Positions 1-64,000 of a stretch of 64,000 bases of DNA are shown piece after piece. Numbering within the stretch: the stretch's first letter is position 1; the number at the start of each line of letters is the position of its first letter. The position numbers and the translations under genes were made by a program. Under the pieces are notes generated by a model that saw only the letters and a program-made list of their open reading frames with translations, did no database searches and was not told the DNA's origin. The stretch spans positions 186,001-250,000 of the forward strand of contig NZ_JABXYU010000004.1 of assembly GCF_013394795.1 (NCBI RefSeq), in the 5' to 3' direction. The DNA is from Leptotrichia sp. oral taxon 223 (GTDB lineage Bacteria > Fusobacteriota > Fusobacteriia > Fusobacteriales > Leptotrichiaceae).

Positions 1-522
1 CAGCTCGTCATCTTTTATATCAGCAAATATTTCCTCTTCTGTAACTTTTATTCCAATATTATATTCATCTGTCTTATTAGTGCCCATATCTACACAAAAA
101 CAGTTCTCAAATGAATTTGGACATCCAAACACTACAAATTTAACTTTATCTCTGACTCTTTTGTAGTAAATATCCAAAAACTTATTATTCAAGTAAATGT
201 CATCAACTCTTTTGACACCGTGTAAATCACAGCTTCTAAGAAATATAAGATATTTTTGCTCCTGTTCTTTGGGCATCTTACATCCTTCTTCTGTAAAATA
301 GAACATTGTTTGCGTTATTGGCAGCATTATTTCCTTTGCTGAAAAATGAGATTTCTTGTCAAAACATATTTCATCAATTTTTTCAATTTCAGAATATCTG
401 ATTACAGAAGTATCTGAAAATGTACCACGAAATGGTATCTCAATTGGTGCATATATCTTGTATTCTTTTTTCAGCTTTTCAAGTGCCAGATTAAAATTTT
501 CACGATTTAAACTGATTTTCAT
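1..522 (-). CDS. asrA: Anaerobic sulfite reductase subunit A, 3' end outside window
   Basis: The first 174 residues are visible; the gene runs off the left edge, so this is an edge truncation and not damage. AsrA is the ferredoxin-like electron-transfer subunit of the AsrABC complex that reduces sulfite to sulfide in the cytoplasm. I recognise it from the N-terminal half: a start MKISLNRENF, then FLRSCDLHGVKR near residue 100 and the Cys-rich FGCPNSFENCFCVDMGT near residue 145. The [4Fe-4S] cysteine clusters of the C-terminal ferredoxin domain would lie outside the window. The start at 522 follows a strong AGGAGG site. It lies 63 bases downstream of an FNT-family channel gene on the same strand, probably in one operon. 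Family assignment is by recalled sequence pattern. Confidence 0.8.
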   Translation of the reverse strand, partial: MKISLNRENFNLALEKLKKEYKIYAPIEIPFRGTFSDTSVIRYSEIEKIDEICFDKKSHFSAKEIMLPITQTMFYFTEEGCKMPKEQEQKYLIFLRSCDLHGVKRVDDIYLNNKFLDIYYKRVRDKVKFVVFGCPNSFENCFCVDMGTNKTDEYNIGIKVTEEEIFADIKDDEL

Positions 523-585
523 TTTCCCTCCTAAATTTTGCTTTATCTCTCCATTTAAAAATCATATTGCTTTTTATTTCAACTG

Positions 586-1354
586 CTATTTATCCTTTTT
601 CGCCAAATAATAACAGGCAAAACCAACAAATCCTCCCCCAACAATATTCCCAAATGTTACAAATAATAAATTATAAAAATAGCCATTTAATGTTATTTCT
701 TTTGCTCCATTATACATTATTCCCATCATTAAAAAAAAGCGTCATATTAGCGACACTATGCTCAAATCCAGCAGTTATAAAGGCAAATAGACACCAGAAT
801 ACCATTATCAGCTTGGCAGTTTCCTCCTTCAGTTTTATCCCAGCCAGAACTGCAAGACATACAAGAATATTGCATAAAATTCCTTTAAAAAACAGTTCGT
901 GCGGCAGTGCAGTAACTTTTGCCTTGGAAACCTTTACAATAAATTCCACAACAGGTTTTGAGGCGGAATTTGAAAACACATACATACACGCAAGTACGAC
1001 TGATCCTGCGATATTTCCCACATAAGCCGCTATCCACATGAGAACCATATCCTTAAAACTTATGCCCTTGTTCAGAAGTCCCGCTATCCCGATCATATTA
1101 TTTCCTGTAAAAAGTTCTGTTCCAAACACAACTACAAGGCTAAGCGCTATCCCAAAGCTGACTCCCATAAGAATTTTGTTAGTTGGCAAGCCGCTACTAA
1201 CCCCACCAACCGTAAATGTCAATAAAATTCCAATACCAATAAACATTCCAGCCAAAAAGGCTGATAAAAAATATTTCCCTTTACTTTCTTTTAAAAGTCC
1301 TATTTTACCTTTTGCAGCATTCGTTACTAATTCCAAAGTTTCTTTATTCTTCAT
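586..1354 (-). pseudogene. FNT-family channel (hydrosulfide/formate/nitrite type), frameshifted
   Basis: The reading frame from 1354 gives about 210 residues of a formate-nitrite transporter: six-helix hydrophobic pattern, the GTELFTGNN segment near residue 80, and FEHSVANM, which holds the conserved pore His. The frame then ends early at 710. An eight-T run on the minus strand (positions 731-738) has one T too many. Skipping one T restores MMGIMYNGAKEI and the usual last helix through a stop at 586, giving about 256 residues, the normal family length. FNT proteins move formate, nitrite or hydrosulfide as pentamers in the inner membrane. Because it sits directly upstream of asrA, a hydrosulfide channel that exports the sulfide made by AsrABC is the likeliest role. 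The frameshift may be real, phase-variable, or a homopolymer sequencing error. Confidence 0.75.
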
Positions 1355-1781
1355 TCTTTTCTACTGTAATAAAACTATTTTTTATTACATTCTCCCTTCC
1401 TGTTAAATTTATTTGTGAAAAATTTCTTATATTAAATTATCACATAAATATATAAAAAAGTCCATAATGAATTTTATTTATTTTATATTTGTAATTATAA
1501 TATTTTGAATATCTAAATTATAGTAAAATCATTTTAAAATTGAACTCAGAAGTTACTATTCCGCCTCAAATCTCGAGAACATTTAATTTTAACAGCTGAA
1601 TATTTAAAGAATTTGAATACATAATAAAACTGTTTTAAAACGATTTTAGTAAAAAAAATAAAATTTCACAAAAAAGACACAATTTCTTCATTTTTTTGTC
1701 AAAATTTAGTGATATTATATTTTTGTCAATAAGAAATGACACAAAAATAAAACTATAAAATAGATAATCGGAGGAATTACT
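1355..1781. other. Intergenic region with inverted repeat before 1782
   Basis: A 427-base AT-rich gap between divergent genes. It holds no open frame I would defend. ATTTTTGT at 1719-1726 and ACAAAAAT at 1741-1748 form an 8-bp inverted repeat just upstream of the secreted-protein gene, a possible operator or stem-loop. TTTTTGTCAA-like words recur at 1695 and 1720. The strong ribosome site GGAGG precedes the ATG at 1782. I could not fix a convincing -35/-10 pair for either gene. Confidence 0.35.
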
Positions 1782-2288
1782 ATGAAAAAAATAGGTAAAA
1801 ATAGAATTTTAGGACTCGCTATATTAACTTCATTGTCAGTATTTGCAGGCACTACCCTTACAGCGGCGAATAATACCGGCAGAACAACTGCTACTGCAAA
1901 CAGTACAACTGACGATGAATGTAAACCGCCACATAAATTACAAAAAGACAGCAATGGAAATCTTGTAGATGAAAACGGAAACATTATAAAAAAACTTGAT
2001 CCCGCTAAAATTGAAGAATTAAAGAAAAAGCTGACTAATGGAAAAATTACAAAAGCTGAAGGTGCTGAAATTGCAAAAATTCTGGAAAGAAAAGGGCCTC
2101 ATGAAAAACCGAATGATAAATGCAAGCCAAAAGACGCACCCAAAAGATTAACTGACACGGAAATTCAGTCACTAACAAATTCGTTAAACAGCGGAAAAGT
2201 TACAAAAGAAGAAGCTGCTAAATTAATAGAAATGCTAAATCATAAACCTAAAGGACCTAAACCTGATGATATGCCGCCTTTAGACTAA
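1782..2288 (+). CDS. Secreted hypothetical protein with two internal repeats
   Basis: No family recognised. The 168-residue product begins with a signal peptide (MKKIGKNR, then a hydrophobic stretch ending near the FAGTTLTAA segment, residue 29). The mature part is highly charged and carries two copies of an approximately 35-residue unit: KIEELKKKLTNGKITKAEG at about 66-84 and EIQSLTNSLNSGKVTKEEA at about 127-145, each followed by an EIAKILE- or KLIEMLN-type helix and a Pro/Lys-rich linker. A short DENGN segment before the first repeat recalls calcium-loop or YD-like turns but is too short to classify. It is likely exported across the inner membrane to periplasm or outside. It stands alone, with a good GGAGG site and a stem-loop after it. 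The repeats look like an internal duplication. Confidence 0.7.
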   Translation: MKKIGKNRILGLAILTSLSVFAGTTLTAANNTGRTTATANSTTDDECKPPHKLQKDSNGNLVDENGNIIKKLDPAKIEELKKKLTNGKITKAEGAEIAKILERKGPHEKPNDKCKPKDAPKRLTDTEIQSLTNSLNSGKVTKEEAAKLIEMLNHKPKGPKPDDMPPLD

Positions 2289-2394
2289 TAAAAAATCAAT
2301 CATACTAATAATAATGCTAACAAATATATTTTTAACAATTTATATCTTGAATAGTGAATTATTCTAATTCTCTCTCCATATTCGCTATTTAAGG

Positions 2395-2452
2395 AAAAAA
2401 ATGGCAATCCAGCAAGTTATAAAAAATTATAATTTTGGACTGTCATTTTTTA
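2395..2452. terminator. Stem-loop between convergent genes
   Basis: AAAAAATGGCAATCCA at 2395-2411 pairs, with G-T wobbles, to TGGACTGTCATTTTTT at 2436-2452. The A-run on one side and T-run on the other suit a bidirectional terminator for the secreted-protein gene (+) and the ABC transporter operon (-). Confidence 0.6.
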
Positions 2453-2484
2453 TATTTCTGCTTATCTTGAGTAATAAGCAAATT

Positions 2485-4011
2485 TTATTTTTTATTTTTA
2501 ATTAATCCATTTTTTATCAAGTATTCCTTTGCCACATCATAAGCCTTTTTCCCGTTGACTCCCACTTCAAAGTTCATCTTACGCATCTCATCATCTGTAA
2601 CTTTATTATACAGTTTATTTAAAATCTGTTCTAATTTAGGATATTTCTTCAAGGTTTCGCTTCGCATTAAAGGTGCTCCCTGATATGGAGGGAATAAATT
2701 TCTGTCATCTTCCAAAACCACCATTTTATACTGCTCCAGCTCACTATCTGTTGAATAAGCATCAATCACATTTATATCTCCGCTTTGCACCGCCACATAT
2801 CGTAATTTCGGCTCAAATTCCTTAACATCAGGAAATTCAAAATTATAAAGTTTCTTCATGCCTTTGTATCCGTCTTCCCTGTCAACAAATTCTCTTGTAA
2901 AACCAACTTTGGCTTTATCTTTAACTCTTGCTAAGTCGGATATTTTTGTAAGATTATTTTCACTTGCAAATTTTTGTGAAACTCCAACTGCATAAGTGTT
3001 ATTGTATGCCATTGGCTTTAACAGAACCATGTTATATTTTTTCAAAATTCCATTTCTAGCCTGCTCATAAACTTGCTCCTTAATATTGCTGACTGGCGTT
3101 TCGTTAAGAAATGTGAATACTACAGTTCCTGTAAATTCAGGATAAATATCAACTTCTCCTGATTTCAAGGCATTAAAGTTAAATGACGTAGTTCCAAAGC
3201 CTGATTTTAGTTCCACATCCACATTCATTTCATCCTCAATCAGAAGTTTATACATATTTATCAATATTTCCGGCTCTGTCCCCAATTTTCCTGAAATTAC
3301 AATTTTATCTCTCTTGCTTTGCTTATTCATAACTGAATTTCCGGCAAAAAATACCATAAATAAAGCAATAAATGAAATTAAAATCACTTTCCAGTTTTTA
3401 TTTTCCAGTTTCTTTAATACAAAATCAAACAGAACCGCTAGTAACGCCGATGGAATCGCCCCAAGCAAAATCAAATCCATATTATTCCTGTCAAGTCCAA
3501 GCAAAATCAATTTCCCAAGCCCTCCTGCACCGATTAACGAAGCAAGTGTCGCCGTTCCAATGATAAGCACTGTCGCTGTACGGATTCCCGCCATAATTAC
3601 AGGCATTGCAAGTGGCAGCTGAATTTTAAAGAGCTGTTGTGCCTTGTTCATTCCCATAGCCCTTGAAGCCACCATATACACTGGATCAACGCCATTTATT
3701 CCCGTATATGTATTTCGTAAAATTGGAAGCAACGCATATATTACAAGTGCTGTAATTGCAGGTTTTCTACCAATTCCCATAATCGGAATAAGAAGTCCAA
3801 GTAGTGCAAGTGAAGGTATAGTTTGCATTATTGCTGTGAGTCCGATAATTATTTCTGCTATTTTCTTTTTGTAAGTCAAGTAAATTCCAAGCGGAATCGC
3901 AATAATCAAGGCAATTACAAGTGCATAAAACGAAATTTGCATATGCTCAAGGACAGCCTTGAAAAACTCCTCTTTACGCTCATAAAATACTTGAAAAAAG
4001 TGATTATTCAT
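2485..4011 (-). CDS. Compatible-solute ABC transporter permease fused to substrate-binding domain
   Basis: The 508-residue protein joins two parts of an OpuC/OsmF-type glycine betaine, choline or carnitine importer. Residues 1 to about 220 are a ProW-like permease with six hydrophobic segments and the EAA-type loop ASRAMGMNKAQQLFKIQLPLA that contacts the ATPase. After one more membrane segment, residues about 235-508 form the binding domain (GKLGTEPEILINMYK, then GEVDIYPEFTG near residue 290). The fusion tethers the binding domain to the outer face of the inner membrane. The ATPase gene (4137-4967) is just upstream, with a MarR regulator above it, forming one operon. The start at 4011 has an AAGGAG site. 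The substrate within the quaternary ammonium group cannot be decided from sequence alone. Confidence 0.88.
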   Translation of the reverse strand: MNNHFFQVFYERKEEFFKAVLEHMQISFYALVIALIIAIPLGIYLTYKKKIAEIIIGLTAIMQTIPSLALLGLLIPIMGIGRKPAITALVIYALLPILRNTYTGINGVDPVYMVASRAMGMNKAQQLFKIQLPLAMPVIMAGIRTATVLIIGTATLASLIGAGGLGKLILLGLDRNNMDLILLGAIPSALLAVLFDFVLKKLENKNWKVILISFIALFMVFFAGNSVMNKQSKRDKIVISGKLGTEPEILINMYKLLIEDEMNVDVELKSGFGTTSFNFNALKSGEVDIYPEFTGTVVFTFLNETPVSNIKEQVYEQARNGILKKYNMVLLKPMAYNNTYAVGVSQKFASENNLTKISDLARVKDKAKVGFTREFVDREDGYKGMKKLYNFEFPDVKEFEPKLRYVAVQSGDINVIDAYSTDSELEQYKMVVLEDDRNLFPPYQGAPLMRSETLKKYPKLEQILNKLYNKVTDDEMRKMNFEVGVNGKKAYDVAKEYLIKNGLIKNKK

Positions 4012-4136
4012 AATTTTCTCCTTTAATTTCTAAAATTTAATAATTTATAAAAGCCTACAAAATTCAATTAATTCAATGTTTTCAATTTTGATTTTTTTAC
4101 TGTCATTAATCAGATTTTTTAGCCCTAAACCTGTTT

Positions 4137-4967
4137 TTATAATTTCTCTATTTCTAAGGCCAATTTCTCATATTCCCCATTTTCCTTCAATTTCTCAATA
4201 ATTTTTTTATCAATTTCATTTTCAATATTCTTATCTGCCTCCAAACTGATAAATTCCCTTACAAATTCATCTTTTGGATTATTAATTAATTCGGATTTTG
4301 TTCCAGACTGAATAATTTTCCCATCCTTAATTATTAAAATCCTATCTCCCAAATAAAAGGCCTCCTCAATATCATGTGTTACAAAGACAATTGTCTTATT
4401 AATTTTCTGCTGCAATTCCTTTATATCCTTTTGCAAACTTTTCCTTGTAATCGGATCCAATGCGCTAAAAGGCTCATCCATCAGCATAATTTCAGGATCC
4501 CCTGCCAATGCCCTTGCAATACCAATTCTCTGTGCTTCTCCACCAGACAGCTCAGACGGCATTCTCTTCAAATATTTCTCGCTTTCCAGCCCAATCATTT
4601 CCAGAAGTTCTTCTGTCCTTGCCTTAATCTCTTCTTTCTTCCACCCTTTCAGTTCAGGCACAATACTTATATTTTCTTCTACTGTCATATGCGGAAACAA
4701 AGCTACCTGCTGCAAGACATACCCCATATTCCAACGCATTTTATGAATATTATATTCAAAAATATCCTTACCCTTTATTTTTATTTCCCCAGAAGTCGCA
4801 TCCTCCAGCCGATTTATCATTTTCAAAGCCGTAGTTTTCCCGCTGCCAGAAGTTCCAATAAACACAATAAATTCTCCTTCATTTATTGAAAAATTTATAT
4901 CTTTTACAGCTTCATTTCCATTCGGATACACTTTATTCACATTCTGAAATTCTATAATTTTGTTCAT
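4137..4967 (-). CDS. Compatible-solute ABC transporter ATP-binding protein (ProV/OpuCA-like)
   Basis: The 276-residue ATPase powers the permease-binding protein fusion encoded next to it. Walker A is GTSGSGKTT at about 38-46, the signature is LSGGEAQRIGIARAL at about 140-154, Walker B is IMLMDEPFSALD at about 160-171, and the switch His is in FVTHDIEEAF. Proteins of the OpuCA/ProV group often end in a CBS pair that senses ionic strength; here the tail after residue 245 is only a short charged helix, so the CBS module is missing and osmotic gating would need another sensor. The start follows GGAAGGAG. It is preceded closely by the MarR gene (stop 4983), consistent with co-transcription. Confidence 0.88.
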   Translation of the reverse strand: MNKIIEFQNVNKVYPNGNEAVKDINFSINEGEFIVFIGTSGSGKTTALKMINRLEDATSGEIKIKGKDIFEYNIHKMRWNMGYVLQQVALFPHMTVEENISIVPELKGWKKEEIKARTEELLEMIGLESEKYLKRMPSELSGGEAQRIGIARALAGDPEIMLMDEPFSALDPITRKSLQKDIKELQQKINKTIVFVTHDIEEAFYLGDRILIIKDGKIIQSGTKSELINNPKDEFVREFISLEADKNIENEIDKKIIEKLKENGEYEKLALEIEKL

Positions 4968-4982
4968 ATTCTCTCCTTCCCA

Positions 4983-5438
4983 TTATTTCTTACTTCTTTC
5001 CTTTTCAACCTTCTCTAAATTCTGTGAAATCCTTTCCAAAAACCCTTCACTCATCTCAATTTCCTCTTGAGAAAACCCTTCATAAACATAATTTGCCATG
5101 GTTTCAGAAATTTCCTCATATTCTTTTTTAAAGCCCTGTGCATACTCTGTAAGCTTTATCAATACTTTACGTCTGTCACCAGGATGAGGCCTTCTTTCTA
5201 TCAGCCCAACCTTTTCAATCCTATCCAACATCGGTGTAAGCGTATTTATCGCAAGCCCGGTTTTTTCTGACAATTCCTTACATGTGATATTATCCTTTTC
5301 CCAAAGTATATGCAGTATTTTCCCACGTTCTCCATTAAATACTGTAATTTCCCTTTTTGACAAAATATGATTTAAGATTCTGTCATGTATTTGCTTAATT
5401 TTGCTTATGTATATTCCTAAATTTATTTTTTTATACAT
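4983..5438 (-). CDS. MarR-family transcriptional regulator
   Basis: The 151-residue protein has the MarR winged-helix core: ITCKELSEKTGLAINTLTPML is the helix-turn-helix, followed by a wing RRPHPGDRRKVLIKLT. MarR proteins bind palindromes as dimers, usually repressing nearby genes until a small ligand binds. I start it at the ATG at 5438, spaced correctly from GGAGGT; the earlier ATG at 5450 lies ahead of that site and lacks its own. It is the first gene of the minus-strand transporter operon and is divergent from a quinone oxidoreductase. The shared 110-base spacer carries a 17-bp palindrome over a promoter, so both the transporter and the oxidoreductase are plausible targets. Confidence 0.88.
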   Translation of the reverse strand: MYKKINLGIYISKIKQIHDRILNHILSKREITVFNGERGKILHILWEKDNITCKELSEKTGLAINTLTPMLDRIEKVGLIERRPHPGDRRKVLIKLTEYAQGFKKEYEEISETMANYVYEGFSQEEIEMSEGFLERISQNLEKVEKERSKK

Positions 5439-5465
5439 CTTTACCTCCATTCATTAAAAAATTTC

Positions 5466-5499
5466 TTGACTTTTTAGTTCTATATAGTATAATACTATA
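5466..5499 (+). promoter_or_regulatory. Promoter with overlapping palindromic operator
   Basis: TTGACT at 5466-5471 and TATAAT at 5488-5493 are 16 bases apart and point to the quinone oxidoreductase at 5552. TATAGTAT-A-ATACTATA at 5483-5499 is a perfect 8-bp inverted repeat that covers the -10 box. It is the natural binding site for the divergent MarR protein. Confidence 0.65.
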
Positions 5500-5551
5500 A
5501 AGAATTATATTTGTCAATTTAAAATTTAAAAATTAAGAAAGGAATTTTGTT

Positions 5552-6538
5552 ATGATAAATAAAAAAAATACTATGAAAGCAGTTGTTCTCGAAAAACCTT
5601 GTACTGCTGATGAATTAAAAATTCAAAATATTGAAATTCCAAAAGTTAAAGAAGGCTGGGTACTTATAAAAATTAAGGCATTTGGAATAAATCGGGCTGA
5701 AATATTTACTAGAAATGGATTTTCTCCGTCTGTAAAATTGCCACGTGTGATTGGAATTGAATGCGTTGGCGTTATTGAAGACGCTTCCGACAGCGATTTT
5801 AAAAAGGGAGATAGAGTTTTCACAATGATGAATGGCTTGGGACGTGAATTTAACGGAAGTTACGCCGAATACACTCTTGTACCGTCTTCACAAGTTTATC
5901 CAATAACTATTTCAGAAACAGACTGGACAAAACTTGCAGCATACCCTGAACTTTACTATACCGCTTATGGCTCTTTATTCAAAAGCTTAAAATTAAAAAA
6001 TACTGACACCCTATTAATTCGTGGTGGAACAAGTTCAGTGGCCCTTGCTTCAATTCAGCTTGCCAAAAGTTTTGGAAATACCGTAATCGCAACTTCAAGA
6101 AGTCAAACTAAAGCTGAATTTTTAAAAGAAATTGGAGCAGATTTCGTCTTAATTCAAGATGATACTTTTGACAGTCAGTTAAGAAAACATTTTCCTGATG
6201 GAATTGATAAAGTTCTCGATTTAATCGGCACACCAACATTGAAAAATTCCCTAAAATCTGTAAAACAAGGCGGAATAGTCTGTATGACAGGCTGTCTTGG
6301 AGGATGGGTAATTGAAAATTTTGAGCCACTTAGCGATATTCCTTCAGAATCTTACTTGACTTCATTTGACAGCACAAATGTAAATAGGACCACAATAAAA
6401 GAAATGTTTGATTTTATGGAAAAATATAATATAAAGCCACGAATTTCAAAAATATTTACACTAGATGAAATATCCTTGGCACATCAATACCTTGAATCAA
6501 ATAGCGCTAACGGAAAAGTCATAGTAAAAACTCTTTAA
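5552..6538 (+). CDS. MDR-superfamily quinone oxidoreductase / zinc-less alcohol dehydrogenase
   Basis: The 328-residue enzyme belongs to the medium-chain dehydrogenase family. The GroES-like N-terminal domain shows VLIKIKAFGINRAEIFTRNG near 38-57 and the GIECVG segment near 72; a NADPH-binding Rossmann domain follows, with LIRGGTSSVALASIQLAKSFG near 150. The zinc-binding Cys/His set of true alcohol dehydrogenases is absent, so it is probably an NADPH:quinone reductase or enone reductase in the cytoplasm. The start at 5552 follows AGAAAGGA; an in-frame ATG seven codons on (MKAVVLEK) is the alternative. It is divergent from the MarR gene and likely under its control. The true substrate is unknown. 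Confidence 0.85.
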   Translation: MINKKNTMKAVVLEKPCTADELKIQNIEIPKVKEGWVLIKIKAFGINRAEIFTRNGFSPSVKLPRVIGIECVGVIEDASDSDFKKGDRVFTMMNGLGREFNGSYAEYTLVPSSQVYPITISETDWTKLAAYPELYYTAYGSLFKSLKLKNTDTLLIRGGTSSVALASIQLAKSFGNTVIATSRSQTKAEFLKEIGADFVLIQDDTFDSQLRKHFPDGIDKVLDLIGTPTLKNSLKSVKQGGIVCMTGCLGGWVIENFEPLSDIPSESYLTSFDSTNVNRTTIKEMFDFMEKYNIKPRISKIFTLDEISLAHQYLESNSANGKVIVKTL

Positions 6539-6710
6539 AACTCAAAAGTTATAATTATTTTATCCAAACCTGAAAATATTCAATTATAGCAGTCCAATAT
6601 TAAAAGATCTGGGCATATGATACATGTTCCAATCTAAAAAACAAAGATAAATTTCAATAACTTTAAGTAAAAATTAACTAATTAAAAATTAAAATAAAAG
6701 GAATTATTGC

Positions 6711-6716
6711 TATAAT
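6711..6716 (+). promoter_or_regulatory. Extended -10 promoter for NlpC/P60 gene
   Basis: TTGCTATAAT places TATAAT at 6711-6716 with a TGn extension, 38 bases upstream of the ATG at 6754. The same TTTGCTATAAT word stands before ldhA (10801-10811). A weak TTAAAA lies at -35 distance. Confidence 0.5.
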
Positions 6717-6753
6717 ATATTTACCAAAGTTCAAAGGTAGATTGGAGGTTCTA

Positions 6754-7296
6754 ATGAAAAAAATATTGATGCTAGCTGGAGCTATAATTATATCTGCAGT
6801 ATCATTTGCAGATTTACAAAGTACAATCAAAAATCATTATAGCAATAAAACAATAGACTTGACTGTTGTATCAAGACCAAGACATAGCGAGGTGAGCAGT
6901 AGTGGAAATTCTTCTACAGCAGTAAGAGATCAAATTATCTCTTTTGCACAGACAAAATTAGGTTCACCATATGTTTGGGGAGCAACTGGTCCTAACAGTT
7001 TTGATTGTTCAGGCTTCGTTGGTTACGTATTCAAAAAAGCTGCTAATGTAAACTTGCCTAGAGTATCAAGTTCACAAGCAACATTTAAACCAAGAATTTC
7101 ATCAATGAATATGACGAAAGGCGATTTGGTATTTTTTGAAACAACTGGAAAAGGTCGTATTTCTCACGTAGGTATCTACATGGGTAATAGACAGTTCATT
7201 CACGCTTCTTCTGGAAGTAGAAGGGTAACAGTTTCTAGTTTAGACAGTAATTTTTACAACAAGACATTTAGATGGGCAATTAATCCATTTAGTTAA
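6754..7296 (+). CDS. Secreted NlpC/P60 cell-wall peptidase
   Basis: The 180-residue protein has a clear signal peptide (MKKILMLAGAIIISAVSFA, cut after about residue 19) and one NlpC/P60 domain. The catalytic Cys is in SFDCSGFVGYVF near residue 87, the His in SHVGIYMG near 136, and the third polar residue in FIHASSGS near 150. Such enzymes cut the D-Glu-gamma-mDAP type bond of peptidoglycan stem peptides in the periplasm. Length matches single-domain family members; no SH3 or LysM targeting domain is present. I use the ATG at 6754 because GGAGG lies seven bases upstream; the TTG at 6742 overlaps that site. It stands alone, followed by a strong terminator. Confidence 0.9.
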   Translation: MKKILMLAGAIIISAVSFADLQSTIKNHYSNKTIDLTVVSRPRHSEVSSSGNSSTAVRDQIISFAQTKLGSPYVWGATGPNSFDCSGFVGYVFKKAANVNLPRVSSSQATFKPRISSMNMTKGDLVFFETTGKGRISHVGIYMGNRQFIHASSGSRRVTVSSLDSNFYNKTFRWAINPFS

Positions 7297-7406
7297 TCTA
7301 TGAATTAATTTCTTATAAATAAATATATTCTTTACATAAAATCTTGTGTATAACAAGAAAACATAAAATCAGATAGATTTTGAAAAATAAAAAAACTTTG
7401 GAATAG

Positions 7407-7443
7407 GGAGTTATATCTTGGTAAAGATATTTCTCCTTTTTTT
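7407..7443 (+). terminator. Rho-independent terminator after NlpC/P60 gene
   Basis: GGAG-tt-ATATCTT pairs with AAGATAT-tt-CTCC (7407-7436), followed by seven Ts. Confidence 0.8.
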
Positions 7444-7558
7444 GTTTTAACTTTTGATTATAAGTATTTTATTTGACAATCATTAAAAATATCACTGATT
7501 TCAGGGTTTTCATACACGCCCTAAAAAAATTTTTTGTCCCTAAATTTTGTCCCCAAAT

Positions 7559-7584
7559 ATAAAAATAGGCTATCGTTAGCCTAT
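7559..7584 (-). terminator. Terminator of Na/Pi cotransporter gene
   Basis: ATAGGCTA-tcgt-TAGCCTAT (7565-7584) is a perfect 8-bp hairpin. On the minus strand it is followed by a T-run, 12 bases after the stop codon at 7596. Confidence 0.8.
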
Positions 7585-7595
7585 CCTCATATACT

Positions 7596-9248
7596 CTAAT
7601 TTGCCTTGTTTTCAATCATTTTTTCAACTAAGTTTCTGGCATGGTCCCCGATTCTTGTGAAGTGTGATACAACATCTATGTAATAAAGTCCAGCTTTTAC
7701 ATCGCACTCATGCTTGCTTACCCGTTTTATATGGGCTTTTCTAACTTCTTTTTCTTTAGTGTAAAGTTTATTATGTAAATCGACTACTGTGAATGCTTTT
7801 TCTGTATCATTGTTTTTTAACGCTTCTTCAGCCGTTTCGATTATTTGTTTTGAGATTAGGAATAATTTTTGTACTTCCTCATGAGCTATCTCTGTAAATA
7901 CTAATTTTTTCTTAATTTCATATCTAGTATCTCTTACGATTCCGACTGCATGATCTCCTATACGCTCTACATCACGGCACATATCAAGATACATGCTGAT
8001 TTCTTCTCCATCCTTTTCAGTTATATGCTCCTGTGACAACGTAGTTAAGTATTTTGTAATTTCCTGATCAATATTATTTATTGCATCTTCTGTTTTTTCT
8101 ACTTTTTCTGCTGTTTTTTCATTGTGATCATGGAAAAATTCAACTGATCTTTCTAAACTTTTTAGTGCAAGTGAAATCATTGAAAGCATCTCCTGCTTTA
8201 CTTGCCCCAATGCAATTGAAGGTGTGTATATTAACGCCGTATCTAAGTATTTTGGCTTGTTTTCAACTTTATCTTCATCTTTTTCCTTAATCAGTTTTAC
8301 AACAACGTACTCAAGCACACCGATAAATGGAAATAATAAAACTGTTGTCATAATGTTAAATGAACCATGTGCAAATGCTATTGTTACTTTTGGATTCAAA
8401 TGAAGAAAGTGAGCCATTTTTTCTACAAATATTGAAAATGGTGATAATAAAATCATAAAAATAACTGTTCCGATAACATTAAACATTGTATGCGACAAGG
8501 CCAGTCTTTTTGCCGAAGTATTTGCCCCAATTACTGCGATGATTGCTGTTATGGTTGTCCCTATATTATCTCCAAAAAGTACAGGCAATGCTGCTTTTAG
8601 CGTTATAAGGTGTTCTTTATATACATTTTGCAGAATACTGATTGTAGCACTTGAAGCCTGAACCAGCATTGTGATTATTGTTCCAATAAATACTCCTAAA
8701 ATTGGACTATTGCTTAACTTTACTGTCAATTCCGTAAATGCTGGCAGATGTTTAAGTGGTTCCATTGCGCTTGACATCAATGTTAATGCAAAAAATATCC
8801 CACCAAAACCAAATAAAATCCTACCTAAATTATTTATAAAATTATGTTTTACAAAAAACAGGCATGCAGCCCCTAAAAATAATATTGGCAATGCATAATG
8901 CGTAATATTAAATCCAATTATGAAAGTTGTAATTGTTGTACCGATATTGGCTCCCATAACAATTCCAATCGCCTGTCTTAAAGTCAAAAGTCCTGCTCCG
9001 ACTAGTCCTATCGTAATAACTGTTGTTCCTGAACTCGATTGTATTAAAGCTGTTACCAAAATCCCAACTAAAACGCCTAAGAATGGTGAGGTTGTATATT
9101 TATCCAAAATATATCGAAGCCTATCTCCAGCCGCCATTTGCAGCCCGTCCCCCATATACTTTATACAAAACAGGAATAATCCCAGTCCACCCAGGAATCC
9201 AAATGCCATCTGCTGGTAGTTAATCACACTGACTGCTACTCCATTCAT
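7596..9248 (-). CDS. Na+/phosphate cotransporter with C-terminal PhoU domain
   Basis: The 550-residue membrane protein is a NptA/YjbB-type carrier. It has two inverted copies of the Na/Pi signature: QSSSGTTVITIGLVGAG near residue 70 and QASSATISILQNVY near residue 200, each within a bundle of hydrophobic helices. Residues about 345-550 form a PhoU-like helical domain (MCRDVERIGDHAVGI and VSHFTRIGDHARNLVEK), which in homologues couples transport to phosphate status. It imports inorganic phosphate at the inner membrane. The ATG at 9248 is chosen over a TTG one codon earlier; AGAGAGGA lies upstream. It is monocistronic with its own terminator. Confidence 0.9.
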   Translation of the reverse strand: MNGVAVSVINYQQMAFGFLGGLGLFLFCIKYMGDGLQMAAGDRLRYILDKYTTSPFLGVLVGILVTALIQSSSGTTVITIGLVGAGLLTLRQAIGIVMGANIGTTITTFIIGFNITHYALPILFLGAACLFFVKHNFINNLGRILFGFGGIFFALTLMSSAMEPLKHLPAFTELTVKLSNSPILGVFIGTIITMLVQASSATISILQNVYKEHLITLKAALPVLFGDNIGTTITAIIAVIGANTSAKRLALSHTMFNVIGTVIFMILLSPFSIFVEKMAHFLHLNPKVTIAFAHGSFNIMTTVLLFPFIGVLEYVVVKLIKEKDEDKVENKPKYLDTALIYTPSIALGQVKQEMLSMISLALKSLERSVEFFHDHNEKTAEKVEKTEDAINNIDQEITKYLTTLSQEHITEKDGEEISMYLDMCRDVERIGDHAVGIVRDTRYEIKKKLVFTEIAHEEVQKLFLISKQIIETAEEALKNNDTEKAFTVVDLHNKLYTKEKEVRKAHIKRVSKHECDVKAGLYYIDVVSHFTRIGDHARNLVEKMIENKAN

Positions 9249-9373
9249 CAAATCAATCCTCTCTTACATTTTAAATTTTTAATTTGCTTAATTTCTTCTC
9301 CAGTTATACTTATATCATATTTTTTCTAAATTTGCTATCTTTTTTTGCTATGAAAACTGAATAAAATTATTAA

Positions 9374-9952
9374 TTAAAATTTGAATATTATCCCGGCAAT
9401 AGCCGCAATTAAAATTAATACAATCGGATGCAAGTCAAATTTTTTCATTATCCCAAAAATAGCAGCCGCTAAAATTATTGACTTATAATTCAGCAAATCA
9501 GCCAAATTCTGAGTAATTTGGTATTTTGGCAAGTTTAAAAGCGTTATTTTTGCAACCCCTAAACCTGCCGCTACAATTAGCCCTGTTGATGCGGGACGTA
9601 ATCCGTAAAATATTTTTTGCACTAAAGCTGCTTCTTTAAATTTTGTCAAGGCTTTTGAAATTGCAATTATTATAACTACTGACGGGAATACCAAAGCTGT
9701 CGGAGCTGTTACTGCACCTGCTAAGCCAGATATTGAAAATCCCACATAGGTTGCCATATTTATTCCCATAGGGCCGGGAGTGGATTGTGAAATGGCAATC
9801 ATATTTGACACGTCCCCTGCCGTGTACCAGCCAGTTCTTTTCCCAATATCATATAGGAACGGAAGCGTTGCAAGTCCGCCACCTACTGCAAATAAGCCTG
9901 TTTTAAAAAATTCAAACGATAATGCCATCAATTTGATTAATTCTACTTTCAT
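9374..9952 (-). CDS. chrA: Chromate transporter, half-length subunit B
   Basis: The 192-residue membrane protein is one half of a CHR-family transporter. FFKTGLFAVGGGLATLPFLYD near residue 15 and ISQSTPGPMGINMATYVGF near residue 53 are the typical motifs. Half-length CHR proteins come as adjacent pairs that together make the inner-membrane carrier; here the partner is the gene ending at 9952, and TAATG overlap couples the two. The physiological substrate may be chromate, sulfate or another anion; the proven activity in the family is chromate export. Confidence 0.87.
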   Translation of the reverse strand: MKVELIKLMALSFEFFKTGLFAVGGGLATLPFLYDIGKRTGWYTAGDVSNMIAISQSTPGPMGINMATYVGFSISGLAGAVTAPTALVFPSVVIIIAISKALTKFKEAALVQKIFYGLRPASTGLIVAAGLGVAKITLLNLPKYQITQNLADLLNYKSIILAAAIFGIMKKFDLHPIVLILIAAIAGIIFKF

Positions 9953-10497
9953 TATTTATCCTCCTTTTTCACAAAATTTTTTATAAGAATACCTGAAATT
10001 CCTGCCAAAACTACAATTAAAGCTGGAGAAATCCAATTTGTAATTGACAACACAATCACTGTGATAAAAATTACTAAACAAAATTTATCAACTACCGATT
10101 TTTTTGCCATTTTTCTCACTGCTTCAAAAATAAGTACACAGACACAGGCTCTAACACCATTAAAAGCATACTGCACCGGCTTATAGCTGGCAAAATTTTT
10201 CAAAAAAGCCGCAATTACTGTAATAATGATTAATGACGGAAACACCATGCCTGCCGTAGCAACAATCCCCCCGATAATGCCTTTTGTTTTATATCCAACA
10301 AAAGTAGATGTATTTATGGCAATAATTCCTGGAGTAACTTGTCCAATCGCAAAATAATCCATAATTTCATCCTCTTTTGCCCATTTATGCCTTTCCACTA
10401 TTTCCTTTTGCAGCATCGGCAACATTGCATATCCGCCACCAAATGTAAATAATCCTATTTTTGCAAATACAAAAAATAATTCAATTAATTCTTTCAT
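9952..10497 (-). CDS. chrA: Chromate transporter, half-length subunit A
   Basis: The 181-residue partner of the previous gene, first in the pair. The same motifs recur: FVFAKIGLFTFGGGYAMLP near residue 9 and AIGQVTPGIIAINTSTFVGY near residue 50. Hydrophobic segments cover most of the remainder. Its stop overlaps the next start, so translation is coupled and the proteins likely form a heterodimer in the inner membrane. The start at 10497 has a weak ribosome site. No regulator is seen beside it. Confidence 0.87.
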   Translation of the reverse strand: MKELIELFFVFAKIGLFTFGGGYAMLPMLQKEIVERHKWAKEDEIMDYFAIGQVTPGIIAINTSTFVGYKTKGIIGGIVATAGMVFPSLIIITVIAAFLKNFASYKPVQYAFNGVRACVCVLIFEAVRKMAKKSVVDKFCLVIFITVIVLSITNWISPALIVVLAGISGILIKNFVKKEDK

Positions 10498-10781
10498 AGC
10501 TTTTATTACCCTTTTTATTTTTTATGTTTAAAGGATAATCTCTCCTTTCATTTTTAAAAAATTTCCTTAAAATCCTTTTTTTAATTATAAATTTAGATTA
10601 CATGATTTCAAGATTTATAAGATATTTTAACATATTTTACTTAATTTTTTACAAAAAAATTTATTTGTTGCATTTTTTCCATATCATAAAGTTAAATTAC
10701 TTAAATATTTTTATTTTTTACTTTATATAAAACTAACTTTATAGAAAATTTTTAAAAATAATAAAAATCTTGTAAAATCAT

Positions 10782-10811
10782 TTGACTTAGCCTAATTCTT
10801 TTTGCTATAAT
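10782..10811 (+). promoter_or_regulatory. Promoter of ldhA
   Basis: TTGACT at 10782-10787 and TATAAT at 10806-10811 are 18 bases apart, with a TTGC extension before the -10. The strong consensus agrees with high expression of a main fermentation enzyme. The rest of the 352-base gap (10498-10849) is AT-rich and shows nothing else I can support. Confidence 0.75.
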
Positions 10812-10849
10812 AAACATAAGAGATAATAAATTTTAGGAGGAATGTAAAA

Positions 10850-11884
10850 ATGAAAATTGTAGTTTTCGATGCAAAACCTTATGATATTGAGTTTTTTGAC
10901 AAATGGAATGAAACATTTGGGGCAAATATTACGTATTTCGAAGAAAAATTAAGCCTGAAAAATGTGATGCTTACAAAATACCAAGATGTTGTCTGCACAT
11001 TCGTAAATGATGATTTGAATGCAAAAGTATTGAACATACTTTCAAAAAATGGAGTTAGGGTTATTGCTGCAAGATGTGCCGGTTATAACAATATTGACTT
11101 AAAGGCTGCCCGTGAAAACAGAATTACTGTGTTAAGAGTGCCTGCATACTCTCCATATGCTGTTGCTGAGCATTCATTAGCTCTTCTTATGTCAGTAAAC
11201 AGAAAAACTCACAAAGCTTATAACAGAACAAGAGAAGGTAACTTTAGCTTGGCAGGATTAACTGGAATGGATTTAAATGGAAAAACTGCCGGAATTATAG
11301 GAACTGGTAGAATCGCAAGAATTTTCATAAAAATTTTAAATGGATTAGGAATGAAAGTCATTGGTTATGATAAATTCCCTAATGAACAAGCTGCAAAAGA
11401 AGGTAACTTCACTTATGTAACATTAGATGAAGTATTTGCAAATTCTGATGTGATTTCATTACATTGCCCATTATTCCCTGAAACAAGACACACAATTAAC
11501 AAAGAAACTATTGCTAAAATGAAAGATGGCGTTATTATCATCAATGCTGCCAGAGGTGGATTAATTGATACTGAAGCGCTAGTTGAAGGATTAAAAGATA
11601 AAAAAATCGGTGGAGCAGGACTTGATGTTTATGAAAATGAAAGCAGCTATTTCTTTGAAGATGAATCAGCAAGCGTGCTAGAAGATGATTTGCTGGCTAG
11701 ATTGCTGTCATTTAACAATGTTGTCTTAACTTCTCACCAGGCATTCCTAACAAAAGAAGCGTTAGACAATATTGCTGAAGCAACATTTAACAATATTTTA
11801 TCCTATGTAAAAGAAGAACCATTGACAAACGAAGTTTGGTACAACGAAGAAACTGGTAAAGTTGTTGAAGGTTTAAGAAAATAA
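10850..11884 (+). CDS. ldhA: D-lactate dehydrogenase (2-hydroxyacid dehydrogenase family)
   Basis: The 344-residue cytoplasmic enzyme reduces pyruvate to D-lactate and regenerates NAD+. The substrate domain starts MKIVVFDAKPYDIEFF; AARCAGYNNIDLKAA near 81 carries the ligand loop; the Rossmann motif GIIGTGRIARIF lies near 150; the catalytic Arg, Glu and His appear in NAARGGLIDTEAL, GLDVYENE and TSHQAFLTKEAL. The YENESSYFFEDE segment is typical of D-LDH of the LdhA type. Length matches the family. It has a strong promoter, TAGGAGG and its own terminator, which suits the lactic fermentation known for Leptotrichia. Confidence 0.92.
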   Translation: MKIVVFDAKPYDIEFFDKWNETFGANITYFEEKLSLKNVMLTKYQDVVCTFVNDDLNAKVLNILSKNGVRVIAARCAGYNNIDLKAARENRITVLRVPAYSPYAVAEHSLALLMSVNRKTHKAYNRTREGNFSLAGLTGMDLNGKTAGIIGTGRIARIFIKILNGLGMKVIGYDKFPNEQAAKEGNFTYVTLDEVFANSDVISLHCPLFPETRHTINKETIAKMKDGVIIINAARGGLIDTEALVEGLKDKKIGGAGLDVYENESSYFFEDESASVLEDDLLARLLSFNNVVLTSHQAFLTKEALDNIAEATFNNILSYVKEEPLTNEVWYNEETGKVVEGLRK

Positions 11885-11934
11885 TTGTCATTTAAAATAT
11901 TTAAAAAAGTTTTTAGAAAATAAAAACTTAAAGA

Positions 11935-11962
11935 GAGGCTGTTTTAAAAAGCAGCTTCTTTT
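11935..11962 (+). terminator. Terminator after ldhA
   Basis: GAGGCTG pairs with CAGCTTC (one G-T pair) around an A/T loop at 11935-11957, followed by a short T-run. Confidence 0.6.
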
Positions 11963-12002
11963 AATACTTTCCTAAAATTTGAAAAAAAAGAGGTTTAAAA
12001 AT

Positions 12003-13098
12003 ATGGATTTATTTGAAATAAAAAAACAGAATGAAATAAATGAAACTAATATTGAAGAAATCAGGAGGCATCTTTGACATTGAAAATTTAAAAAATGAAA
12101 TTGATAACTTGGAAAAAAAGACGTTTGAGGCAGATTTTTGGAATAATAAGAATAGTCAGGAAATATTGAAAAATATCAGTACGAAAAAAAAGCTGCTTGA
12201 AGAATATACTAATTTAAACGGGCTTTTTGAAGATGTTTCTACAATCATTGAATTTATTGAGATGGGGGACAATTCATTTGCAAATGAACTTGAGCAGAAG
12301 GCACAGGATTTAAAGAATGAAATTGATAATTTTAAGACAAAATTGCTTCTGGATGAGGAATACGACATAAATAATGCTATTCTTACGATAAATTCGGGAG
12401 CTGGCGGAACCGAGGCATGTGACTGGGCTGAAATGCTTTACAGAATGTACGACAGGTGGGCAAACCGGCATAATTTCAAAGTTGAAATTCTTGACAGCCT
12501 AGCTGGAGAAGAAGCTGGAATAAAAAGTATAACACTAAATATAAAGGGAAATTACGCTTATGGATATCTAAAAGGGGAAAAAGGCGTACATAGACTTGTC
12601 AGAATTTCCCCGTTTGACTCGAATGCCAGACGCCATACTTCATTTGCCGCAGTAAATGTTACCCCAGAAATAGAAGATGACGTTGAAATAGATATTCACA
12701 CAGAAGACTTGAAAATTGACACTTACAGGGCAAGCGGTGCTGGAGGGCAGCATGTAAACACAACAGACTCAGCTGTAAGAATCACACATATTCCAACAAA
12801 TACAGTAGTTACCTGCCAAAACGAACGTTCACAGCTAAAAAACCGTGAAACTGCAATGAAAATCTTAAAATCCAAATTATTCGAGCTGGAATTAGAAAAG
12901 CGTGAAAAGGAAATGGCAGAATTAAAAGGAACCGAATCAAAAATCGAATGGGGAAGCCAAATCCGTTCATATGTCTTCCAACCTTACAAAATGGTAAAGG
13001 ATCATAGGACAAAGGCAGAAGAAGGAAATGTGGAAAAAGTTATGGATGGAGATATCGACTTATTTATAAATGAATATTTAAAATACGCTAAATCCTAA
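12003..13098 (+). CDS. prfB: Peptide chain release factor 2 (programmed +1 frameshift)
   Basis: RF2 ends translation at UGA and UAA. The coding sequence is split: 24 codons from ATG 12003, then CTT TGA at 12072-12077, where the ribosome slips +1 and continues as GAC from 12076 to the stop at 13098, for 364 residues. The main frame shows the SPF recognition tripeptide in VRISPFDSNARR and the GGQ peptidyl-hydrolase motif in ASGAGGQHVNTTDSAVR, near residue 247. An AGAGG ribosome site precedes the ATG. Length is normal for RF2 once the shift is included. The leading 24 residues match the usual short N-terminal segment. The frameshift is autoregulation: scarce RF2 slows termination at UGA and favours the slip. 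Confidence 0.95.
12063..12078 (+). promoter_or_regulatory. RF2 programmed frameshift site
   Basis: AGGAGG (12063-12068) is an internal Shine-Dalgarno three bases before CTT TGA C (12072-12078). This matches the known prfB recoding signal: SD, a slippery CUU Leu codon, UGA stop and a following C. Reading CTT then GAC bridges the two frames. Confidence 0.95.
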
Positions 13099-13162
13099 TA
13101 ATGTACTTAAAATTTAAAATAATTTTACTTATAATAACTAAAATAATTGAAAGGCTTAAAAT

Positions 13163-13726
13163 ATGAAAAATACTAGATGTCCGTGGGCAAAATCTGAAAA
13201 TGACATTGCCTACCACGATACTGAATGGGGAGTGCCTTCCCACGATGACAGTTATATTTTTGAAATGCTAATATTGGAGGGCTTTCAGGCTGGACTTAGC
13301 TGGAATCTTATTTTGAATAAAAGAGAGAATTTTAGAAGTGCTTTTGATAATTTTGATTATAAAAAAATTGCAAAATATGATGAAAACAAGTTGGCTGAAC
13401 TATCTGAAAATAAAGGGATTGTTAGAAATAAATTAAAAATAGCTGCTTCTGTTAAAAACGCCCTTGCATTCATGGAAGTACAAAAGGAATTTGGCTCATT
13501 TGACAAGTACATCTGGAATTTTACAGATAATAAGCAAATTATAAATAGCTGGAAAGACATATCAGAAGTGCCTGCTACTACTGAATTATCGGATAAAATT
13601 AGTAAAGATTTGAAAAAACGTGGCTTTAAATTTGTTGGATCTACAATCATTTATTCTTTCTTACAGGCAATCGGAATAGTTGATGACCATTTAATTAGTT
13701 GTCCTTATAAAAAATCAGCTAAATAA
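13163..13726 (+). CDS. tag: DNA-3-methyladenine glycosylase I
   Basis: The 187-residue enzyme removes 3-methyladenine from alkylated DNA, the first step of base excision repair. It starts with the family hallmark RCPWAKSENDIAYHDTEWGVP, with zinc ligands Cys6 and His18; the other two ligands are in DDHLISCPYK at the C-terminus. The helix-hairpin core GFQAGLSWNLILNKRENFR contains the catalytic Glu-side pocket seen in Tag. Length agrees with Tag (about 187 residues in E. coli). It lies 64 bases after prfB and may share its transcript. Confidence 0.95.
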   Translation: MKNTRCPWAKSENDIAYHDTEWGVPSHDDSYIFEMLILEGFQAGLSWNLILNKRENFRSAFDNFDYKKIAKYDENKLAELSENKGIVRNKLKIAASVKNALAFMEVQKEFGSFDKYIWNFTDNKQIINSWKDISEVPATTELSDKISKDLKKRGFKFVGSTIIYSFLQAIGIVDDHLISCPYKKSAK

Positions 13727-13765
13727 TTATTTATAAAATTTTATTCATATTTGATTTTTTTTATC

Positions 13766-13793
13766 GTAAGGGCACTAGACGCCATGCCCTTAC
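13766..13793. repeat. Perfect 9-bp palindromic stem-loop without U-tract
   Basis: GTAAGGGCA at 13766-13774 and TGCCCTTAC at 13785-13793 form a perfect stem around a 10-base loop. It lies between convergent tag and rnmV, but neither strand has a T-run directly after the stem, so it is not a standard terminator. It resembles small dispersed palindromic elements of the GTAGGGGC...GCCCCTAC type. Confidence 0.5.
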
Positions 13794-13815
13794 AACCCTG
13801 CTTCTCGAATTTTAA

Positions 13816-14400
13816 TTATCGGGATAAACTATTTATTTCTTCAACAGCTTCCTCAAACTGTTCTTTTGAAATATTAAATGAATTAAGAGCCTTCAAAAGC
13901 TGTTTTGCATTATAATAGCCAATTTTTAAAATATCTCCAAGCATTATTCTACGTTCCTTTGCATTACTTCCCAAAACAAATCCATTATCAATCAAATCAC
14001 TAATATTAAATCTATTTTCACCATCTTGATTAGCTGTAATAACATTTTTCAAAGCCTCTAAAATTACTTTGTCATTAGCATTTTCCACTCCGATATTATC
14101 ATTTTTAGTTGCATCTCTTTGACTCACGAAAGCGTGCTTTATATTCGGAATATATCTTTTTAATATGTCACGAATTTTTTTTCCTGCAAAATCAGGATCT
14201 GTAAATAAAATTAAATCGTTATTTTTTGACAGTTCAACTATTTTATTTATTGTTTTTTTAGATAATGCGGAAAAGCCGTTTAAGGCAATAATATGTGCAT
14301 CTACAACTCGTTTTATGGCTGTTATGTCATCTCGCCCTTCGACTACTATAATTTCGTTTATTTTCAGTTTTTCTTTTTGTTTATTTGGCTCTTTTTTCAT
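13816..14400 (-). CDS. rnmV: Ribonuclease M5 (Toprim nuclease)
   Basis: The 194-residue protein is a small Toprim enzyme that cuts 5S rRNA precursors in Bacillus. The Toprim Glu is in INEIIVVEGRDD at about residues 13-24, and the metal-binding Asp pair is in LILFTDPDFAGKKIRDIL near 62-79. Between them lies NGFSALSKKTINKIVELSKN. The C-terminal region is helical. It follows pepD by 27 bases on the same strand. No ribosomal RNA gene is visible nearby, which is normal for this gene. Small Toprim proteins can be confused with DnaG fragments, but the length and order fit RNase M5. Confidence 0.88.
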   Translation of the reverse strand: MKKEPNKQKEKLKINEIIVVEGRDDITAIKRVVDAHIIALNGFSALSKKTINKIVELSKNNDLILFTDPDFAGKKIRDILKRYIPNIKHAFVSQRDATKNDNIGVENANDKVILEALKNVITANQDGENRFNISDLIDNGFVLGSNAKERRIMLGDILKIGYYNAKQLLKALNSFNISKEQFEEAVEEINSLSR

Positions 14401-14427
14401 TTAATATTTCCTTCTGATTTTTTATTT

Positions 14428-15912
14428 TTATTTAATATTATAATCTTCCATAACTTTTAGCAGTAATTTCCAAGTTTTTCCAACTGACTCTATTTCCATT
14501 CTTTCTTCTGGAGTGTGAGCACCATAAATATTAGGCCCGATTGAAACAATATCGATGTTTTCCATATTGTTATCAAAAATTCCACATTCCAGTCCAGCGT
14601 GAATTGCCTTAATTTCAGGATCCTTCCCTGTTATTTTCTTAAATGAATTTACTACAATATCACGAATTTTTGAGTCTTTTCGGTATTCCCAAGATGGATA
14701 TGGAGAATTTATTTTTACTGCCACTTCATATTTTTCAGAAAGTTCCTTTACATCATTTAATAACCTTTCAAGCGATTTATTCACCGAACTTCTTGGCAAT
14801 GCCTGAGTTTTTATTGCAATTTTCCCATCTTCATTTTCAGTTTTTATAACTCCAAGATTTATTGAAGTTTCCACAAGCCCTTCGATATCCTTGCTCATCG
14901 AAATAACTCCATTTGGAAATTCATGCAAGAATAAAATAACGGCATTTGTATTAGAAATTGACAATTTCCCTTCATTTTTCAGTTTCTCTTTTTTAACTTC
15001 CTTCACTTCAATAACTGGATTTTTGTCAATAATTTTAAAATCTTTTGTTATATTTTCAAAAGCCAGTTTTGCCAATCTTTCAAAATCGCTGACTTTTTCA
15101 TCCTCAAGTTTCACAGCCAGCAACGCCACTGCCTCTCTTGGTATCGCATTAGTCTTTTCCCCACCGTCAATGTCCATTATTGCAAGAGTGTATTTTTTAT
15201 TTAAGTGATTCAGAACTTCTGCCAAAATTTTATTTGAATTCCCTAATCCTAAATGAATTTCAGCTCCTGAATGTCCACCTAGAAGCCTTTTCACATCAAC
15301 ACTTATCACAGTGTCATCATCTTCGAGCTTTTCTGCATCAAAGTTAAACTCATTAAAGATTCTCGCACCACCTGCACTGCTTACATAAACTTGTCCGTAT
15401 TCTTCAGTATCCAAGTTTATAAGTGTCTTTCCAGAAAAAATCCCAAAGTCAAGGTTATTAACTCCGCTCATTCCGTCCTCTTCGTCAGTTGTGATAATAA
15501 TTTCAAGTGCTGGATGTTTCAAGTCATTACTGTCAAGTATCGCAAGTGCATAAGCCACAGCAATTCCATTATCCGCTCCAAGTGTCGTTCCATTTGCTTT
15601 CAAATATCCACCTTCCACAACAAGCTCAATTCCCTGTGTTTCAAAGTCAAACTCTGTATTTTTATTTTTTTCCCAAACCATATCCATATGCCCCTGCAGG
15701 ATAAGTGGCGAATATTCTTCATACCCTGCTGTTGCTGGCTTTCTTATTAATACATTCAATGCCTTGTCCTGAATAGCTTCCAGATTTCTTTCCTTTGCAA
15801 ATTGTACAATCCAGTCACTAATTTTTTTTTCTTTTCCCGAACCTCTCGGTATTTTTGATATTTCACTAAAATACTGAAAAACTTTTTCAGGATATAAATT
15901 TTCTATTTTCAT
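14428..15912 (-). CDS. pepD: Aminoacyl-histidine dipeptidase (peptidase D, M20 family)
   Basis: The 494-residue zinc dipeptidase cleaves Xaa-His and other unspecific dipeptides in the cytoplasm. M20 motifs are in order: ILQGHMDMVWEKN near 86 (zinc His and catalytic Asp), LGADNGIAVAYALAI near 127, TTDEEDGMSGV near 158 (general base Glu), RLLGGHSGAEIHLGLGN near 227, and the late AIHAGLECGIFDNN near 440. Length matches PepD (about 485). The start follows GGAAA. The gene likely feeds on peptides, as expected for an oral or gut fermenter. A hairpin at 15944-15962 separates it from the small gene upstream, so it may have its own promoter. Confidence 0.92.
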   Translation of the reverse strand: MKIENLYPEKVFQYFSEISKIPRGSGKEKKISDWIVQFAKERNLEAIQDKALNVLIRKPATAGYEEYSPLILQGHMDMVWEKNKNTEFDFETQGIELVVEGGYLKANGTTLGADNGIAVAYALAILDSNDLKHPALEIIITTDEEDGMSGVNNLDFGIFSGKTLINLDTEEYGQVYVSSAGGARIFNEFNFDAEKLEDDDTVISVDVKRLLGGHSGAEIHLGLGNSNKILAEVLNHLNKKYTLAIMDIDGGEKTNAIPREAVALLAVKLEDEKVSDFERLAKLAFENITKDFKIIDKNPVIEVKEVKKEKLKNEGKLSISNTNAVILFLHEFPNGVISMSKDIEGLVETSINLGVIKTENEDGKIAIKTQALPRSSVNKSLERLLNDVKELSEKYEVAVKINSPYPSWEYRKDSKIRDIVVNSFKKITGKDPEIKAIHAGLECGIFDNNMENIDIVSIGPNIYGAHTPEERMEIESVGKTWKLLLKVMEDYNIK

Positions 15913-15943
15913 TCTGTTTTCCTTTCTATAAATAAATTAATAA

Positions 15944-15962
15944 CAAGGGGACAAGCCCCTTG
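15944..15962 (-). terminator. Short hairpin between small ORF and pepD
   Basis: CAAGGGG-acaag-CCCCTTG is a perfect 7-bp stem. On the minus strand it is followed by TTATTAATTTATTT, a weak U-tract. It may end the deoD-small gene transcript or attenuate pepD. Confidence 0.55.
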
Positions 15963-15996
15963 CTTTTGAGAATATAGATTACTAAACATTTTCATG

Positions 15997-16146
15997 TCAT
16001 AAAATATTTTCCAGCAGCTCTTCCAGTTCCACCATTTCCTTTTGTGTCAAATCGTATCCGCTTTTCAGCTTTTTCAAAATTCTATTATCAGAACCGACTG
16101 AACTGCATTCCAGAATCTTTATAACTAATCTTTTGTAAAATTCCAC
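15997..16146 (-). CDS. Small hypothetical protein, 49 residues
   Basis: No family recognised. The frame begins at a GTG (16146) preceded by AGGGGAG at good spacing and runs 49 codons to TGA. The predicted peptide (VEFYKRLVIKILECSS at the start, LTQKEMVELEELLENIL at the end) is charged and looks like two helices joined by a Gly/Ser turn. It lies 36 bases after deoD and shares its direction. The strong ribosome site and regular codon use make it more likely real than chance, but this rests on one sequence. It could be a small regulatory or protein-binding peptide. Confidence 0.55.
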   Translation of the reverse strand: MEFYKRLVIKILECSSVGSDNRILKKLKSGYDLTQKEMVELEELLENIL

Positions 16147-16182
16147 TATTTTTTCTCCCCTAGTTATTTTCCTTAATTATTT

Positions 16183-16893
16183 TTATAATTGTATCGCTGT
16201 TTCCAAGGCCACTTCTATCATGTCATTAAAACTTGTCTGTCTTTCCTCAGCGCTTGTAACCTCATGAGTAATGAATGAATCACTGATTGTAAGCAATGTC
16301 AAGGCGTTTACTCCTAATTTTGCAGCAGTTGTATAAAGTTGAGCTGTTTCCATATCTACACACAATACTCCAAATTCAGCCCATTTTTTCCAAGCATTAG
16401 GATCTTCTCCGTAAAAAGTATCACTTGTAAATATATTTCCAGCCTTTACATTCAATCCTTTTGCTTTACCAACTTCATAAGCCTTGAAAAGTAATTTTGG
16501 ACTTGCTGTAGGCGCATAATCTGCTCCATTAAATCTCAATTTGTTAATAGCAGAGTCAGTTGAAGCTGACATTGCAATAACAACATCTCTAATTTTTACA
16601 TCTTCCTGATAAGAACCAGCAGTTCCGATTCTAATCAAATTTTTTACTCCAAATTCAGTTATCAGCTCATGTGAATAAATCCCAATCGAAGGTACTCCCA
16701 TTCCAGTTCCTTGCACAGATATTTTTTTCCCTTTATAAGTTCCTGTAAACCCTAGCATTCCTCTAACATTGTTATACTGAACAACATCTTCCAAAAATGT
16801 TTCTGCAATATATTTTGCCCTAAGCGGATCCCCTGGCAATAATATAGTTTCTGCAACATCTCCTCTATTTGCTCCAATATGCGGTGTCCCCAT
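16183..16893 (-). CDS. deoD: Purine nucleoside phosphorylase, DeoD type
   Basis: The 236-residue cytoplasmic enzyme splits purine (deoxy)ribonucleosides with phosphate to base and (deoxy)ribose-1-phosphate, as a hexamer. Recognisable segments are [23 protein letters not shown] at the start (phosphate-binding Gly and Arg), [18 protein letters not shown] near 60, [10 protein letters not shown] near 86, and [12 protein letters not shown] near 178 (purine and ribose site), then LLTISDS with the catalytic Asp. Length is normal. The start has a GGAGGT site. Together with the pyrimidine phosphorylase at 49205 and the nucleoside-binding lipoprotein at 50689 it gives the cell a nucleoside salvage route. 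Confidence 0.95.
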
Positions 16894-17184
16894 TTCATTA
16901 CCTCCTAAATTTTTTAATATTTCTAAAAAGTTTTGTTACTCACTATATTGTACTTCACTTTTTGAAATTATTCAAGGGGTTTATTTTATTTTTTTGACAT
17001 TTTTACTTTATTCTGGAGTAATTTACACATCCTTTTTAAAAATTTCATCTTTTTTACATTTTTCCGCTTATTTCAGTATAGTTTAATTAAGAAAGTCATT
17101 TTTGAATGAAAAGAGCATTTACCAAAATAAAGATAAAATTCAGGAAAAATTGGATAAGGAATGTGAAGCCGCTTTTATTATTAA

Positions 17185-19365
17185 TTATTTTTTCTTCTCA
17201 TATTCATTCATTAAGTCAATAATATGCGCATTTTCAACTTTATCATTATCAAGTCCAGTAAGCCATTCAATAAACTCCTGTTCGTCCTTATATCTTACAG
17301 CAAGTTTTGCTTTATTAAAATCTTTTTTATAAAATTCCAGAATTCCACGCCGTTTTTTCCACAGACTGTAATGTTTTGCCTTATATTTAAACATAAATCC
17401 ATTTTTACCGCAAAATACAACACCTTCAGCATTTTCAAAATTATCGTAATTTTCCATTAAGTTAATTATTTTGTCAAAGTTATTGCATTTTTTGATTTCC
17501 TTTTTCATTTTAATAACATCATCATCAAAATTCAGCTCTTTTAAAAATCTTTCACTAAAATTGTTGTCCACATGCACACCGTTTATAAATAAAGTGTTGT
17601 CAATAACATCCAGGATAAAAAGACGTTCCTTTCCAAAATAATCAACTATGTGCCTGTCTTCATTTGAAACCACCTCAAATACGATGGAAACATCATTTTC
17701 GCTGCAAATTCTAAAAATCTCATTTTTCATCTTTTCACTTGCCTTTTCAAAAAGAGTTTCAAAATATTTGACGTGCGTTCCATTTGTCACACTTTTTGTT
17801 GCAAATACAAATTTTTCATCAATAACTGAAAGTATTCCTAAGAATCCGTTGTATTTTTCGTAGGCTGTAACTGGGTAAACTATGTTGTTTTCAATATATT
17901 CTCTCGTAGAATATTTATTTTCGCCATAATTAAAGAACTTGTTATAGCTTCTTATTCTCACTTTCCCAGTTTCTGCATCCACAAATAATCCACGTGCCTT
18001 GATTGTCGAATCATTCCACAACTTTTTTCTAAACACATTTCTTCCAAAATTTAACGAATACAAGTGCGGCTTTGTATTTTTGACACTGATTAATTTACTT
18101 ACAATTAGTTTATTCACATCTTCATCTGCCGTCAAATTTATCTGCTTGTTTTCTTTTGCCTTTTCCAGTTCGTGCTGTAAATAGTCTTTGTCATAAACTG
18201 TATTTATAGCAGATTTTTGTAAAATTTCATCAGGCATTACATCTAAATACTTTAATTCTCCTCCAAATTCAACTTCCCCTTCCAGGCAAATTGAATGCTC
18301 AGTCGAATTTACACCTCTATGCCCATGAACCTGTACAAAATCCTGACATTTTCCCTTCAAATAATTTTCCTCATAAAATTCTCCAATTTCGGTTTCAAAG
18401 CTTCCAACACCGTTTATCATTTCGTTAGTCGACACAAGTGCTAAATTAGGTACAAAAGACAGCCCTGCGTGTGTACAAAGAATTTTATGATTGTAAAATT
18501 TAAAAGCATAACATTGTCTTAATTTTTTATAAAATTTACGAATTTCCCTTTTAAAACTATCAATATTTTTTTCATTTTCCAAAATTGCTGGCAAAGTTAC
18601 ATTTAAAAATTCCTTTGAGTTAATTTTAAAATCATTGGCAAAATTTTCCAAGTGAATTTCATGATTCCCTTCAATCATTATAACATTTTCACGATTGTAC
18701 AATTCCAGTATCAATGAAAGCGTCTGTTTATGCTCAATTCCTCTGTCCAAGAAATCTCCTAAAAATACATACAAGGTATTTTTATCAAAATCTTTCACAA
18801 TTTCAGAAATCGCTGTAAAGCATGAATGAATATCCCCAATTATCCGAACTTTATCATATTTTCCCGTCACATCAGCAACATAAAAATTTATAATTTCATT
18901 TATGTCAAAAATTCTTTTAAAACTTCCTGAAAGTTTTTCATTCTGAATATTCCTAAACATTCTGCCTATAACATTCTCATCAACCTGCTTATAGCTTTCT
19001 CTCTTTTTATTATTTTCAATACACTCTTCAAGCGGTGTATCAAGCTGGTAATAATAAATTGTATATTTATACTTGTCTGCAAGAGCCTTGTAGGAATTCA
19101 TTGCCCTTTTTGTAGTATGTGTCGCATCAACAACTGTAAATTCTCCCTTTTTCATTCTTTCTTCCAAACAGTTAAAAAGCATTTCCCAAGCCAGCCTGTC
19201 ATTTTTCTGCGAAATCTCAAAATCCCCAAATTTTGTTAATTTAGGATTGGAAATTAAAAGCCTAAATTTATCAGCCTCAAGAGTGTATGGCTCCAAATTA
19301 TTTTTCTTAATAAAGGTACTCTTCCCGCTTCCGACTGTCCCACGTAGCAGTAACAGTGTTCTCAT
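17185..19365 (-). CDS. Trifunctional RNA repair protein: polynucleotide kinase, phosphatase, RNA ligase
   Basis: The 726-residue protein carries three catalytic modules. Residues 1-165 are a 5'-OH polynucleotide kinase with P-loop GTVGSGKST (9-17) and the VVDATHTTKRA lid region near 78. Residues about 173-380 are a metallophosphoesterase with GDIHS, GDFLDRG, GNHE, CTHAG and VHGH, the 2',3'-phosphatase half of bacterial Pnkp. Residues about 420-726 are a nucleotidyltransferase: KFFNYGE, then Lys504 in YEKYNG (adenylation site), VFEVV (563), AEGVVF (647) and FKYKAKHY (659). KFFN plus KxNG recalls T4 Rnl1/Trl1-type ligases. Such proteins heal and seal RNA broken by tRNA-cutting toxins. All active-site motifs are intact. 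No Hen1 methyltransferase, the usual Pnkp partner, is visible nearby. The start at 19365 has AAGGAGG. Confidence 0.85.
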   Translation of the reverse strand: MRTLLLLRGTVGSGKSTFIKKNNLEPYTLEADKFRLLISNPKLTKFGDFEISQKNDRLAWEMLFNCLEERMKKGEFTVVDATHTTKRAMNSYKALADKYKYTIYYYQLDTPLEECIENNKKRESYKQVDENVIGRMFRNIQNEKLSGSFKRIFDINEIINFYVADVTGKYDKVRIIGDIHSCFTAISEIVKDFDKNTLYVFLGDFLDRGIEHKQTLSLILELYNRENVIMIEGNHEIHLENFANDFKINSKEFLNVTLPAILENEKNIDSFKREIRKFYKKLRQCYAFKFYNHKILCTHAGLSFVPNLALVSTNEMINGVGSFETEIGEFYEENYLKGKCQDFVQVHGHRGVNSTEHSICLEGEVEFGGELKYLDVMPDEILQKSAINTVYDKDYLQHELEKAKENKQINLTADEDVNKLIVSKLISVKNTKPHLYSLNFGRNVFRKKLWNDSTIKARGLFVDAETGKVRIRSYNKFFNYGENKYSTREYIENNIVYPVTAYEKYNGFLGILSVIDEKFVFATKSVTNGTHVKYFETLFEKASEKMKNEIFRICSENDVSIVFEVVSNEDRHIVDYFGKERLFILDVIDNTLFINGVHVDNNFSERFLKELNFDDDVIKMKKEIKKCNNFDKIINLMENYDNFENAEGVVFCGKNGFMFKYKAKHYSLWKKRRGILEFYKKDFNKAKLAVRYKDEQEFIEWLTGLDNDKVENAHIIDLMNEYEKKK

Positions 19366-19556
19366 TCTGCCTCCTTGTCTATTTTTATTTTAGTCATTTG
19401 TAAAAATCAAAAAATCTAAATAAATATAGCATTTTTATAATTCTATTTTTCTTGTTTTCTCCACTTTCAGACAAAAAATTTTAACCTCTTGTAATTATAA
19501 ATACTGCTGTTATTCAATCTTTATTTCTTTTACTTTTACAATTCCCTGTATAATAA

Positions 19557-20381
19557 CTATAACTTATTTAAAGCATATTTTCTAATTGCTTTTGCCACTC
19601 CATCATTTTCATTAGTGTCAGTTGTATATTTAGCGGCGTTTCTTGCTAATTCGGAAGCATTTCCCATTGCAACACCATAAGTTGCATATTCGAGCATTTC
19701 CACATCGTTGTTTCCATCCCCGATTGCCATTACCTCTTCCTGCTTTATTCCCAACTTTTCCGCCAAAGCCTTTAATCCAGTTCCTTTATTATTCCCTTTT
19801 GGCAATATTTCATAAACGTATGGCTGACTTAATACGCCTTCATATCTCTCTTTTAATATGTCTTCATATTCTTTCTGAAATTTTTTCATATCTTCTGGAT
19901 TTCCTAAAAACATAGCTTTAACTATTTTATATTTTCCACTTTTTGCTTCTTCCAAAGTTATATTCGTAATGTCAGAGAATACAAACTGGGCATCCATAAC
20001 AAGCTCTTTAGTCGGTTTTCTGCCAATATTAAAATAATGCATTTCATCAACTAATGTAAAGTTTATGTCATATTTTTCAGAAAATTTATATAAATATTCC
20101 ATATCGTCGGGTGTAATCTCTGCACATTTTATCAGTTCCCAGTCCTTTGTTTTATGAACTGAACATCCGTTATTTAAAATAACATATCCTTCCTGATCCA
20201 GCTTCTGCAATCCAAGTTCTTTATAAAACGGTAAAATCCCATATAAAGGTCTGCCTGTACACAATACAATCTTTATGCCATCTTCTATTGCTTCGTGAAT
20301 TGCTTCCTTTTGTGCTTTTTCAATATGCTTTTTATCATTTAACAAAGTCCCATCCATGTCAATTGCAATTAATTTTATCAT
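19557..20381 (-). CDS. Cof-type HAD-IIB phosphatase
   Basis: The 274-residue protein is a haloacid dehalogenase phosphatase of the Cof subgroup. Motif I is IAIDMDGTLLND (Asp nucleophile near residue 8), motif II is LCTGRP near 40, the Lys of motif III lies in the NNKGTGLKALAEKLG segment, and motif IV is AIGDGNNDVEML near 222. An alpha/beta cap is inserted between motifs II and III. Such enzymes hydrolyse sugar phosphates, FMN or pyridoxal phosphate in the cytoplasm; the substrate cannot be told from sequence. It stands alone with a gap of about 190 bases on each side. Confidence 0.9.
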   Translation of the reverse strand: MIKLIAIDMDGTLLNDKKHIEKAQKEAIHEAIEDGIKIVLCTGRPLYGILPFYKELGLQKLDQEGYVILNNGCSVHKTKDWELIKCAEITPDDMEYLYKFSEKYDINFTLVDEMHYFNIGRKPTKELVMDAQFVFSDITNITLEEAKSGKYKIVKAMFLGNPEDMKKFQKEYEDILKERYEGVLSQPYVYEILPKGNNKGTGLKALAEKLGIKQEEVMAIGDGNNDVEMLEYATYGVAMGNASELARNAAKYTTDTNENDGVAKAIRKYALNKL

Positions 20382-20496
20382 TCTTTATTTATCCCTTCTG
20401 TTTCAAAATTCTATTATTAATATTTTTTAATACCAAAAATTTATTTTAGCCTAAGTTTTATTTAATTCTGTCCGCAATAACTATTTATACAAACCT

Positions 20497-20534
20497 AAAA
20501 GGGGATTATCTCAGTTAAATTAGAAATAATCCCC
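20497..20534 (-). terminator. Terminator after OmpA-family gene
   Basis: GGGGATTAT (20501-20509) pairs with ATAATCCCC (20526-20534); on the minus strand TTTT follows the stem. It closes the transporter/OmpA operon. Confidence 0.75.
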
Positions 20535-20559
20535 CATAACAAATTATTAAGTTAACTCA

Positions 20560-21327
20560 TTATACTTGCCCTTTTTTCACAAATCTGAATTCTACCCTTC
20601 GATTCCCTTCTCTTCCTTCTTCTGTGTCATTTGTCCTGATTGGATTGCTTTCTCCACGTCCTACCAAGTCCAAGACTCTGTCTTTGGAAAGCCCTAATTC
20701 TATCAATTTTGAACTCACTTTTTCAGCTCTCCTAAGAGATAATCTTTTATTATATGAAGAGGCGCCGCTTGTATCCGTATATCCAATTATTGATACAAGA
20801 AAATCATTTCTTTCAATATAATCCTTTATATCACGTAAAACAGGATATGCTTCCTTGCGTACGTCAACACTATTTTTATGAAAGCTCAGATCATTTGTTC
20901 TCAACGTTATTATTTCCGATTTTGAAATTTGTACCCTTTCTGGATTATTAATCGGACTTTTCTGAATATCAGAAGATAACTGTTTAGACTGTATTGGTGT
21001 TTCTGCTGGCTCCTGCTGAGGAGCAGATGGAGATATTTGCTGATTTTGTTCTGGCGTTTGAGTTTTTTTATTAACAATTTGTGTTCCAGTACCGTCCTGT
21101 GTCAAGGTAACTGTGATTAAATCTGGATTATCTGATGCTGCCTCCGCCATTTTTTCAGGATTTGGTGTATCTAGCGTAGGAACATCATTTTTTACATCCT
21201 GTTGTATATCTGCCACATTTGCACGAATTATATCTTTTCTCATATCGGAAGTAGTCATTTTTTCAGATACCATCGGTACCGCCATTGCTACCATTGAAGA
21301 AACTGCAACTAATGTTGGCCTTTTCAT
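20560..21327 (-). CDS. OmpA-family peptidoglycan-associated protein
   Basis: The 255-residue protein has an N-terminal export signal-like segment (MKRPTLVAVSSMVAMAVPMV), a Gln/Pro/Ser-rich linker (about 80-125) and a C-terminal OmpA domain from about residue 135: SIIGYTDTSGASSYNKRLSL has the peptidoglycan-binding Asp, and GRGESNPIRTNDTEEGREGNR has the conserved Arg that grips diaminopimelate. It tethers the envelope to peptidoglycan in the periplasm. No beta-barrel or lipobox is seen, so it is probably soluble periplasmic or held by the signal segment. It starts 35 bases after an amino acid binding protein gene on the same strand and may be co-transcribed. Confidence 0.85.
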   Translation of the reverse strand: MKRPTLVAVSSMVAMAVPMVSEKMTTSDMRKDIIRANVADIQQDVKNDVPTLDTPNPEKMAEAASDNPDLITVTLTQDGTGTQIVNKKTQTPEQNQQISPSAPQQEPAETPIQSKQLSSDIQKSPINNPERVQISKSEIITLRTNDLSFHKNSVDVRKEAYPVLRDIKDYIERNDFLVSIIGYTDTSGASSYNKRLSLRRAEKVSSKLIELGLSKDRVLDLVGRGESNPIRTNDTEEGREGNRRVEFRFVKKGQV

Positions 21328-21361
21328 GATTTATTCTTCCTCCCTTTTCAAGTAAAGTATT

Positions 21362-22105
21362 TTATTTTTGATTTTTTTCTAAACCATATTTTTTAATTAA
21401 TTCGTTATATTTTCCATTTTCTCTCATTTTTTTCAATTCAGCATTTATTTGTTTTATTAATTCAGGATTTTTACCTTTGTCTATAGCCATTGCCATTCCA
21501 ATCGCAGCTGGCTTTTCGTCAAAAATTTCCATTTCAGGATTTTTCTTCATATATTCTTCAGCCACTGCCTTTTCCAGGATAATTGCATCAATTTTTCCTG
21601 CCTTTAAATCTAAAATTGTGTTTACAGTGCTTTCATTCGGTACAACAGTCGCTCCATTAATAGTTTTTGCTTCCATTTCTTGAATTGTCCCCAACTGCAC
21701 TCCAATTTTCTTGCCGCTCAAAGTGGTTGGCGTAACCGCAGTGTTACCTTTCTTTCTCAAGTAAGTTTCTTTGGAAACAAAATAATCATCTGTAAAATCA
21801 ACTGATTTTTTTCTTTCCTCAGTCGAACTCATTCCAGAAACGATAATATCAATTTTCCCTGCCTTTAATGCTGGAATCAACCCGTCAAACGACTGATCCA
21901 CAATTTCAATTTCATATCCGAGATTTTTTCCAATTTCATTTATCATATCCACATCAAATCCCGTAATTTGACCATTTTCAATATATTCAAACGGAGCGAA
22001 AACTGCATTTAGCCCTACTCTTAATTTTTTCTGCCCGCTATCTTTTTTTCCACACGACATAATTCCAAAAATTACTAATGTCAATATTAAAAATACTTTT
22101 TTCAT
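21362..22105 (-). CDS. Polar amino acid ABC transporter substrate-binding lipoprotein 1
   Basis: The 247-residue lipoprotein has a lipobox IMSC (lipidated Cys18) after a hydrophobic signal. The mature part is an SBP_bac_3 domain: LRVGLNAVFAPFEYIENGQITGFDVDMINEIG, with a GMSSTEERKKSVDFTDDY segment that contacts the alpha-amino acid group. It binds a polar amino acid outside the inner membrane and delivers it to the permease at 23663. It is a near neighbour duplicate of the next gene, about 30 bases apart. Divergence between the two suggests different ligand preference. Exact ligand is not readable. Confidence 0.9.
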   Translation of the reverse strand: MKKVFLILTLVIFGIMSCGKKDSGQKKLRVGLNAVFAPFEYIENGQITGFDVDMINEIGKNLGYEIEIVDQSFDGLIPALKAGKIDIIVSGMSSTEERKKSVDFTDDYFVSKETYLRKKGNTAVTPTTLSGKKIGVQLGTIQEMEAKTINGATVVPNESTVNTILDLKAGKIDAIILEKAVAEEYMKKNPEMEIFDEKPAAIGMAMAIDKGKNPELIKQINAELKKMRENGKYNELIKKYGLEKNQK

Positions 22106-22134
22106 AATTTTCCTCGCTTTCTATTTTTTATTAT

Positions 22135-22890
22135 TTAATTTTTATTTGTTTCCAATCCATATTTCTTGATTAATTCTGCATATTTACCATTTTCCTGCAA
22201 TTTTTTCAGTTCTTCATTTATCTGTTTAATAAGTTCCGAATGTTTTCCTTTATCAAATGCAATTGCCATTCCATACGGCAATTTTTCCTCATAAAAAATC
22301 TCTATCTCGGGATTTTTTTTCATAAATTCCATTGCAACAATATTTTCCAGTATTACAGCATCACTTTTTCCGCTTTTCAAGTCTAGAATCAGATTAACAG
22401 TTGCATCATTTGCTACAACATTTGCATTTTGTATTTTTTTAGCTTCTAATTCCTGAATTGTCCCGAGCTGTACTCCAACTTTTTTTCCAGCCAGGCTTTC
22501 TTTAGAATTTACTGCCGTATTCCCTTTTTTTCTCAAATAAACCTGTGTTGATTTAAAATATTCATCTGTAAAGTCAACTGATTTTTTTCTTTCTTCAGTT
22601 GCACTCATTCCAGAAATAATCGCATCCAGCTTTCCAGTCTTAAGTGACGGTATAAGAGCGTCAAATGGCTGAACTTTCATTTCAATTTCATATCCCAAAT
22701 CCTTCCCAATCTGTTTTATCAAATCAATGTCAAATCCTACTAATTCACCATTTTCCATATACCCAAACGGAGGAAATACTCCATCTGTCCCCACAACAAG
22801 TTTTTTCGTATCTTGCTTTGCTTCGGTTTTATTCCCACATGACACTATCCCGAATATCGCCATCATAATTACTATTAATAATTTTTTCAT
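22135..22890 (-). CDS. Polar amino acid ABC transporter substrate-binding lipoprotein 2
   Basis: The 251-residue paralogue of the previous gene, with lipobox IVSC (Cys19). SBP_bac_3 motifs are shared: LVVGTDGVFPPFGYMENGEL at the start of the mature protein and GMSATEERKKSVDFTDEYF near 110. The two proteins match along their whole length, so this is a tandem gene duplication. Both lie downstream of a single ATPase and permease, so the carrier probably accepts two binding proteins with different amino acids. The start at 22890 has GGCGGT upstream. Confidence 0.9.
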   Translation of the reverse strand: MKKLLIVIMMAIFGIVSCGNKTEAKQDTKKLVVGTDGVFPPFGYMENGELVGFDIDLIKQIGKDLGYEIEMKVQPFDALIPSLKTGKLDAIISGMSATEERKKSVDFTDEYFKSTQVYLRKKGNTAVNSKESLAGKKVGVQLGTIQELEAKKIQNANVVANDATVNLILDLKSGKSDAVILENIVAMEFMKKNPEIEIFYEEKLPYGMAIAFDKGKHSELIKQINEELKKLQENGKYAELIKKYGLETNKN

Positions 22891-22941
22891 CTCTGTACCG
22901 CCTTTCCACTATACAGCCTAAGTCAATATATTTTTATTATT

Positions 22942-23670
22942 TTAATGATTTAACACTTTATCTAAAAATATCCTTGCTCTTTCTGATTTTGGATTGTCAA
23001 ATAAATCCTGCGGCTTCGCATCTTCCAAAATATATCCCTCATCCATAAAAAACACTCTATTTGCAACATTTCTAGCAAATCCCATTTCATGTGTTACTAC
23101 AATCATCGTCATGCCAGCATTTGCAAGTTCTCTCATTACTTCCAGAACTTCCCCTATCATTTCGGGATCAAGTGCCGATGTCGGCTCATCAAATAGAATC
23201 ACCTTAGGATTCATTGCCAATGCCCTTGCAATAGCAACTCTTTGTTTCTGCCCGCCAGACAGTTTATTTGGGTAAACATCTCTTTTATCAGAAAGCCCTA
23301 CTTTTTCAAGTAATTCCATTGCCAATTTTTCTGCTTCGTCTTTTGACATTTTTTTTAGCCTAATTGGCCCTAAAGTAATATTTTCCATCACTGTTTTGTG
23401 AGGATATAAATTAAAGTGCTGAAACACCATTCCAACTTCTTCACGAATTTTGTTTATATCCACTCCACGTTCCAAAATATTTTTATCATTTATTGTAATT
23501 TCTCCAGATGTAGGCTCCTCAAGTCTATTTATACAACGTAAAAATGTTGATTTCCCACTTCCAGAAGGCCCTATAATTGAAATTACCTCACCTTCTTTGA
23601 TTTCAGTGCTAATTCCTTTTAGCACTTCCAATTCTCCATATTTCTTCTTCAAATTTTTTATCTTAATCAT
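22942..23670 (-). CDS. Polar amino acid ABC transporter ATP-binding protein (GlnQ-like)
   Basis: The 242-residue ATPase drives import by the permease at 23663. Walker A is [11 protein letters not shown] at about 33-43, the Q-loop is [13 protein letters not shown], the signature is [15 protein letters not shown] near 133, Walker B is [14 protein letters not shown] near 155, and the switch is VVTHEMGFA. It starts inside the last codons of the permease gene (8-base overlap), so translation is coupled. Length and motifs are fully typical of PAAT-family ATPases. Confidence 0.93.
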
Positions 23671-24400
23671 TTTCCTTTAATCTCATCTCCAATCGTTTCC
23701 CAATAAATGAGAATAATTTTACGCTGATATAATAAACCAAACCAGTAAACAATATTGGTTTTACACTATAATACACAGCTTGTAAACTTTTACTGTTCAT
23801 TGTAATGTCTACAACACTAATATATCCTACAACAGCTGTTTCCTTAAACAAGTTTATAAATTCATTTAAAAGTGCTGGTAAAATATTTTTTATTGCTTGT
23901 GGCATTATAATTTCGTTCATTGCCATTCTATAAGGCATACCAGTCGCTCTTGCAGCTTCCATCTGCCCCTTGTCTATACTTTCAATCCCAGAGCGAATTG
24001 TCTCCTCCACATAAGCCGCACTATTAAGTCCTAAAGCAATTAATGCAATCCAGTAATTATTAAATATCACAACTACAAAAGATAATGTCAAAAGCTGTAG
24101 AACCATTGGTGTACCACGCATTATATCAACATATTCATCAATAACAACATCTTTTATCATATTAACAGTTTCACTTTTTGTCTTTTGAAATTTAAAAAAT
24201 GCCAACAGCATTCCAAAAAGAATACCAATAGCAGCTCCTCCCACTGTAAGTCCTAACGTAGTCACAAAATAGCTGCCTGCATAAATTTCCCACTCTTTCG
24301 GTTTCATATCATATGGAAACGCAAGGAGCGCTGCAACTGTTACAACTGCTATAAAAAATGATGTTTTTACTATTTTTCGTGTTTTTTCCAATTCTTCCAT
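23663..24400 (-). CDS. Polar amino acid ABC transporter permease
   Basis: The 245-residue inner-membrane protein has about five hydrophobic helices and the His/Glu/Gln-type permease signature: [41 protein letters not shown] carries the EAA loop that docks the ATPase (about 130-170). It is the first gene of the operon permease-ATPase-SBP-SBP, possibly continuing into ompA. A single permease probably works as a homodimer. The upstream gap holds TATAAT-like words on the minus strand (about 24455-24470), but I could not fix a -35. Confidence 0.9.
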
Positions 24401-24677
24401 TATATTTAATGAACTTTAATTTTGTTCATATCCTCCTTATATTTTAGTTATTATAGTATTATTATACCTAATATTTATAGGTTTTTCAATAAAAATTTTT
24501 TATTTTATTATCTGATTCACTGCTTTTCTTCTATTTATCCCATTCAAAGAAGATTAAATATTTTTTCAAAATCTTTTTAAATAATTAAATGATATAGTTA
24601 CTTGATTTTGGAAATAATATTTATAAATCTAGTAAAATTTCCAAAACAGAACATAATTTGAAAAGGAGTTTGCAACT

Positions 24678-25187
24678 ATGAAATTATTTAAATTTTTATT
24701 TTTTCCAATTATTGTATTAATTGCAGGCTTAGGTTACTACATTTACACTCAAAACCAGTTAAAAATTCCAGATTCTATGGTAAAAAGTGCTGTCGCTTCC
24801 AAATTTCCAATAGAAAAATCCTACCCTCTTGGAAAAATTAAACTATTTAATCCAAAAGTACATTTTGAGAATGATAAGTTAATTATTGAAGCAGAATACC
24901 TAAATGATGCATTAAATGATCAGATTAGCGGAACAATGACCTTTGCAACTGACATTCGTTATGATCCAATGAAATCAAACCTTTATCTCGAAGATTTCCA
25001 AATTGTAAAACTGACAAAAGAAAATAAAGAAATTGATCTTGATAAAAAACCTATTATCAGAACAGGGTTAAATTATGCTTTTAGTCAGCTTGAAAAAAAA
25101 GAAATTTTGAATTTATCAGGAATTGAAAAATTTCAAATGATAAAGGATATAAAAATTGAAAATAATAAATTGACTGTTGTTAAATAA
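24678..25187 (+). CDS. DUF1439-like (YceB-type) envelope protein
   Basis: The 169-residue protein has one N-terminal membrane anchor (residues 5-25) and no lipobox Cys, followed by a beta-rich domain like DUF1439/YceB: SMVKSAVASKFPIEKSYPLG near 35 and then alternating strands ending in IKIENNKLTVVK. In Gram-negatives this family sits on the periplasmic face of a membrane; its function is not known. It is monocistronic, with an AAGGAG site. It converges on the pyrophosphatase-like gene, with only 16 bases between stops. The family call comes from overall pattern and should be read as probable. Confidence 0.6.
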   Translation: MKLFKFLFFPIIVLIAGLGYYIYTQNQLKIPDSMVKSAVASKFPIEKSYPLGKIKLFNPKVHFENDKLIIEAEYLNDALNDQISGTMTFATDIRYDPMKSNLYLEDFQIVKLTKENKEIDLDKKPIIRTGLNYAFSQLEKKEILNLSGIEKFQMIKDIKIENNKLTVVK

Positions 25188-25203
25188 AAAATAATTTTAA
25201 TTA

Positions 25204-25551
25204 TTATTCAGTTAAAATTTTATGTTTGAAAAAACGTTCCTGAAACTCAACCAGTACTTCCATTTGGGAAACTGTATAATTTTTCCCATCTGGAATTACT
25301 ATAAGTTTATTCTCTTCATCATCATACCTATACACAATAGCTCTACATATTCCACAAAATTCATCAACAGGTTCAAAAACTCCCAAAATATACACATCTA
25401 TTTCTTCTCCATCTTCACTAATAGTATTTGGAATATATCCATAATTTACTGGATATATAAAATTATATTTAGGATGTCTTTCTCCCATTTTTCTATCCAT
25501 CTTTACATGTATTTTTTGTCCTAAAAATTTTTTATAATTATCTAAACTCAT
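25204..25551 (-). CDS. Short inorganic pyrophosphatase-like protein
   Basis: The 115-residue protein matches family I inorganic pyrophosphatases in the core: YPVNYGYIPNTISEDGEEIDVYILG at about 31-55, which contains the signature loop with metal-binding acidic residues, then CRAIVYRYDDEENKLIVIP near 70. True family I enzymes are about 160-180 residues; here the N- and C-terminal strands are missing, and one metal-binding Asp (D102 in E. coli numbering) appears replaced. It may still hydrolyse PPi or another phosphoanhydride, or bind metal only. The AAAGGA site supports the start. No frameshift is seen, so this is a natural short form. Confidence 0.7.
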   Translation of the reverse strand: MSLDNYKKFLGQKIHVKMDRKMGERHPKYNFIYPVNYGYIPNTISEDGEEIDVYILGVFEPVDEFCGICRAIVYRYDDEENKLIVIPDGKNYTVSQMEVLVEFQERFFKHKILTE

Positions 25552-25611
25552 AAAAATCCTTTTTAAATATCAATTTTAATTTATATTTCTTTAAAATTTT
25601 TCTATTTTTAT

Positions 25612-25950
25612 TTAAAAACTTCCTTTTAACATTCCTAAAAAATATATCACTGCAATAGAAACAATTATTATTATTCCCAGATTTGTCTTCCTAAAAGTTA
25701 AATATGCCACGATTGCCATTCCGATCAAAACTCTTATTATGTCAAAATTTGTACTTCCAGTAGAAGTGAAAATATCTGGAAATACTAATACTGTCAGTAC
25801 TGTATAAGGAAGCGCTTCAAAGAACTTATTAACTTTTAGGTTGTTTTCTGGAATTTTTACAAATATTGGCAATGTCCTCAGTATTACCGTCATGATTATG
25901 AGTGTCATCAAAATCATTGTTAAAATCCCTAAATTTTCGTTATAATTCAA
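25612..25950 (-). CDS. azlD: Branched-chain amino acid exporter small subunit AzlD
   Basis: The 112-residue membrane protein has four hydrophobic segments and matches AzlD: ILMTLIIMTVILRTLPIFV, then ALPYTVLTVLVFPDIF near 48, a conserved proline-rich turn. With AzlC it forms a two-part exporter of leucine, isoleucine and valine analogues in the inner membrane. I place the start at the TTG at 25950, after AAAGGAAG, overlapping the azlC stop; an ATG at 26010 would overlap azlC by 71 bases and add a charged tail unlike the family. Translational coupling to azlC is likely. Confidence 0.82.
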   Translation of the reverse strand: MNYNENLGILTMILMTLIIMTVILRTLPIFVKIPENNLKVNKFFEALPYTVLTVLVFPDIFTSTGSTNFDIIRVLIGMAIVAYLTFRKTNLGIIIIVSIAVIYFLGMLKGSF

Positions 25951-26710
25951 TCTTATCACTTCCTTTCTCTTTATCAATTTCATCGTTTTCCTTCTTTTCA
26001 GAATTTTCATTATAATAAAGCTGTGCGTATATAAAACTTGCTAAAAACATTGTCAAAATCATAACCCATCCTGAACTTATCTTATTTAAAATTGGTAAAA
26101 ATGTAAATGCCATTTTTATAATAAGTGCCAGCAAAACAATTCTTATATATTTAAAATTTTGGCTTAAAGCCATTATTAACATACTGAAAAATATTGAATA
26201 AAGCACAAAATTCATACTTGTCATAAGTGATTCTGGCAATTTTTCACCAAATATCGCTCCAAAAATTGTACCAAAACAGTAGCAAAAATATGGAATTGTA
26301 TTTACTCCCATCATATACCACGCATTTGTTGCCTTTTTCAATGTCAGATATGTTACCGTTTCATCAGTAAGCCCCACACCTACCAGAAATTTCTGAAAAA
26401 TAGGAGTCTTTTCACCAAGCTGTCTAAAAATAACGATATTTAACAATAAATATCTTAAATTTATGAGAGCAATTGATAAAATTACTTCAACTGGAGGCGA
26501 TTTCATCACATAAAGCACCTTTAACAGTAATGAATGAGCCCCTCCTGCATACATTCCAAACGATGTAAGCCCAATCATTGGCAAAATTTGAGAAAAACTT
26601 TTAGCTGAAATCAGTCCAATTGCAACTCCAAAGGGAATATAGGCAATTCCGATTCCAGTACCGTCTTTTAGTCCCTTTAAATAATTTTCGAGTTTTCTTA
26701 TTTGTGCCAT
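25940..26710 (-). CDS. azlC: Branched-chain amino acid exporter large subunit AzlC
   Basis: The 256-residue membrane protein matches AzlC (LIV-E family): GLKDGTGIGIAYIPFGVAIGLIS near the N-terminus, GLTDETVTYLTLKKA near 131, and a string of hydrophobic helices. It acts with AzlD to export branched-chain amino acids. The charged C-terminal tail (SEKKENDEIDKEKGSDK) overlaps the azlD ribosome site. The start follows AAGGAAGG at a somewhat long distance. No Lrp-type regulator is present nearby. Confidence 0.87.
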   Translation of the reverse strand: MAQIRKLENYLKGLKDGTGIGIAYIPFGVAIGLISAKSFSQILPMIGLTSFGMYAGGAHSLLLKVLYVMKSPPVEVILSIALINLRYLLLNIVIFRQLGEKTPIFQKFLVGVGLTDETVTYLTLKKATNAWYMMGVNTIPYFCYCFGTIFGAIFGEKLPESLMTSMNFVLYSIFFSMLIMALSQNFKYIRIVLLALIIKMAFTFLPILNKISSGWVMILTMFLASFIYAQLYYNENSEKKENDEIDKEKGSDKIEL

Positions 26711-26810
26711 TTTTTGTTCTGATTCCTTCCTTATATAGTATTATTCTAACAATTTCAAAACAATTAGTCAAATATATAATATATATTTCTATCATATATA
26801 AAATATATTA

Positions 26811-29800
26811 TTACTTTAATAATCCCCAATTTTTAGCCACACTTCCATTAGCTTTTAACGGAACTTTCTTAAATTTAACCGTATTTTCCATAATTTTTTC
26901 AATTTTTTTCATATATTCCTTAGCAAATTCATCACGAACTTCAAAAATCAGTTCATCGTGAACTTGAAGAAGCATTTTGATATTTTCATCATTTTTAAAT
27001 TCCTCATGAAGTTCAATCATAACTTTTTTTATAATATTTGCTGCTGTTCCCTGAACGACAGTATTTACCGCCATTCTCACAGCCTGTGCCTGTACATTCT
27101 TATTTGTAGCATTAATTCCGCTAATGTATCTTCTCGTACCGTAAAAAGTTTCCACAAAACCGTGAAGTTTAGCCGTTTCTGTCACAATATCCAAAAATTT
27201 TCTGACTCTCGGATATTCCTCAAAATATGTTGTGATATATTGAGAAGCCTCTTGAACTGTAATCCCTAGTTCCTTCGATAGTCCAAACGGAGTTTTTCCA
27301 TACAGAATACTAAAATTAATTACTTTTGCAATACTTCTCTCATGCCGTGAAATCTCATCTTCTTCGGTTTTGAAAAATATCTTTCTTGCCGTCAAGTTAT
27401 GTAAATCCTGATTATCCTGATACGCCTGTACTAAATGCCTATCTTTTGACAATTCAGCCAAAACTCTCAATTCAATTTGTGAATAGTCAAATGAAATCAA
27501 ACTATGTCCTTCTTTTGATACAAAACCTGTACGTATCCTTATTCCATCATCTGTTCTCACAGGAATATTCTGTAAATTTGGATTTGCTGACGAAAGCCGT
27601 CCAGTAGATGTCCCATTTTGGTTAAAAGTCGTATGAATCCTGTCCTCTTTATCCACCAGTTTTGGAATTGGCTCAATGTATGTTGACAATAATTTCTTAT
27701 AAGCCCTGTATTCTAGCAACTTTTTCCCAATCATCCGTTTGTCTTCTGTCAATTCTCCATTGTTTGCAATCATTTCCAGAACTTCCACATTTGTTGAATA
27801 TCCAGTTTTTGTCTTTTTACCTGATGGAATCTGCAATTTTTCAAACAAAACTTCCCCTAATTGTTGTGGCGAATCAATATTAAATTCTCCATCAGCAAGT
27901 TTATAAATATCACTTTGAAGCATATTTATCTTTTCTTCCAGCTCATTCTGAAATTCACTGAAATATCTTTTATCAATTTTTATTCCAGTTTCTTCCATTT
28001 GTGCCAATACTGGTATTAATCGACTTTCCAGCTTATCAAATATATTTAAAAACTGCTCATTTTGTAATCTATTTCTAAAAATTGTTTCCAATTTATAAAT
28101 AAAAAACGTCCTCTTTGATAAAAACTCACAAATCACATCATCGGAAACATCGCTAAAATCCTTCTTTCTTCGTTCCTTCTTAAACTGTTCCTCAAAAGTT
28201 GCAATCTCAACACCAAACTCATCAAGTATTATTTCTTCAATTTCCTGCAAACTTTCTGTCCCAAGTACATATCTTGCAAGCAAAATATCAAAATATTCAG
28301 TACATTTTATTCCGAACCTATCCTCATTTATCCCATAAGTTTTACCGCCAACAGAATATCCAAAATACTCACTTTCCCCATTTTTCATATACTCTTTCAC
28401 ATTATAGGCAATAATTTCTTTCTTGCTCAATAATTTATAAATATTCTCAATATTTTTTTTATTATCTTTTTGCTCATTAGCATTATCACTTAAACTAAAC
28501 AAATTAATCTGTACTCCAGACTCTGCATTTTTTTGATTCCCATTTTGCAAAATATACTGAAGCTCGCTGTCCAAAAGCACAATATTCATTTTTTCATCAC
28601 AAATGGAAAGTCCAAGCATATTTTCAAAAATAGCCACTTTTTTATCCATTTTCTCAATCACAGAATAAGCATTATTCCAACTAATAACTTTTCCATAATT
28701 TTTCTCAAAATACACTTTTTCATCTTTAATTTTCTTAGTTTTTTCAGTTTTCTGATTTTCTAACGCAATCTCTTCTGCCTTTTTCTTCTGGGTCTCATAT
28801 TCTATTGCCAATTTTTCTTTTAAAACTTGAATTTCATCAATTTTTTTGTCTATTTCTGAATTATGTTCGTACTCCACATGCTCATAAAAATGTGAAATTC
28901 CATCAAAAATCGGATTTTTCTTATCATATTCCAATTCCTGCTTTTCAACTTTTTCTCTTTCAAATCTCTCTTTTTCCAATTTTTCTTCAGCGATTTTTTT
29001 ATTTTTTTCTAAAACTAACTTCTCTTTTTCTGTAAGCTCCTTTTGATTTCCACTTTGTAAGAATCTTTCCTTTTCTTCTTCAACAGCTTTAGAAAATCTT
29101 TTAAAATCAAGCTCCTCATAAAGTTTTAAAAGACTGTCAAAATCTTTTTCCTCAAATTTCAATTTATTTTTATCATATTCAATATCAAGTTCTCGCTTCA
29201 CAGTTGCAAGTTCCCGACTTATAAAGGCATTTTCCTTGTCAGTCAGTAATTTTTCCTTCTGTTTCCCTTTTATTTCGTCAATATTTTCATAAATTCCTTC
29301 CAGATTTCCATAAGTTGTAATAAGTTTTACCCCATTTTTAGGCCCAATCCCAGTAACTCCTGGAATCCCATCCGACTTATCCCCCATAAGCCCAAACAAA
29401 TCAGGTATCTTATCAGGTGTAACTCCCAAATATTCAACTACATCTTCATCAGTCTTTATATGTTTAAATGCAGAATTTTTATCCCCTTTTCCAAGCAAGG
29501 CAATGTTAATTTTCCCATCTACAAGCTGTGCCAAATCCTTATCCCCAGTTATTACAAAAACCTCAATCTGCTCATCTTCATCATTAGAAAACTTGGTAGC
29601 AAATGTAGCAATCACATCATCCGCTTCCTGCCCAGCCTTCTTATATTTCGGAATTCTATATCCATCCAACACCTTCATAATAGTATCAATCTGCATAACC
29701 AGTTCTTCAGGCATACTTTCCCTATGTGCCTTATACGTTTCCAGCTCCCCAGTTCTCTCCAACTCGTCCCTTTTCACATCCAGGCAAGCCACCAGATAAT

Positions 29801-29951
29801 CAGGCCTAAACTCTCTAATCACGCTTTCCAGCGTATTAATAAATCCAAATGTCGCCCCAGTAGACATCCCGCTGCTATTTCTCATTCCCATCAGTGCAAA
29901 ATGGCTTCTATACATAATCGCACTCGTATCCAATATAACTGCTCTTTTCAA
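26811..29951 (-). CDS. polA: DNA polymerase I with inactive proofreading domain
   Basis: The 1046-residue enzyme fills gaps and removes RNA primers. Residues 1-290 are the 5'-3' exonuclease (ILDTSAIMYRSHFAL, VFVITGDKDLAQLVD, GDKSDGIPGVTGIGPK). Residues about 290-400 are a Glu/Lys-rich coiled insertion longer than usual. Where the 3'-5' exonuclease should show a DxE metal site, the sequence reads VAIFENMLGLSI, so proofreading is very probably lost, as in Taq and Bacillus. The polymerase core is intact: TGRLSSANPNLQNIP, DYSQIELRVLAEL (motif A), RSIAKVINFSILYG (motif B) and VHDELIFEV (motif C). The start is a TTG with GAGG upstream. It ends 1046 residues on, against about 880-930 in many bacteria. 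Confidence 0.93.
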   Translation of the reverse strand: MKRAVILDTSAIMYRSHFALMGMRNSSGMSTGATFGFINTLESVIREFRPDYLVACLDVKRDELERTGELETYKAHRESMPEELVMQIDTIMKVLDGYRIPKYKKAGQEADDVIATFATKFSNDEDEQIEVFVITGDKDLAQLVDGKINIALLGKGDKNSAFKHIKTDEDVVEYLGVTPDKIPDLFGLMGDKSDGIPGVTGIGPKNGVKLITTYGNLEGIYENIDEIKGKQKEKLLTDKENAFISRELATVKRELDIEYDKNKLKFEEKDFDSLLKLYEELDFKRFSKAVEEEKERFLQSGNQKELTEKEKLVLEKNKKIAEEKLEKERFEREKVEKQELEYDKKNPIFDGISHFYEHVEYEHNSEIDKKIDEIQVLKEKLAIEYETQKKKAEEIALENQKTEKTKKIKDEKVYFEKNYGKVISWNNAYSVIEKMDKKVAIFENMLGLSICDEKMNIVLLDSELQYILQNGNQKNAESGVQINLFSLSDNANEQKDNKKNIENIYKLLSKKEIIAYNVKEYMKNGESEYFGYSVGGKTYGINEDRFGIKCTEYFDILLARYVLGTESLQEIEEIILDEFGVEIATFEEQFKKERRKKDFSDVSDDVICEFLSKRTFFIYKLETIFRNRLQNEQFLNIFDKLESRLIPVLAQMEETGIKIDKRYFSEFQNELEEKINMLQSDIYKLADGEFNIDSPQQLGEVLFEKLQIPSGKKTKTGYSTNVEVLEMIANNGELTEDKRMIGKKLLEYRAYKKLLSTYIEPIPKLVDKEDRIHTTFNQNGTSTGRLSSANPNLQNIPVRTDDGIRIRTGFVSKEGHSLISFDYSQIELRVLAELSKDRHLVQAYQDNQDLHNLTARKIFFKTEEDEISRHERSIAKVINFSILYGKTPFGLSKELGITVQEASQYITTYFEEYPRVRKFLDIVTETAKLHGFVETFYGTRRYISGINATNKNVQAQAVRMAVNTVVQGTAANIIKKVMIELHEEFKNDENIKMLLQVHDELIFEVRDEFAKEYMKKIEKIMENTVKFKKVPLKANGSVAKNWGLLK

Positions 29952-30433
29952 CTTAATTATTCCTCTTTTCTTTTTCTAAATTTTAACATTCATTTATATT
30001 TGTATATTTTACCATTTTTAGATTTTTTCTCAAAGCATTTTTTCTTAATTTAATAATACACCCTAAATATTAATTTTGTAATTCTGCTATCATACTAAAT
30101 CTCATTTAAATAACAAATTTATTACAAACTTTTCCAATAAAAATAGTAAAAACCGTTATTAAATAAAATAACCTAATACCAACATCCCCATTAAAAACAA
30201 GAAGTTTTAATTCCCTAATAATCAAAATTTAGTAAATATTCACTATGTAAACAGGATTAATATTACTATAACAAAATTTTCTATAAAAAAAATAACCTCC
30301 AGTCTTAAATAAATTTCAAGAAAAAGAGATTATTTTTTTCATATAATTTTACTTACAAAAATTTCCCAAAGTTCAAAAATGTTTTTTATATTTCTGATAT
30401 TTTTTAGAATTTTCAAAATTCTAATTTACTAAT
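29952..30433. other. AT-rich gap without genes
   Basis: A 482-base gap upstream of polA and downstream of the orphan gene at 30434. No open frame or RNA gene is supported. Only the hairpin at 30285-30338 stands out. Confidence 0.4.
30285..30338 (-). terminator. Imperfect hairpin after orphan gene
   Basis: AATAACCTC (30291-30299) pairs, with one mismatch, to GAGATTATT (30326-30334), with T-runs on the minus strand after the stem. It would end the gene at 30434. Confidence 0.5.
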
Positions 30434-30871
30434 TTATGCTTCCTGTGTTGCATATCCACCTTCGATTGCCACTTCCTTCACTTTCTCCTTCTTCTGTTTT
30501 ATTTTTAGTGAAAAAGTTCCAGTTCCAGCCTGATTTCCATATTCTTCAATATAATCAACCACAAATACGTTTGTCATGTCGATTTTTCTTACCATCTGCC
30601 CTGCTGAAATGATTTCCAGGCTGGCTTGTCTGTAGGCATCACTTGCTTCTGACGGCACTAATGACCATTGTGCAACTTTTCTTGTGTCGTCCTCTGCATC
30701 CCCGTTTGCTGCTGCCAGTATTTTGCCTCGAATTTCCAAAATTACCCCCAAGTCTGTTGCTCTAGCATTTGAATCATCAGGTGTTTCAGAAATGTATTTT
30801 ACATCCAGAATGCTTTCCTTATCAAGTAAAATTTCACTTTCCTGCCCTTTTACGCTCAATCTGAATCCCAT
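30434..30871 (-). CDS. Conserved hypothetical protein, tube-like beta domain possible
   Basis: I do not recognise a firm family. The 145-residue product has no signal peptide or membrane segment and looks all-beta: FRLSVKGQESEILLDKESILDV at the start and TFSLKIKQKKEKVKEVAIEGG at the end. Proteins with this look occur in Fusobacteria and Clostridia under non-informative names, and the strand pattern recalls Hcp or phage tube proteins, but no other tail or secretion gene is next to it. A strong AGGGGGG site precedes the ATG and a hairpin follows, so it is a well-expressed single gene. The tube link is a guess. Confidence 0.6.
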   Translation of the reverse strand: MGFRLSVKGQESEILLDKESILDVKYISETPDDSNARATDLGVILEIRGKILAAANGDAEDDTRKVAQWSLVPSEASDAYRQASLEIISAGQMVRKIDMTNVFVVDYIEEYGNQAGTGTFSLKIKQKKEKVKEVAIEGGYATQEA

Positions 30872-31006
30872 AATTATTCCCCCCCTGTTTTATTTTTGAC
30901 AATTAAATAATAGCACTATTTTTAAATTAATTTAATTTTAATTATCTGATATTATTTTACATCAAAAAAATTCATTTGTCAATATTAATTTTTAATTTTT
31001 TGTTAA

Positions 31007-31651
31007 TTAATCTAAAAGATAGATTTTTAAAGCTATCTCCTCATCGAAGGGAATCGATACCGCAACAAACTTTTTCCCTGCATCAATCATTCTTGCAATA
31101 ATTTCACTTTGATTTTTTGGCAAATATCCAACTTTTTCCTTTTTGGAATTGTACACAGCCACTGCATTTAATGAGATTCCGTTAAATTCACGAAATAAAT
31201 CCAGCTGTACTTCATCCTTAATCTTATTTGCAAAATTTCTGATATATTTAGCCCCTTCCAAATAAGTGTCAAGCAGAAAAAGTCTTTTTGATTTTTTTGT
31301 ATATTTATCAATTAATGTCTTTGCGTATTCAAACATCATTTCCTTGCCAAGCCGAATTTTTTCCTCACGTCCGTTATTTTTATGAATAACAAGAACTCCA
31401 TTTCCAAAATTAAACTCATTTATCATATAATTGCTTTGATTTTTCAAAAGTTCAAAATAGTCCATCATTTCCTCAAAAATCATAATTTCCTTTTGATTAA
31501 TCTGAAAAGAGCCTTTTTTTAGCTCGACTGATGTATTTTCAATATATGAATAATAAAATCTCCCATCAGGAAAAATTTCAATTTCATAATTCCCCCCATA
31601 ATAAAGTCCATCAAACTCAAGTTTTATCCCACTAAAATTATTTATCAGCAT
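31007..31651 (-). CDS. HIRAN-like domain protein
   Basis: The 214-residue protein has two parts. The first 110 residues are an unclassified alpha/beta region (YGGNYEIEIFPDGRFYYSY). Residues about 135-214 resemble HIRAN: LREFNGISLNAVAVYN, then KVGYLPKNQSEIIARMIDAGKKFVAV, with the conserved NA-V pair and GYLP motif. HIRAN domains bind damaged DNA or 3' ends in eukaryotic and phage proteins; stand-alone bacterial ones are little known. I use ATG 31651, spaced correctly from AGAGGTGG; an in-frame TTG lies two codons earlier. It is not close to other repair genes. Confidence 0.55.
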   Translation of the reverse strand: MLINNFSGIKLEFDGLYYGGNYEIEIFPDGRFYYSYIENTSVELKKGSFQINQKEIMIFEEMMDYFELLKNQSNYMINEFNFGNGVLVIHKNNGREEKIRLGKEMMFEYAKTLIDKYTKKSKRLFLLDTYLEGAKYIRNFANKIKDEVQLDLFREFNGISLNAVAVYNSKKEKVGYLPKNQSEIIARMIDAGKKFVAVSIPFDEEIALKIYLLD

Positions 31652-31795
31652 TATCAACCACCTCTTTCATATTTCTAGTAAAATTTTTCTGTAAAACACA
31701 TTTATTAAAATATCAGTTTAGTTCATTATTTTTATAAAAAAATAAAATTTATGGATTATATTCCTGAAATTGTAAGATTTTTATAGAAAACAAAT

Positions 31796-32524
31796 TTATA
31801 TAATATCCACATCTGCTCTTAATTTATAAATAACATCTTTTCTTTCCACAACAATCATAACTTTTTCCTTCAATTCCTTATCCCGCTTTATTTTCTGCAA
31901 CAATTTTTTGGCAGGATTTATGGCAATGGCGTTTCCTACATTTTTGAACATTGTCAAGTCGCCAGTTGTATCTCCATAAGCGTACGATTTTGTCAAGTCT
32001 ATTTCGTACATTTTACAAAAATCCGCTATTGCCTTCTGTTTACTTTTGGCATCCCACATCGGTATCACTTTTCCTGTAAAAATCCCATTTTCATTAACTT
32101 CATAAGTAGATGCCCTGTAATCTTTGACACCATATCTTTCAGCCATCTTACTTACTAGAAAATCTGGACTCCCAGAGATAATTATAACTTTATGATTTTT
32201 TTCCTTATGATATTTCAACCTCTCACGTGTATATCGGTAAACTTTGTCTCCTTTGAGTTTCATCACTCTTTTAGCAATAAAATCCATATCCTCCTTGCTA
32301 AAATTCTTTAATGCCTCCATATAAGTCTGCACAAGCTCATCCAAATAGTCGTCATAATCCCCAGTCCTGTTTTCCCACTTAGAAAATTTCTCCTTAACCT
32401 TCCCTTCCCAAGTCATCATATCAATATATTCATACTGCACAAGCATCTTAAAATGCTCAATCAGCAAAGAATCCCTGTAAATTGTTCCATCTATATCAAA
32501 AAATGCCGCTACATTTTTTTTCAT
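31796..32524 (-). CDS. HAD-IB family hydrolase (SerB/CicA-like)
   Basis: The 242-residue phosphatase has motif I AAFFDIDGTIYRDSL near residue 7 (Asp nucleophile), motif II VIIISGSPDFLV near 115, Lys in SKQKAIADFCK, and motif IV AYGDTTGDLTMF near 186. The helical C1 cap between motifs I and II places it in subfamily IB, with SerB and CicA-type enzymes. The substrate is not readable. I choose ATG 32524 because GGGGGA lies six bases before it; the ATG at 32530 abuts that site. It is the last gene before the oldest end of CRISPR array 1, reading away from it. Confidence 0.85.
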   Translation of the reverse strand: MKKNVAAFFDIDGTIYRDSLLIEHFKMLVQYEYIDMMTWEGKVKEKFSKWENRTGDYDDYLDELVQTYMEALKNFSKEDMDFIAKRVMKLKGDKVYRYTRERLKYHKEKNHKVIIISGSPDFLVSKMAERYGVKDYRASTYEVNENGIFTGKVIPMWDAKSKQKAIADFCKMYEIDLTKSYAYGDTTGDLTMFKNVGNAIAINPAKKLLQKIKRDKELKEKVMIVVERKDVIYKLRADVDII

Positions 32525-32690
32525 CCGCATTCCCCCTTATTTAAATTTTAATATTCTTTTTATCATTATATTCTAACCTATTTTTCTTAGAATTTCAAAT
32601 AAAATAAACAAGAAAAAGCGTTTGTAAACTAAAAATAGCCATACTTTATTAATAAAAGTGCAGCCGTTTTTACTATATTAATATTTTAAA

Positions 32691-32714
32691 ATTTACAAAT
32701 TGTGCTATTAAAAT
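32691..32714 (-). repeat. Terminal degenerate repeat of array-2 type
   Basis: This leader-distal repeat is 24 bp. It lacks five bases of the consensus and carries the array 2 variants (ATTGTGC where the other array 1 repeats have AAATGTTC). Confidence 0.85.
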
Positions 32715-33920
32715 TTTGACTCTTACTAATACAAATCACGGAACAGCAAAATTTACAATACAAAATGTTCTATTAAAATGAGGGGCATTTACAACTCGGG
32801 AACATATTAATCCAAATTTACAATACAAAATGTTCTATTAAAATTCTTAATGCCGCCTGTGCATAATTCCGAATGTCCAAATTTACAATACAAAATGTTC
32901 TATTAAAATAAAATATGCAGAATCTTCATTATCACGTTATGAAAAATTTACAATACAAAATGTTCTATTAAAATAATATATTGTTAAAATTTGACAAATT
33001 AAAAAAAGTAATTTACAATACAAAATGTTCTATTAAAATTGTCACAAATGGGTCAAATTGCGCATTTGGTCTTCCATTTACAATACAAAATGTTCTATTA
33101 AAATTTCTCTTTGTAAAAAATGTGATACCATTGTAAACTGATTTACAATACAAAATGTTCTATTAAAATTTAATGTTTCCTGCAATTTACAGAGATTTAA
33201 AGGACATTTACAATACAAAATGTTCTATTAAAATAAATAAAATATACTTCAAAATTTATATCACTTCCAAATTTACAATACAAAATGTTCTATTAAAATT
33301 TAGATCAAGAAAATCATCCGTTATTCCTCTATCGTATTTACAATACAAAATGTTCTATTAAAATCACCTTCAAGATTGTTTGTTCCATTTATGTATAAAT
33401 ATTTACAATACAAAATGTTCTATTAAAATGAACGAATTACTAGGTAGGGTAAATCTTGCTTACAAATTTACAATACAAAATGTTCTATTAAAATTTTTGA
33501 TACAAAAACCACACTCCGCTTTGGTTATATATTTACAATACAAAATGTTCTATTAAAATACATAACTTAAAATATATCAAGGAGATGAGATAAAAATTTA
33601 CAATACAAAATGTTCTATTAAAATTAGCATTGAGTTTCTTTATAATGTTTTTTCTTTCAAATTTACAATACAAAATGTTCTATTAAAATGTTTGATGCCG
33701 TAATGTTCTCAACCTTGTCATAATGATTTACAATACAAAATGTTCTATTAAAATAACGAGACAATAGTGACTATTGCAAAGCCAAATGAGATTTACAATA
33801 CAAAATGTTCTATTAAAATTACGACTAAAAAAATAAACCACCATCGTTTATAAATATTTACAATACAAAATGTTCTATTAAAATAGCTATATATAATTGT
33901 AGGCAATATTATTTTAATGA

Positions 33921-34180
33921 ATTTACAATACAAAATGTTCTATTAAAATTATTCACAGATTTGGAAGATGTGAAACGATACAGGGATTTACAATACAAAA
34001 TGTTCTATTAAAATAAATTTATTTTAGTATTTCCAATTTTCATAAATTTAATTTACAATACAAAATGTTCTATTAAAATTATTCACAGATTTGGAAGATG
34101 TGAAACGATACAGGGATTTACAATACAAAATGTTCTATTAAAATAAATTTATTTTAGTATTTCCAATTTTCATAAATTTA
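33921..34180 (-). repeat. Tandem duplication of two repeat-spacer units
   Basis: 33921-34050 (130 bp, two repeats and two spacers) is repeated exactly at 34051-34180, at the leader-proximal end of array 1. This indicates recombination between repeats, since new acquisitions would differ. Confidence 0.95.
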
Positions 34181-34209
34181 ATTTACAATACAAAATGTTC
34201 TATTAAAAT

Positions 34210-34405
34210 CAAACCATTATTACTCTTTTTGAATATCATATCATTTTTTTCAATTTTTGTCGATACCCAATTTTTTTATAAAATTTTGGTAATAATTTTT
34301 TATTTTTAAAATAAAAATATCAAAAAAAGTTGTAAAAATCAATGGTTTAGGAAATCTGTCAATATTCAGGGATTTTTTAGTTATTGGACATCGACAGATT
34401 TTTCT
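34210..34405 (-). promoter_or_regulatory. Leader and promoter of CRISPR array 1
   Basis: The 190-base flank is homologous, in inverted orientation, to 43048-43239. On the minus strand TCGACA (34258-34263) and TATGAT (34235-34240) stand 17 bases apart, and the matching boxes are conserved in the other leader. An inverted repeat, AAATCTGTC (34352-34360) with GACAGATTT (34393-34401), lies at the far end and is kept in array 2 with one wobble change. It may bind an adaptation factor. Confidence 0.8.
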
Positions 34406-34412
34406 GGGATTG

Positions 34413-34691
34413 TTAAAAAAAATTTGAGGTTTTGTCGTCTTCTAATCCCCAAAATTCTTTTTCTAGCCATTTTTCTTGACGTGATTTGAAAATTATTAAT
34501 GAGTCTTTGTCTTTGCGAATGTATCGTTTTAGTTCGAGATTTCATTTTTTTAATAAAACTGGGGTTATTTCTCCTTCAAATACTGATTTTTGAACATTTG
34601 TTAAGTACTTTTTGCAAATTTTAAATACATTTCGAGAAATTCTTGGGCCATTGTCATCTGTTAGGATGTCATAAACTAAAATTATATACAT
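34413..34691 (-). pseudogene. cas2: Cas2 with in-frame TGA
   Basis: Cas2 is the dimeric scaffold of the Cas1-Cas2 integrase that inserts new spacers. The frame starts one base after cas1 ends, MYIILVYDILTDDNGPRISR, with the usual first-strand Asp, and reaches LKK at codon 49; codon 50 (34542-34544) is TGA. The frame then continues without any other stop: NLELKRYIRKDKDSLIIFK to residue 92, the normal Cas2 length. A Trp codon TGG changed to TGA is the simplest origin. Without readthrough only 49 residues are made, lacking the second half of the ferredoxin fold, so adaptation should fail. The frame itself shows no other decay, so the change is recent or the stop is read through. Confidence 0.85.
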
Positions 34692-34692
34692 A

Positions 34693-35685
34693 CTACCACC
34701 ATATTTTAAATCCTTCGTATTTTTTATCTTCTAGCAAATGTTTTACTAATTTGTATGCTTCTAAACGCATTAGATGCCGGTAAGAAACTTTTCGGTTTAA
34801 ATCTCTGTGCTTTATTGAGGTTTCTAATCTTTCGTTAAAAGTTTTTAAAATTAATTTCTGTGCATTTTCTTTCATATAAAAATAATTTGAATCTTTGAAA
34901 AAATCTTTTTCTGTTATCATTTTTTTATTTAAAAGAGAAAAAATAATTCTATCTGCCAAAAGAGGCTTAAATACCTCGGCAATATCAAGCGATAATGAAA
35001 ATCTTCTTTCTCCTACACTATGTAAATAACTTATTGTAGGATTCAACTGACTAACATATATTTCAGACAGACAGGCAGTGTAAACTAATGTGTTCAAAAA
35101 AGAAATCATAGTATTTATCATATTATCAGGCGGTCTTTTTACTCTTTTTTCAAAATCAATTTCTTGATTAACAATTGTATTCCATGCGGTATAATAAGTA
35201 CGTCTGATACTTCCTTCAATTCCCATTAACTCATTAATTTCGTTTGTTCTAAAAATTCCTTTTTTCAGTGCCTTAATTTCTGTTATTACGGATTCTAAAT
35301 CTTTTCCTCGTTCCTGATAATATCTTAAATTTCGCAAAATATTTGTGCTTGCTGCATCTATTATTAATTGTGCTAATTCAATTCTTTTGGCATTGTCTGT
35401 ATAATTTTCAACTTGCTTTACGAATAGTTTTCCAGAAACATTTGATTCTTTTGGATAAAATGTTCCAGTGTAAAAACCATAATAATTAAAAATATGAACA
35501 GGAATTTTATTCTGTGCCAAGTAATTTAAACATTTTGTATTTAATGAAACTTCTCCAAATAAGTAAATATCTCTTGTAACTTCTATTTTTATATCTTTAA
35601 AACGTCCATCTGGCGCTGTTATTCTTATAACATTATCTTTACGTTTTAATTCACCGCTGGAAAAAATAAAATAACTTTCTGCCAT
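34693..35685 (-). CDS. cas1: CRISPR integrase Cas1 (type I-B)
   Basis: The 330-residue Cas1 is the catalytic subunit of spacer integration. The N-terminal beta domain starts MAESYFIFSSGELKRKDNVI; the C-terminal helical domain holds the metal site: GIEGSIRRTYYTAW (Glu), PTISYLHSVGERRFSLSLDIAEVFKP (His and Asp). Length is typical for I-B. I use ATG 35685 after GAGAGG, not the ATG at 35733, which adds 16 residues that overlap the space before cas4. It ends IWW just before cas2. The protein itself looks intact, so any adaptation defect would come from cas2. Confidence 0.95.
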   Translation of the reverse strand: MAESYFIFSSGELKRKDNVIRITAPDGRFKDIKIEVTRDIYLFGEVSLNTKCLNYLAQNKIPVHIFNYYGFYTGTFYPKESNVSGKLFVKQVENYTDNAKRIELAQLIIDAASTNILRNLRYYQERGKDLESVITEIKALKKGIFRTNEINELMGIEGSIRRTYYTAWNTIVNQEIDFEKRVKRPPDNMINTMISFLNTLVYTACLSEIYVSQLNPTISYLHSVGERRFSLSLDIAEVFKPLLADRIIFSLLNKKMITEKDFFKDSNYFYMKENAQKLILKTFNERLETSIKHRDLNRKVSYRHLMRLEAYKLVKHLLEDKKYEGFKIWW

Positions 35686-35720
35686 TTTATACCTCTCTTT
35701 ATGATATTTTTTTATTAATT

Positions 35721-36209
35721 TTAAATGTAACAAAATTCATAGTATGCACATTTTTTACAAATTTTATCATTAATTACAGGAGGAGCTTTTTCATTTTTAC
35801 AAATTTTTTCAATATCAATTAAAATTTCCTTCAATGTATTTTCGTCCTCTTTTGTCAAAATTATTTCCTTACGTTCCCTAATTACAGGATAATCAATGAT
35901 TCCTTTTTCAATTTTTATTCCACGTCGCTTTAAAAAATAAATATAGTATTTCACTTGCCAAATTGCCGCCTCTTCTACAGCCTTGCTTTTTTTTACTTCG
36001 TGAACGACTTGCCATTTACGGATAAAATCAATATTTACGGTTTCTTCTATCATAACTTGTTTAGTTTCCAAATTGTAACTGTTTTCATCAATTAATTTTC
36101 CTAGTTGAACATTTTCATTTTCTTCTTCAAGATTAATATTTTTGGATTGACACCACAATTTACGTTTACATACAAAATAATAATTTATCATAAGTCCTGT
36201 TATTTTCAT
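35721..36209 (-). CDS. cas4: CRISPR-associated exonuclease Cas4
   Basis: The 162-residue Cas4 is a RecB-like nuclease that trims prespacers and selects the PAM during adaptation. It starts MKITGLMINYYFVCKRKLWC, with the first iron-sulfur Cys near residue 14; the PD-(D/E)XK core shows KIEKGIIDYPVIRERKEI; three C-terminal cysteines lie in ICKKCAYYEFCYI. Length is that of small Cas4 proteins of types I-B and I-C. It sits 35 bases before cas1 and 18 after cas3 in the operon. Confidence 0.92.
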   Translation of the reverse strand: MKITGLMINYYFVCKRKLWCQSKNINLEEENENVQLGKLIDENSYNLETKQVMIEETVNIDFIRKWQVVHEVKKSKAVEEAAIWQVKYYIYFLKRRGIKIEKGIIDYPVIRERKEIILTKEDENTLKEILIDIEKICKNEKAPPVINDKICKKCAYYEFCYI

Positions 36210-36227
36210 TGTTTCACCTCATAACAT

Positions 36228-38627
36228 TTAAAAAGTATTATCTTCAAAAAAATCTTGATTTTTCATTTTTACTTCAAATCCTTTTTCATATGAATAATCA
36301 CAATCTAAAATAATCAATGTTTCATAATCATTTATTTCCATTTTTTCTACTTGTTCAGGAGAAATATCATCAAATTCATATTCAGGAATTGCTACTTTAA
36401 ATTGATTTATTTCTCGTCTTGCTTCTATTTTTTCACTCCTTAAATTTTTCCGCTCTTTTTCATTCAATCCCTTTGCTTTCTTCTGCAGGATTTCAATATT
36501 TTTCTTTATTTCTTTTTCATTTTGCTGATAAATAATTTTTGGAATTATATCTTTTGAAGCAATATTTCTAAAAATTTTCTGTACTTCTGATTTTGTTTTT
36601 TCATACTCCACTATATAATTTTTCAAAGCATAAATATTTTTTACTAATTTTCCATAATACTCTGTATCTTTTAAATTTTCAGTAGAATAAACCTCATCAA
36701 TCAATTCCAATTTTTCCTTTTCTGTAAGTAATCCGTCAATGTCTATCAGTGCTTCTTTAGATTTTTGATGAATTTCTTTATCTATAACTGCTTTGGAACT
36801 TTTTATTCCGGAACACTCTTCTGTAAAAACATAGCAGTTATATTTTTCATCCAAAATCTCTCTATTTCTGTAACATCTTCCCATTCTCTGAAAAAGTCCA
36901 TTCAAATCTGATAATTCTGTAACGAGAATATCAAAATCCAAATCAAGAGATGCTTCAACTACTTGTGTACCAATCCAGATTCCATTTTCACAAATATTTT
37001 TTAATTCTCTTTCCTTTTTCACATTTTCCTTAAATCTTTTAGGATTGGCAAATTCAGAAATTTCTTTTTCTTTTTTAGCTCTGTCCTTTTTTATAAATCG
37101 GCTATGAAGCAGATTCAATTCTTTACATTCTATTCCTAATTTTTTTAAATCTTCATATATTTGTTTGGATTTTTTGACAGTGTTGCAGACAACTAAAATT
37201 TTATTATCTTTATAATTTTCTTTTATAAATTTAGCATTAATAACTTCTTTTAATATTTTCAAATTATGTCTTTTCTTATCATTTATAAAAGGTTCTCTAG
37301 TCTCAAATTCTATTTCTTCCTTTTTTAACAAATCTGTGATAATTCCTGGTAAAGTGGCAGTCATTATAGCGAATTTCCCACCAAAATCTGTAATATATTT
37401 TAGTCCATATATCAAATAAGCTAATAAATCCGTTGAATACATCTGAATTTCATCAATAACTACTTTAGAATAAGATAGTGTAGCAACTTTTAATTCAAAT
37501 CCTGGTGCTCTGAAAACAAAATCAAAAAGCTGGTCTATTGTGCAGACTGTCAATGGTAAAGATAGCTGCTTTGTTTTATCCATATATATAAACAGCTCAT
37601 CATTATCCATCTTTTCTGGATTATTTTTTTCCTTCTTTTTTATATCTTCTATATATATTTCTCTAAAATCTGAATGTAGCAGTCCTATTCTATTTTCCAG
37701 TTTTTCAATTACAATCTGATTTTTCACTCTGTCAAAAATTGCATTAATTGCTACTCTTAACGGCAATGTAAAAAAGCCCTTATTATTACCTATCCAAAGT
37801 AGTCCCGCTTCAGTCTTTCCATATCCTGTCTGTGCTACCACTACAACATTTTTATTTTGATTATGAATCATAAACTTCTGCAACTCATTCCAGTCATTCT
37901 CAGGATTATCCCTTTTCAATATATTTTTTAGAAAAGCATTCATTTTCTCTTCAAGAAAATCATTTTTTTCCTCAACTGGAATATATGAACTTGCAGCATA
38001 GTCTATTTTATTCAGTAATCCTTTTAACATTACATATTTTTGAAAAGTTTCAGAACCTTCTACATCAGAATAGACTCTACTTCCTATTTCATAAAATAAA
38101 GAGCTTAATTGTGCTAATTCAACTTTTCCATCTTCCCAATTAAAAATTGCTTTTCTATCTTTATAATTCTCAGTATTTTTAAAATATTCAAAATAAATAT
38201 TTTCCAGAATTTTTAATTCCTTTGAAAAATTTTTAACTTCATTGTTCATTGAATATATCTCATCAGATAAATCACTGTCATTTATTTCCATTAAATTTCT
38301 TTCATGATGTAAAGCTACAGAATGAGCTAAAATTTTTATTTCATCTTCACTAAAATGATGATATTCAATTAAAATATCATCATTTATAAATGAAGTACTG
38401 AGTATCCCATGAGGAATTTCCCCACTTTGCTTTTCACCAGACAGTTTGCTCTGAAATTTCTGATTTATTTTCCCTAAATCATGATAGATACACGCAAGCA
38501 ATAACAGCTTTTTTTCAACATTTAATTTAGGATAGACCATAAAAATTTTCATAAAATTATTAAACAGATTTTCTGTGTGTCTTAATATTGTTTCGCCACT
38601 AGATTTAGCTAAAAAATTATTCTTCAT
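36228..38627 (-). CDS. cas3: CRISPR effector nuclease-helicase Cas3
   Basis: The 799-residue Cas3 shreds DNA marked by Cascade. The HD nuclease domain at the N-terminus has ACIYHDLGKINQKFQ (HD at 49-50) with LRHTENL before it and HSVALHHERN later. The helicase has Walker A VAQTGYGKTEAG near 265, DEIQ box VVIDEIQMYS near 395, MTATLP near 425 and the motif VI segment GLFQRMGRCYRNR near 590. Both domains are fused in one chain, as usual for type I-B. No interrupting stop or shift is visible, so the effector half of the system is intact here. Confidence 0.95.
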   Translation of the reverse strand: MKNNFLAKSSGETILRHTENLFNNFMKIFMVYPKLNVEKKLLLLACIYHDLGKINQKFQSKLSGEKQSGEIPHGILSTSFINDDILIEYHHFSEDEIKILAHSVALHHERNLMEINDSDLSDEIYSMNNEVKNFSKELKILENIYFEYFKNTENYKDRKAIFNWEDGKVELAQLSSLFYEIGSRVYSDVEGSETFQKYVMLKGLLNKIDYAASSYIPVEEKNDFLEEKMNAFLKNILKRDNPENDWNELQKFMIHNQNKNVVVVAQTGYGKTEAGLLWIGNNKGFFTLPLRVAINAIFDRVKNQIVIEKLENRIGLLHSDFREIYIEDIKKKEKNNPEKMDNDELFIYMDKTKQLSLPLTVCTIDQLFDFVFRAPGFELKVATLSYSKVVIDEIQMYSTDLLAYLIYGLKYITDFGGKFAIMTATLPGIITDLLKKEEIEFETREPFINDKKRHNLKILKEVINAKFIKENYKDNKILVVCNTVKKSKQIYEDLKKLGIECKELNLLHSRFIKKDRAKKEKEISEFANPKRFKENVKKERELKNICENGIWIGTQVVEASLDLDFDILVTELSDLNGLFQRMGRCYRNREILDEKYNCYVFTEECSGIKSSKAVIDKEIHQKSKEALIDIDGLLTEKEKLELIDEVYSTENLKDTEYYGKLVKNIYALKNYIVEYEKTKSEVQKIFRNIASKDIIPKIIYQQNEKEIKKNIEILQKKAKGLNEKERKNLRSEKIEARREINQFKVAIPEYEFDDISPEQVEKMEINDYETLIILDCDYSYEKGFEVKMKNQDFFEDNTF

Positions 38628-38660
38628 ATTAGACTCCTATATATAATAAAAATATTTAAC

Positions 38661-40324
<1,664 letters not shown>

Positions 40325-40326
40325 AA

Positions 40327-42096
40327 TTATTCATTCCCTTCTTTTTTATCTGTCTTATTTTCATTCTTACTTTTATCTTCACCTAATAAACCTAATAAAA
40401 ATCCATGTCCTAATGTCTGAAAATTTTCATCATTTAAAAGTGCTTTAGCAAAAAGTGAGCTGATATTTTTTCCTGCATAAGCATGAGCTGAAATCAGAGC
40501 ATCCATAAACATATCAACATTATTAATTCTCAAAGCATTCTGAAGTCTGTATAACAGACTTCCAATCTTTTTATCATTTCCACTTTTTCTTATATATTCT
40601 TCCCTAAAAATCATTGCATCTCTTCTTATATAGAAAATATCTTTTTCTGTTAATTCTTCTGACGTTTTCTTATTTTCCTTTTTTTCAATTATTTCTTGCT
40701 TATCCATTTTCTTCAACCTCCTGATATAATCTAAATTTATTTTTAGTAAATCTTCTATATTTTTTAATTTACAATACAATTTTGTTTTTGAAATTTTATA
40801 GTAACATAATTTGTTTATTAGCGAGAATAAATTCTGATTATTTAACAATTCTGTTATTGTCGTATCGTAAATATTAAAATATCTTTTATCAATTAAATAC
40901 CATTTATCTAATAAATCATCTAATTTTTCTTTATTTTCAGATAAAAGCTTTAAAATATTTCGTGATAACAAAGTAAACTTATAGTGTCCTTCCTCAAACT
41001 TTACAATCTGAATATCTGATAATTCATATTTTGTATTGTCTTTTTCCTTCTTAATTTCCTTTAATAAATTTTTATACAGATTTATATTCTTTTCTTCTGA
41101 CTCATCTTCTAAAATATTATATGCAATTCCATTGTTTATATTACATAATTGATCTATATTATGATTTGCGTTTACAAATATTCCTTTATCGGCTCCATAT
41201 ATAAATCCTGCCGGAACGCAGGAATAAACCAATGTAACCAAAGGAGTTACTGCAATATCATTTACAAAATTCCAGACATGTGATGGTTTTCTACTCACAT
41301 CAAAACCTGTGTCATTTAAAAATCCTAATGTATTTTTATAATCCTTCATCTGCATATTTGAAATTACACATTTATATTTAAATTTAGATTTGTCAGCATT
41401 AACATATTCTAATGCAGGTTCTACAAAATATGATTTATATTCGTCATAAATATCTTTAGCGGCATTTGCCCTATTTAAAAATGATACACTGCTCCAAGCA
41501 TTGTTTATTATTACATAAGCTATATTTTTGGCAGCAAGATAATTTTTTACATTTCCTTCCTTATCAGTTATTTTCCTTTTAAAAAAATCAATAATCTCCT
41601 TCATAGTCTTAAGATAATTTTTTACATTATCATTTGAAATTTCAGCAATATTTTCTTTAGGTTCTTTTATTTTTTTTAATTCCTTTTCCAGTCCTAAAAT
41701 TTTATTAGTTCCATTTTTTTCTATGAAATCATATGCCTTTTTATAACTTTCAGATTTGATTTTAGCTTTAAAGAATGTAATTTTATCATTTATCATTTTT
41801 AATTCATTAATACTTCTAATTTTTTCTCCATTCTCCTCAAATTCATCAATATATTTCTCAAATTCTAAAATTTTACCATAAGTCAATGTTTTTCCATATC
41901 TTTTTATAAAAAAATTAAAGTATTTATACTCGAAGTTTTCCAAAACTTTTGGAGAAAATCTTATTAAGCGATTTTTATCATCTATTTCCAGTTCTCCATT
42001 ATTCCTTGCTTCTTCTCCAAGAATATTTATAAATCCTAATAACCCAGCATTAAATAATCAATCCTTCAATTTCAATTCTATTTTTTCATCACTCAT
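40327..42096 (-). pseudogene. cas8b1: Cascade large subunit Cas8b1/Cst1 with in-frame TGA at codon 13
   Basis: Cas8b1 recognises the PAM and recruits Cas3. The full frame from ATG 42096 (GGAAGAAAA upstream) is 590 codons: MSDEKIELKLKD, then TGA (42058-42060), then LFNAGLLGFINILGEE and on to the stop at 40327. Cst1 proteins have a conserved DWLYNAG-type start, so the TGA replaces the expected Trp. Beyond it the frame is open for 577 codons with normal codon use. A TTG at 41943 could restart, but would lose 51 residues, including the conserved NAGLLGF segment, and has no clear ribosome site. Either the gene has just been lost by a G-to-A change, or TGA is bypassed. Confidence 0.85.
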
Positions 42097-42120
42097 TTTT
42101 CTTCCTTTTCTTAATTTAAA

Positions 42121-42903
42121 TTATTTCAATTTTTCCAGCATTCCGAATCCACTTCCAGTTATGCTCCCAATCCCTGCATTATAAATATAATCCAAAATGT
42201 AACTTTTTCCTTCCAATTTCAATATACCAACTGAAGTATCCAAAAATTTACCATTAAATTTATTTTCATAATTTAAAGTTTTATCTTTTTTAGTTTTATC
42301 ATAATGCTTAACAACAACCTTTTTAGTCTGACTTGAATCTATTATCAAATCTTCAATATCTTTTTTTACATATTCTCCTTTTAATTCTTTAAGTTTTAAA
42401 TAAAGATTTCTTTTTATAATTTTAGAAAATTTATCATCTGTCCCTGTATAATAGGTGTCTTTTTTAGTTTCTTGATCATGATCACGGCAAACTATTGGAG
42501 ACATAGTTTTAACAATTAATATGTTATCCTTTATAATTTGCCTTGGTAAAATCGAAATATTAGTAACCACAACCTTTGTCTCTTCTGAAATTTTTATCTC
42601 TTTAAACCTGATACCTGAAAAAGCATTATAAATGTTTAAACTATCAACATTATCATATGCCGAAAGGTTAACGATAATCTTTTTTTCCTCTCCTAAAAAT
42701 TTAACTTTATCCTTTTCAAATTTCACATTTCGAAAATAAGCTGACCATGTATAATTTTTCTGTTTTGCAGATCCAAAAAATTCTTCAAAAATTTCATTAT
42801 CACATTTTTTCAGTCCTGTTTTTAAGACGCATAAAATTTTTGATCTCCAATTTATAGGAAAGCTGCTACCTTCTGTTAATTCAATATTAATCTTAAATCT
42901 CAT
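42121..42903 (-). CDS. cas6: CRISPR RNA endonuclease Cas6
   Basis: The 260-residue RAMP protein cuts the repeat RNA to make crRNAs. It is the first gene of the cas operon. N-terminal MRFKINIELTEGSSFPINWR begins the first RAMP fold; the C-terminal glycine-rich loop GIGSITGSGFGMLEKLK is the family hallmark. A catalytic His candidate lies in the CRDHDQE segment or in VVVKHYDK; I cannot tell which. Length is usual for Cas6 of I-B. Its 24-base gap to cas8b1 contains the ribosome site. Confidence 0.93.
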   Translation of the reverse strand: MRFKINIELTEGSSFPINWRSKILCVLKTGLKKCDNEIFEEFFGSAKQKNYTWSAYFRNVKFEKDKVKFLGEEKKIIVNLSAYDNVDSLNIYNAFSGIRFKEIKISEETKVVVTNISILPRQIIKDNILIVKTMSPIVCRDHDQETKKDTYYTGTDDKFSKIIKRNLYLKLKELKGEYVKKDIEDLIIDSSQTKKVVVKHYDKTKKDKTLNYENKFNGKFLDTSVGILKLEGKSYILDYIYNAGIGSITGSGFGMLEKLK

Positions 42904-42956
42904 TTTCTTATTGTACCTTTCTTTCCATTATTTTTTTCTTTGAAATATAATAATAT

Positions 42957-42984
42957 ATTATATCCTATTTTTTATAAAAGTAAA
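42957..42984 (-). promoter_or_regulatory. Probable promoter of the cas operon
   Basis: On the minus strand TTTACT (42979-42984) and TATAAT (42957-42962) stand 16 bases apart, 54 bases upstream of the cas6 start. It lies between cas6 and the divergent leader of array 2. Confidence 0.5.
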
Positions 42985-43047
42985 TACTTATATAATAAAC
43001 TTTTATTATTATTTAATAGATAATTTTCTTAGATATTAAATATTATT

Positions 43048-43239
43048 AATCTGTCGATGCCCAATAACTAAAAAATTCCTGTATACCGACAAATTCTTAA
43101 AATTACTGATTTTTATTGACTTTCTTAAATATTTTATTTTGAAAATAAAAAATCATCTTTTAAAATTTTTGGAAAAAATTAAGTATCGACAAAATTGTTA
43201 AAAAATGATATTATATTTAGGGTAACTAATAATGATATG
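43048..43239 (+). promoter_or_regulatory. Leader and promoter of CRISPR array 2
   Basis: It is homologous in inverted orientation to the leader of array 1. TCGACA (43186-43191) and TATTAT (43209-43214), 17 bases apart, form the conserved promoter, about 25 bases before the first repeat. AATCTGTCG (43048-43056) and CGACAAATT (43087-43095) form the conserved inverted repeat, with one G-T pair. Confidence 0.8.
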
Positions 43240-43464
43240 ATTTTAATAGCACAATTTGTATTGTAAATCTTTTATACTTTCTGTTATACCATTTTCATAA
43301 CGTGATTTTAATAGCACAATTTGTATTGTAAATGTATTCTTTTATTTCTGTCAAGCATGTAAGCCTCGACATTTTAATAGCACAATTTGTATTGTAAATA
43401 CCTTATCAGAAATATGTAAATTTAGGTTACTTTGAATTTTAATAGCACAATTTGTATTGTAAAT
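43240..43464 (+). CRISPR. CRISPR array 2, type I-B, 4 repeats and 3 spacers
   Basis: Four identical 29-bp repeats start at 43240, 43305, 43371 and 43436. They begin ATTTTAATAGCACAAT and end TTGTATTGTAAAT, differing from the array 1 repeat at two positions. Spacers are 36, 37 and 36 bp. The leader is on the left, so the array is transcribed on the plus strand, divergent from the cas operon. The first spacer (43269-43304) overlaps a spacer of array 1 by 13 nt. Confidence 0.97.
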
Positions 43465-43559
43465 ATATTCTCATCTAAAAATAGGTACATTACTGTAAAG
43501 AAATTATCACAGGCATTTAATAATAAACCAAATAATATAATATAATAGGTGATAGAAAT

Positions 43560-44150
43560 GACAGAAGCATTGAGATAACAGAAGAAATTTTAAAGTAAAT
43601 AAGAAGCGGTTAGAAAAAAGTGAAGATTAATGTATGCAGTGGAATTAAGAGGATTAGGTAAAAAAAACTGAAATATTGGGTGTCAATGAAAGAACAGAAA
43701 GGTTCGAGAAGTATACAAAGTTTTAATATGATGTAGCTACAGAAAAAGCCGACAGCAAAAAAAGCGGGCGATGAGGAAGTTAGACAGTTTAAGTGATTTG
43801 AGGCAGAAAACAAAAATAAAAAATCTAGATAAGACAGTAAGGCTGATGCTTTAAAATGAAGCAAACTTTGGAAGAATTGAACCGTGCATTATTGCTAATG
43901 CAATATAACAAGGTTAGTCCCTATATCTCCTACCAGCATAAAATTATAGCAGGATATTGTAATTCTAGTCGAGCGGCATAGAATAAATCAAAGAATTTAA
44001 ATATCATAATATCACACATACGCTGCATACACTAAAAATGAACCCCATTGAACAAATTTGGAAATAAGTCAATTGGGGTTATAGGGTTTGGTAATAAAAA
44101 TATTCAAGACGCTAAATGCTGTGGTTATACTATAAATTCACTTAAGATGA
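43560..44150 (+). mobile_element. Decayed IS630-family transposase remnant
   Basis: Pieces of an IS630-type transposase can be read across several frames: MYAVELRGLG with an ILGVNERT helix-turn-helix from 43630, FGRIEP near 43870 (the DDE GRFGR region), MNPIEQIWK near 44030-44060, and KIFKTLNAVV near 44110. Stops and shifts are spread along the whole length, so it is old debris without function. I did not find clear terminal inverted repeats. It lies right after CRISPR array 2 and fills the gap up to the flotillin gene. Confidence 0.7.
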
Positions 44151-44235
44151 ATTAGTAAAAAGCATAATTCTTTATGAATAGATTTTATACACTATTTAAA
44201 TAGGGTTTAATATAAGAATATAATAATTCCTTTTA

Positions 44236-45783
44236 TTATTTTTTATTTTTTCCAGAATTGACACCATTTTCACTTTCAGAATCTAATCTCTCCTTATCAG
44301 AAATTATTTTCCCTCCAAGCATTCCAGCCAGTACAGATTTTAAGTCAATTCCTGTCGAATCCGTGATTCCATCATTAATTTGGGCGATTGATTTTGTAAT
44401 ATCTCCAACTAACTTGGAAGTATTACCATCACCATACATTGTGATTTTGTCAATGTTGTTAAGCGGAGATGCAATATTTTTAGAGATTTCTGGCAGTGCT
44501 TTGAAGTACATTTCCATAATTGCGGCATTTCCGTATTTTTTCATTGCGTCGGCTTTTTTATCTATCCCTTCCGCTTCGGCAAGTGCTTTTGCTTTTATTG
44601 CTTCGGCTTCAGCAAGTCCTATTTCACGTTTACTTTGAGCTTCTGCCAATGCTTTTAGTTTAATGCTTTCTGCTTCTGCCTGAGCCTTTAATTTTATGCT
44701 TTCAGAATCAGCTTCCGCCTTAATTTTCAAAGCTTCTCCTTCCTGTTGCGCCATTATTTTCAAGGCTTCTGCTTCTTTCGTCTTTTGGTAAAGGATTGCT
44801 TCTGCTTCCCGCTGTTCTTCAATCAGCTTACTTTCAGCCTGTTTTGTCTTTCTATAAAGTTCTGCGTCTGATTTTATCTGGTTGTCAACTTTGATTTCAG
44901 CTTCCAATTTTGCCTGGTTAGTTTTTATTGCCTGTGTTTCACGGGTAAAATTACTTTCCCCCTGAACTTCTTCCAGTTCTTTTCTTTTTCTCTCAGTTTC
45001 AAGCTGGTAAGTCATGTCTGCAGAGGCTTTTTTCGTATCTGACTCAATTTTTAAGTCGGCTTTTTTTATTTCTAGTTTATTAGTTTTTTCAGCAATTTCT
45101 TCTGCCACTTTTAATTCAATGTCTTTTGCTTCCTTATCCGCATTTGCCTTTGCAATAGCGATTTCCTTTTCAGCCTGAGCTTTGGCGATACTTGCATCTT
45201 TTGAGATTTTCGAAATGTTTTCAATTCCCAAGTTGTCAATCACGCCTTTTTCATCCATAAATGACTGCACAGCGAACGAAACTACTACAAGCCCCATTTC
45301 ACGCAAGTCTGGCGATACATTCTCCTGAACCTTCACATTAAATTCTTTTCTGTTCTGAACCATATCCTTCAAGTTCATCTGCCCAATAATTTCACGTAAA
45401 TTTCCTTCCAGCACTTCCTTTACAGACTCTCCAATATATTCACTCTTTTTATTCAAAAAGTTTTTAGAAGCAATATTCAAAATTTCTGGCTCCTGTGAAA
45501 TTTGCAATTTTACAATTGCATCAGCCTTTATATTAATAAAATCATTTGTGGGTACAAATACTGATGTATTAACATCTACAGAAAATAATGATAAATCCAG
45601 ATAATCGACTCTTTCAAAATATCTCAAATAGAAAGCCAGTCTTCCAATTACAACTCTTCTTTTAAATCCGCTAATAAATGCCGCCCTGTCCATCGGTACA
45701 CGAATAAATCCGATAAGCGAAAATATAAAAAAAATAATCAGAACAATCGATATCGGAACAAAATTTCCTAATAAAAATCCCAT
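44236..45783 (-). CDS. Flotillin-like SPFH-domain membrane protein
   Basis: The 515-residue protein has an N-terminal membrane hairpin (about residues 8-30), an SPFH/band 7 domain (VNTSVFVPTNDFINIKADAIVKL and EGNLREIIGQMNLKDMVQNR near 130), then a long Ala/Glu/Lys-rich coiled coil (about 200-420) with many AEAxxIKxKA repeats, as in flotillin and YqiK. It assembles into large rings or rafts on the inner membrane. I use ATG 45783 with GGAG upstream; the ATG at 45798 is the alternative. NfeD, the usual partner, is not visible beside it. It stands alone, downstream of secA by about 150 bases. Confidence 0.88.
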   Translation of the reverse strand: MGFLLGNFVPISIVLIIFFIFSLIGFIRVPMDRAAFISGFKRRVVIGRLAFYLRYFERVDYLDLSLFSVDVNTSVFVPTNDFINIKADAIVKLQISQEPEILNIASKNFLNKKSEYIGESVKEVLEGNLREIIGQMNLKDMVQNRKEFNVKVQENVSPDLREMGLVVVSFAVQSFMDEKGVIDNLGIENISKISKDASIAKAQAEKEIAIAKANADKEAKDIELKVAEEIAEKTNKLEIKKADLKIESDTKKASADMTYQLETERKRKELEEVQGESNFTRETQAIKTNQAKLEAEIKVDNQIKSDAELYRKTKQAESKLIEEQREAEAILYQKTKEAEALKIMAQQEGEALKIKAEADSESIKLKAQAEAESIKLKALAEAQSKREIGLAEAEAIKAKALAEAEGIDKKADAMKKYGNAAIMEMYFKALPEISKNIASPLNNIDKITMYGDGNTSKLVGDITKSIAQINDGITDSTGIDLKSVLAGMLGGKIISDKERLDSESENGVNSGKNKK

Positions 45784-45934
45784 ATTTATCAACTCCATCT
45801 TCTAAGTTTTATTTTTTGTGTTCATTTTCAACTATAATCAATAACTCTTATCAAAAACAAAAAAAATATTCCAAAATTTATAAAATTATAAATATTTTTT
45901 TATTTAAATTAGCAAGTTTTTTTATCGTTCAAAA

Positions 45935-48583
45935 TTAGACATTTCTTCTTTCACGTTCTCTTCTTTCTCTTCTTGAAAGCGGACGATGCGTTTCATTTGG
46001 TACATCATCGCCTATCATTTCATTTTCTTCGTGTTCATATCTTACATTTGAAACTTCTTCATGAGTCAAGTTGTTTGTATCCTCTTCACTACGAACTCTT
46101 AATTTTAAGATAAATGAGCTTGTTTCACGTTTTATTGCGTCAATCATTTCATTGTAAATCTCATAACCTACAATTTTATAATCATGAATAGGGTTTCTTT
46201 GCCCGTAAGAACGTAGCCTTATTCCCTCACGCAGTTCTGTCAAATCCTTCAAATGTTGTCGCCATTTGGAATCCAATACTTCCAGCATAATATATCTTTC
46301 AATTCTTCTAAATATTTCTTCTCCAATAGCCGCTTCCTTTTCGTCATAAATTCTTACCAGATCATTGTAAACTTTGTCTGAAATCTCATCTGCACTTGCA
46401 TTTGCCAAATCTTCCGAAATTTCATATTCAAATGTTTCCTGAAGTTTATCTGACAGCAAATTAAAGTCTTTTTCGCCTTTACCTTCACCAACATAGGCAG
46501 AATTTACAATGTCATCCACAGTGTCTGAAATCATGTTTGTAATTAACTCTTTCAAGTTTTCATTTTTCAAGATGGCATCCCTCTGCTCATAAACAACTTC
46601 CCTTTGAGTATTATTTACATCATCATATTCAATAAGGCTCTTTCTTGATGAAAAGTTTCGACTTTCGATACGTTTTTGAGCATTTTCAACAGATTTACTT
46701 ATTTGTTTGTGGCGAATTTCCTCATCTTCGTCAATTTTTAGCATTTTCATCATGCTTTTCAGCCTATCTCCACCAAACAGTCTCATCAAATCGTCATCAA
46801 GTGACAAATAAAACTCTGACATTCCTGGATCCCCTTGACGTCCCGCACGTCCTCTTAACTGATTGTCAATACGTCTGCTCTCGTGTCTTTCTGTACCCAA
46901 GATAAACAATCCGCCAGCTTTAATCACCTTTTTCTTGTCTTCTTCACATTCCTTTACATATGCTGCATAGACATCTTCATACTCAGGCGTACCTTTTACC
47001 GCAACTTTTGCAGCAAACGACTCTGCATCTCCTCCAAGTTTAATATCCGTTCCACGTCCTGCCATATTTGTTGCAATCGTTACTGTTCTGAAACGTCCTG
47101 CCTGTGCAATAATTTCCGCTTCCCTTTCATGATGTTTTGCATTTAGTATTTCGTGAGGAATTTTAGCTTTCTTCAATAATGCGGAAACTTCTTCTGAATG
47201 CTGAATTGAAGCCGTACCGACAAGAACAGGCTGACCCTTGTGATAAAGTTCCTCGATTTTTCTTGCAATTGCTTTATACTTGGCATTTTTATTCATATAA
47301 ATAACATCGGGTAAATCTACTCTGGCAACAGGCTTATTTGTGGGCACTACAATAACTTTTAAGCTATAAATTTGTTTAAATTCGTCTTCTTCCGTTTTTG
47401 CAGTTCCCGTCATTCCTGACAATTTTTCATACATTCTGAAATAGTTTTGTAATGTAATTGTTGCAAGCGTCTGATTTTCTCCAGCAACTTCCAATTTTTC
47501 CTTTGCTTCGATTGCCTGATGCAGCCCATCTGAATACCGTCTTCCTTCCATAAGACGCCCAGTGAACTCATCTACTATAATAACTTCATTGTCGTCATTG
47601 ATAATATAGTCCCTGTCCAGTTTAAACAATTCCTTTGCTTTCAATGCCTGTGTCAAAAAGTGGGTAAGTTCTACATATTCTGGCGAGTATAAATTATCTA
47701 TTTTTAATATCTTTTCAACATTTTTAATTCCCTTATCAGTAATTGTAACTGTGTGCGATTTTTCATCAACTTCATAATCTTCCCAGTCCTCGTCAGGAAT
47801 TACAGTATTTTTCTTATCCTTAATTTCTTCAGTTTTGTAGCTTCTTTTTAATTTTTTTGCAACTTCTGCAAAAGTGTTGTACCATTCTGTAGTTTCTTCG
47901 GCCGCTCCCGAAATAATAAGCGGAGTTCTTGCCTCGTCAATTAGGATTGAGTCTACCTCATCGACAATAACATAGTTATGCCCACGCTGCACTTTTTCGT
48001 CAAGCTCCCCAACCATGTTGTCCCTCAAGTAATCAAATCCAAATTCATTATTCGTTCCATAAGTAATATCACAGTTATAGGCGGCTTTTCTTTGTTCTGG
48101 TGTAATATTTCCAACAACAACTCCAGAAGTCAGTCCCAAAAACTCAAAAAGTCCTGCCATAATATCTCTATCCCGTTTTGCAAGATAGTCATTAACCGTT
48201 ACAACATGCACTCCTTTACCTGGCAATGCGTTTAAATAAATTGGAAGCGTTGCCATCAAGGTTTTTCCTTCCCCTGTCTTCATTTCCGCAATGCAGCCTT
48301 TATGAAGAATCATTCCTCCGATGAGCTGAACATCATAGTGACGCATTCCCATAAGCCTTTTTGAAGTTTCCCTGACTGTCGCAAATGCCTCAACCAATAT
48401 ATCATCAAGCGTTTCCTTTTGCAGTCTTTCCTTAAATTCAACTGTCTTATGACTCAGCTGTTCATCTGTCATTTTTTCAAAAAGCGGCTCAATCTCATTA
48501 ATCTTATCCACCAATTTTTGCATTTTCTTGATTTCTCTCTCATCTGATGTACCAAATATTTTTTCTCCTAGTTTTTTTAACAT
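45935..48583 (-). CDS. secA: Preprotein translocase ATPase SecA, without zinc-binding tail
   Basis: The 882-residue motor pushes unfolded proteins through SecYEG. DEAD motor motifs are complete: Walker [15 protein letters not shown] near 103, [16 protein letters not shown] near 207, [10 protein letters not shown] near 380, [17 protein letters not shown] near 492, and [25 protein letters not shown] near 585. The preprotein-binding and scaffold regions follow. The C-terminal end, [17 protein letters not shown], replaces the CxCx8CH zinc motif that binds SecB, which is absent. That is known in other lineages and suggests a SecB-independent or divergent targeting route. The gene has a short unknown gene upstream on the same strand. 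Confidence 0.96.
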
Positions 48584-48646
48584 TTTTTTGATTTTTCCTT
48601 TCGTATATTAAATTTCTAAAGTTACAGGTTATAAAATATTTGATTC

Positions 48647-49051
48647 CTATTCTCTTGTCCGTAAATTATTTTCATCTTTTTTCATTAAAAAAGCGCTGAT
48701 ATTTCCAATATTTTTTGGAATTTTATCAGAATTTTTATAAAAGACAGTATTTTGATTTTTTTTAAATAATAAAAAAAGGCTATCTTTCTGTTTTCCTTTT
48801 TCCTTTTCCTTACGTTTCCCAATTTTTTTCAGTTCCTGTGTCAATCGCCTGTTATTTACACTTTCAATCTGATTAATTTTCACAATCAAATCCCGAATAT
48901 CCTCATGGCTCAAATTATTCTCATCCACAAAAACACTTAATTTACGGCTAAAACTAGGTGTCCCCAAAAGGCTCGAATAAGTCATCATAAAGAGGAGGCA
49001 AGTCATAACAAGCAGTACACTTTTCCTTTTATCTATAACTATTTTTCTCAC
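48647..49051 (-). CDS. Hypothetical single-pass membrane protein
   Basis: I do not recognise it. The 134-residue product has one N-terminal hydrophobic segment (SVLLVMTCLLFMMTYSSLL, about 11-29) that could be a signal anchor, then a basic, lysine-rich region with RKEKEKGKQKDSLF and a polar tail. The middle part (NLSHEDIRDLIVKINQIES) is a likely amphipathic helix. It lies 63 bases upstream of secA in the same direction and may be co-transcribed. The start at 49051 has GGAG about ten bases upstream. A link to protein export is only suggested by position. Confidence 0.6.
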   Translation of the reverse strand: MRKIVIDKRKSVLLVMTCLLFMMTYSSLLGTPSFSRKLSVFVDENNLSHEDIRDLIVKINQIESVNNRRLTQELKKIGKRKEKEKGKQKDSLFLLFKKNQNTVFYKNSDKIPKNIGNISAFLMKKDENNLRTRE

Positions 49052-49204
49052 TCCTGAAATTTCAATATTTTAAATTTATTAAAAACTTATTTATTATATC
49101 ATTTATTATGCTTTTTGTCTATTATAAAAAAATGCCTTTGACAGAATAAAAAATTAAAAATTTAACTTTGATAATTCCATCAAATGCACTTATAAGACTT
49201 AAAA

Positions 49205-50509
49205 CTATTCTATTATTTCTAAAATCGCCCTTGGTTTTTCGACTTCTTCTGGCGTTATCACAAATGCATCCAAAATCATATTTTTGGATTCTTGAACATT
49301 TTTGTCATCATTGTAATAAATTTCCGCTATTTTTTCATTTTTTCCTGTTTTTTCTCCAACTTTTCTAAAAATATTTATTCCAACTGCATGATCAACTTTA
49401 TCTTCCTTTTTAGCACGTCCAGCACCTATAATCATTGCGGCTTTTCCAATTTCCTCTGTCTTTATTTTTTTTACATATCCTTCCTTTTCAGAAAAAACTT
49501 CCATTACAGATTTGGCTTTTGGCAATAAATCATAGTTATTGATAAGTTCTTTATTTCCGCCACTTGCTTCAATAAACTCACCTAAAATTTTCAATGCGCT
49601 TCCATTGTTTATTACTTCATCAATTTTGCTCTTAGCCTCATCAAAGTCCTTTACGTCCCCTTTTTCCTTCAAGGCAAGGCTTGCAATTGTATAAACAACT
49701 TCCTTCAAGTCATCTGCACAGTTCCCTTTCAAAAACTCAATTGCTTCAGTGATTTCATTTGCATTTCCGATTGAATATCCCAGCGGCTCATCCATATTGC
49801 TAAGCACAACCTTAACCTTTCTCTCAGCGCCTTTCCCAATCTCAATCATTCTTTCTGACAGCTTTTTAGCCTGCTCCAAATCCTTCATAAAGGCTCCATC
49901 CCCAACCTTTACATCAAGAATTATAACATCCGAATAGATTGCTAATTTTTTACTCATAATACTGCTTGCAATTAGTGGTATGCTTGGTACAGTTGCTGTT
50001 ACGTCACGTAAGGAATACAACTTTTTATCAAGAGGGACAATGTTGTCGCTGTAGCCCATAAGCCCTATTCCAGTTTTATTGGCAATTTTTACAAGTTCTT
50101 CTTTTGTAGTCGAAAATTTAAATCCTTTAATTGACTCAAATTTATCAATTGTTCCTCCAGTATGTCCAAGCCCTTTTCCAGACAGCTTCACATTCCCCAT
50201 TCCAAGTGCAGACAAAATTGGAGAAAGTACAGCAGTAACCTTGTCCCCAACTCCACCAGTACTATGCTTATCCACTAAAAACCTATTTATTTCATCAAAC
50301 TTTATAACATCACCAGAATCCCTCATCAGCATTGTAAATTTCAGCAATTCGTCCTGTGCCATATCATTGAAATAAACTGCCATAAGAAATGCTGACATCT
50401 GATAATCAGGTGCATTTCCAGCTAAATATTCATTTAATAAAAACTCCAGTTCCTTGTCAGAAAGCTTTTCGTTATCACGTTTTTTTTGGATTATATCAAC
50501 TATTCTCAT
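49205..50509 (-). CDS. pdp: Pyrimidine-nucleoside phosphorylase
   Basis: The 434-residue dimeric enzyme splits thymidine, uridine and deoxyuridine with phosphate. The thymidine/pyrimidine phosphorylase signature is present: SGKGLGHTGGTIDKFESI at about 110-127. Other sites are DKHSTGGVGDKVTAVL near 82 (phosphate loop), YSLRDVTATVPSIPLIASSIMSKKLA near 165, and DVKVGDGAFMK near 201. Family length is about 430. It fits the nucleoside-binding lipoprotein gene just upstream and deoD elsewhere, forming a nucleoside salvage set. Choice between DeoA and Pdp is made on the SGKGLGHT form and length and is not certain. Confidence 0.93.
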   Translation of the reverse strand: MRIVDIIQKKRDNEKLSDKELEFLLNEYLAGNAPDYQMSAFLMAVYFNDMAQDELLKFTMLMRDSGDVIKFDEINRFLVDKHSTGGVGDKVTAVLSPILSALGMGNVKLSGKGLGHTGGTIDKFESIKGFKFSTTKEELVKIANKTGIGLMGYSDNIVPLDKKLYSLRDVTATVPSIPLIASSIMSKKLAIYSDVIILDVKVGDGAFMKDLEQAKKLSERMIEIGKGAERKVKVVLSNMDEPLGYSIGNANEITEAIEFLKGNCADDLKEVVYTIASLALKEKGDVKDFDEAKSKIDEVINNGSALKILGEFIEASGGNKELINNYDLLPKAKSVMEVFSEKEGYVKKIKTEEIGKAAMIIGAGRAKKEDKVDHAVGINIFRKVGEKTGKNEKIAEIYYNDDKNVQESKNMILDAFVITPEEVEKPRAILEIIE

Positions 50510-50688
50510 AAAAAATCATCTCCTAAAAATTTTAAAAATAAAAAGACAAAAAGGTTGCAAAAGAATGGAATCAGCCAATTTCCACTCTTAAACAACCATC
50601 TATCACTGCATTTAGCATTCAAGTAACTTATTTCAGCAAATTTTTACACTCTAAATTTTACATTCTGAACTTTGAAAAATGCTTGTAG

Positions 50689-51729
50689 CTATAATGTAGA
50701 TTTTACTTGAATTTTTCCATCTTTAATATCCTGTTTGATTTGTTCAAGACGTTTGATGTTTTCTTCACCAATTTTATCTTTTGTAAATTCAAAGTTTGTA
50801 GTTCCTAATCCGTTTTCCTTGATTCCAAAAGTTTGTATTTTTGGTTCAAATTTTCCATCTACAACAGATTTTATAATGTCAAATACTGCGTTATCGACAT
50901 ATTTCACCATAGATGTCAAAATTATTCCTGGATATAAGTTGTCCTGGTTAGAATCTACTCCAATTCCATAAACATTTTTTTCCTTAACTGCCTGGAAAAC
51001 TCCTAGTCCGCTTGCCCCAGCGGCATGGTAAATAACATCTGCACCTTGTTGAATTAATGTTTCAGTTTTAGCTTTAGCCGATGCTTGATCATTGAATGAA
51101 TTATTCCCTCCGATATAAACAGGCAAAACTTTTATATCAGGTTTTACATATTTCGCACCTTGTTCATATCCTGCATAGAATCTCTTAATCAGTTCAGTTT
51201 CATTTGCACCCACAAATCCAATAGTTCCTGTTTTGTCCATCATTCCAGCCAATGCTCCTACCAAGAATGATCCTTCGTGTTCCTTAAACAAAATAGAGGC
51301 AACATTTGGTAAACCCTCTACAGTTTCATCAATTATCGCAAATTTTTGATCAGGGAAAGTCTTAGCGACTGCGACTAGCGAATCTTTCATGCTGTATCCA
51401 ACTGCAATAATCAAGTCAAATTCTCCAGATTCAGCAAATTGCGTCAAGGCATTTTTTGCTTCAGTCGACGGATCTTTTGGCTCGTACTCTTTAAAAGTGA
51501 TTCCCAATTCCTTCTGAGCTTTTTCTAGTCCTCTGAAAGTTGCATCATTAAACGATTTGTCACCTTTTCCACCAGTAGAATACACTACTGCGACAGCTTT
51601 CTTAGAATTTGCCGCATCTGCAGATGTTTTACCATCTTTCACTTGTTCACCAGTAGCTGGTTTATTTCCACAAGCTACAACTAACATCAGTGCAAAAATT
51701 ACACTAAAAATTGTTACAATCTTTTTCAT
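50689..51729 (-). CDS. BMP-family nucleoside-binding lipoprotein
   Basis: The 346-residue lipoprotein has a signal with lipobox VVAC (Cys20), a short Asp/Lys linker, and a PnrA/TmpC-type BMP domain: AVVYSTGGKGDKSFNDATFRGLEKAQKELG (Asp and Phe of the ligand pocket), then VGANETELIKRFYAGYEQGAKYV near 175 and YHAAGASGLGVFQAVKEKNVYGIGVDSNQ near 245. BMP proteins bind purine or pyrimidine nucleosides for ABC import. No ATPase or permease gene is adjacent, but the pyrimidine phosphorylase is directly downstream, which supports the nucleoside role. The AGGAGG site sets the start. Confidence 0.92.
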   Translation of the reverse strand: MKKIVTIFSVIFALMLVVACGNKPATGEQVKDGKTSADAANSKKAVAVVYSTGGKGDKSFNDATFRGLEKAQKELGITFKEYEPKDPSTEAKNALTQFAESGEFDLIIAVGYSMKDSLVAVAKTFPDQKFAIIDETVEGLPNVASILFKEHEGSFLVGALAGMMDKTGTIGFVGANETELIKRFYAGYEQGAKYVKPDIKVLPVYIGGNNSFNDQASAKAKTETLIQQGADVIYHAAGASGLGVFQAVKEKNVYGIGVDSNQDNLYPGIILTSMVKYVDNAVFDIIKSVVDGKFEPKIQTFGIKENGLGTTNFEFTKDKIGEENIKRLEQIKQDIKDGKIQVKSTL

Positions 51730-51829
51730 TTTCTCCTCCTAAAAAATTTTTATATTTTCTACTTTTAATTATACCCTATTTTTTTCAATTTTAAAATAGT
51801 ATTTTCATAATTTTTTTAAAATTTTTTAT

Positions 51830-51873
51830 AAAAAAATCAAACTATCAAATTCCACGTCATCCAATAGTCTGAT
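51830..51873 (-). terminator. Terminator after saccharopine-dehydrogenase-like gene
   Basis: ATCAAACTAT (51836-51845) pairs with ATAGTCTGAT (51864-51873), one G-T pair; on the minus strand a run of Ts follows the stem. Confidence 0.75.
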
Positions 51874-51956
51874 TTTTTCAAAACATTATTTTACTAAAAA
51901 TTTAATTTCTATATTGCTAAAAACGCTTTAACAGCAAATTAACCCAAATTCTTCAA

Positions 51957-53171
51957 CTAGTCAACCAACGTCGGATTGAAGTCCTCAACCCAAGGCAGTC
52001 CAAATTTATTAAGCGCATCCATAAATGGATCTGGATTCATTTCCTCCACATTGAATACTCCCGGTTTTTTCCATTCTCCAGTAAGCACCATTGCGGCTCC
52101 AATCATTGCGGGTACTCCTGTTGTGTAGGAAATCGCCTGTGAGCTGACTTCCTTGTAGCATTCCTGATGATCGCACACATTATACACATAATAAGTTTTT
52201 TCCACGCCGTCTTTTTTACCTCTGAAAATATTTCCGATATTTGTCTTACCTTTTGTTCTAGGCCCAAGTGAAGCTGGATCAGGCAATACCGCTGTTAAAA
52301 ATTGCAATGGTACAATTTGCTTTCCTTCAAATTCTATTGGCTCAATCGAAGTCATTCCAACATTTTCAAGCACTTTTAAATGAGTAAGGTAACTTTGCCC
52401 AAAAGTCATAAAGAATCTAATTCTTTTAATCCCTTTAATATTTAATGCAAGTGATTCCAATTCTTCGTGGTGCAGCAAGTACATATCTTTTTCACCAATT
52501 TGTGGGAAATTATACACCCTCTTGATTTCCATCGGCTTTGTTTCCACCCATTTTCCGTCTTCCCAGTAACTTCCATTAGCCGTAACTTCCCTAATATTAA
52601 TTTCAGGATTAAAGTTTGTTGCAAACGGGTAACCGTGATCCCCTGCATTTGCATCAAGAATGTCAATGTAATTTATTTCATCAAAATAATGCTTTTGTGC
52701 ATACGCTGAAAATACTCCAGTAACACCTGGATCAAAACCACTTCCTAAAATAGCTGTAATTCCAGCCTTTTCAAATTTTTCCTTATAAGCCCATTGCCAT
52801 TTGTACTCAAATTTCGCTGTGTCCAAAGGTTCATAATTCGCTGTATCCAAATAATCAGTCTTAGTTTCTAAACAAGCATCCATAATTGTCAAGTCTTGAT
52901 ATGGTAAAGCCACATTTATCACAATATCAGGCTTGTATTCATTAATCAACGCCACCAGTTCAGGCACATTATTAGCATCAACCTGTGCAGTCTGAATCTC
53001 AATTCTTCCAGCATACTTGCTTTTTTCAATTCTTTCCCTGATTTCATCACATTTTACTTTTCTACGGCTGGCTATCATAATTGAACTAAATACTTCTGAA
53101 TTTTGTGCACATTTATGGCAGACTACATTTGACACTCCTCCAGCTCCGATTACTAACGCTTTTTTTCCCAT
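51957..53171 (-). CDS. Saccharopine dehydrogenase family / carboxynorspermidine synthase
   Basis: The 404-residue NAD(P)-dependent enzyme starts with the Rossmann motif KKALVIGAGGVSNVVCHKCAQN. Further family segments are IVINVALPYQDLTIMDACLETKTDYLDTANYE near 95, GSGFDPGVTGVFSAYAQKHYF near 140 and a C-terminal GVPAMIGAAMVLTGEWKKPGVFNVEEM. The pattern and length match carboxynorspermidine synthase (Lys1-type), which reductively joins aspartate semialdehyde to a diamine in polyamine synthesis. The decarboxylase partner (nspC) is not in the window. Saccharopine dehydrogenase proper is the alternative. The start has GAGGA. Confidence 0.88.
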   Translation of the reverse strand: MGKKALVIGAGGVSNVVCHKCAQNSEVFSSIMIASRRKVKCDEIRERIEKSKYAGRIEIQTAQVDANNVPELVALINEYKPDIVINVALPYQDLTIMDACLETKTDYLDTANYEPLDTAKFEYKWQWAYKEKFEKAGITAILGSGFDPGVTGVFSAYAQKHYFDEINYIDILDANAGDHGYPFATNFNPEINIREVTANGSYWEDGKWVETKPMEIKRVYNFPQIGEKDMYLLHHEELESLALNIKGIKRIRFFMTFGQSYLTHLKVLENVGMTSIEPIEFEGKQIVPLQFLTAVLPDPASLGPRTKGKTNIGNIFRGKKDGVEKTYYVYNVCDHQECYKEVSSQAISYTTGVPAMIGAAMVLTGEWKKPGVFNVEEMNPDPFMDALNKFGLPWVEDFNPTLVD

Positions 53172-53727
53172 TAATTTTCCTCCTCAATATAAACTTATTC
53201 TCATAAATATTATTTCAAAACTTTCCTAACCAGTTATTTCCAATAATATTCCTCCGTTTTTCTTTGCCCATATTATACTGTAAAATTTTTATTCTGTAAA
53301 TTACTTTTTTTTACTTTTTTACAATCTCATAATATTAAAAAAATTATTTTATTTAAAATTTTTAGGTATTAATGTATCAATAATTATAAAAATTAATCTC
53401 AAATTAACCTTTATATAAGCAAAAAAAAAAAATGGGTGGTATACTTATAAAAGTATTATATCACATTAAATTTATAATTATTTATTTTCTAATATTTTAT
53501 ATAAATAAAACACCGATATTTAATTCAAATACTCAATAATTATCTGTTCAAAATTCTTTGTTGAAAAAGTAAAAATTAAGAATTTGCTCATTATTTATCA
53601 AGTTTTGATTATATGAATACACTTAGAAAAAATAATTTGTACATTTTTAATTTCAATAACATTTTTTGAAGAAGGGAGGTAAAACAAAACTTTTCGAAAT
53701 ATAGTTTAAGTTTTGAAATAGATTATT
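53172..53727. other. Large intergenic gap before envelope-protein island
   Basis: A 556-base AT-rich gap between divergent genes. It has a perfect hairpin ATACTT-ataa-AAGTAT at 53441-53456 after an A-run, and an orphan strong ribosome-binding word GGGAGGT near 53675 with no start codon close by. No gene, RNA or repeat is supported. Confidence 0.4.
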
Positions 53728-53997
53728 ATGACTAAAAAAATTTTAATTGCAATAATAGCGTTGATTATTGGAATAGGAGCTGGATTGCTGTATAGTCGTT
53801 ATCAACGTTATTTGTCCAAATCTCAAGTACATACAATAACTTACCCAACATCTGAAGAAGATTGTGACAAAACAATAAATAGTTATCGGCAACAAATTAT
53901 GAGAGCCTATGATTCAGAAGATGAAGCTGAATACAAGAGACTTAACGATGAAGCCGAAAAAATAACAAACCATTGTTTGAATTTAATTAGTAACTAA
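53728..53997 (+). CDS. Small membrane-anchored hypothetical protein
   Basis: No family recognised. The 89-residue protein has one N-terminal membrane segment (ILIAIIALIIGIGAGLLY, 5-22) and a soluble, acidic, probably helical part with two Cys (EEDCDKTINSYRQQ and KITNHCLNLISN) that could pair in the periplasm. It begins a three-gene plus-strand island. There is no good ribosome site directly before the ATG; a strong one lies about 50 bases upstream without a start, so the 5' end may be mis-set or the region rearranged. Confidence 0.6.
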   Translation: MTKKILIAIIALIIGIGAGLLYSRYQRYLSKSQVHTITYPTSEEDCDKTINSYRQQIMRAYDSEDEAEYKRLNDEAEKITNHCLNLISN

Positions 53998-54025
53998 ACA
54001 ATAAAAATTTTAGGAGGAAAAAATT

Positions 54026-54805
54026 ATGCAAGAAAAAGAAATTTTTAGATTTGAAAAAAGTGGAATGAAATCAAAAGGTGCTTGGACATTTGTTGGATTT
54101 GGAACAATAGCATTATTTGGAGGAGGAATTTATTCTTTTATCGGTATATTAATGCTCGCTTATGGAATTTATTTATTAACCAAAAAAAGTAAAGTAATTG
54201 TTTATACAACAGGATTTGTTATTTCGGAAGGAAAAGATTTGAAAAATATTTCTTTTGATAGAGTTTTAGGAATTAAAGGCGAATTAGGGCAAAAAGTAAA
54301 AATTTTATATTTGAAAAAACCATTTTCAGCATACAATGAAAATGAATTAAATAATATTTCAAATAATTTGAATACTTTATCAGAATCAATTATTTTTGAT
54401 GACGAATTATTGGAAAAAGATTTCATTAACGTATTTAACATTATAAAAGAACAATTTAAAAATTATGTATTTGAACATTACAACAATGATTTAGAAAAAA
54501 TTATTACTTCTCCATATTTATTTGAACAAATCAGCAATGATAAATTAAATTTCACAAGAACTAAGTTTTGGGGTGGATTAGCTGATGAAATTATACAGTT
54601 ACAATATGGAGATGCTATTAATGTAACTACAAGAAAAAAAGCCTATGTGACTAATGGTAGAGGTGATATAAGACAGGCAGGACAAAGTTTTGAACCACAG
54701 TGGCAATTTGCTTCAACATCAACAAAATGCGATACAATTAATCTTATTAATGCTACAATTATTCAAGAAATATTGTCTAAAAAATATAATATAAAATTTA
54801 TTTAA
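54026..54805 (+). CDS. Hypothetical two-helix membrane protein
   Basis: No family recognised. The 259-residue product has two closely spaced hydrophobic segments (about 18-33 and 37-50), then a PH-like beta region (VIVYTTGFVISEGKDLKNISFDRVLGIKGE) and a mixed C-terminal domain with the run NVTTRKKAYVTNGRGDIRQAGQ. The arrangement, two helices then a small beta domain, is like bacterial PH or YcxB-type inner membrane proteins, but I would not assign it. A strong TAGGAGG site precedes it. It is the middle gene of an island with 28- and 11-base spacings, so the three genes are likely one operon. Confidence 0.65.
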   Translation: MQEKEIFRFEKSGMKSKGAWTFVGFGTIALFGGGIYSFIGILMLAYGIYLLTKKSKVIVYTTGFVISEGKDLKNISFDRVLGIKGELGQKVKILYLKKPFSAYNENELNNISNNLNTLSESIIFDDELLEKDFINVFNIIKEQFKNYVFEHYNNDLEKIITSPYLFEQISNDKLNFTRTKFWGGLADEIIQLQYGDAINVTTRKKAYVTNGRGDIRQAGQSFEPQWQFASTSTKCDTINLINATIIQEILSKKYNIKFI

Positions 54806-54816
54806 GGGAGATTTTT

Positions 54817-55578
54817 ATGAAAACAATATTTTTTATATTTACAGTTTTATTAATACTGACAGGTTGCGGTACTCAATCCGAAACACAAAACGAAAAAAAA
54901 TCTCTAGGATTGTCTGAAAATGAATTATCAGAATATACTAACAGATTAAGAAATTTTCTAAAAACTAATAAAGATCAAGTTAATCAACAAGATTTACTAA
55001 ATGAAGATGGAACACCAAAAATAACTTGCTCTCAAAAAGATGTTTTATTAGAAGCATTACTGACTTCACCCGATGCAGTAACGAATGGTAATTCTATACC
55101 ACTTATAGCAGGGATGCTATATGCACAGCAATTAAAGATTATTAATGAAGCTGCTTGTTATAATTCTGACGGAACTATTACTGCACCTAAAAAAGAAACA
55201 GATACAACAGAACAAGCAACTTCAAATCCTTCTGAATACGAAAATCAAAATACCTCTGAAAATTCTGATTCAACTTTATCAACAAATAAAAATACAAATG
55301 ATTTAGATTTAGAAGATTTAAATAATTTAAAACATGAAGTTATGGATAATGGAAATGAATCTGCATTTAATAAATATAGTAAATATCAATTGAAAATTTT
55401 ACGAAATATGATGTTTGCAGAAAGAGGGTTTGCGTTTAAAAAAGGTGGAGAAATGAGAACATATTTTGAAAACAAGTCTTGGTACTCACCAACAATTGAA
55501 GATCAATCAGAAATTCAATTAAACGACTATGATAAAGAATTCGTACTTAAACTAAAGAAATATGAGGGAATTGACTAA
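54817..55578 (+). CDS. Lipoprotein with C-terminal YARHG domain
   Basis: The 253-residue protein has a lipobox LTGC (Cys17) after a hydrophobic signal, a long low-complexity Thr/Asn/Ser/Glu-rich middle (about 125-180), and at 195-253 a YARHG-type domain: KYQLKILRNMMFAERGFAFKKG, then YFENKSWYSPT and LNDYDKEFVLKLKKYE. The classic YARHG core reads AERGFAF here. The domain is extracellular or periplasmic and of unknown role, common in secreted proteins and near peptidases. It closes the island, followed by a terminator. The AAGGGAG site fixes the start. Confidence 0.8.
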   Translation: MKTIFFIFTVLLILTGCGTQSETQNEKKSLGLSENELSEYTNRLRNFLKTNKDQVNQQDLLNEDGTPKITCSQKDVLLEALLTSPDAVTNGNSIPLIAGMLYAQQLKIINEAACYNSDGTITAPKKETDTTEQATSNPSEYENQNTSENSDSTLSTNKNTNDLDLEDLNNLKHEVMDNGNESAFNKYSKYQLKILRNMMFAERGFAFKKGGEMRTYFENKSWYSPTIEDQSEIQLNDYDKEFVLKLKKYEGID

Positions 55579-55585
55579 ATTTAAG

Positions 55586-55631
55586 AAATACTCAGGCAAT
55601 AAATCACATCACTGTTTGAGTATTTTTTATT
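55586..55631 (+). terminator. Terminator after YARHG lipoprotein
   Basis: AAATACTCA (55586-55594) pairs with TGAGTATTT (55617-55625), followed by more Ts. Confidence 0.7.
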
Positions 55632-55881
55632 TAAATTTTCTTAATATTATTATTCAAAAACTCTTTATTTCCAATACTCCCACCCTTTTTTCAAATTTTA
55701 ACAATTATACATTTACGTATATGTTGACTTTTGGCATAAAGGATTTTTTATTTAATTGATTTTAATTTTTATATAATTTTAGCACCATAAAATCAGGCTT
55801 CATAAAATAGAAAATAAATATTTCGTATACTATTTGTATACTACTAGAAAATAATTACAGCAATTTATTTAAATGGGAAGC
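55632..55881. other. Spacer between lipoprotein island and prophage
   Basis: About 250 AT-rich bases between two terminators. I see no gene, and no clear attachment-site repeat. Confidence 0.3.
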
Positions 55882-55915
55882 AAAAAAAACAGGGTAGCTA
55901 TTAATTTGGCTACCC
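55882..55915 (-). terminator. Terminator of prophage late operon
   Basis: GGGTAGC (55892-55898) pairs with GCTACCC (55909-55915); on the minus strand eight Ts follow (55882-55889). Confidence 0.85.
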
Positions 55916-55921
55916 AAAAAT

Positions 55922-56245
55922 TTATAAAAATAATTTCACAAGTTTTTTCTTGTTTTCCTTTATAGTTTCATCGCTTTCCTCAAACACTCCGAATCTGTCG
56001 AATCCAACAGTTATCATTAAAGCAATAAAATTTGTACCTATCAGAAGTATTAAATCTTCTGTCTTCGACTTCTCCTCTATGGAATCAAATATTTCTTTGT
56101 TGCTTTCGTTTTTCAGCTTGCTCCGCAATAGGTTTAAATTCTGCCTTCTTTGATAACCTCTTAATTTCAGTGTGATTACGGAATTTAGAAATATCAGTGC
56201 AAACATTATGATTACAAATTTCCTACTTCTGTGATATATTTTCAT
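55922..56245 (-). CDS. Phage membrane protein, possible second holin or spanin-like
   Basis: The 107-residue protein has two hydrophobic segments (FVIIMFALIFLNSVITL near 10 and LILLIGTNFIALMITVGF near 65) joined by a charged loop (KLKNESNKEIFDSIEEKSKTED). It overlaps the holin gene by 23 bases, so translation is coupled. I start at ATG 56245, with AGAGGG nine bases upstream; earlier ATGs at 56254 and 56269 lie on or before that site. Its place after the holin suggests a lysis role (anti-holin or spanin), but no motif proves it. It is the last gene before a strong terminator. Confidence 0.6.
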   Translation of the reverse strand: MKIYHRSRKFVIIMFALIFLNSVITLKLRGYQRRQNLNLLRSKLKNESNKEIFDSIEEKSKTEDLILLIGTNFIALMITVGFDRFGVFEESDETIKENKKKLVKLFL

Positions 56246-56594
56246 CTTTATCATCCCTCTTCTTGACAAAACCGAGCTTTTCCAGCAGAAGTTCCAAAAA
56301 TCCTGTGCTTATGCCATATCTTTTTTTGTTTATCGTCTCAATAATTGCTTCTCCAAAAAAACCAAATAACGGACTAAAGGGATATAAATATCCCGCTTTA
56401 AAATGCCCGATAACTTTATTTAAAGATAGTGTAATTGACATAGTCATTCCTGCTACAACAAATCTTTTTAAATACGGTTTTACAGGTTTATTGTCCACAA
56501 TTTTTTGTGCCACTACTCCAAATAGCACACCACTAAAAAATAGTATCAGGAAAAGTCCGTGATTGTCTATTATTACTTTTAAATCCTCTATCAT
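56223..56594 (-). CDS. Phage holin candidate
   Basis: The 123-residue protein has about three hydrophobic stretches (LFLILFFSGVLFGVVAQ, RFVVAGMTMSITLSLN, LFGFFGEAIIET) and a charged C-terminal tail (KKRDDKDENISQK), the general layout of LydA-type and other small phage holins. Holins make the pores that let endolysin reach peptidoglycan at the end of infection. It lies four genes after two cell-wall enzyme genes in the same late operon. Family membership is by layout only. Confidence 0.65.
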   Translation of the reverse strand: MIEDLKVIIDNHGLFLILFFSGVLFGVVAQKIVDNKPVKPYLKRFVVAGMTMSITLSLNKVIGHFKAGYLYPFSPLFGFFGEAIIETINKKRYGISTGFLELLLEKLGFVKKRDDKDENISQK

Positions 56595-56606
56595 TAATTA
56601 TGCTCC

Positions 56607-56924
56607 TTATATCCCTATTGCTGTTTTTTCTTCCCCAAGTATTTTGTGTATTATTTCATCCACATTTACAGTTTTTTCAAGTGCTTCAGCACCTTTTAGT
56701 AATAAATCTTCGGTAAATTTCTCAATGTCATCAGGGATATATGGATTGTTTATATCCTGTGCCTTTTTTACAAAGTCCTTAAACTTTCCAAAAAAGTTGT
56801 TTTTAACAGCTTCCAGTTTTTCTATTCCTTTTTTAGCCCCAAAGATTATTTCCTTTTCTAAAACTTCTTTTCTTGTAAAATCTACCAGCATTCCTATTAA
56901 AATTACTTGTAATTGTTTATCCAT
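56607..56924 (-). CDS. Phage hypothetical protein
   Basis: The 105-residue protein has no recognised domain. It is mostly helical and charged, without a signal or membrane segment (MDKQLQVILIGMLVDFTRKEV, then FGKFKDFVKKAQDINNPYIP). It sits between holin and endolysin genes, with 12- and 16-base gaps, so it is part of the lysis block by position. A good GGAGA site is present. Function unknown. Confidence 0.6.
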   Translation of the reverse strand: MDKQLQVILIGMLVDFTRKEVLEKEIIFGAKKGIEKLEAVKNNFFGKFKDFVKKAQDINNPYIPDDIEKFTEDLLLKGAEALEKTVNVDEIIHKILGEEKTAIGI

Positions 56925-56940
56925 TTTTATCGTCTCCTTT

Positions 56941-57366
56941 TTATCTTATTTCAATGTGCGGATAATCTTTAAATTTTTTCCAGTCTCCGCCCCATTCGAT
57001 ATTTATTTCCATTTTCTCTGCAACAGCTTTTAAATGATCTGCAACTTCCCGGTATTTCTTCTCGTTATCCCAATCAATTTTTCCCGGAATTGTCGGATCA
57101 TAAATTGCAAAATCAACCGCATGTCCGTAACCGTCACTCTTAGCTTGATGATTTGACTTAGCTCTATAACCATCACAGTTTGTTACAATTTTTCCAGGTT
57201 TTGTCCTTCCTTGCCTATACAGCTCCCTCTGATATTCCGCGGTTCTCAATCCTTGAACTAGCATAAAGTCATGAGGGCTATCCACTATCGCTCTTTTGAA
57301 CAGTTCTGAAAGCTTGGGATGTACTCCTTCCAATCTGCTTAAACTTAGTTTACTTAATACATACAT
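56941..57366 (-). CDS. Endolysin, M15 family peptidase
   Basis: The 141-residue enzyme matches phage L-alanyl-D-glutamate or VanY-type peptidases that cut peptidoglycan cross-bridges. The zinc motif SxHxxGxAxDF appears as SNHQAKSDGYGHAVDFAIYD near 70-88, with MLVQGLRTAEYQRELYRQGR before it and the last ligand in YPHIEIR at the end. Length is typical of a single-domain phage endolysin without a binding domain. It starts one base before the next gene's end, in tight order with the other lysis genes. Confidence 0.88.
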   Translation of the reverse strand: MYVLSKLSLSRLEGVHPKLSELFKRAIVDSPHDFMLVQGLRTAEYQRELYRQGRTKPGKIVTNCDGYRAKSNHQAKSDGYGHAVDFAIYDPTIPGKIDWDNEKKYREVADHLKAVAEKMEINIEWGGDWKKFKDYPHIEIR

Positions 57367-57852
57367 TTAAATCACTTCCTTTTCTTTTATTAATTCCATA
57401 TCTTTTAAATACTTAAATAATTTTGAGGGATTGAACTGATAGCCAACCCTGTCTTTTAGAGATTTGCATTTATAAGTCAATGTAAATTGCAGGGCATAAT
57501 CTATCGCATTTAAACAAAATTCACTGCAAAAATATTTGTCAGCATCTTGTACCTTGTCAGCATAGAAAAATTGCCCTAATATTCCAAGATAATCATAACC
57601 TTTACCTTGTGCTGTTTTAAAAAATTCTATGACATCTTTAGCTTCTACGTTGTTGGGCAGCTCATAAATATCCATGTTTTTTTGATATTCAAATTTTCTT
57701 GTTCTAACTCCACCAGGATTAGATAAGAACACCTGTCCGTCATAGATAAATTCAGTGTGTGAATATTTACCTAGTGTCCATAGTGCTATCAAATGCCCTA
57801 TCAGTCTCTTGGGCTTATGGAAACTGATATAAAGTTTGTTTTTTTCAAGCAT
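57367..57852 (-). CDS. Permuted papain-like (YiiX/C92-type) phage cell-wall enzyme
   Basis: The 161-residue protein resembles YiiX/YaeF-type permuted NlpC/P60 enzymes: His comes first in LGKYSHTEFIYDG (near 30) and the Cys later in KYFCSEFCLNAIDYAL (near 108), the reverse of the usual order. Between them lies GKGYDYLGILGQFF, a YDxxGxxG motif. Such enzymes hydrolyse amide bonds in peptidoglycan or lipids; phage versions occur in lysis or tail modules. It is directly upstream of the M15 endolysin, one base apart. Which one is the main lysin is unclear. Confidence 0.75.
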   Translation of the reverse strand: MLEKNKLYISFHKPKRLIGHLIALWTLGKYSHTEFIYDGQVFLSNPGGVRTRKFEYQKNMDIYELPNNVEAKDVIEFFKTAQGKGYDYLGILGQFFYADKVQDADKYFCSEFCLNAIDYALQFTLTYKCKSLKDRVGYQFNPSKLFKYLKDMELIKEKEVI

Positions 57853-57903
57853 AAATACCTCCTTTATTCGTGTGATTAATCGTGCGACTTTCTCATGATT
57901 AAT

Positions 57904-58611
57904 CTACATATTTTTATACGCTTTTTCATATCTGTCTTTAGCGTCATACTCTTTCAACTCTGCGTCCGTTAAATTCTCTAAATTATGAGATAACAGTGTT
58001 TCCGTTGTCATAGCTTTAGTAGTATGTAATTGCATTATATTTGCCATTTTCATCATATCCTGCAATGTTAAATTAACATACTTTTCGGTGTTATCTTTAG
58101 TGTAAAATTTCCAGTTCTCAAATTCTGTCTTTTTCATTGCTTGACACATGACGACAATTCTAGTTAAGTTTGACTGGTCTATGCTCCTGTTATTCTGCAA
58201 ATATTTCACGCCACCTACTTCAAATTCAAACGGAGCTACGTCGTATGCAAGTCTTAACTCATAGAGTTCATTTTTTATCTGTTCTATGCGTTTTTCCCTA
58301 TTTAACTTGATAGTGTTATTTTCAACATACTCGCATTCAGATAGTTCAACCGTTTTAATTTTATTATTTTCTATGAGTTCATTATCTGCAAGGGTATATT
58401 TCCCAACGGCATACAGTTCTTCTTTTGTCATTTCTCTGATGGTTCCTGCAGCTAAAATCGGATTTTGAAATTCTGTATTGGAGCAGACATGCCTCGTGCT
58501 ATCCCAGTCGGGATAAAATAAAACAGGACTATCTTTAAAATCTTCCAAGCTTGTCGCAACAGGATGTGCGATAACCTGTAAATTATTTTTATCGTATATA
58601 TTTATTATCAT
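57904..58611 (-). CDS. Phage tail protein with DUF4376-like C-terminus (tail fibre assembly)
   Basis: The 235-residue protein has a beta-rich N-terminal part (MIINIYDKNNLQVIAHPVATSLEDF) and from about 105 a helical domain like DUF4376: KRIEQIKNELYELRLAYDVAPFEFEVGGVKYLQNNRSIDQSN. This family is found next to tail-fibre genes and is taken to help fibre assembly. The GGAGGT site sets the start. It follows the tail-fibre gene and the opposite-strand segment at 58661-58997, a normal place for a fibre chaperone. Confidence 0.75.
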   Translation of the reverse strand: MIINIYDKNNLQVIAHPVATSLEDFKDSPVLFYPDWDSTRHVCSNTEFQNPILAAGTIREMTKEELYAVGKYTLADNELIENNKIKTVELSECEYVENNTIKLNREKRIEQIKNELYELRLAYDVAPFEFEVGGVKYLQNNRSIDQSNLTRIVVMCQAMKKTEFENWKFYTKDNTEKYVNLTLQDMMKMANIMQLHTTKAMTTETLLSHNLENLTDAELKEYDAKDRYEKAYKNM

Positions 58612-58660
58612 AATTTACCTCCTTATTATTTTTTATTTTTTTTGTTCTCTTAATCTGTGT

Positions 58661-58675
58661 AAATTGGAAAATTTA
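58661..58675 (+). repeat. Left inverted repeat of possible fibre inversion segment
   Basis: AAATTGGAAAATTTA, exact 15-bp match in inverted orientation to 59303-59317. Confidence 0.6.
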
Positions 58676-58997
58676 TTCAAAATTACAGAATATAAGAACT
58701 TAGCTTTAACTAACGTGAATCACGGAAATGCAAATGGGTATACTATAGGAAATAATCGCTATGTTCCATTTTCACGACGTTTCCCCCGTGAGTTCAAACG
58801 GAAATACTACAATTTGCAAACTTCCTGTTTCTCCAATTTCAGCATTCGAAGGTACGGCAGCAATCATTCAGAATAATCTTCGTGCTGAAAGATTTTCAGT
58901 CAATAAAAACGGAGAAGTCAAAGTCGTCGGAGATGGAACTATAACAGCAAATATTAAATATAGTTTCAGCTTTAGCTTTCCTTTTGCTATTAGTTAA
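58661..58997 (+). pseudogene. Alternative tail-fibre C-terminal segment, opposite strand, frameshifted
   Basis: This headless coding segment reads KLENLFKITEYKNLALTNVNHGNANG and continues, after a shift, as VSSNGNTTICK, SVNKNGEVKVVG and IKYSFSFSFPFAIS to TAA at 58997. The frame change falls at a five-C run (58783-58787); four Cs would keep one frame of about 110 residues. It has no start codon of its own. The opening AAT-six bases-AAATTGGAAAATTTA (58652-58675) matches, in the same frame, the codons for N..KLENL in the tail-fibre gene, and the two stops overlap in TTAA (58994-58997). Inversion between the repeats would replace the fibre C-terminus with this one, as in Mu-type G segments. No invertase gene is in the window. 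Confidence 0.7.
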
Positions 58998-59989
58998 TAC
59001 CCGATAGCAGTCCAGAAAAATCCAGCTTTTTCGCCACCGCCGCCACGTTGTCGCATTACTTGCAGTAAGAATTTTTCTTTAGTGATATTTGACGAGACAA
59101 AAGTAACTTCCAAACTTTCATCTGAATAGTTGTAAATCCCTGAAATTTGGACATTAACACATTTCTGTTTAAAAGTTTTTGGGAAATTAATATTTTTAGT
59201 AATAGATGCCCCAGGTGTACTTGAAAGTCCTTCAAAATAGTTTTCTCCCCACTGGATTATTAGACCATCTGGAAATTCAATATAATTATTTCCCATTGTG
59301 TGTAAATTTTCCAATTTCTTTGCATTTTGATAGTCCGAAATTGGAATAAATTTTGACCCCTCAAAATAAGTTAAATTATTTTCAACAGTCGGAACAACCA
59401 TCTGTTTATTTGCCTTATCATAGTACGCTATTCTTACTTTTTTAATTCCCGCATCCTGCAATAATCCCCCATATCCGTCTGTACCCATCCAGTTCATTTT
59501 TTCTTCGTGCTTGATATAATCCTGTAAAGTTGACAATGTGACCAAAGTAGATGGATTAATTGCCATTGTCGCCCCATTTGAATTGTTTATTTCAGTAATC
59601 AAATCAATCTCGACTGTGGCCAGATTAATTCCGTTTGTTGCCGGCATTGTATCAGCCTCTGACGCTCTTGTTACACTGTACAGTATTTCGTTCCCCGAGT
59701 CTATTTTTCCGTACAGTCCTATTGTTTCTATTTTATATGCACTGTTAACAGACGCATTTGTAAATATCGCATTCAGCCTTACTTTAGTACCTTCCTGGCT
59801 TACTCTCGACAGATTGACTGTCTGCTTTATTTCGTCAATATTTATGAGCTTTGATACATCAGTAGTATCACCGTACACCTTACTTGATGTTACCATTCTA
59901 GTAAAACTGATTTGCTTGTTATTTCCAAGAGCATTTGCTATCAGCGAACGACCGTTATCCGTTACTGTCGTATCTCTAAAAATTGCCAT
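58994..59989 (-). CDS. Phage tail fibre / tail collar protein
   Basis: The 331-residue protein has a conserved N-terminal attachment region (MAIFRDTTVTDNGRSLIANALG, then NDEIKQTVNL-type strands) typical of Gram-positive and fusobacterial tail-fibre proteins, a middle collar-like domain and a C-terminal receptor-binding part: GLIIQWGENYFEG, FPKTFKQKC and the ending GFFWTAIGY. The last 107 residues, after KLENL (codons at 59303-59317), are replaced in a reverse-strand segment, see 58661-58997. It sits right after the YmfQ-like gene. The fibre recognises the host surface. Confidence 0.85.
   Translation of the reverse strand: MAIFRDTTVTDNGRSLIANALGNNKQISFTRMVTSSKVYGDTTDVSKLINIDEIKQTVNLSRVSQEGTKVRLNAIFTNASVNSAYKIETIGLYGKIDSGNEILYSVTRASEADTMPATNGINLATVEIDLITEINNSNGATMAINPSTLVTLSTLQDYIKHEEKMNWMGTDGYGGLLQDAGIKKVRIAYYDKANKQMVVPTVENNLTYFEGSKFIPISDYQNAKKLENLHTMGNNYIEFPDGLIIQWGENYFEGLSSTPGASITKNINFPKTFKQKCVNVQISGIYNYSDESLEVTFVSSNITKEKFLLQVMRQRGGGGEKAGFFWTAIGY
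59303..59317 (-). repeat. Right inverted repeat of possible fibre inversion segment
   Basis: TAAATTTTCCAATTT on the plus strand, the reverse complement of 58661-58675. It encodes KLENL within the tail-fibre gene. Confidence 0.6.
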
Positions 59990-59992
59990 TTT

Positions 59993-60616
59993 TTAACCTC
60001 CTATCACATATTTTTTACTGTATATAAATCCTGAAGTGGCAAATATTTTAAATACCGCATCAGGTAATTTTGCCCTTATTTCATATTTCATGTAATTTAT
60101 TACCCCGTTTGTTATGTATATCCTGTTTTCAGTTTTCGGAGTGAGTATATTAATACTATTAAATCCTAAATTTGCAGGCAATATTGTCTTTAGCATGCTG
60201 TTCAGTTCGTCATATTTTTTCGCATCGTCAAACTTCGTAGTAATTCTAAGCTCATATGCGTTAAAATTGGGTCTCAGTTCATAGTTTCCTGCTCCGCAAA
60301 GCTGGTCCATTCTGTTTACAAGTACACGCCACGTATATGGAATTTGGTCGTTCCAGTATGTTAAAACTCTAAAAATTCTAATCTCTAACGTGTCATTTTC
60401 ATATCTGTGCAGTCCCAGCATTCCCTCAAACTTGCTTATCCCATCCTCATCACAATACTGTATGAACTGATTATTAAATACCTTTTTAAATAAGTTCCAC
60501 AAGATTTTAAACTCGGGTTCCTCACTTTGCATTATCCGTCTAATTTCCCTGTACTCCTGCATAAAACTAGGCAGGTATTCCAGCAAGTTCACGTTTATGA
60601 TTTCTAAAAACCTCAT
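59993..60616 (-). CDS. Phage tail protein, YmfQ/DUF2313 family
   Basis: The 207-residue protein matches the YmfQ family (Mu gp48-like), which links the baseplate wedge to the fibre: LLEYLPSFMQEYREIRRIMQSEE at the start, FEGMLGLHRYENDTLEIRIFRV near 65, and ILPANLGF near 145. I use ATG 60616, which overlaps the gpJ stop as ATGA and has GGGGAGG upstream; the ATG at 60634 overlaps that site. It is the gene between baseplate J and the tail fibre, the standard order in contractile phages. Confidence 0.85.
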   Translation of the reverse strand: MRFLEIINVNLLEYLPSFMQEYREIRRIMQSEEPEFKILWNLFKKVFNNQFIQYCDEDGISKFEGMLGLHRYENDTLEIRIFRVLTYWNDQIPYTWRVLVNRMDQLCGAGNYELRPNFNAYELRITTKFDDAKKYDELNSMLKTILPANLGFNSINILTPKTENRIYITNGVINYMKYEIRAKLPDAVFKIFATSGFIYSKKYVIGG

Positions 60617-61698
60617 ACTGTAATACCTCCCCATACAGGAATTTCATATTCAGTAAGTTGTAAATTATTAGAACTCCCATTTATTGTCGTGTTCTGAATA
60701 TCTAAAATTCCATTTACGTCAAGTATTTTTGCTTCTATCCTTGATACTCTTACAACAAGATTATTACTCACTTTTTCATTTTTTAATGCCCAGGTTTTTC
60801 TAAGCTCCAACAAGTAATTCTTTATTACTTCCTCAACTTTTAATTTTACGAGCGACCACGAGAAGTTAGGCTCAAAAGAAATAGTAGTTGTGATATTTAC
60901 TGGAACTTTTGTTGTTCCTTGAACTGTTACAACATGCCCTATCGGAGCAACGCCCAAACCTTGTGCATCTTTTGTTGGATCTATAATATCTTGTACTTTT
61001 TTAATTAAGGTAGTGCTCGCTTGATTGAAATCGCTATCCAGTATTGTTAATAAGACAGTTCTGCCTCCATTCCATACTGGAGTTACCTTAACAGCTCCGA
61101 CACCTTCTATTTCATGCACTTTTAACTTGTAATCAGAAATATTCCCACCATAAGCCTTCATGTTAAAACTGTCAAAGTATCTTTTTCTGAGTACTTCTGT
61201 TCCCTCTTCATCTTGTCCTGGAATTAAAAGTTCTGTTATTTCAGCACGTCCTAGATTACTTATATAGTCAATTGGTATTATTTTACCAGTTTTTGCATTC
61301 CCAATCCTTCCTGGACTTTCACACTCCAGTTCATATTCATAAAGATTTGTAGCGGTATTGTGCTGGATAAATTTTACTGCCGTGTAATTCAAGTCTTCCA
61401 AACTGAAACGACTCCCTAAAGGTATCTCAATATCAAAAATACCTTTTAAAATAGCCTTACTTGCCTTGTATGGAGATATTCCACGTTCAGAAGCTCTACG
61501 TATTAAGTTTTCTCTACTTGCTGTATCTCCAAATGTTTCCTTTATGAAATCCTGAAGCACAAAATACATGCTTTCCAGCTCCATTGCCGCTGGAGCCAAA
61601 GCGTCCCATATTACAGAGCCTTCCCGCTTATCCAAGCTGTTCGGAATCCTTGCAAGCATTCTTCCCATTATTTTTTCATAAGTCACAACTTCAAACAT
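60613..61698 (-). CDS. Baseplate J-like protein
   Basis: The 361-residue protein is a gp47/J-type baseplate wedge subunit of contractile tails: NSLDKREGSVIWDALAPAAMELE near 20, FGDTASRENLIRRASERGISP near 55, then GRIGNAKTGKI near 133, GQDEEGTEVLRKRYFDSFN near 165 and the VKVTPVWNGGRTV segment near 210. These match PBSX XkdT and P2 J. It follows XkdS with a GGAGG site. It closes with TGA, overlapping the next start. Confidence 0.92.
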   Translation of the reverse strand: MFEVVTYEKIMGRMLARIPNSLDKREGSVIWDALAPAAMELESMYFVLQDFIKETFGDTASRENLIRRASERGISPYKASKAILKGIFDIEIPLGSRFSLEDLNYTAVKFIQHNTATNLYEYELECESPGRIGNAKTGKIIPIDYISNLGRAEITELLIPGQDEEGTEVLRKRYFDSFNMKAYGGNISDYKLKVHEIEGVGAVKVTPVWNGGRTVLLTILDSDFNQASTTLIKKVQDIIDPTKDAQGLGVAPIGHVVTVQGTTKVPVNITTTISFEPNFSWSLVKLKVEEVIKNYLLELRKTWALKNEKVSNNLVVRVSRIEAKILDVNGILDIQNTTINGSSNNLQLTEYEIPVWGGITV

Positions 61699-61712
61699 AT
61701 TATCCTCCTTCC

Positions 61713-62129
61713 TTAGATTATTGTTACTGCCAGCCCATTATCAATCTGAATTTTCCCAAACACTGTTTCAGCAATAAATTTCTTAATCAGAACTGTACCT
61801 CTCTCACTTTCAGTATCGAACTCAAAAGTATGTACCGCTGTTATCCTGTTATCCTGTAACAATGCTTCCGAAATTCTACGTTCCAGTTCCACGACACAAT
61901 ATTCAACAGGCATGCCAAATAAATCCTCAAGTTCAATTCCATAATTCCATGAATATATTATGTATTTATAGCGTTCTGTGCGTATTATTTTATAAATTGC
62001 CTGCTCCATAGCCTTTTGACTGTCAACAAATCCTAAAATATAGTTACCTTTGTAAAGTTCCATTTTATAAGTTTTCGTTGGCTGTTCTTTCACGGTTATA
62101 TCCGCACTCGTTTTAATTTTGGGTATCAT
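61713..62129 (-). CDS. Phage tail protein XkdS-like (DUF2634)
   Basis: The 138-residue protein matches the DUF2634/XkdS family, a gp25-like component of the baseplate: GFVDSQKAMEQAIYKIIRTERYKYIIYSWNYG near 35 and GRISEALLQD-type helix ERRISEALLQDNRITAV near 87, then a C-terminal beta part. I start at ATG 62129, which overlaps the previous gene's TGA; the GTG at 62135 is the alternative. It lies between XkdR-like and J proteins, the PBSX order. Confidence 0.85.
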   Translation of the reverse strand: MIPKIKTSADITVKEQPTKTYKMELYKGNYILGFVDSQKAMEQAIYKIIRTERYKYIIYSWNYGIELEDLFGMPVEYCVVELERRISEALLQDNRITAVHTFEFDTESERGTVLIKKFIAETVFGKIQIDNGLAVTII

Positions 62130-62533
62130 AGCCACTCACCTTCTGTTTGTGGATCATCAATTCTGTCAAGGACAATAAATTTTTGTCCTCCTTGCTGTCT
62201 TATCAGTAGCACACCTTCCCCAACTTTTAAACCATTATGAACTGTTATTTTCTTACGCCCTTTGTACTCGTGCTTATGTTTTTTTATATCGGTCATTGCG
62301 CCTTCGACAACTTCCATTTCTTCAGTGGAATGCCCGACAGTGATGTCGATTTGATAATCCTTTACCAGATGTGTCAAAATAAGCTCATCTTCTTCGAGAA
62401 CAGGTACGTTTATATCAAGCCTTATAGTAAGCGGAGCAACACTTTCAACTTTCCCCGCATAGATTTCAGAAGGTTTATTGTATTCAATTGCATTATTTAT
62501 CATTTTCTTGAGTGCTTGTTCTAATTTCGCCAT
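62126..62533 (-). CDS. Phage tail protein XkdR-like (DUF2577)
   Basis: The 135-residue protein matches DUF2577: an N-terminal helix (MAKLEQALKKMINNAIEYN), then beta-rich IRLDINVPVLEEDELILTHLVKDYQ and KVGEGVLLIRQQGGQKFIVLDRI. In PBSX (XkdR) it belongs to the tail spike or baseplate hub. Its start lies inside the XkdQ-like gene (41-base overlap) with GAGGAGG at good distance. It ends in TGA overlapping the next gene's ATG. Confidence 0.85.
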   Translation of the reverse strand: MAKLEQALKKMINNAIEYNKPSEIYAGKVESVAPLTIRLDINVPVLEEDELILTHLVKDYQIDITVGHSTEEMEVVEGAMTDIKKHKHEYKGRKKITVHNGLKVGEGVLLIRQQGGQKFIVLDRIDDPQTEGEWL

Positions 62534-63587
62534 CGTGCCCCTCCTCTTTACCTATTTTTCCTTCCAAGTCCAAATCCATAAAGTATTCCTTGAATCCAAA
62601 TTTATGCGTAACTTTGTCAACTAGCATATAATTTGCGAGCTTGAACTCAGCAACATCCATATAGACAATAAAAGAAGAACCTCCACGAATCCTTACATCA
62701 CCGAATATTCCTTTCAGTTTCAAGGTTTTGGTTCTCTGATTATAGTATTTAAGCATTTTATTCGCACGTTCTCTTCTTTCGGCTTCTGTTGCATTGCTTC
62801 TGTTCACTTTCTCAAAATACTGTAAAAGTCCCCACTTAGTAATATTTTCGCTGTCGAACACCTGGTATTTCTCAAGTTTTTTCTCTTTATCATTTACGTA
62901 GTCAAGGACTACCTGATTATAGGTTTCTTTGTCAATACTACTTTCAAAGTCAAAGTCTTTCCCTGAAGTGTTGTCAAATATTAAATCTTTTATTTTAAGG
63001 CTTTCAGTTTCCTTCAAAGTCAACTTCCCGTAATCATCGTAAATCACATATCTCTTATTTGTAAATCTCAAAGTGTCACTCAAAGCCCCTTGAATCATGT
63101 CAATTAAAGTTGTTCCGTCCTCACGTCTTTTCTCGAATACATGCTTTGTGTCTTCTATTTCTCCAAGCGTGAGCTTAAAGTCTGCCGCTATCATCTGCAC
63201 GATTTCACTTGCTTTTTTACCTTTGAAAACATAGTATGCTTTGCTTTTTAAATATCTCAGCTGATCATATGCTGTTATTGTCACGATATTATTTTTCCCA
63301 AGTTTTCTAGTAAATACATAGCCTAAGAATACATTTTGGCCTCGATACTTTAAACTTACCTGATCACCTTCCTGAGCCTTTTCATCGAAAATCATTTTGA
63401 ATGTAAGTTTCCCTGGTGCAGCTTTTCTTTCTAAAGACAGCTCAATACTGTCTGTAACAACTGGCGAGATTATGGTTTTGGTGCTTTGGCTTGCTACTAC
63501 CAACTCAATATCCTTTTCCATGTCATAGCTTTCTTCATTCGGCTTTGATATAAAGGATTTTATTTTATTTTTTACGTCCTCAAGCAT
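62493..63587 (-). CDS. Phage tail hub protein XkdQ-like (late control D fold)
   Basis: The 365-residue protein matches PBSX XkdQ/YqbQ, related to P2 D and T4 gp27, which forms the hub at the tube tip. Typical segments are TISPVVTDSIELSLERKAAPGKLTF near 40, VSLKYRGQNVFLGYVFTRKLGKNNIVTITAYDQLRYLKSK near 80, and the QRTKTLKLKGIFGDVRIRGGSSF turn near 290. I prefer ATG 63587; GTG at 63596 is possible. It overlaps the XkdP-like gene's end and the next gene's start. Confidence 0.88.
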   Translation of the reverse strand: MLEDVKNKIKSFISKPNEESYDMEKDIELVVASQSTKTIISPVVTDSIELSLERKAAPGKLTFKMIFDEKAQEGDQVSLKYRGQNVFLGYVFTRKLGKNNIVTITAYDQLRYLKSKAYYVFKGKKASEIVQMIAADFKLTLGEIEDTKHVFEKRREDGTTLIDMIQGALSDTLRFTNKRYVIYDDYGKLTLKETESLKIKDLIFDNTSGKDFDFESSIDKETYNQVVLDYVNDKEKKLEKYQVFDSENITKWGLLQYFEKVNRSNATEAERRERANKMLKYYNQRTKTLKLKGIFGDVRIRGGSSFIVYMDVAEFKLANYMLVDKVTHKFGFKEYFMDLDLEGKIGKEEGHDGEIRTSTQENDK

Positions 63588-63589
63588 TT

Positions 63590-64000
63590 CTACCACAACC
63601 TTAATTTATCTGTTACAAATCCAGTTAAGGAAGAAATCCCATTTATTTCCATAACTGTTTCAAGCTGATCAAGTCCGCCAGTTTCACGTCTTATGACTTG
63701 CCAAATTTTATCGCCATACTTCATTTCCTTTATCCTGCTTTCAACTTTATCTGTCCATCTCTGGTTCTGTGTACTCACAGTTCCATCCGCATTCGCTATG
63801 TATTGTTTTGGACGGGGGTCTATAAATTCTTTCAGTTTAATTTCCACATATACATCCATACCCTCTTCAGCATTTTCTTCAACTGAAAAATCTTCAAGTG
63901 ATACTTTCAAATTTGTGTTGAAATAGGCTTGTGCGGAATTTGGATAGGTTCTTATTATAATTAACTGAAAAGGCTTAGCTCTTTTTTTTAGATTCTTTAA
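63590..64000 (-). CDS. Phage tail protein XkdP-like, 5' end outside window
   Basis: The last 136 residues of a protein whose start is beyond 64000. The visible part begins LKNLKKRAKPFQLIIIRTYPNSAQAYFNTNLKVSLEDF and includes VYVEIKLKEFIDPRPKQYI, then a LysM-like piece WTDKVESRIKEMKYGDKIWQVIRRETGG and ends VTDKLRLW. This fits XkdP/YqbP-type proteins, which carry a C-terminal LysM domain and lie before XkdQ in PBSX. The frame is open to the window edge, so the internal TTG at 63910 is not the true start. Confidence 0.8.
   Translation of the reverse strand, partial: LKNLKKRAKPFQLIIIRTYPNSAQAYFNTNLKVSLEDFSVEENAEEGMDVYVEIKLKEFIDPRPKQYIANADGTVSTQNQRWTDKVESRIKEMKYGDKIWQVIRRETGGLDQLETVMEINGISSLTGFVTDKLRLW

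Follow-up and report, generated by a model that had tools for sequence, protein, structure and literature searches.

The locus and its closest described counterparts

The type I-B CRISPR-Cas systems previously described in Leptotrichia (PMC6914741) comprise, in the accessible part of that account, cas1, cas2, cas4, cas6, cas3, cas5, cas7 and cas8, with arrays located downstream of cas2 and/or upstream of cas6, and some of their spacers match the genome of the host itself; the same part gives neither an I-B PAM nor overlapping spacers. For the I-B system of Clostridioides difficile 630, which has 12 arrays, the available portion of the description (PMC8406132) gives the flanks CCN for uptake and YCN for interference. 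The locus studied here, which lies within a 64-kb window (the whole stretch of Leptotrichia DNA that was analysed), has the same gene set, array placement and self-matching as the former systems, from which it differs in the presence of in-frame stops in cas8 and cas2. It resembles the C. difficile system, as far as that description extends, in the flanks of its array 1 targets and in a repeat ending with AAT, although the PAM was proven by experiment there and is deduced from flanks here. Judged from its sequence, this is an ordinary type I-B system, whose two arrays face outward from a single cas operon (Table 1). The NCBIfam matches agree with this assignment: cas1 reached 437.9 bits with TIGR03641 (cut-off 304.1), Cas5t 99.4 bits (cut-off 96.7) and Cst2/DevR 226.8 bits (cut-off 72.75), and the cut-offs were also exceeded by cas3, cas4 and cas6. 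Array 1 contains 21 distinct spacers among its 23, the pair A1_01/A1_02 recurring as A1_03/A1_04. A tRNA search of the 64-kb window found none.

Two spacers of the locus, one from each array, overlap. Spacer A2_01 ends with TTTTCATAACGTG, and the reverse complement of the A1_20 interval starts with the same 13 nt. Joined, the two give 59 nt, the reverse complement of which, KYAESSLSRYENGITESIK, is a single open frame. The coordinates, overlap and reading frame reported in the initial annotation all proved correct on rechecking; the array 1 spacer that it called the fourth is so when counted from the trailer end, and is number 20 of 23 from the leader. The overlap exists because one stretch of a phage repressor gene is matched by both spacers, which is ordinary CRISPR biology. 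We hold with high confidence the whole account of a I-B locus whose two arrays sampled one repressor stretch, the established part of which comprises the overlap, the occurrence of the join in relatives, the identity of the gene that carries it and the CCN found beside the targets of array 1. A single 59-nt segment of a repressor gene carried by a temperate tailed phage would have supplied one spacer to each array, on the same strand and with an offset of 23 nt, the source of both probably being one phage or close relatives. Such phages would have been cut by crRNA-guided Cascade and Cas3.

Table 1. Features of the I-B locus (positions are those of the window)
Feature	Position	Strand	Remarks
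Array 1 shortened terminal repeat, array 2 repeat type	32691..32714	-	crRNA orientation: ATTTTAATAGCACAATTTGTAAAT
CRISPR array 1	32715..34209	-	23 identical 29-nt repeats, 23 spacers of about 36 nt; leader on right
Spacer A1_20 (join part 2)	32910..32945	-	repressor gene match, 1-2 mismatches; flank CCG, CCA or CCC
Spacer A1_16	33170..33205	-	perfect match with CCT in G002; 2-mismatch, CCT-flanked match in resident prophage
Array 1 leader	34210..34409	-	80% identity over 173 nt with sequence preceding array 2
cas2	34413..34691	-	in-frame TGA, codon 50 of 92; copy in G010 open
cas1, I-B type	34693..35685	-	TIGR03641; sole cas1 match in genome
cas4	35721..36209	-	TIGR00372
cas3, HD nuclease and helicase	36228..38627	-	TIGR01587, TIGR01596
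cas5b	38661..39425	-	TIGR01895
cas7, Cst2/DevR type	39428..40324	-	TIGR02585
cas8 (Cas_CXXC_CXXC)	40327..42096	-	in-frame TGA, codon 13 of 589; Pfam PF09706 on G010 copy
cas6	42121..42903	-	TIGR01877
Array 2 leader	43040..43239	+	inverted relative to array 1 leader
CRISPR array 2	43240..43464	+	4 repeats, 3 spacers; repeat differs from array 1 at 2/29 bases
Spacer A2_01 (join part 1)	43269..43304	+	repressor gene at 3-5 mismatches; flank CTG at 5/5 places

In-frame stops and the resident prophage

The two stops, both TGA and both known from one assembly, interrupt one gene of interference and one of uptake; the reading frames of the remaining six cas genes are uninterrupted. An intact Cas2, as expected for uptake, was not found: the genome has just one further Cas2-family match, a marginal one of 24.2 bits (cut-off 23.8), in a protein whose sequence looks like VapD. 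We put at about even odds that the cell is defective in interference through the cas8 stop and in uptake through the cas2 stop, and would thereby keep a prophage, at about 915-960 kb of contig C1, that is matched by its own spacer A1_16.

An active system, whose stops would be errors of sequencing, undergo readthrough or, in cas8, be bypassed by a later start, appears unlikely, though not remote. In its favour, the six open genes show pN/pS values of 0.06-0.19 in comparison with G010, TGA terminates only 2 of the 50 ATG ORFs of at least 150 aa in the window, and cas8 retains an ORF of 538 aa. This ORF matched no NCBIfam model; Cas_CXXC_CXXC matched the open G010 copy, and was found once in the genome studied. 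Against an active system, the stops replace different residues of the G010 proteins (Trp in one case and Leu in the other), so that a single reassignment of TGA cannot fit both, and for this reason the reading of TGA as a sense codon was set aside. Moreover, a mechanical scan of the window yielded 20 stop-joined ORF pairs, five of them with TGA, among which were cas8 and cas2, the only two compared with relatives.

The self-match and the broken cas genes are a coincidence of features in one genome, and a link between inactivation and self-targeting is plausible but unproven. The two mismatches alone might spare the resident prophage, which could also encode an anti-CRISPR. The locus is a concrete natural example of a cell in which stops in one interference and one uptake gene coexist with a near-perfect, PAM-flanked match to its own prophage, so that whether the prophage or the loss of immunity came first can be tested in sister strains.

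Spacer targets and their flanks

Among the 24 distinct spacers, ten have matches with at most 8 mismatches in phage-like regions from the genus (575 kb fetched), which makes the overlapping pair unremarkable; reversed spacers gave no match at this threshold and four at 9 mismatches. The duplicates A1_03 and A1_04 were left out of the counts. The comparison omitted loci L001-L006, L020-L024 and L027-L034, which fall within regions already covered or had been retrieved solely as hits. Two matches near chance level, each with 8 mismatches, were dropped beforehand: that of A1_19 (AT-rich, flank AGA) and that of A1_01 in L122 (flank CCC). Positions 43465-43500, which follow the final repeat of array 2, had been scanned as a candidate fourth spacer; they are array flank and gave no match.

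The best matches of all nine array 1 spacers with targets are preceded by CCN. At the level of individual places the flank is CCN in 40 of 44 and TCN in 4; when L025, which lies wholly inside the G010 contig of L050/L051, is omitted, the counts are 37 and 4 of 41 distinct places, several of which are related copies and hence not independent. The protospacers of array 1 carry a 5' CCN flank, which supplies a sequence-based PAM for this array of the Leptotrichia I-B locus. Uptake would follow CCN, with TCN tolerated in targets. CCA, the PAM proposed initially, stands as a member of this family and falls as the sole motif: before the A1_20 protospacer we found CCG at three of five places, and CCA and CCC at one each. 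Five readable stretches of the G010 arrays (one of them past the last repeat) were also tested; one, from the left array, matched, with CCA at 3/3 places. The single right-array stretch gave no match, so that the G010 stretches are uninformative on array 2.

It had further been proposed that the pair reveals one PAM for both arrays. A2_01 has the flank CTG, which falls outside YCN, at every place, so the pair does not show a common PAM. The only homologue found for A2_02 (resident prophage, 7 mismatches) has CTA, and A2_03 has no match under 12 mismatches. These triplets would fit a separate CTN rule for array 2, which might arise, for instance, if priming left imprecise ends or if Cas4 took no part, but we judge this improbable: the homologues are 3-7 mismatches off, each triplet has its middle base in third codon position, and the true source may carry CCG or CCA silently. 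In addition, there is a single cas operon, and the two leaders are 80% alike. The fuller proposition, that the two arrays served by one I-B operon obey different rules, CCN for array 1 and CTN for array 2 through a distinct (e.g. primed or Cas4-independent) route, is a shade less probable again. The A2_02 site lies in a 63-codon open stretch; no ORF of 50 aa or more spanning it was found.

Origin of the overlapping pair

The join is present as contiguous sequence, with 4-5 mismatches over 59 nt, at five places in 3 of 13 genus genomes, the genome studied being one of the 13, which bears out the earlier claim that both spacers derive from one phage gene and one strand. The same number of places and genomes was obtained when A1_20 was sought beyond the array with 3 mismatches allowed, the A2_01 half adjoining in each case. 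In 96 genomes of the order, a degenerate 41-nt pattern spanning the junction recovered exactly these five places.

The targets lie in copies, whether intact or decayed, of a phage repressor gene adjoining a gene for an M78 metallopeptidase. In G008 the repressor is a protein of 142 aa, followed by the M78/IrrE metallopeptidase gene, with terminase and portal genes 12-14 kb downstream. It matches the PHROG 'transcriptional repressor' (2.4e-06), and Pfam HTH_19 and HTH_3 both under cut-off. Together with the prophage setting, these matches identify an XRE-type phage repressor with a helix-turn-helix domain, part of which the join encodes. Relatives of repressor and metallopeptidase occur together at all five places, in fragmented form on the two G012 plasmids. 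A repressor with a metallopeptidase neighbour is also found in the ImmR/ImmA pair of ICEBs1, which the gene pair here resembles, to judge from Pfam and PHROG matches, in that an IrrE-type metallopeptidase comes directly after an XRE repressor.

Acquisition of the pair from the prophage still resident in the genome is very improbable. The resident and the targeted repressor are alike in their C-terminal halves (63% over residues 71-142), but their N-terminal halves differ. With 3 mismatches allowed, neither the join anywhere in the genome nor A1_20 beyond its array found a match (assembly 99.26% complete). Chance overlap of AT-rich spacers can be practically dismissed: among sets simulated from the 24 distinct spacers with a first-order model, a shared 13-mer at any position was less rare (41/1500), but none of 3000 had a terminal suffix-prefix overlap of at least 13 nt (longest 12), and the join occurs in nature, in frame, at five places. 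The next longest word common to any two spacers, the duplicated pair set aside, has 10 nt.

The initial annotation would have taken as support one phage carrying the join with CCA upstream; neither BLAST against phages nor two pattern scans of viral_contigs revealed an exact copy. The phage search gave weak, short matches only, including CI-like repressor genes of Staphylococcus phages, and the best plasmid match was 94.7% over 57 of the 59 nt. Pattern scans of viral_contigs with the first 32 nt of A2_02 and with A2_03 gave nothing, and at up to 3 mismatches in 33 family genomes these spacers found the array itself only. With contiguous array 1 nothing was obtained from phages at E 0.1; ten plasmid records were recovered, two from Leptotrichia (H61 and H62) with a near-perfect A1_20 match and eight weak (E 0.1 or worse). 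Twelve pattern matches to the repressor protein in viral_contigs and 22 to the portal protein in genome_contigs were not confirmed. Two relatives of the terminase, L025 and L026, were identified in viral_contigs, and the portal of Fusobacterium phage JD-Fnp2, compared by this protein alone, aligns with 97% of the portal of the G008 prophage at 58.7% identity.

Origin of the overlapping spacers

The initial annotation proposed that both arrays had sampled one phage immunity region, on the same strand, with CCA as the PAM. The 13-nt overlap behind this proposal, shared by A2_01 and A1_20 (spacer 1 of array 2 and spacer 20 of array 1, counted from the leader), is exact, and the opposite strand of the 59-nt join obtained by merging them reads KYAESSLSRYENGITESIK. 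When all pairs of both arrays were compared, with duplicated spacers set aside, no other pair sharing more than 10 nt was found. A terminal overlap of 13 nt arose in none of 3000 simulated spacer sets, and a common 13-mer at any position in 41 of 1500. If 10 to 25 spacers are drawn evenly from one 30-40 kb genome, 0.04-0.36 same-strand overlapping pairs are expected, and one such pair is therefore unremarkable in itself.

Outside the array, A1_20 (up to 3 mismatches) was found at five places in three of the 13 genomes of the genus, the source genome of the window being one of the 13. At all five the A2_01 half directly adjoins it, the whole join showing 4-5 mismatches in 59 nt, and a degenerate 41-nt pattern spanning the junction, searched for in 96 genomes of the order, returned the identical five places and no others. 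In G008, another genome of the genus, the site lies inside a gene whose 142-aa product contains NYAESSLSRYENGITESIKAEVL, and which is followed by an M78/IrrE metallopeptidase gene; terminase and portal genes are located about 12-14 kb downstream, and further ORFs near them are read, from sequence, as capsid and tail-sheath genes. With the G008 genes as the query (and so 100% identity in that genome), relatives of the pair were co-located at all five places. Those on the chromosome of G012 show 92-93% identity and those in G003 68% and 45%, and the relatives on the two G012 plasmids are in pieces. The phage reading of the join was right: the targeted 142-aa protein is the repressor of a temperate tailed phage.

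Two plasmid records of Leptotrichia wadei JMUB3936 (29,647 and 31,185 bases) share the sites of two G012 contigs and contain phage tail and lysis genes. The repressor copies on two phage-like L. wadei circles (G012 contigs C3 = L005/L017 and C2 = L006/L019) are decayed, with six stops within the match on C3 and a split gene on C2. Relatives of the G008 portal gene occur in eight of the 13 genomes of the genus, including G003 and G008, and the same search gave none in G012 or the source genome. Since G012 has the repressor but no such portal, the phages sharing this repressor are not all alike in their head genes.

Other targets of the spacers

The 24 distinct spacers and one array flank were compared with 575 kb in 32 fetched regions. 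After one near-chance row was dropped, 10 of the 24 had a match at no more than 8 mismatches; reversed spacers gave no matches at this threshold and four at 9. Besides the repressor (A1_20 and A2_01), the targets are terminase (A1_21) and portal (A1_18), both assigned by position in G008, a tail tube protein according to Pfam or head closure protein according to PHROGs (A1_13, perfect match), baseplate J (A1_08), a Rha-type antirepressor (A1_16, perfect match), a Bro/KilAC antirepressor (A1_11) and two genes of unknown function (A1_07 and A1_10).

Protospacer-adjacent motif

The best matches of all nine matched array 1 spacers are directly preceded by CCN. Over all 44 places the flanks were CCA (21), CCG (11), CCT (7), TCT (3), CCC (1) and TCA (1). 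Three of these places are on L025, which is part of the L050/L051 contig; without them CCN accounts for 37 and TCN for four of 41, some of which are near-copies of one another. One spacer of the G010 left array has CCA at three of three places. The array 1 flank is CCN, of which the suggested CCA is one form, and not CCA alone; the A2_01 half of the pair does not show it, being flanked by CTG at all five known places. On the coding strand, the middle base of this CTG falls at the third position of an alanine codon, so that a silent difference in the true source phage could have given CCG. For A2_02 the sole homologue found lies in the resident prophage (7 mismatches, flank CTA), where the middle base is again at a third codon position, within a 63-codon open stretch. 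Array 2 consequently speaks neither for nor against CCN.

The flanks of array 1 match the rules given for the C. difficile I-B system, CCN for uptake and YCN for interference, in the available text of PMC8406132; Clostridium I-B is likewise listed with CCN in that of PMC8482600. No published PAM for Leptotrichia I-B was found in the available text of the literature searched. The CRISPR-Cas system described here belongs to an already known kind.

Arrays and cas genes

The two arrays flank the cas operon, with inverted leaders (80% identity over 173 nt) and repeats differing at 2 of 29 bases. The G010 right array ends in a worn repeat similar to the array 1 type.

Locations of the features discussed (window positions unless another region is named)
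Feature	Location	Strand	Observation
Array 1	32751-34209	-	23 full repeats
Array 2	43240-43464	+	4 repeats
A1_20	32910-32945	-	
A2_01	43269-43304	+	
Array 1 duplication	33950-34180		two leader-proximal spacers an exact tandem duplicate of the next two
Array 1 worn last repeat	32691-32714		array 2 repeat type
cas8	40327-42096		in-frame TGA at codon 13
cas2	34413-34691		in-frame TGA at codon 50
G010 arrays	L086:3080-3948 and 12980-14696		array 2 repeat type in seven repeats
Prophage repressors	L121:16810-17268; L011:15479-15907		
A1_16 match	L121:8056-8091 = C1:943056-943091		flank CCT
Prophage gene trio	L121:1389-3952		

The stops in cas8 and cas2 were recognized against the open operon of G010 (96% DNA identity). 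The six remaining cas genes are open, and given their pN/pS values of 0.06-0.19 both stops look recent. A later start within cas8 (538-aa ORF) could yield a shortened protein. The source genome has one cas1 match, one Cas_CXXC_CXXC match and, beyond the broken cas2, only one marginal match to the Cas2 family, which we take from its sequence to be VapD-like. A purely mechanical scan of the window listed another 18 pairs of stop-joined ORFs.

Resident prophage

Phage genes in the source genome are located at about 915-960 kb of contig C1. The resident repressor has its C-terminal half in common with the targeted one, while its HTH half is different and without the join. The prophage repressors of L121 (the resident prophage region) and L011 are alike in the C-terminal half and the metallopeptidase that follows, and their differing HTH halves are as expected for swapped immunity specificity.

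The resident Rha antirepressor gene contains a CCT-flanked site that departs from A1_16 at two positions only (13 and 28) and is a plausible self-target of this spacer. The scan with all spacers in the source genome covered the prophage region and the window; the remainder was searched for A1_20, A1_16, A2_02, A2_03 and the join only.

A 259-aa neighbour of the prophage trio had no Pfam match. The trio itself consists, according to Pfam, of adjacent genes for GTP cyclohydrolase I, a radical SAM protein and 6-pyruvoyl tetrahydropterin synthase, and presumably points to a 7-deazaguanine DNA modification pathway.

Follow-up and report, generated by a model that had tools for sequence, protein, structure and literature searches.

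Premature stop codons in cas8b1 and cas2 of a Leptotrichia type I-B CRISPR-Cas locus with spacers matching resident prophages

Gene content of the locus and the two interrupted frames

The window, that is the whole stretch of 64,000 nucleotides of Leptotrichia DNA that was analysed, sits on contig C4 of a 2.58-Mb genome in four contigs (G000) and contains a set of cas genes with two CRISPR arrays (Table 1). Most of what a type I-B system requires could be identified with profile models. Cas7 (Cst2/DevR) matched TIGR02585 with 226.8 bits (cut-off 72.75) and Cas5 (Cas5t/Cas5b) matched TIGR01895 with 99.4 bits (cut-off 96.7), while TIGR01587, TIGR01596, TIGR01877, TIGR00372 and TIGR03641, all above their cut-offs, gave the Cas3 helicase and HD parts, Cas6, Cas4 and the type I-B Cas1. 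The cas genes share ≈83–99% protein identity with those of the relative G001. An intact large subunit and an intact Cas2, which are also required, were not found, as each of the two genes carries an in-frame TGA. The locus is a degraded member of type I-B (Cst2/Cas5t-type).

The large subunit scored above the cut-off of the Pfam domain Cas_CXXC_CXXC, whereas none of the NCBIfam large-subunit models reached its cut-off and only a sub-threshold match to Cas8a1/Csx8 was seen. The name Cst1/Cas8b1 is thus a putative assignment from operon position, relatives and the Pfam domain. A search of solved structures with the large subunit as query gave no match, and a scan of genome contigs returned one distant MAG and nothing else.

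The cas8b1 gene forms a single frame of 590 codons, counting the final stop, with one internal stop at codon 13, flanked by LKLKD and LFNAGLLGF. The first-pass annotation had described this frame as clean apart from the lone TGA, and its coordinates and flanking residues were borne out. It had also taken the TGA to replace a conserved Trp, and the relatives agree: the 14 other loci, all with TGG at the aligned codon, come from 13 other Fusobacteriota genomes, with identities down to ≈37%, and share the motif [D/N]W[L/Q][F/Y/K]N[A/V/S]G around the Trp. They represent all full-length loci found in the phylum, the truncated carrier in G033, in which the site is missing, having been left out. Had the relatives lacked the Trp and started downstream, this reading would have been refuted, but every one of them keeps it, and the two closest (96% identical) use the same ATG and have no stop anywhere in the frame. 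A single base separates TGG from TGA. No second or intact copy of cas8b1 could be identified in the genome.

Beyond the TGA, cas8b1 has a dN/dS of 0.11 against the nearest relative, G010, and the comparison between the intact genes of G010 and G001 gave a pN/pS of 0.10. The remainder of the gene is therefore under ordinary constraint, so that Cas8b1 was either lost very recently or is compensated for in part. A TAA also lies in the middle of cas8b1 in G076, another genome of the Fusobacteriota (L155, G076:C2:190434-192074), and of the 15 genomes in which cas8b1 was matched 2 have a broken frame.

A further start lies within cas8b1. The block CAGGAGGTTGAAGAAAATG contains a Shine-Dalgarno sequence and the ATG at 40707, which opens a 126-codon frame. 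Every relative examined has an equivalent ATG behind a purine-rich stretch for ribosome binding, and the close ones have AGGAGG itself. Type I-B systems are known to translate Cas11b from within cas8b (PMC11899642, PMC11096372, PMC13199841). The predicted Cas11b starts 3' of the TGA and, judging from this arrangement, should survive the cas8b1 stop. The end of cas8b1 lies two bases ahead of the cas7 start, and translation of Cas11b would carry ribosomes to that end.

In cas2 the frame downstream of the TGA is clean, and compared with G010 the gene differs by the stop and one synonymous change and nothing more. Together with the ordinary constraint on cas8b1, this near-unchanged sequence shows both losses to be recent. 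Recency alone cannot distinguish between natural loss, loss selected in culture and a base error. The cas2 stop, the internal Cas11b start and the prophage-matching spacers described below were absent from the first-pass annotation.

Among 41 non-overlapping genes common to the window and G010 (13,384 residues, mean identity 95.8%, overlapping ORFs removed), cas8b1 and cas2 alone are interrupted, and the same pair was found against G001 (27 genes). The cas operon accounts for 21% of the residues compared, and by our own arithmetic the chance of both stops falling there is ≈0.04. Such clustering suggests, but does not prove, that selection on the locus was relaxed or reversed. Other stop-bearing matches in the window (e.g. 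26578-26958) were shadow ORFs opposite longer genes, which vanished once overlapping ORFs were removed.

Substitute systems were sought in the genome with three markers, and among these none came to light: Cas1 is encoded by a single gene, no Cas13a was seen and Csm1 did not exceed its cut-off. The Csm1 match that was seen (33.8 bits against a cut-off of 170) covered a terminal fragment and was judged unrelated.

Table 1. Features of the CRISPR-Cas locus, in window coordinates.
Feature	Position	Strand	Basis or remarks
CRISPR array 1	32687..34209	-	23 full repeats (32751-34209) and a variant repeat at the low-coordinate, leader-distal end
Spacer A1.16	33170..33205	-	Own chromosome C1:943056-943091, PAM CCT, mismatches at positions 13 and 28 alone
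Spacer A1.10	33560..33595	-	4-mismatch match, PAM CCA, same prophage as A1.02 target
Duplicated leader-proximal spacer pair A1.01/A1.02 = A1.03/A1.04	34015..34180	-	Array 1
Spacer A1.02 (second copy 33950-33985)	34080..34115	-	Own chromosome C1:201666-201701, PAM CCT, one mismatch, position 2
cas2, interrupted at codon 50	34413..34691	-	Comparison with relatives
Premature TGA in cas2	34542..34544	-	Relatives TTA/CTA/CTT (Leu); comparison with relatives
cas1 (type I-B), intact	34693..35733	-	Profile matches, comparison with relatives
cas4, intact	35721..36209	-	Profile matches, comparison with relatives
cas3 (HD + helicase), intact	36228..38627	-	Profile matches, comparison with relatives
cas5 (Cas5t type), intact	38661..39425	-	Profile matches, comparison with relatives
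cas7 (Cst2/DevR), intact	39428..40324	-	Profile matches, comparison with relatives
Predicted Cas11b small subunit (126 aa), internal ATG downstream of TGA	40327..40707	-	Internal start conserved in relatives
Internal ribosome-binding block CAGGAGGTTGAAGAAAATG (+6 nt) for predicted Cas11b	40699..40723	-	Conservation in relatives
cas8b1 (large subunit) frame, interrupted at codon 13	40327..42096	-	Pfam Cas_CXXC_CXXC 45.2 bits (cut-off 21)
Premature TGA in cas8b1	42058..42060	-	TGG (Trp) in 14/14 other loci; alignment with relatives
cas6, intact	42121..42903	-	Profile matches, comparison with relatives
CRISPR array 2, upstream of cas6	43240..43464	+	4 repeats, 3 spacers

Arrays, PAM and spacers matching the cell's own prophages

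Array 1 has 22 spacers between its full repeats, two of which are a tandem duplication of two others. Its strand was assigned from the form of the repeat, the side of the PAM and the distal variant repeat. Protospacers with at most five mismatches could be identified in related genomes for 13 distinct spacers, and 5'-CCN (CCA, CCT, CCG) adjoins 10 of them. The PAM is thus probably CCN, in line with characterised Cas8b1 systems, whose PAMs are rich in pyrimidines; for one type I-B1 system a seed of 7 nt and the PAM YYD have been published (PMC13199841). The frequency of CCN among the matched spacers indicates that the system worked when they were acquired, with PAM-selected uptake until fairly recently. 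Spacer A1.05 resembles a repeated chromosomal element that has many copies in several genomes of the genus (L030, L131, L137; 5–6 mismatches, no CCN PAM).

Two different spacers of array 1 also closely match the chromosome of the cell itself. The target of A1.16 is perfectly matched at positions 1–12, leaving the seed intact, and lies in a phage anti-repressor gene, with terminase and portal-like genes close by. Both its CCT and its intact seed fit the published type I-B1 seed and PAM rules (PMC13199841). The target of A1.02 lies in a prophage whose genes include integrase, RecT and RecE-like ones, and here the mismatch in the seed may weaken targeting. The genome therefore combines a disrupted cas gene with an own-genome spacer match at a correct PAM, two features of naturally inactivated, self-targeting CRISPR-Cas systems. 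From PAM and seed, the A1.16 site at least should be attacked if a type I-B Cascade with Cas3 were active.

The right end of the window (55922-64000) holds phage tail-type genes (Baseplate J, Mu Gp48-like, Gp53-like tail fibre and YqbQ-like) that are part of a prophage or tailocin.

Probable inactivation of the system and other readings of the stops

With a probability of roughly 0.8, we take the locus to be a type I-B system that two point nonsense mutations have recently inactivated, in a cell that tolerates the prophages its spacers target. The stop in place of Trp13 in cas8b1 would remove recognition of both target and PAM, and thereby interference, while the stop in place of Leu50 in cas2 would remove spacer acquisition. 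The other cas genes are all open, so that Cas6 would still process crRNA, and a Cas5-Cas7-Cas11b crRNP might form because Cas11b has its own ribosome-binding site in cas8b1 past the stop. Such a particle, having no Cas8b, could presumably not find PAM-bearing DNA. Without interference the cell would tolerate at least one chromosomal prophage with a near-perfect, correct-PAM target of its own spacer. The targets themselves are there, and their tolerance probably comes through the loss of Cas8b. The loss of immunity may have come before or after the arrival of the prophages, and either could be the cause of the other.

A prophage target in the same genome as its matching spacer fits a dead interference module, but a prophage-encoded anti-CRISPR could account for it as well, holding self-targeting in check with the stops being incidental. 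Near their regulatory regions the targeted prophages do have HTH regulators and small genes that are unassigned, and self-targeting in the presence of active systems plus Acrs is known (PMC10810201). The early stop in cas8b1 nevertheless suffices by itself, no known Acr was noticed, and we regard protection by an anti-CRISPR as unlikely.

Rather improbable is that errors of base calling or assembly gave rise to one or both stops in a system that is intact. The assembly, in four contigs, is unclosed, and leaves room for such errors. Two independent substitution errors, both creating stops and both in one operon, would however be unlikely; none of the 39 other shared genes of the window has a frameshift or a stop, and the targeted prophages are in keeping with real inactivity of the system.

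The cas8b1 stop might also separate functions, in that a Cas5-Cas6-Cas7-Cas11b crRNP and the spacer memory would be kept without attack on DNA. Cas8b would then be skipped, with Cas11b and the coupling to cas7 retained, and rare readthrough could give traces of Cas8b. We consider this quite improbable.

Still more doubtful is readthrough of the cas8b1 TGA by a near-cognate Trp-tRNA, a suppressor tRNA or selenocysteine insertion, which would give a low, throttled level of Cas8b. The remaining frame is clean and normally constrained, as this would require, and near-cognate reading of UGA happens at a low level in bacteria. UGA followed by U, on the other hand, is an efficient stop in E. coli, and RNA folding 3' of the TGA is weakly above that of shuffled sequences (z -2.0). 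A covariance model found 46 tRNA genes in the genome, to which ARAGORN assigned standard anticodons, with a single Trp tRNA (CCA) and no UCA anticodon among its calls. No tRNA-Sec scored over the gathering score, the best hit (42.9 bits, threshold 47) being on a serine tRNA. The RF2 gene prfB lies in the window (12040-13098) and is intact, with one uninterrupted frame of 352 codons. An in-frame UGA serves autoregulatory frameshifting in the prfB of many bacteria; this prfB is without one of that kind. No TGA was seen at Trp positions in the 39 other shared genes of the window, and the sole other TGA, that of cas2, is at a Leu site, where a UGA read as Trp would not restore the consensus. The standard tRNAs, the intact prfB and the Leu site of the cas2 stop thus argue against recoding. 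Exotic reading of the stop codon was rejected, the tRNA, tRNA-Sec and RF2 searches being negative or normal; readthrough above background is unlikely, and the locus does not point to a new genetic code or mechanism.

Least probable of all is a downstream restart that yields a functional, N-terminally shortened Cas8b, as the next ordinary in-frame start, a TTG at 41943 (codon 52), does open a frame of 538 aa but has no visible Shine-Dalgarno sequence ahead of it and would lose the conserved W..NAG region, which is kept in all compared intact relatives. The earlier claim that no full-length large subunit would be made, barring readthrough or restart, therefore holds, with neither escape supported by the tRNA set, the RF2 gene or the search for starts.

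Relation to known type I-B systems and inactivated loci

Recent knockout by two point mutations would make the locus a clear natural inactivation of a type I-B system caught early: the genes are clean apart from the two stops, the array has spacers with CCN PAMs, and resident prophages are present that its spacers should attack. The strain and its intact relatives form a testable pair, with which one could ask whether immunity was lost before or after lysogeny, and also whether crRNAs and a Cas11b made from the internal start are still present without Cas8b.

In gene content and order, and in having arrays downstream of cas2 and upstream of cas6, the locus resembles the type I-B systems of Leptotrichia (e.g. 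L. buccalis; PMC6914741), a genus in which self-targeting spacers have been described (PMC6914741). Those systems are described with full gene sets, whereas a stop codon interrupts both cas8b1 and cas2 in the present locus. The type I-B1 Cascade of Thermotoga maritima (PMC13199841) likewise has a Cas8b1 large subunit, a cryptic internal Cas11 start within cas8b1 and a pyrimidine-rich PAM, YYD there and probably CCN here. Its large subunit is intact, while the one described here should not be made.

The locus is most likely an example of an already known kind of event, with no new mechanism. Mutations that inactivate cas genes alongside self-targeting spacers are a described outcome (PMC6990116), and the naturally inactivated CRISPR-Cas systems reviewed there, such as that of L. 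acidophilus NCFM, combine loss of a cas function with spacers against the cell's own chromosome, as this locus probably does. Unlike those cases, the present one involves two point nonsense mutations and not deletion of a cassette, and the targets are prophages.
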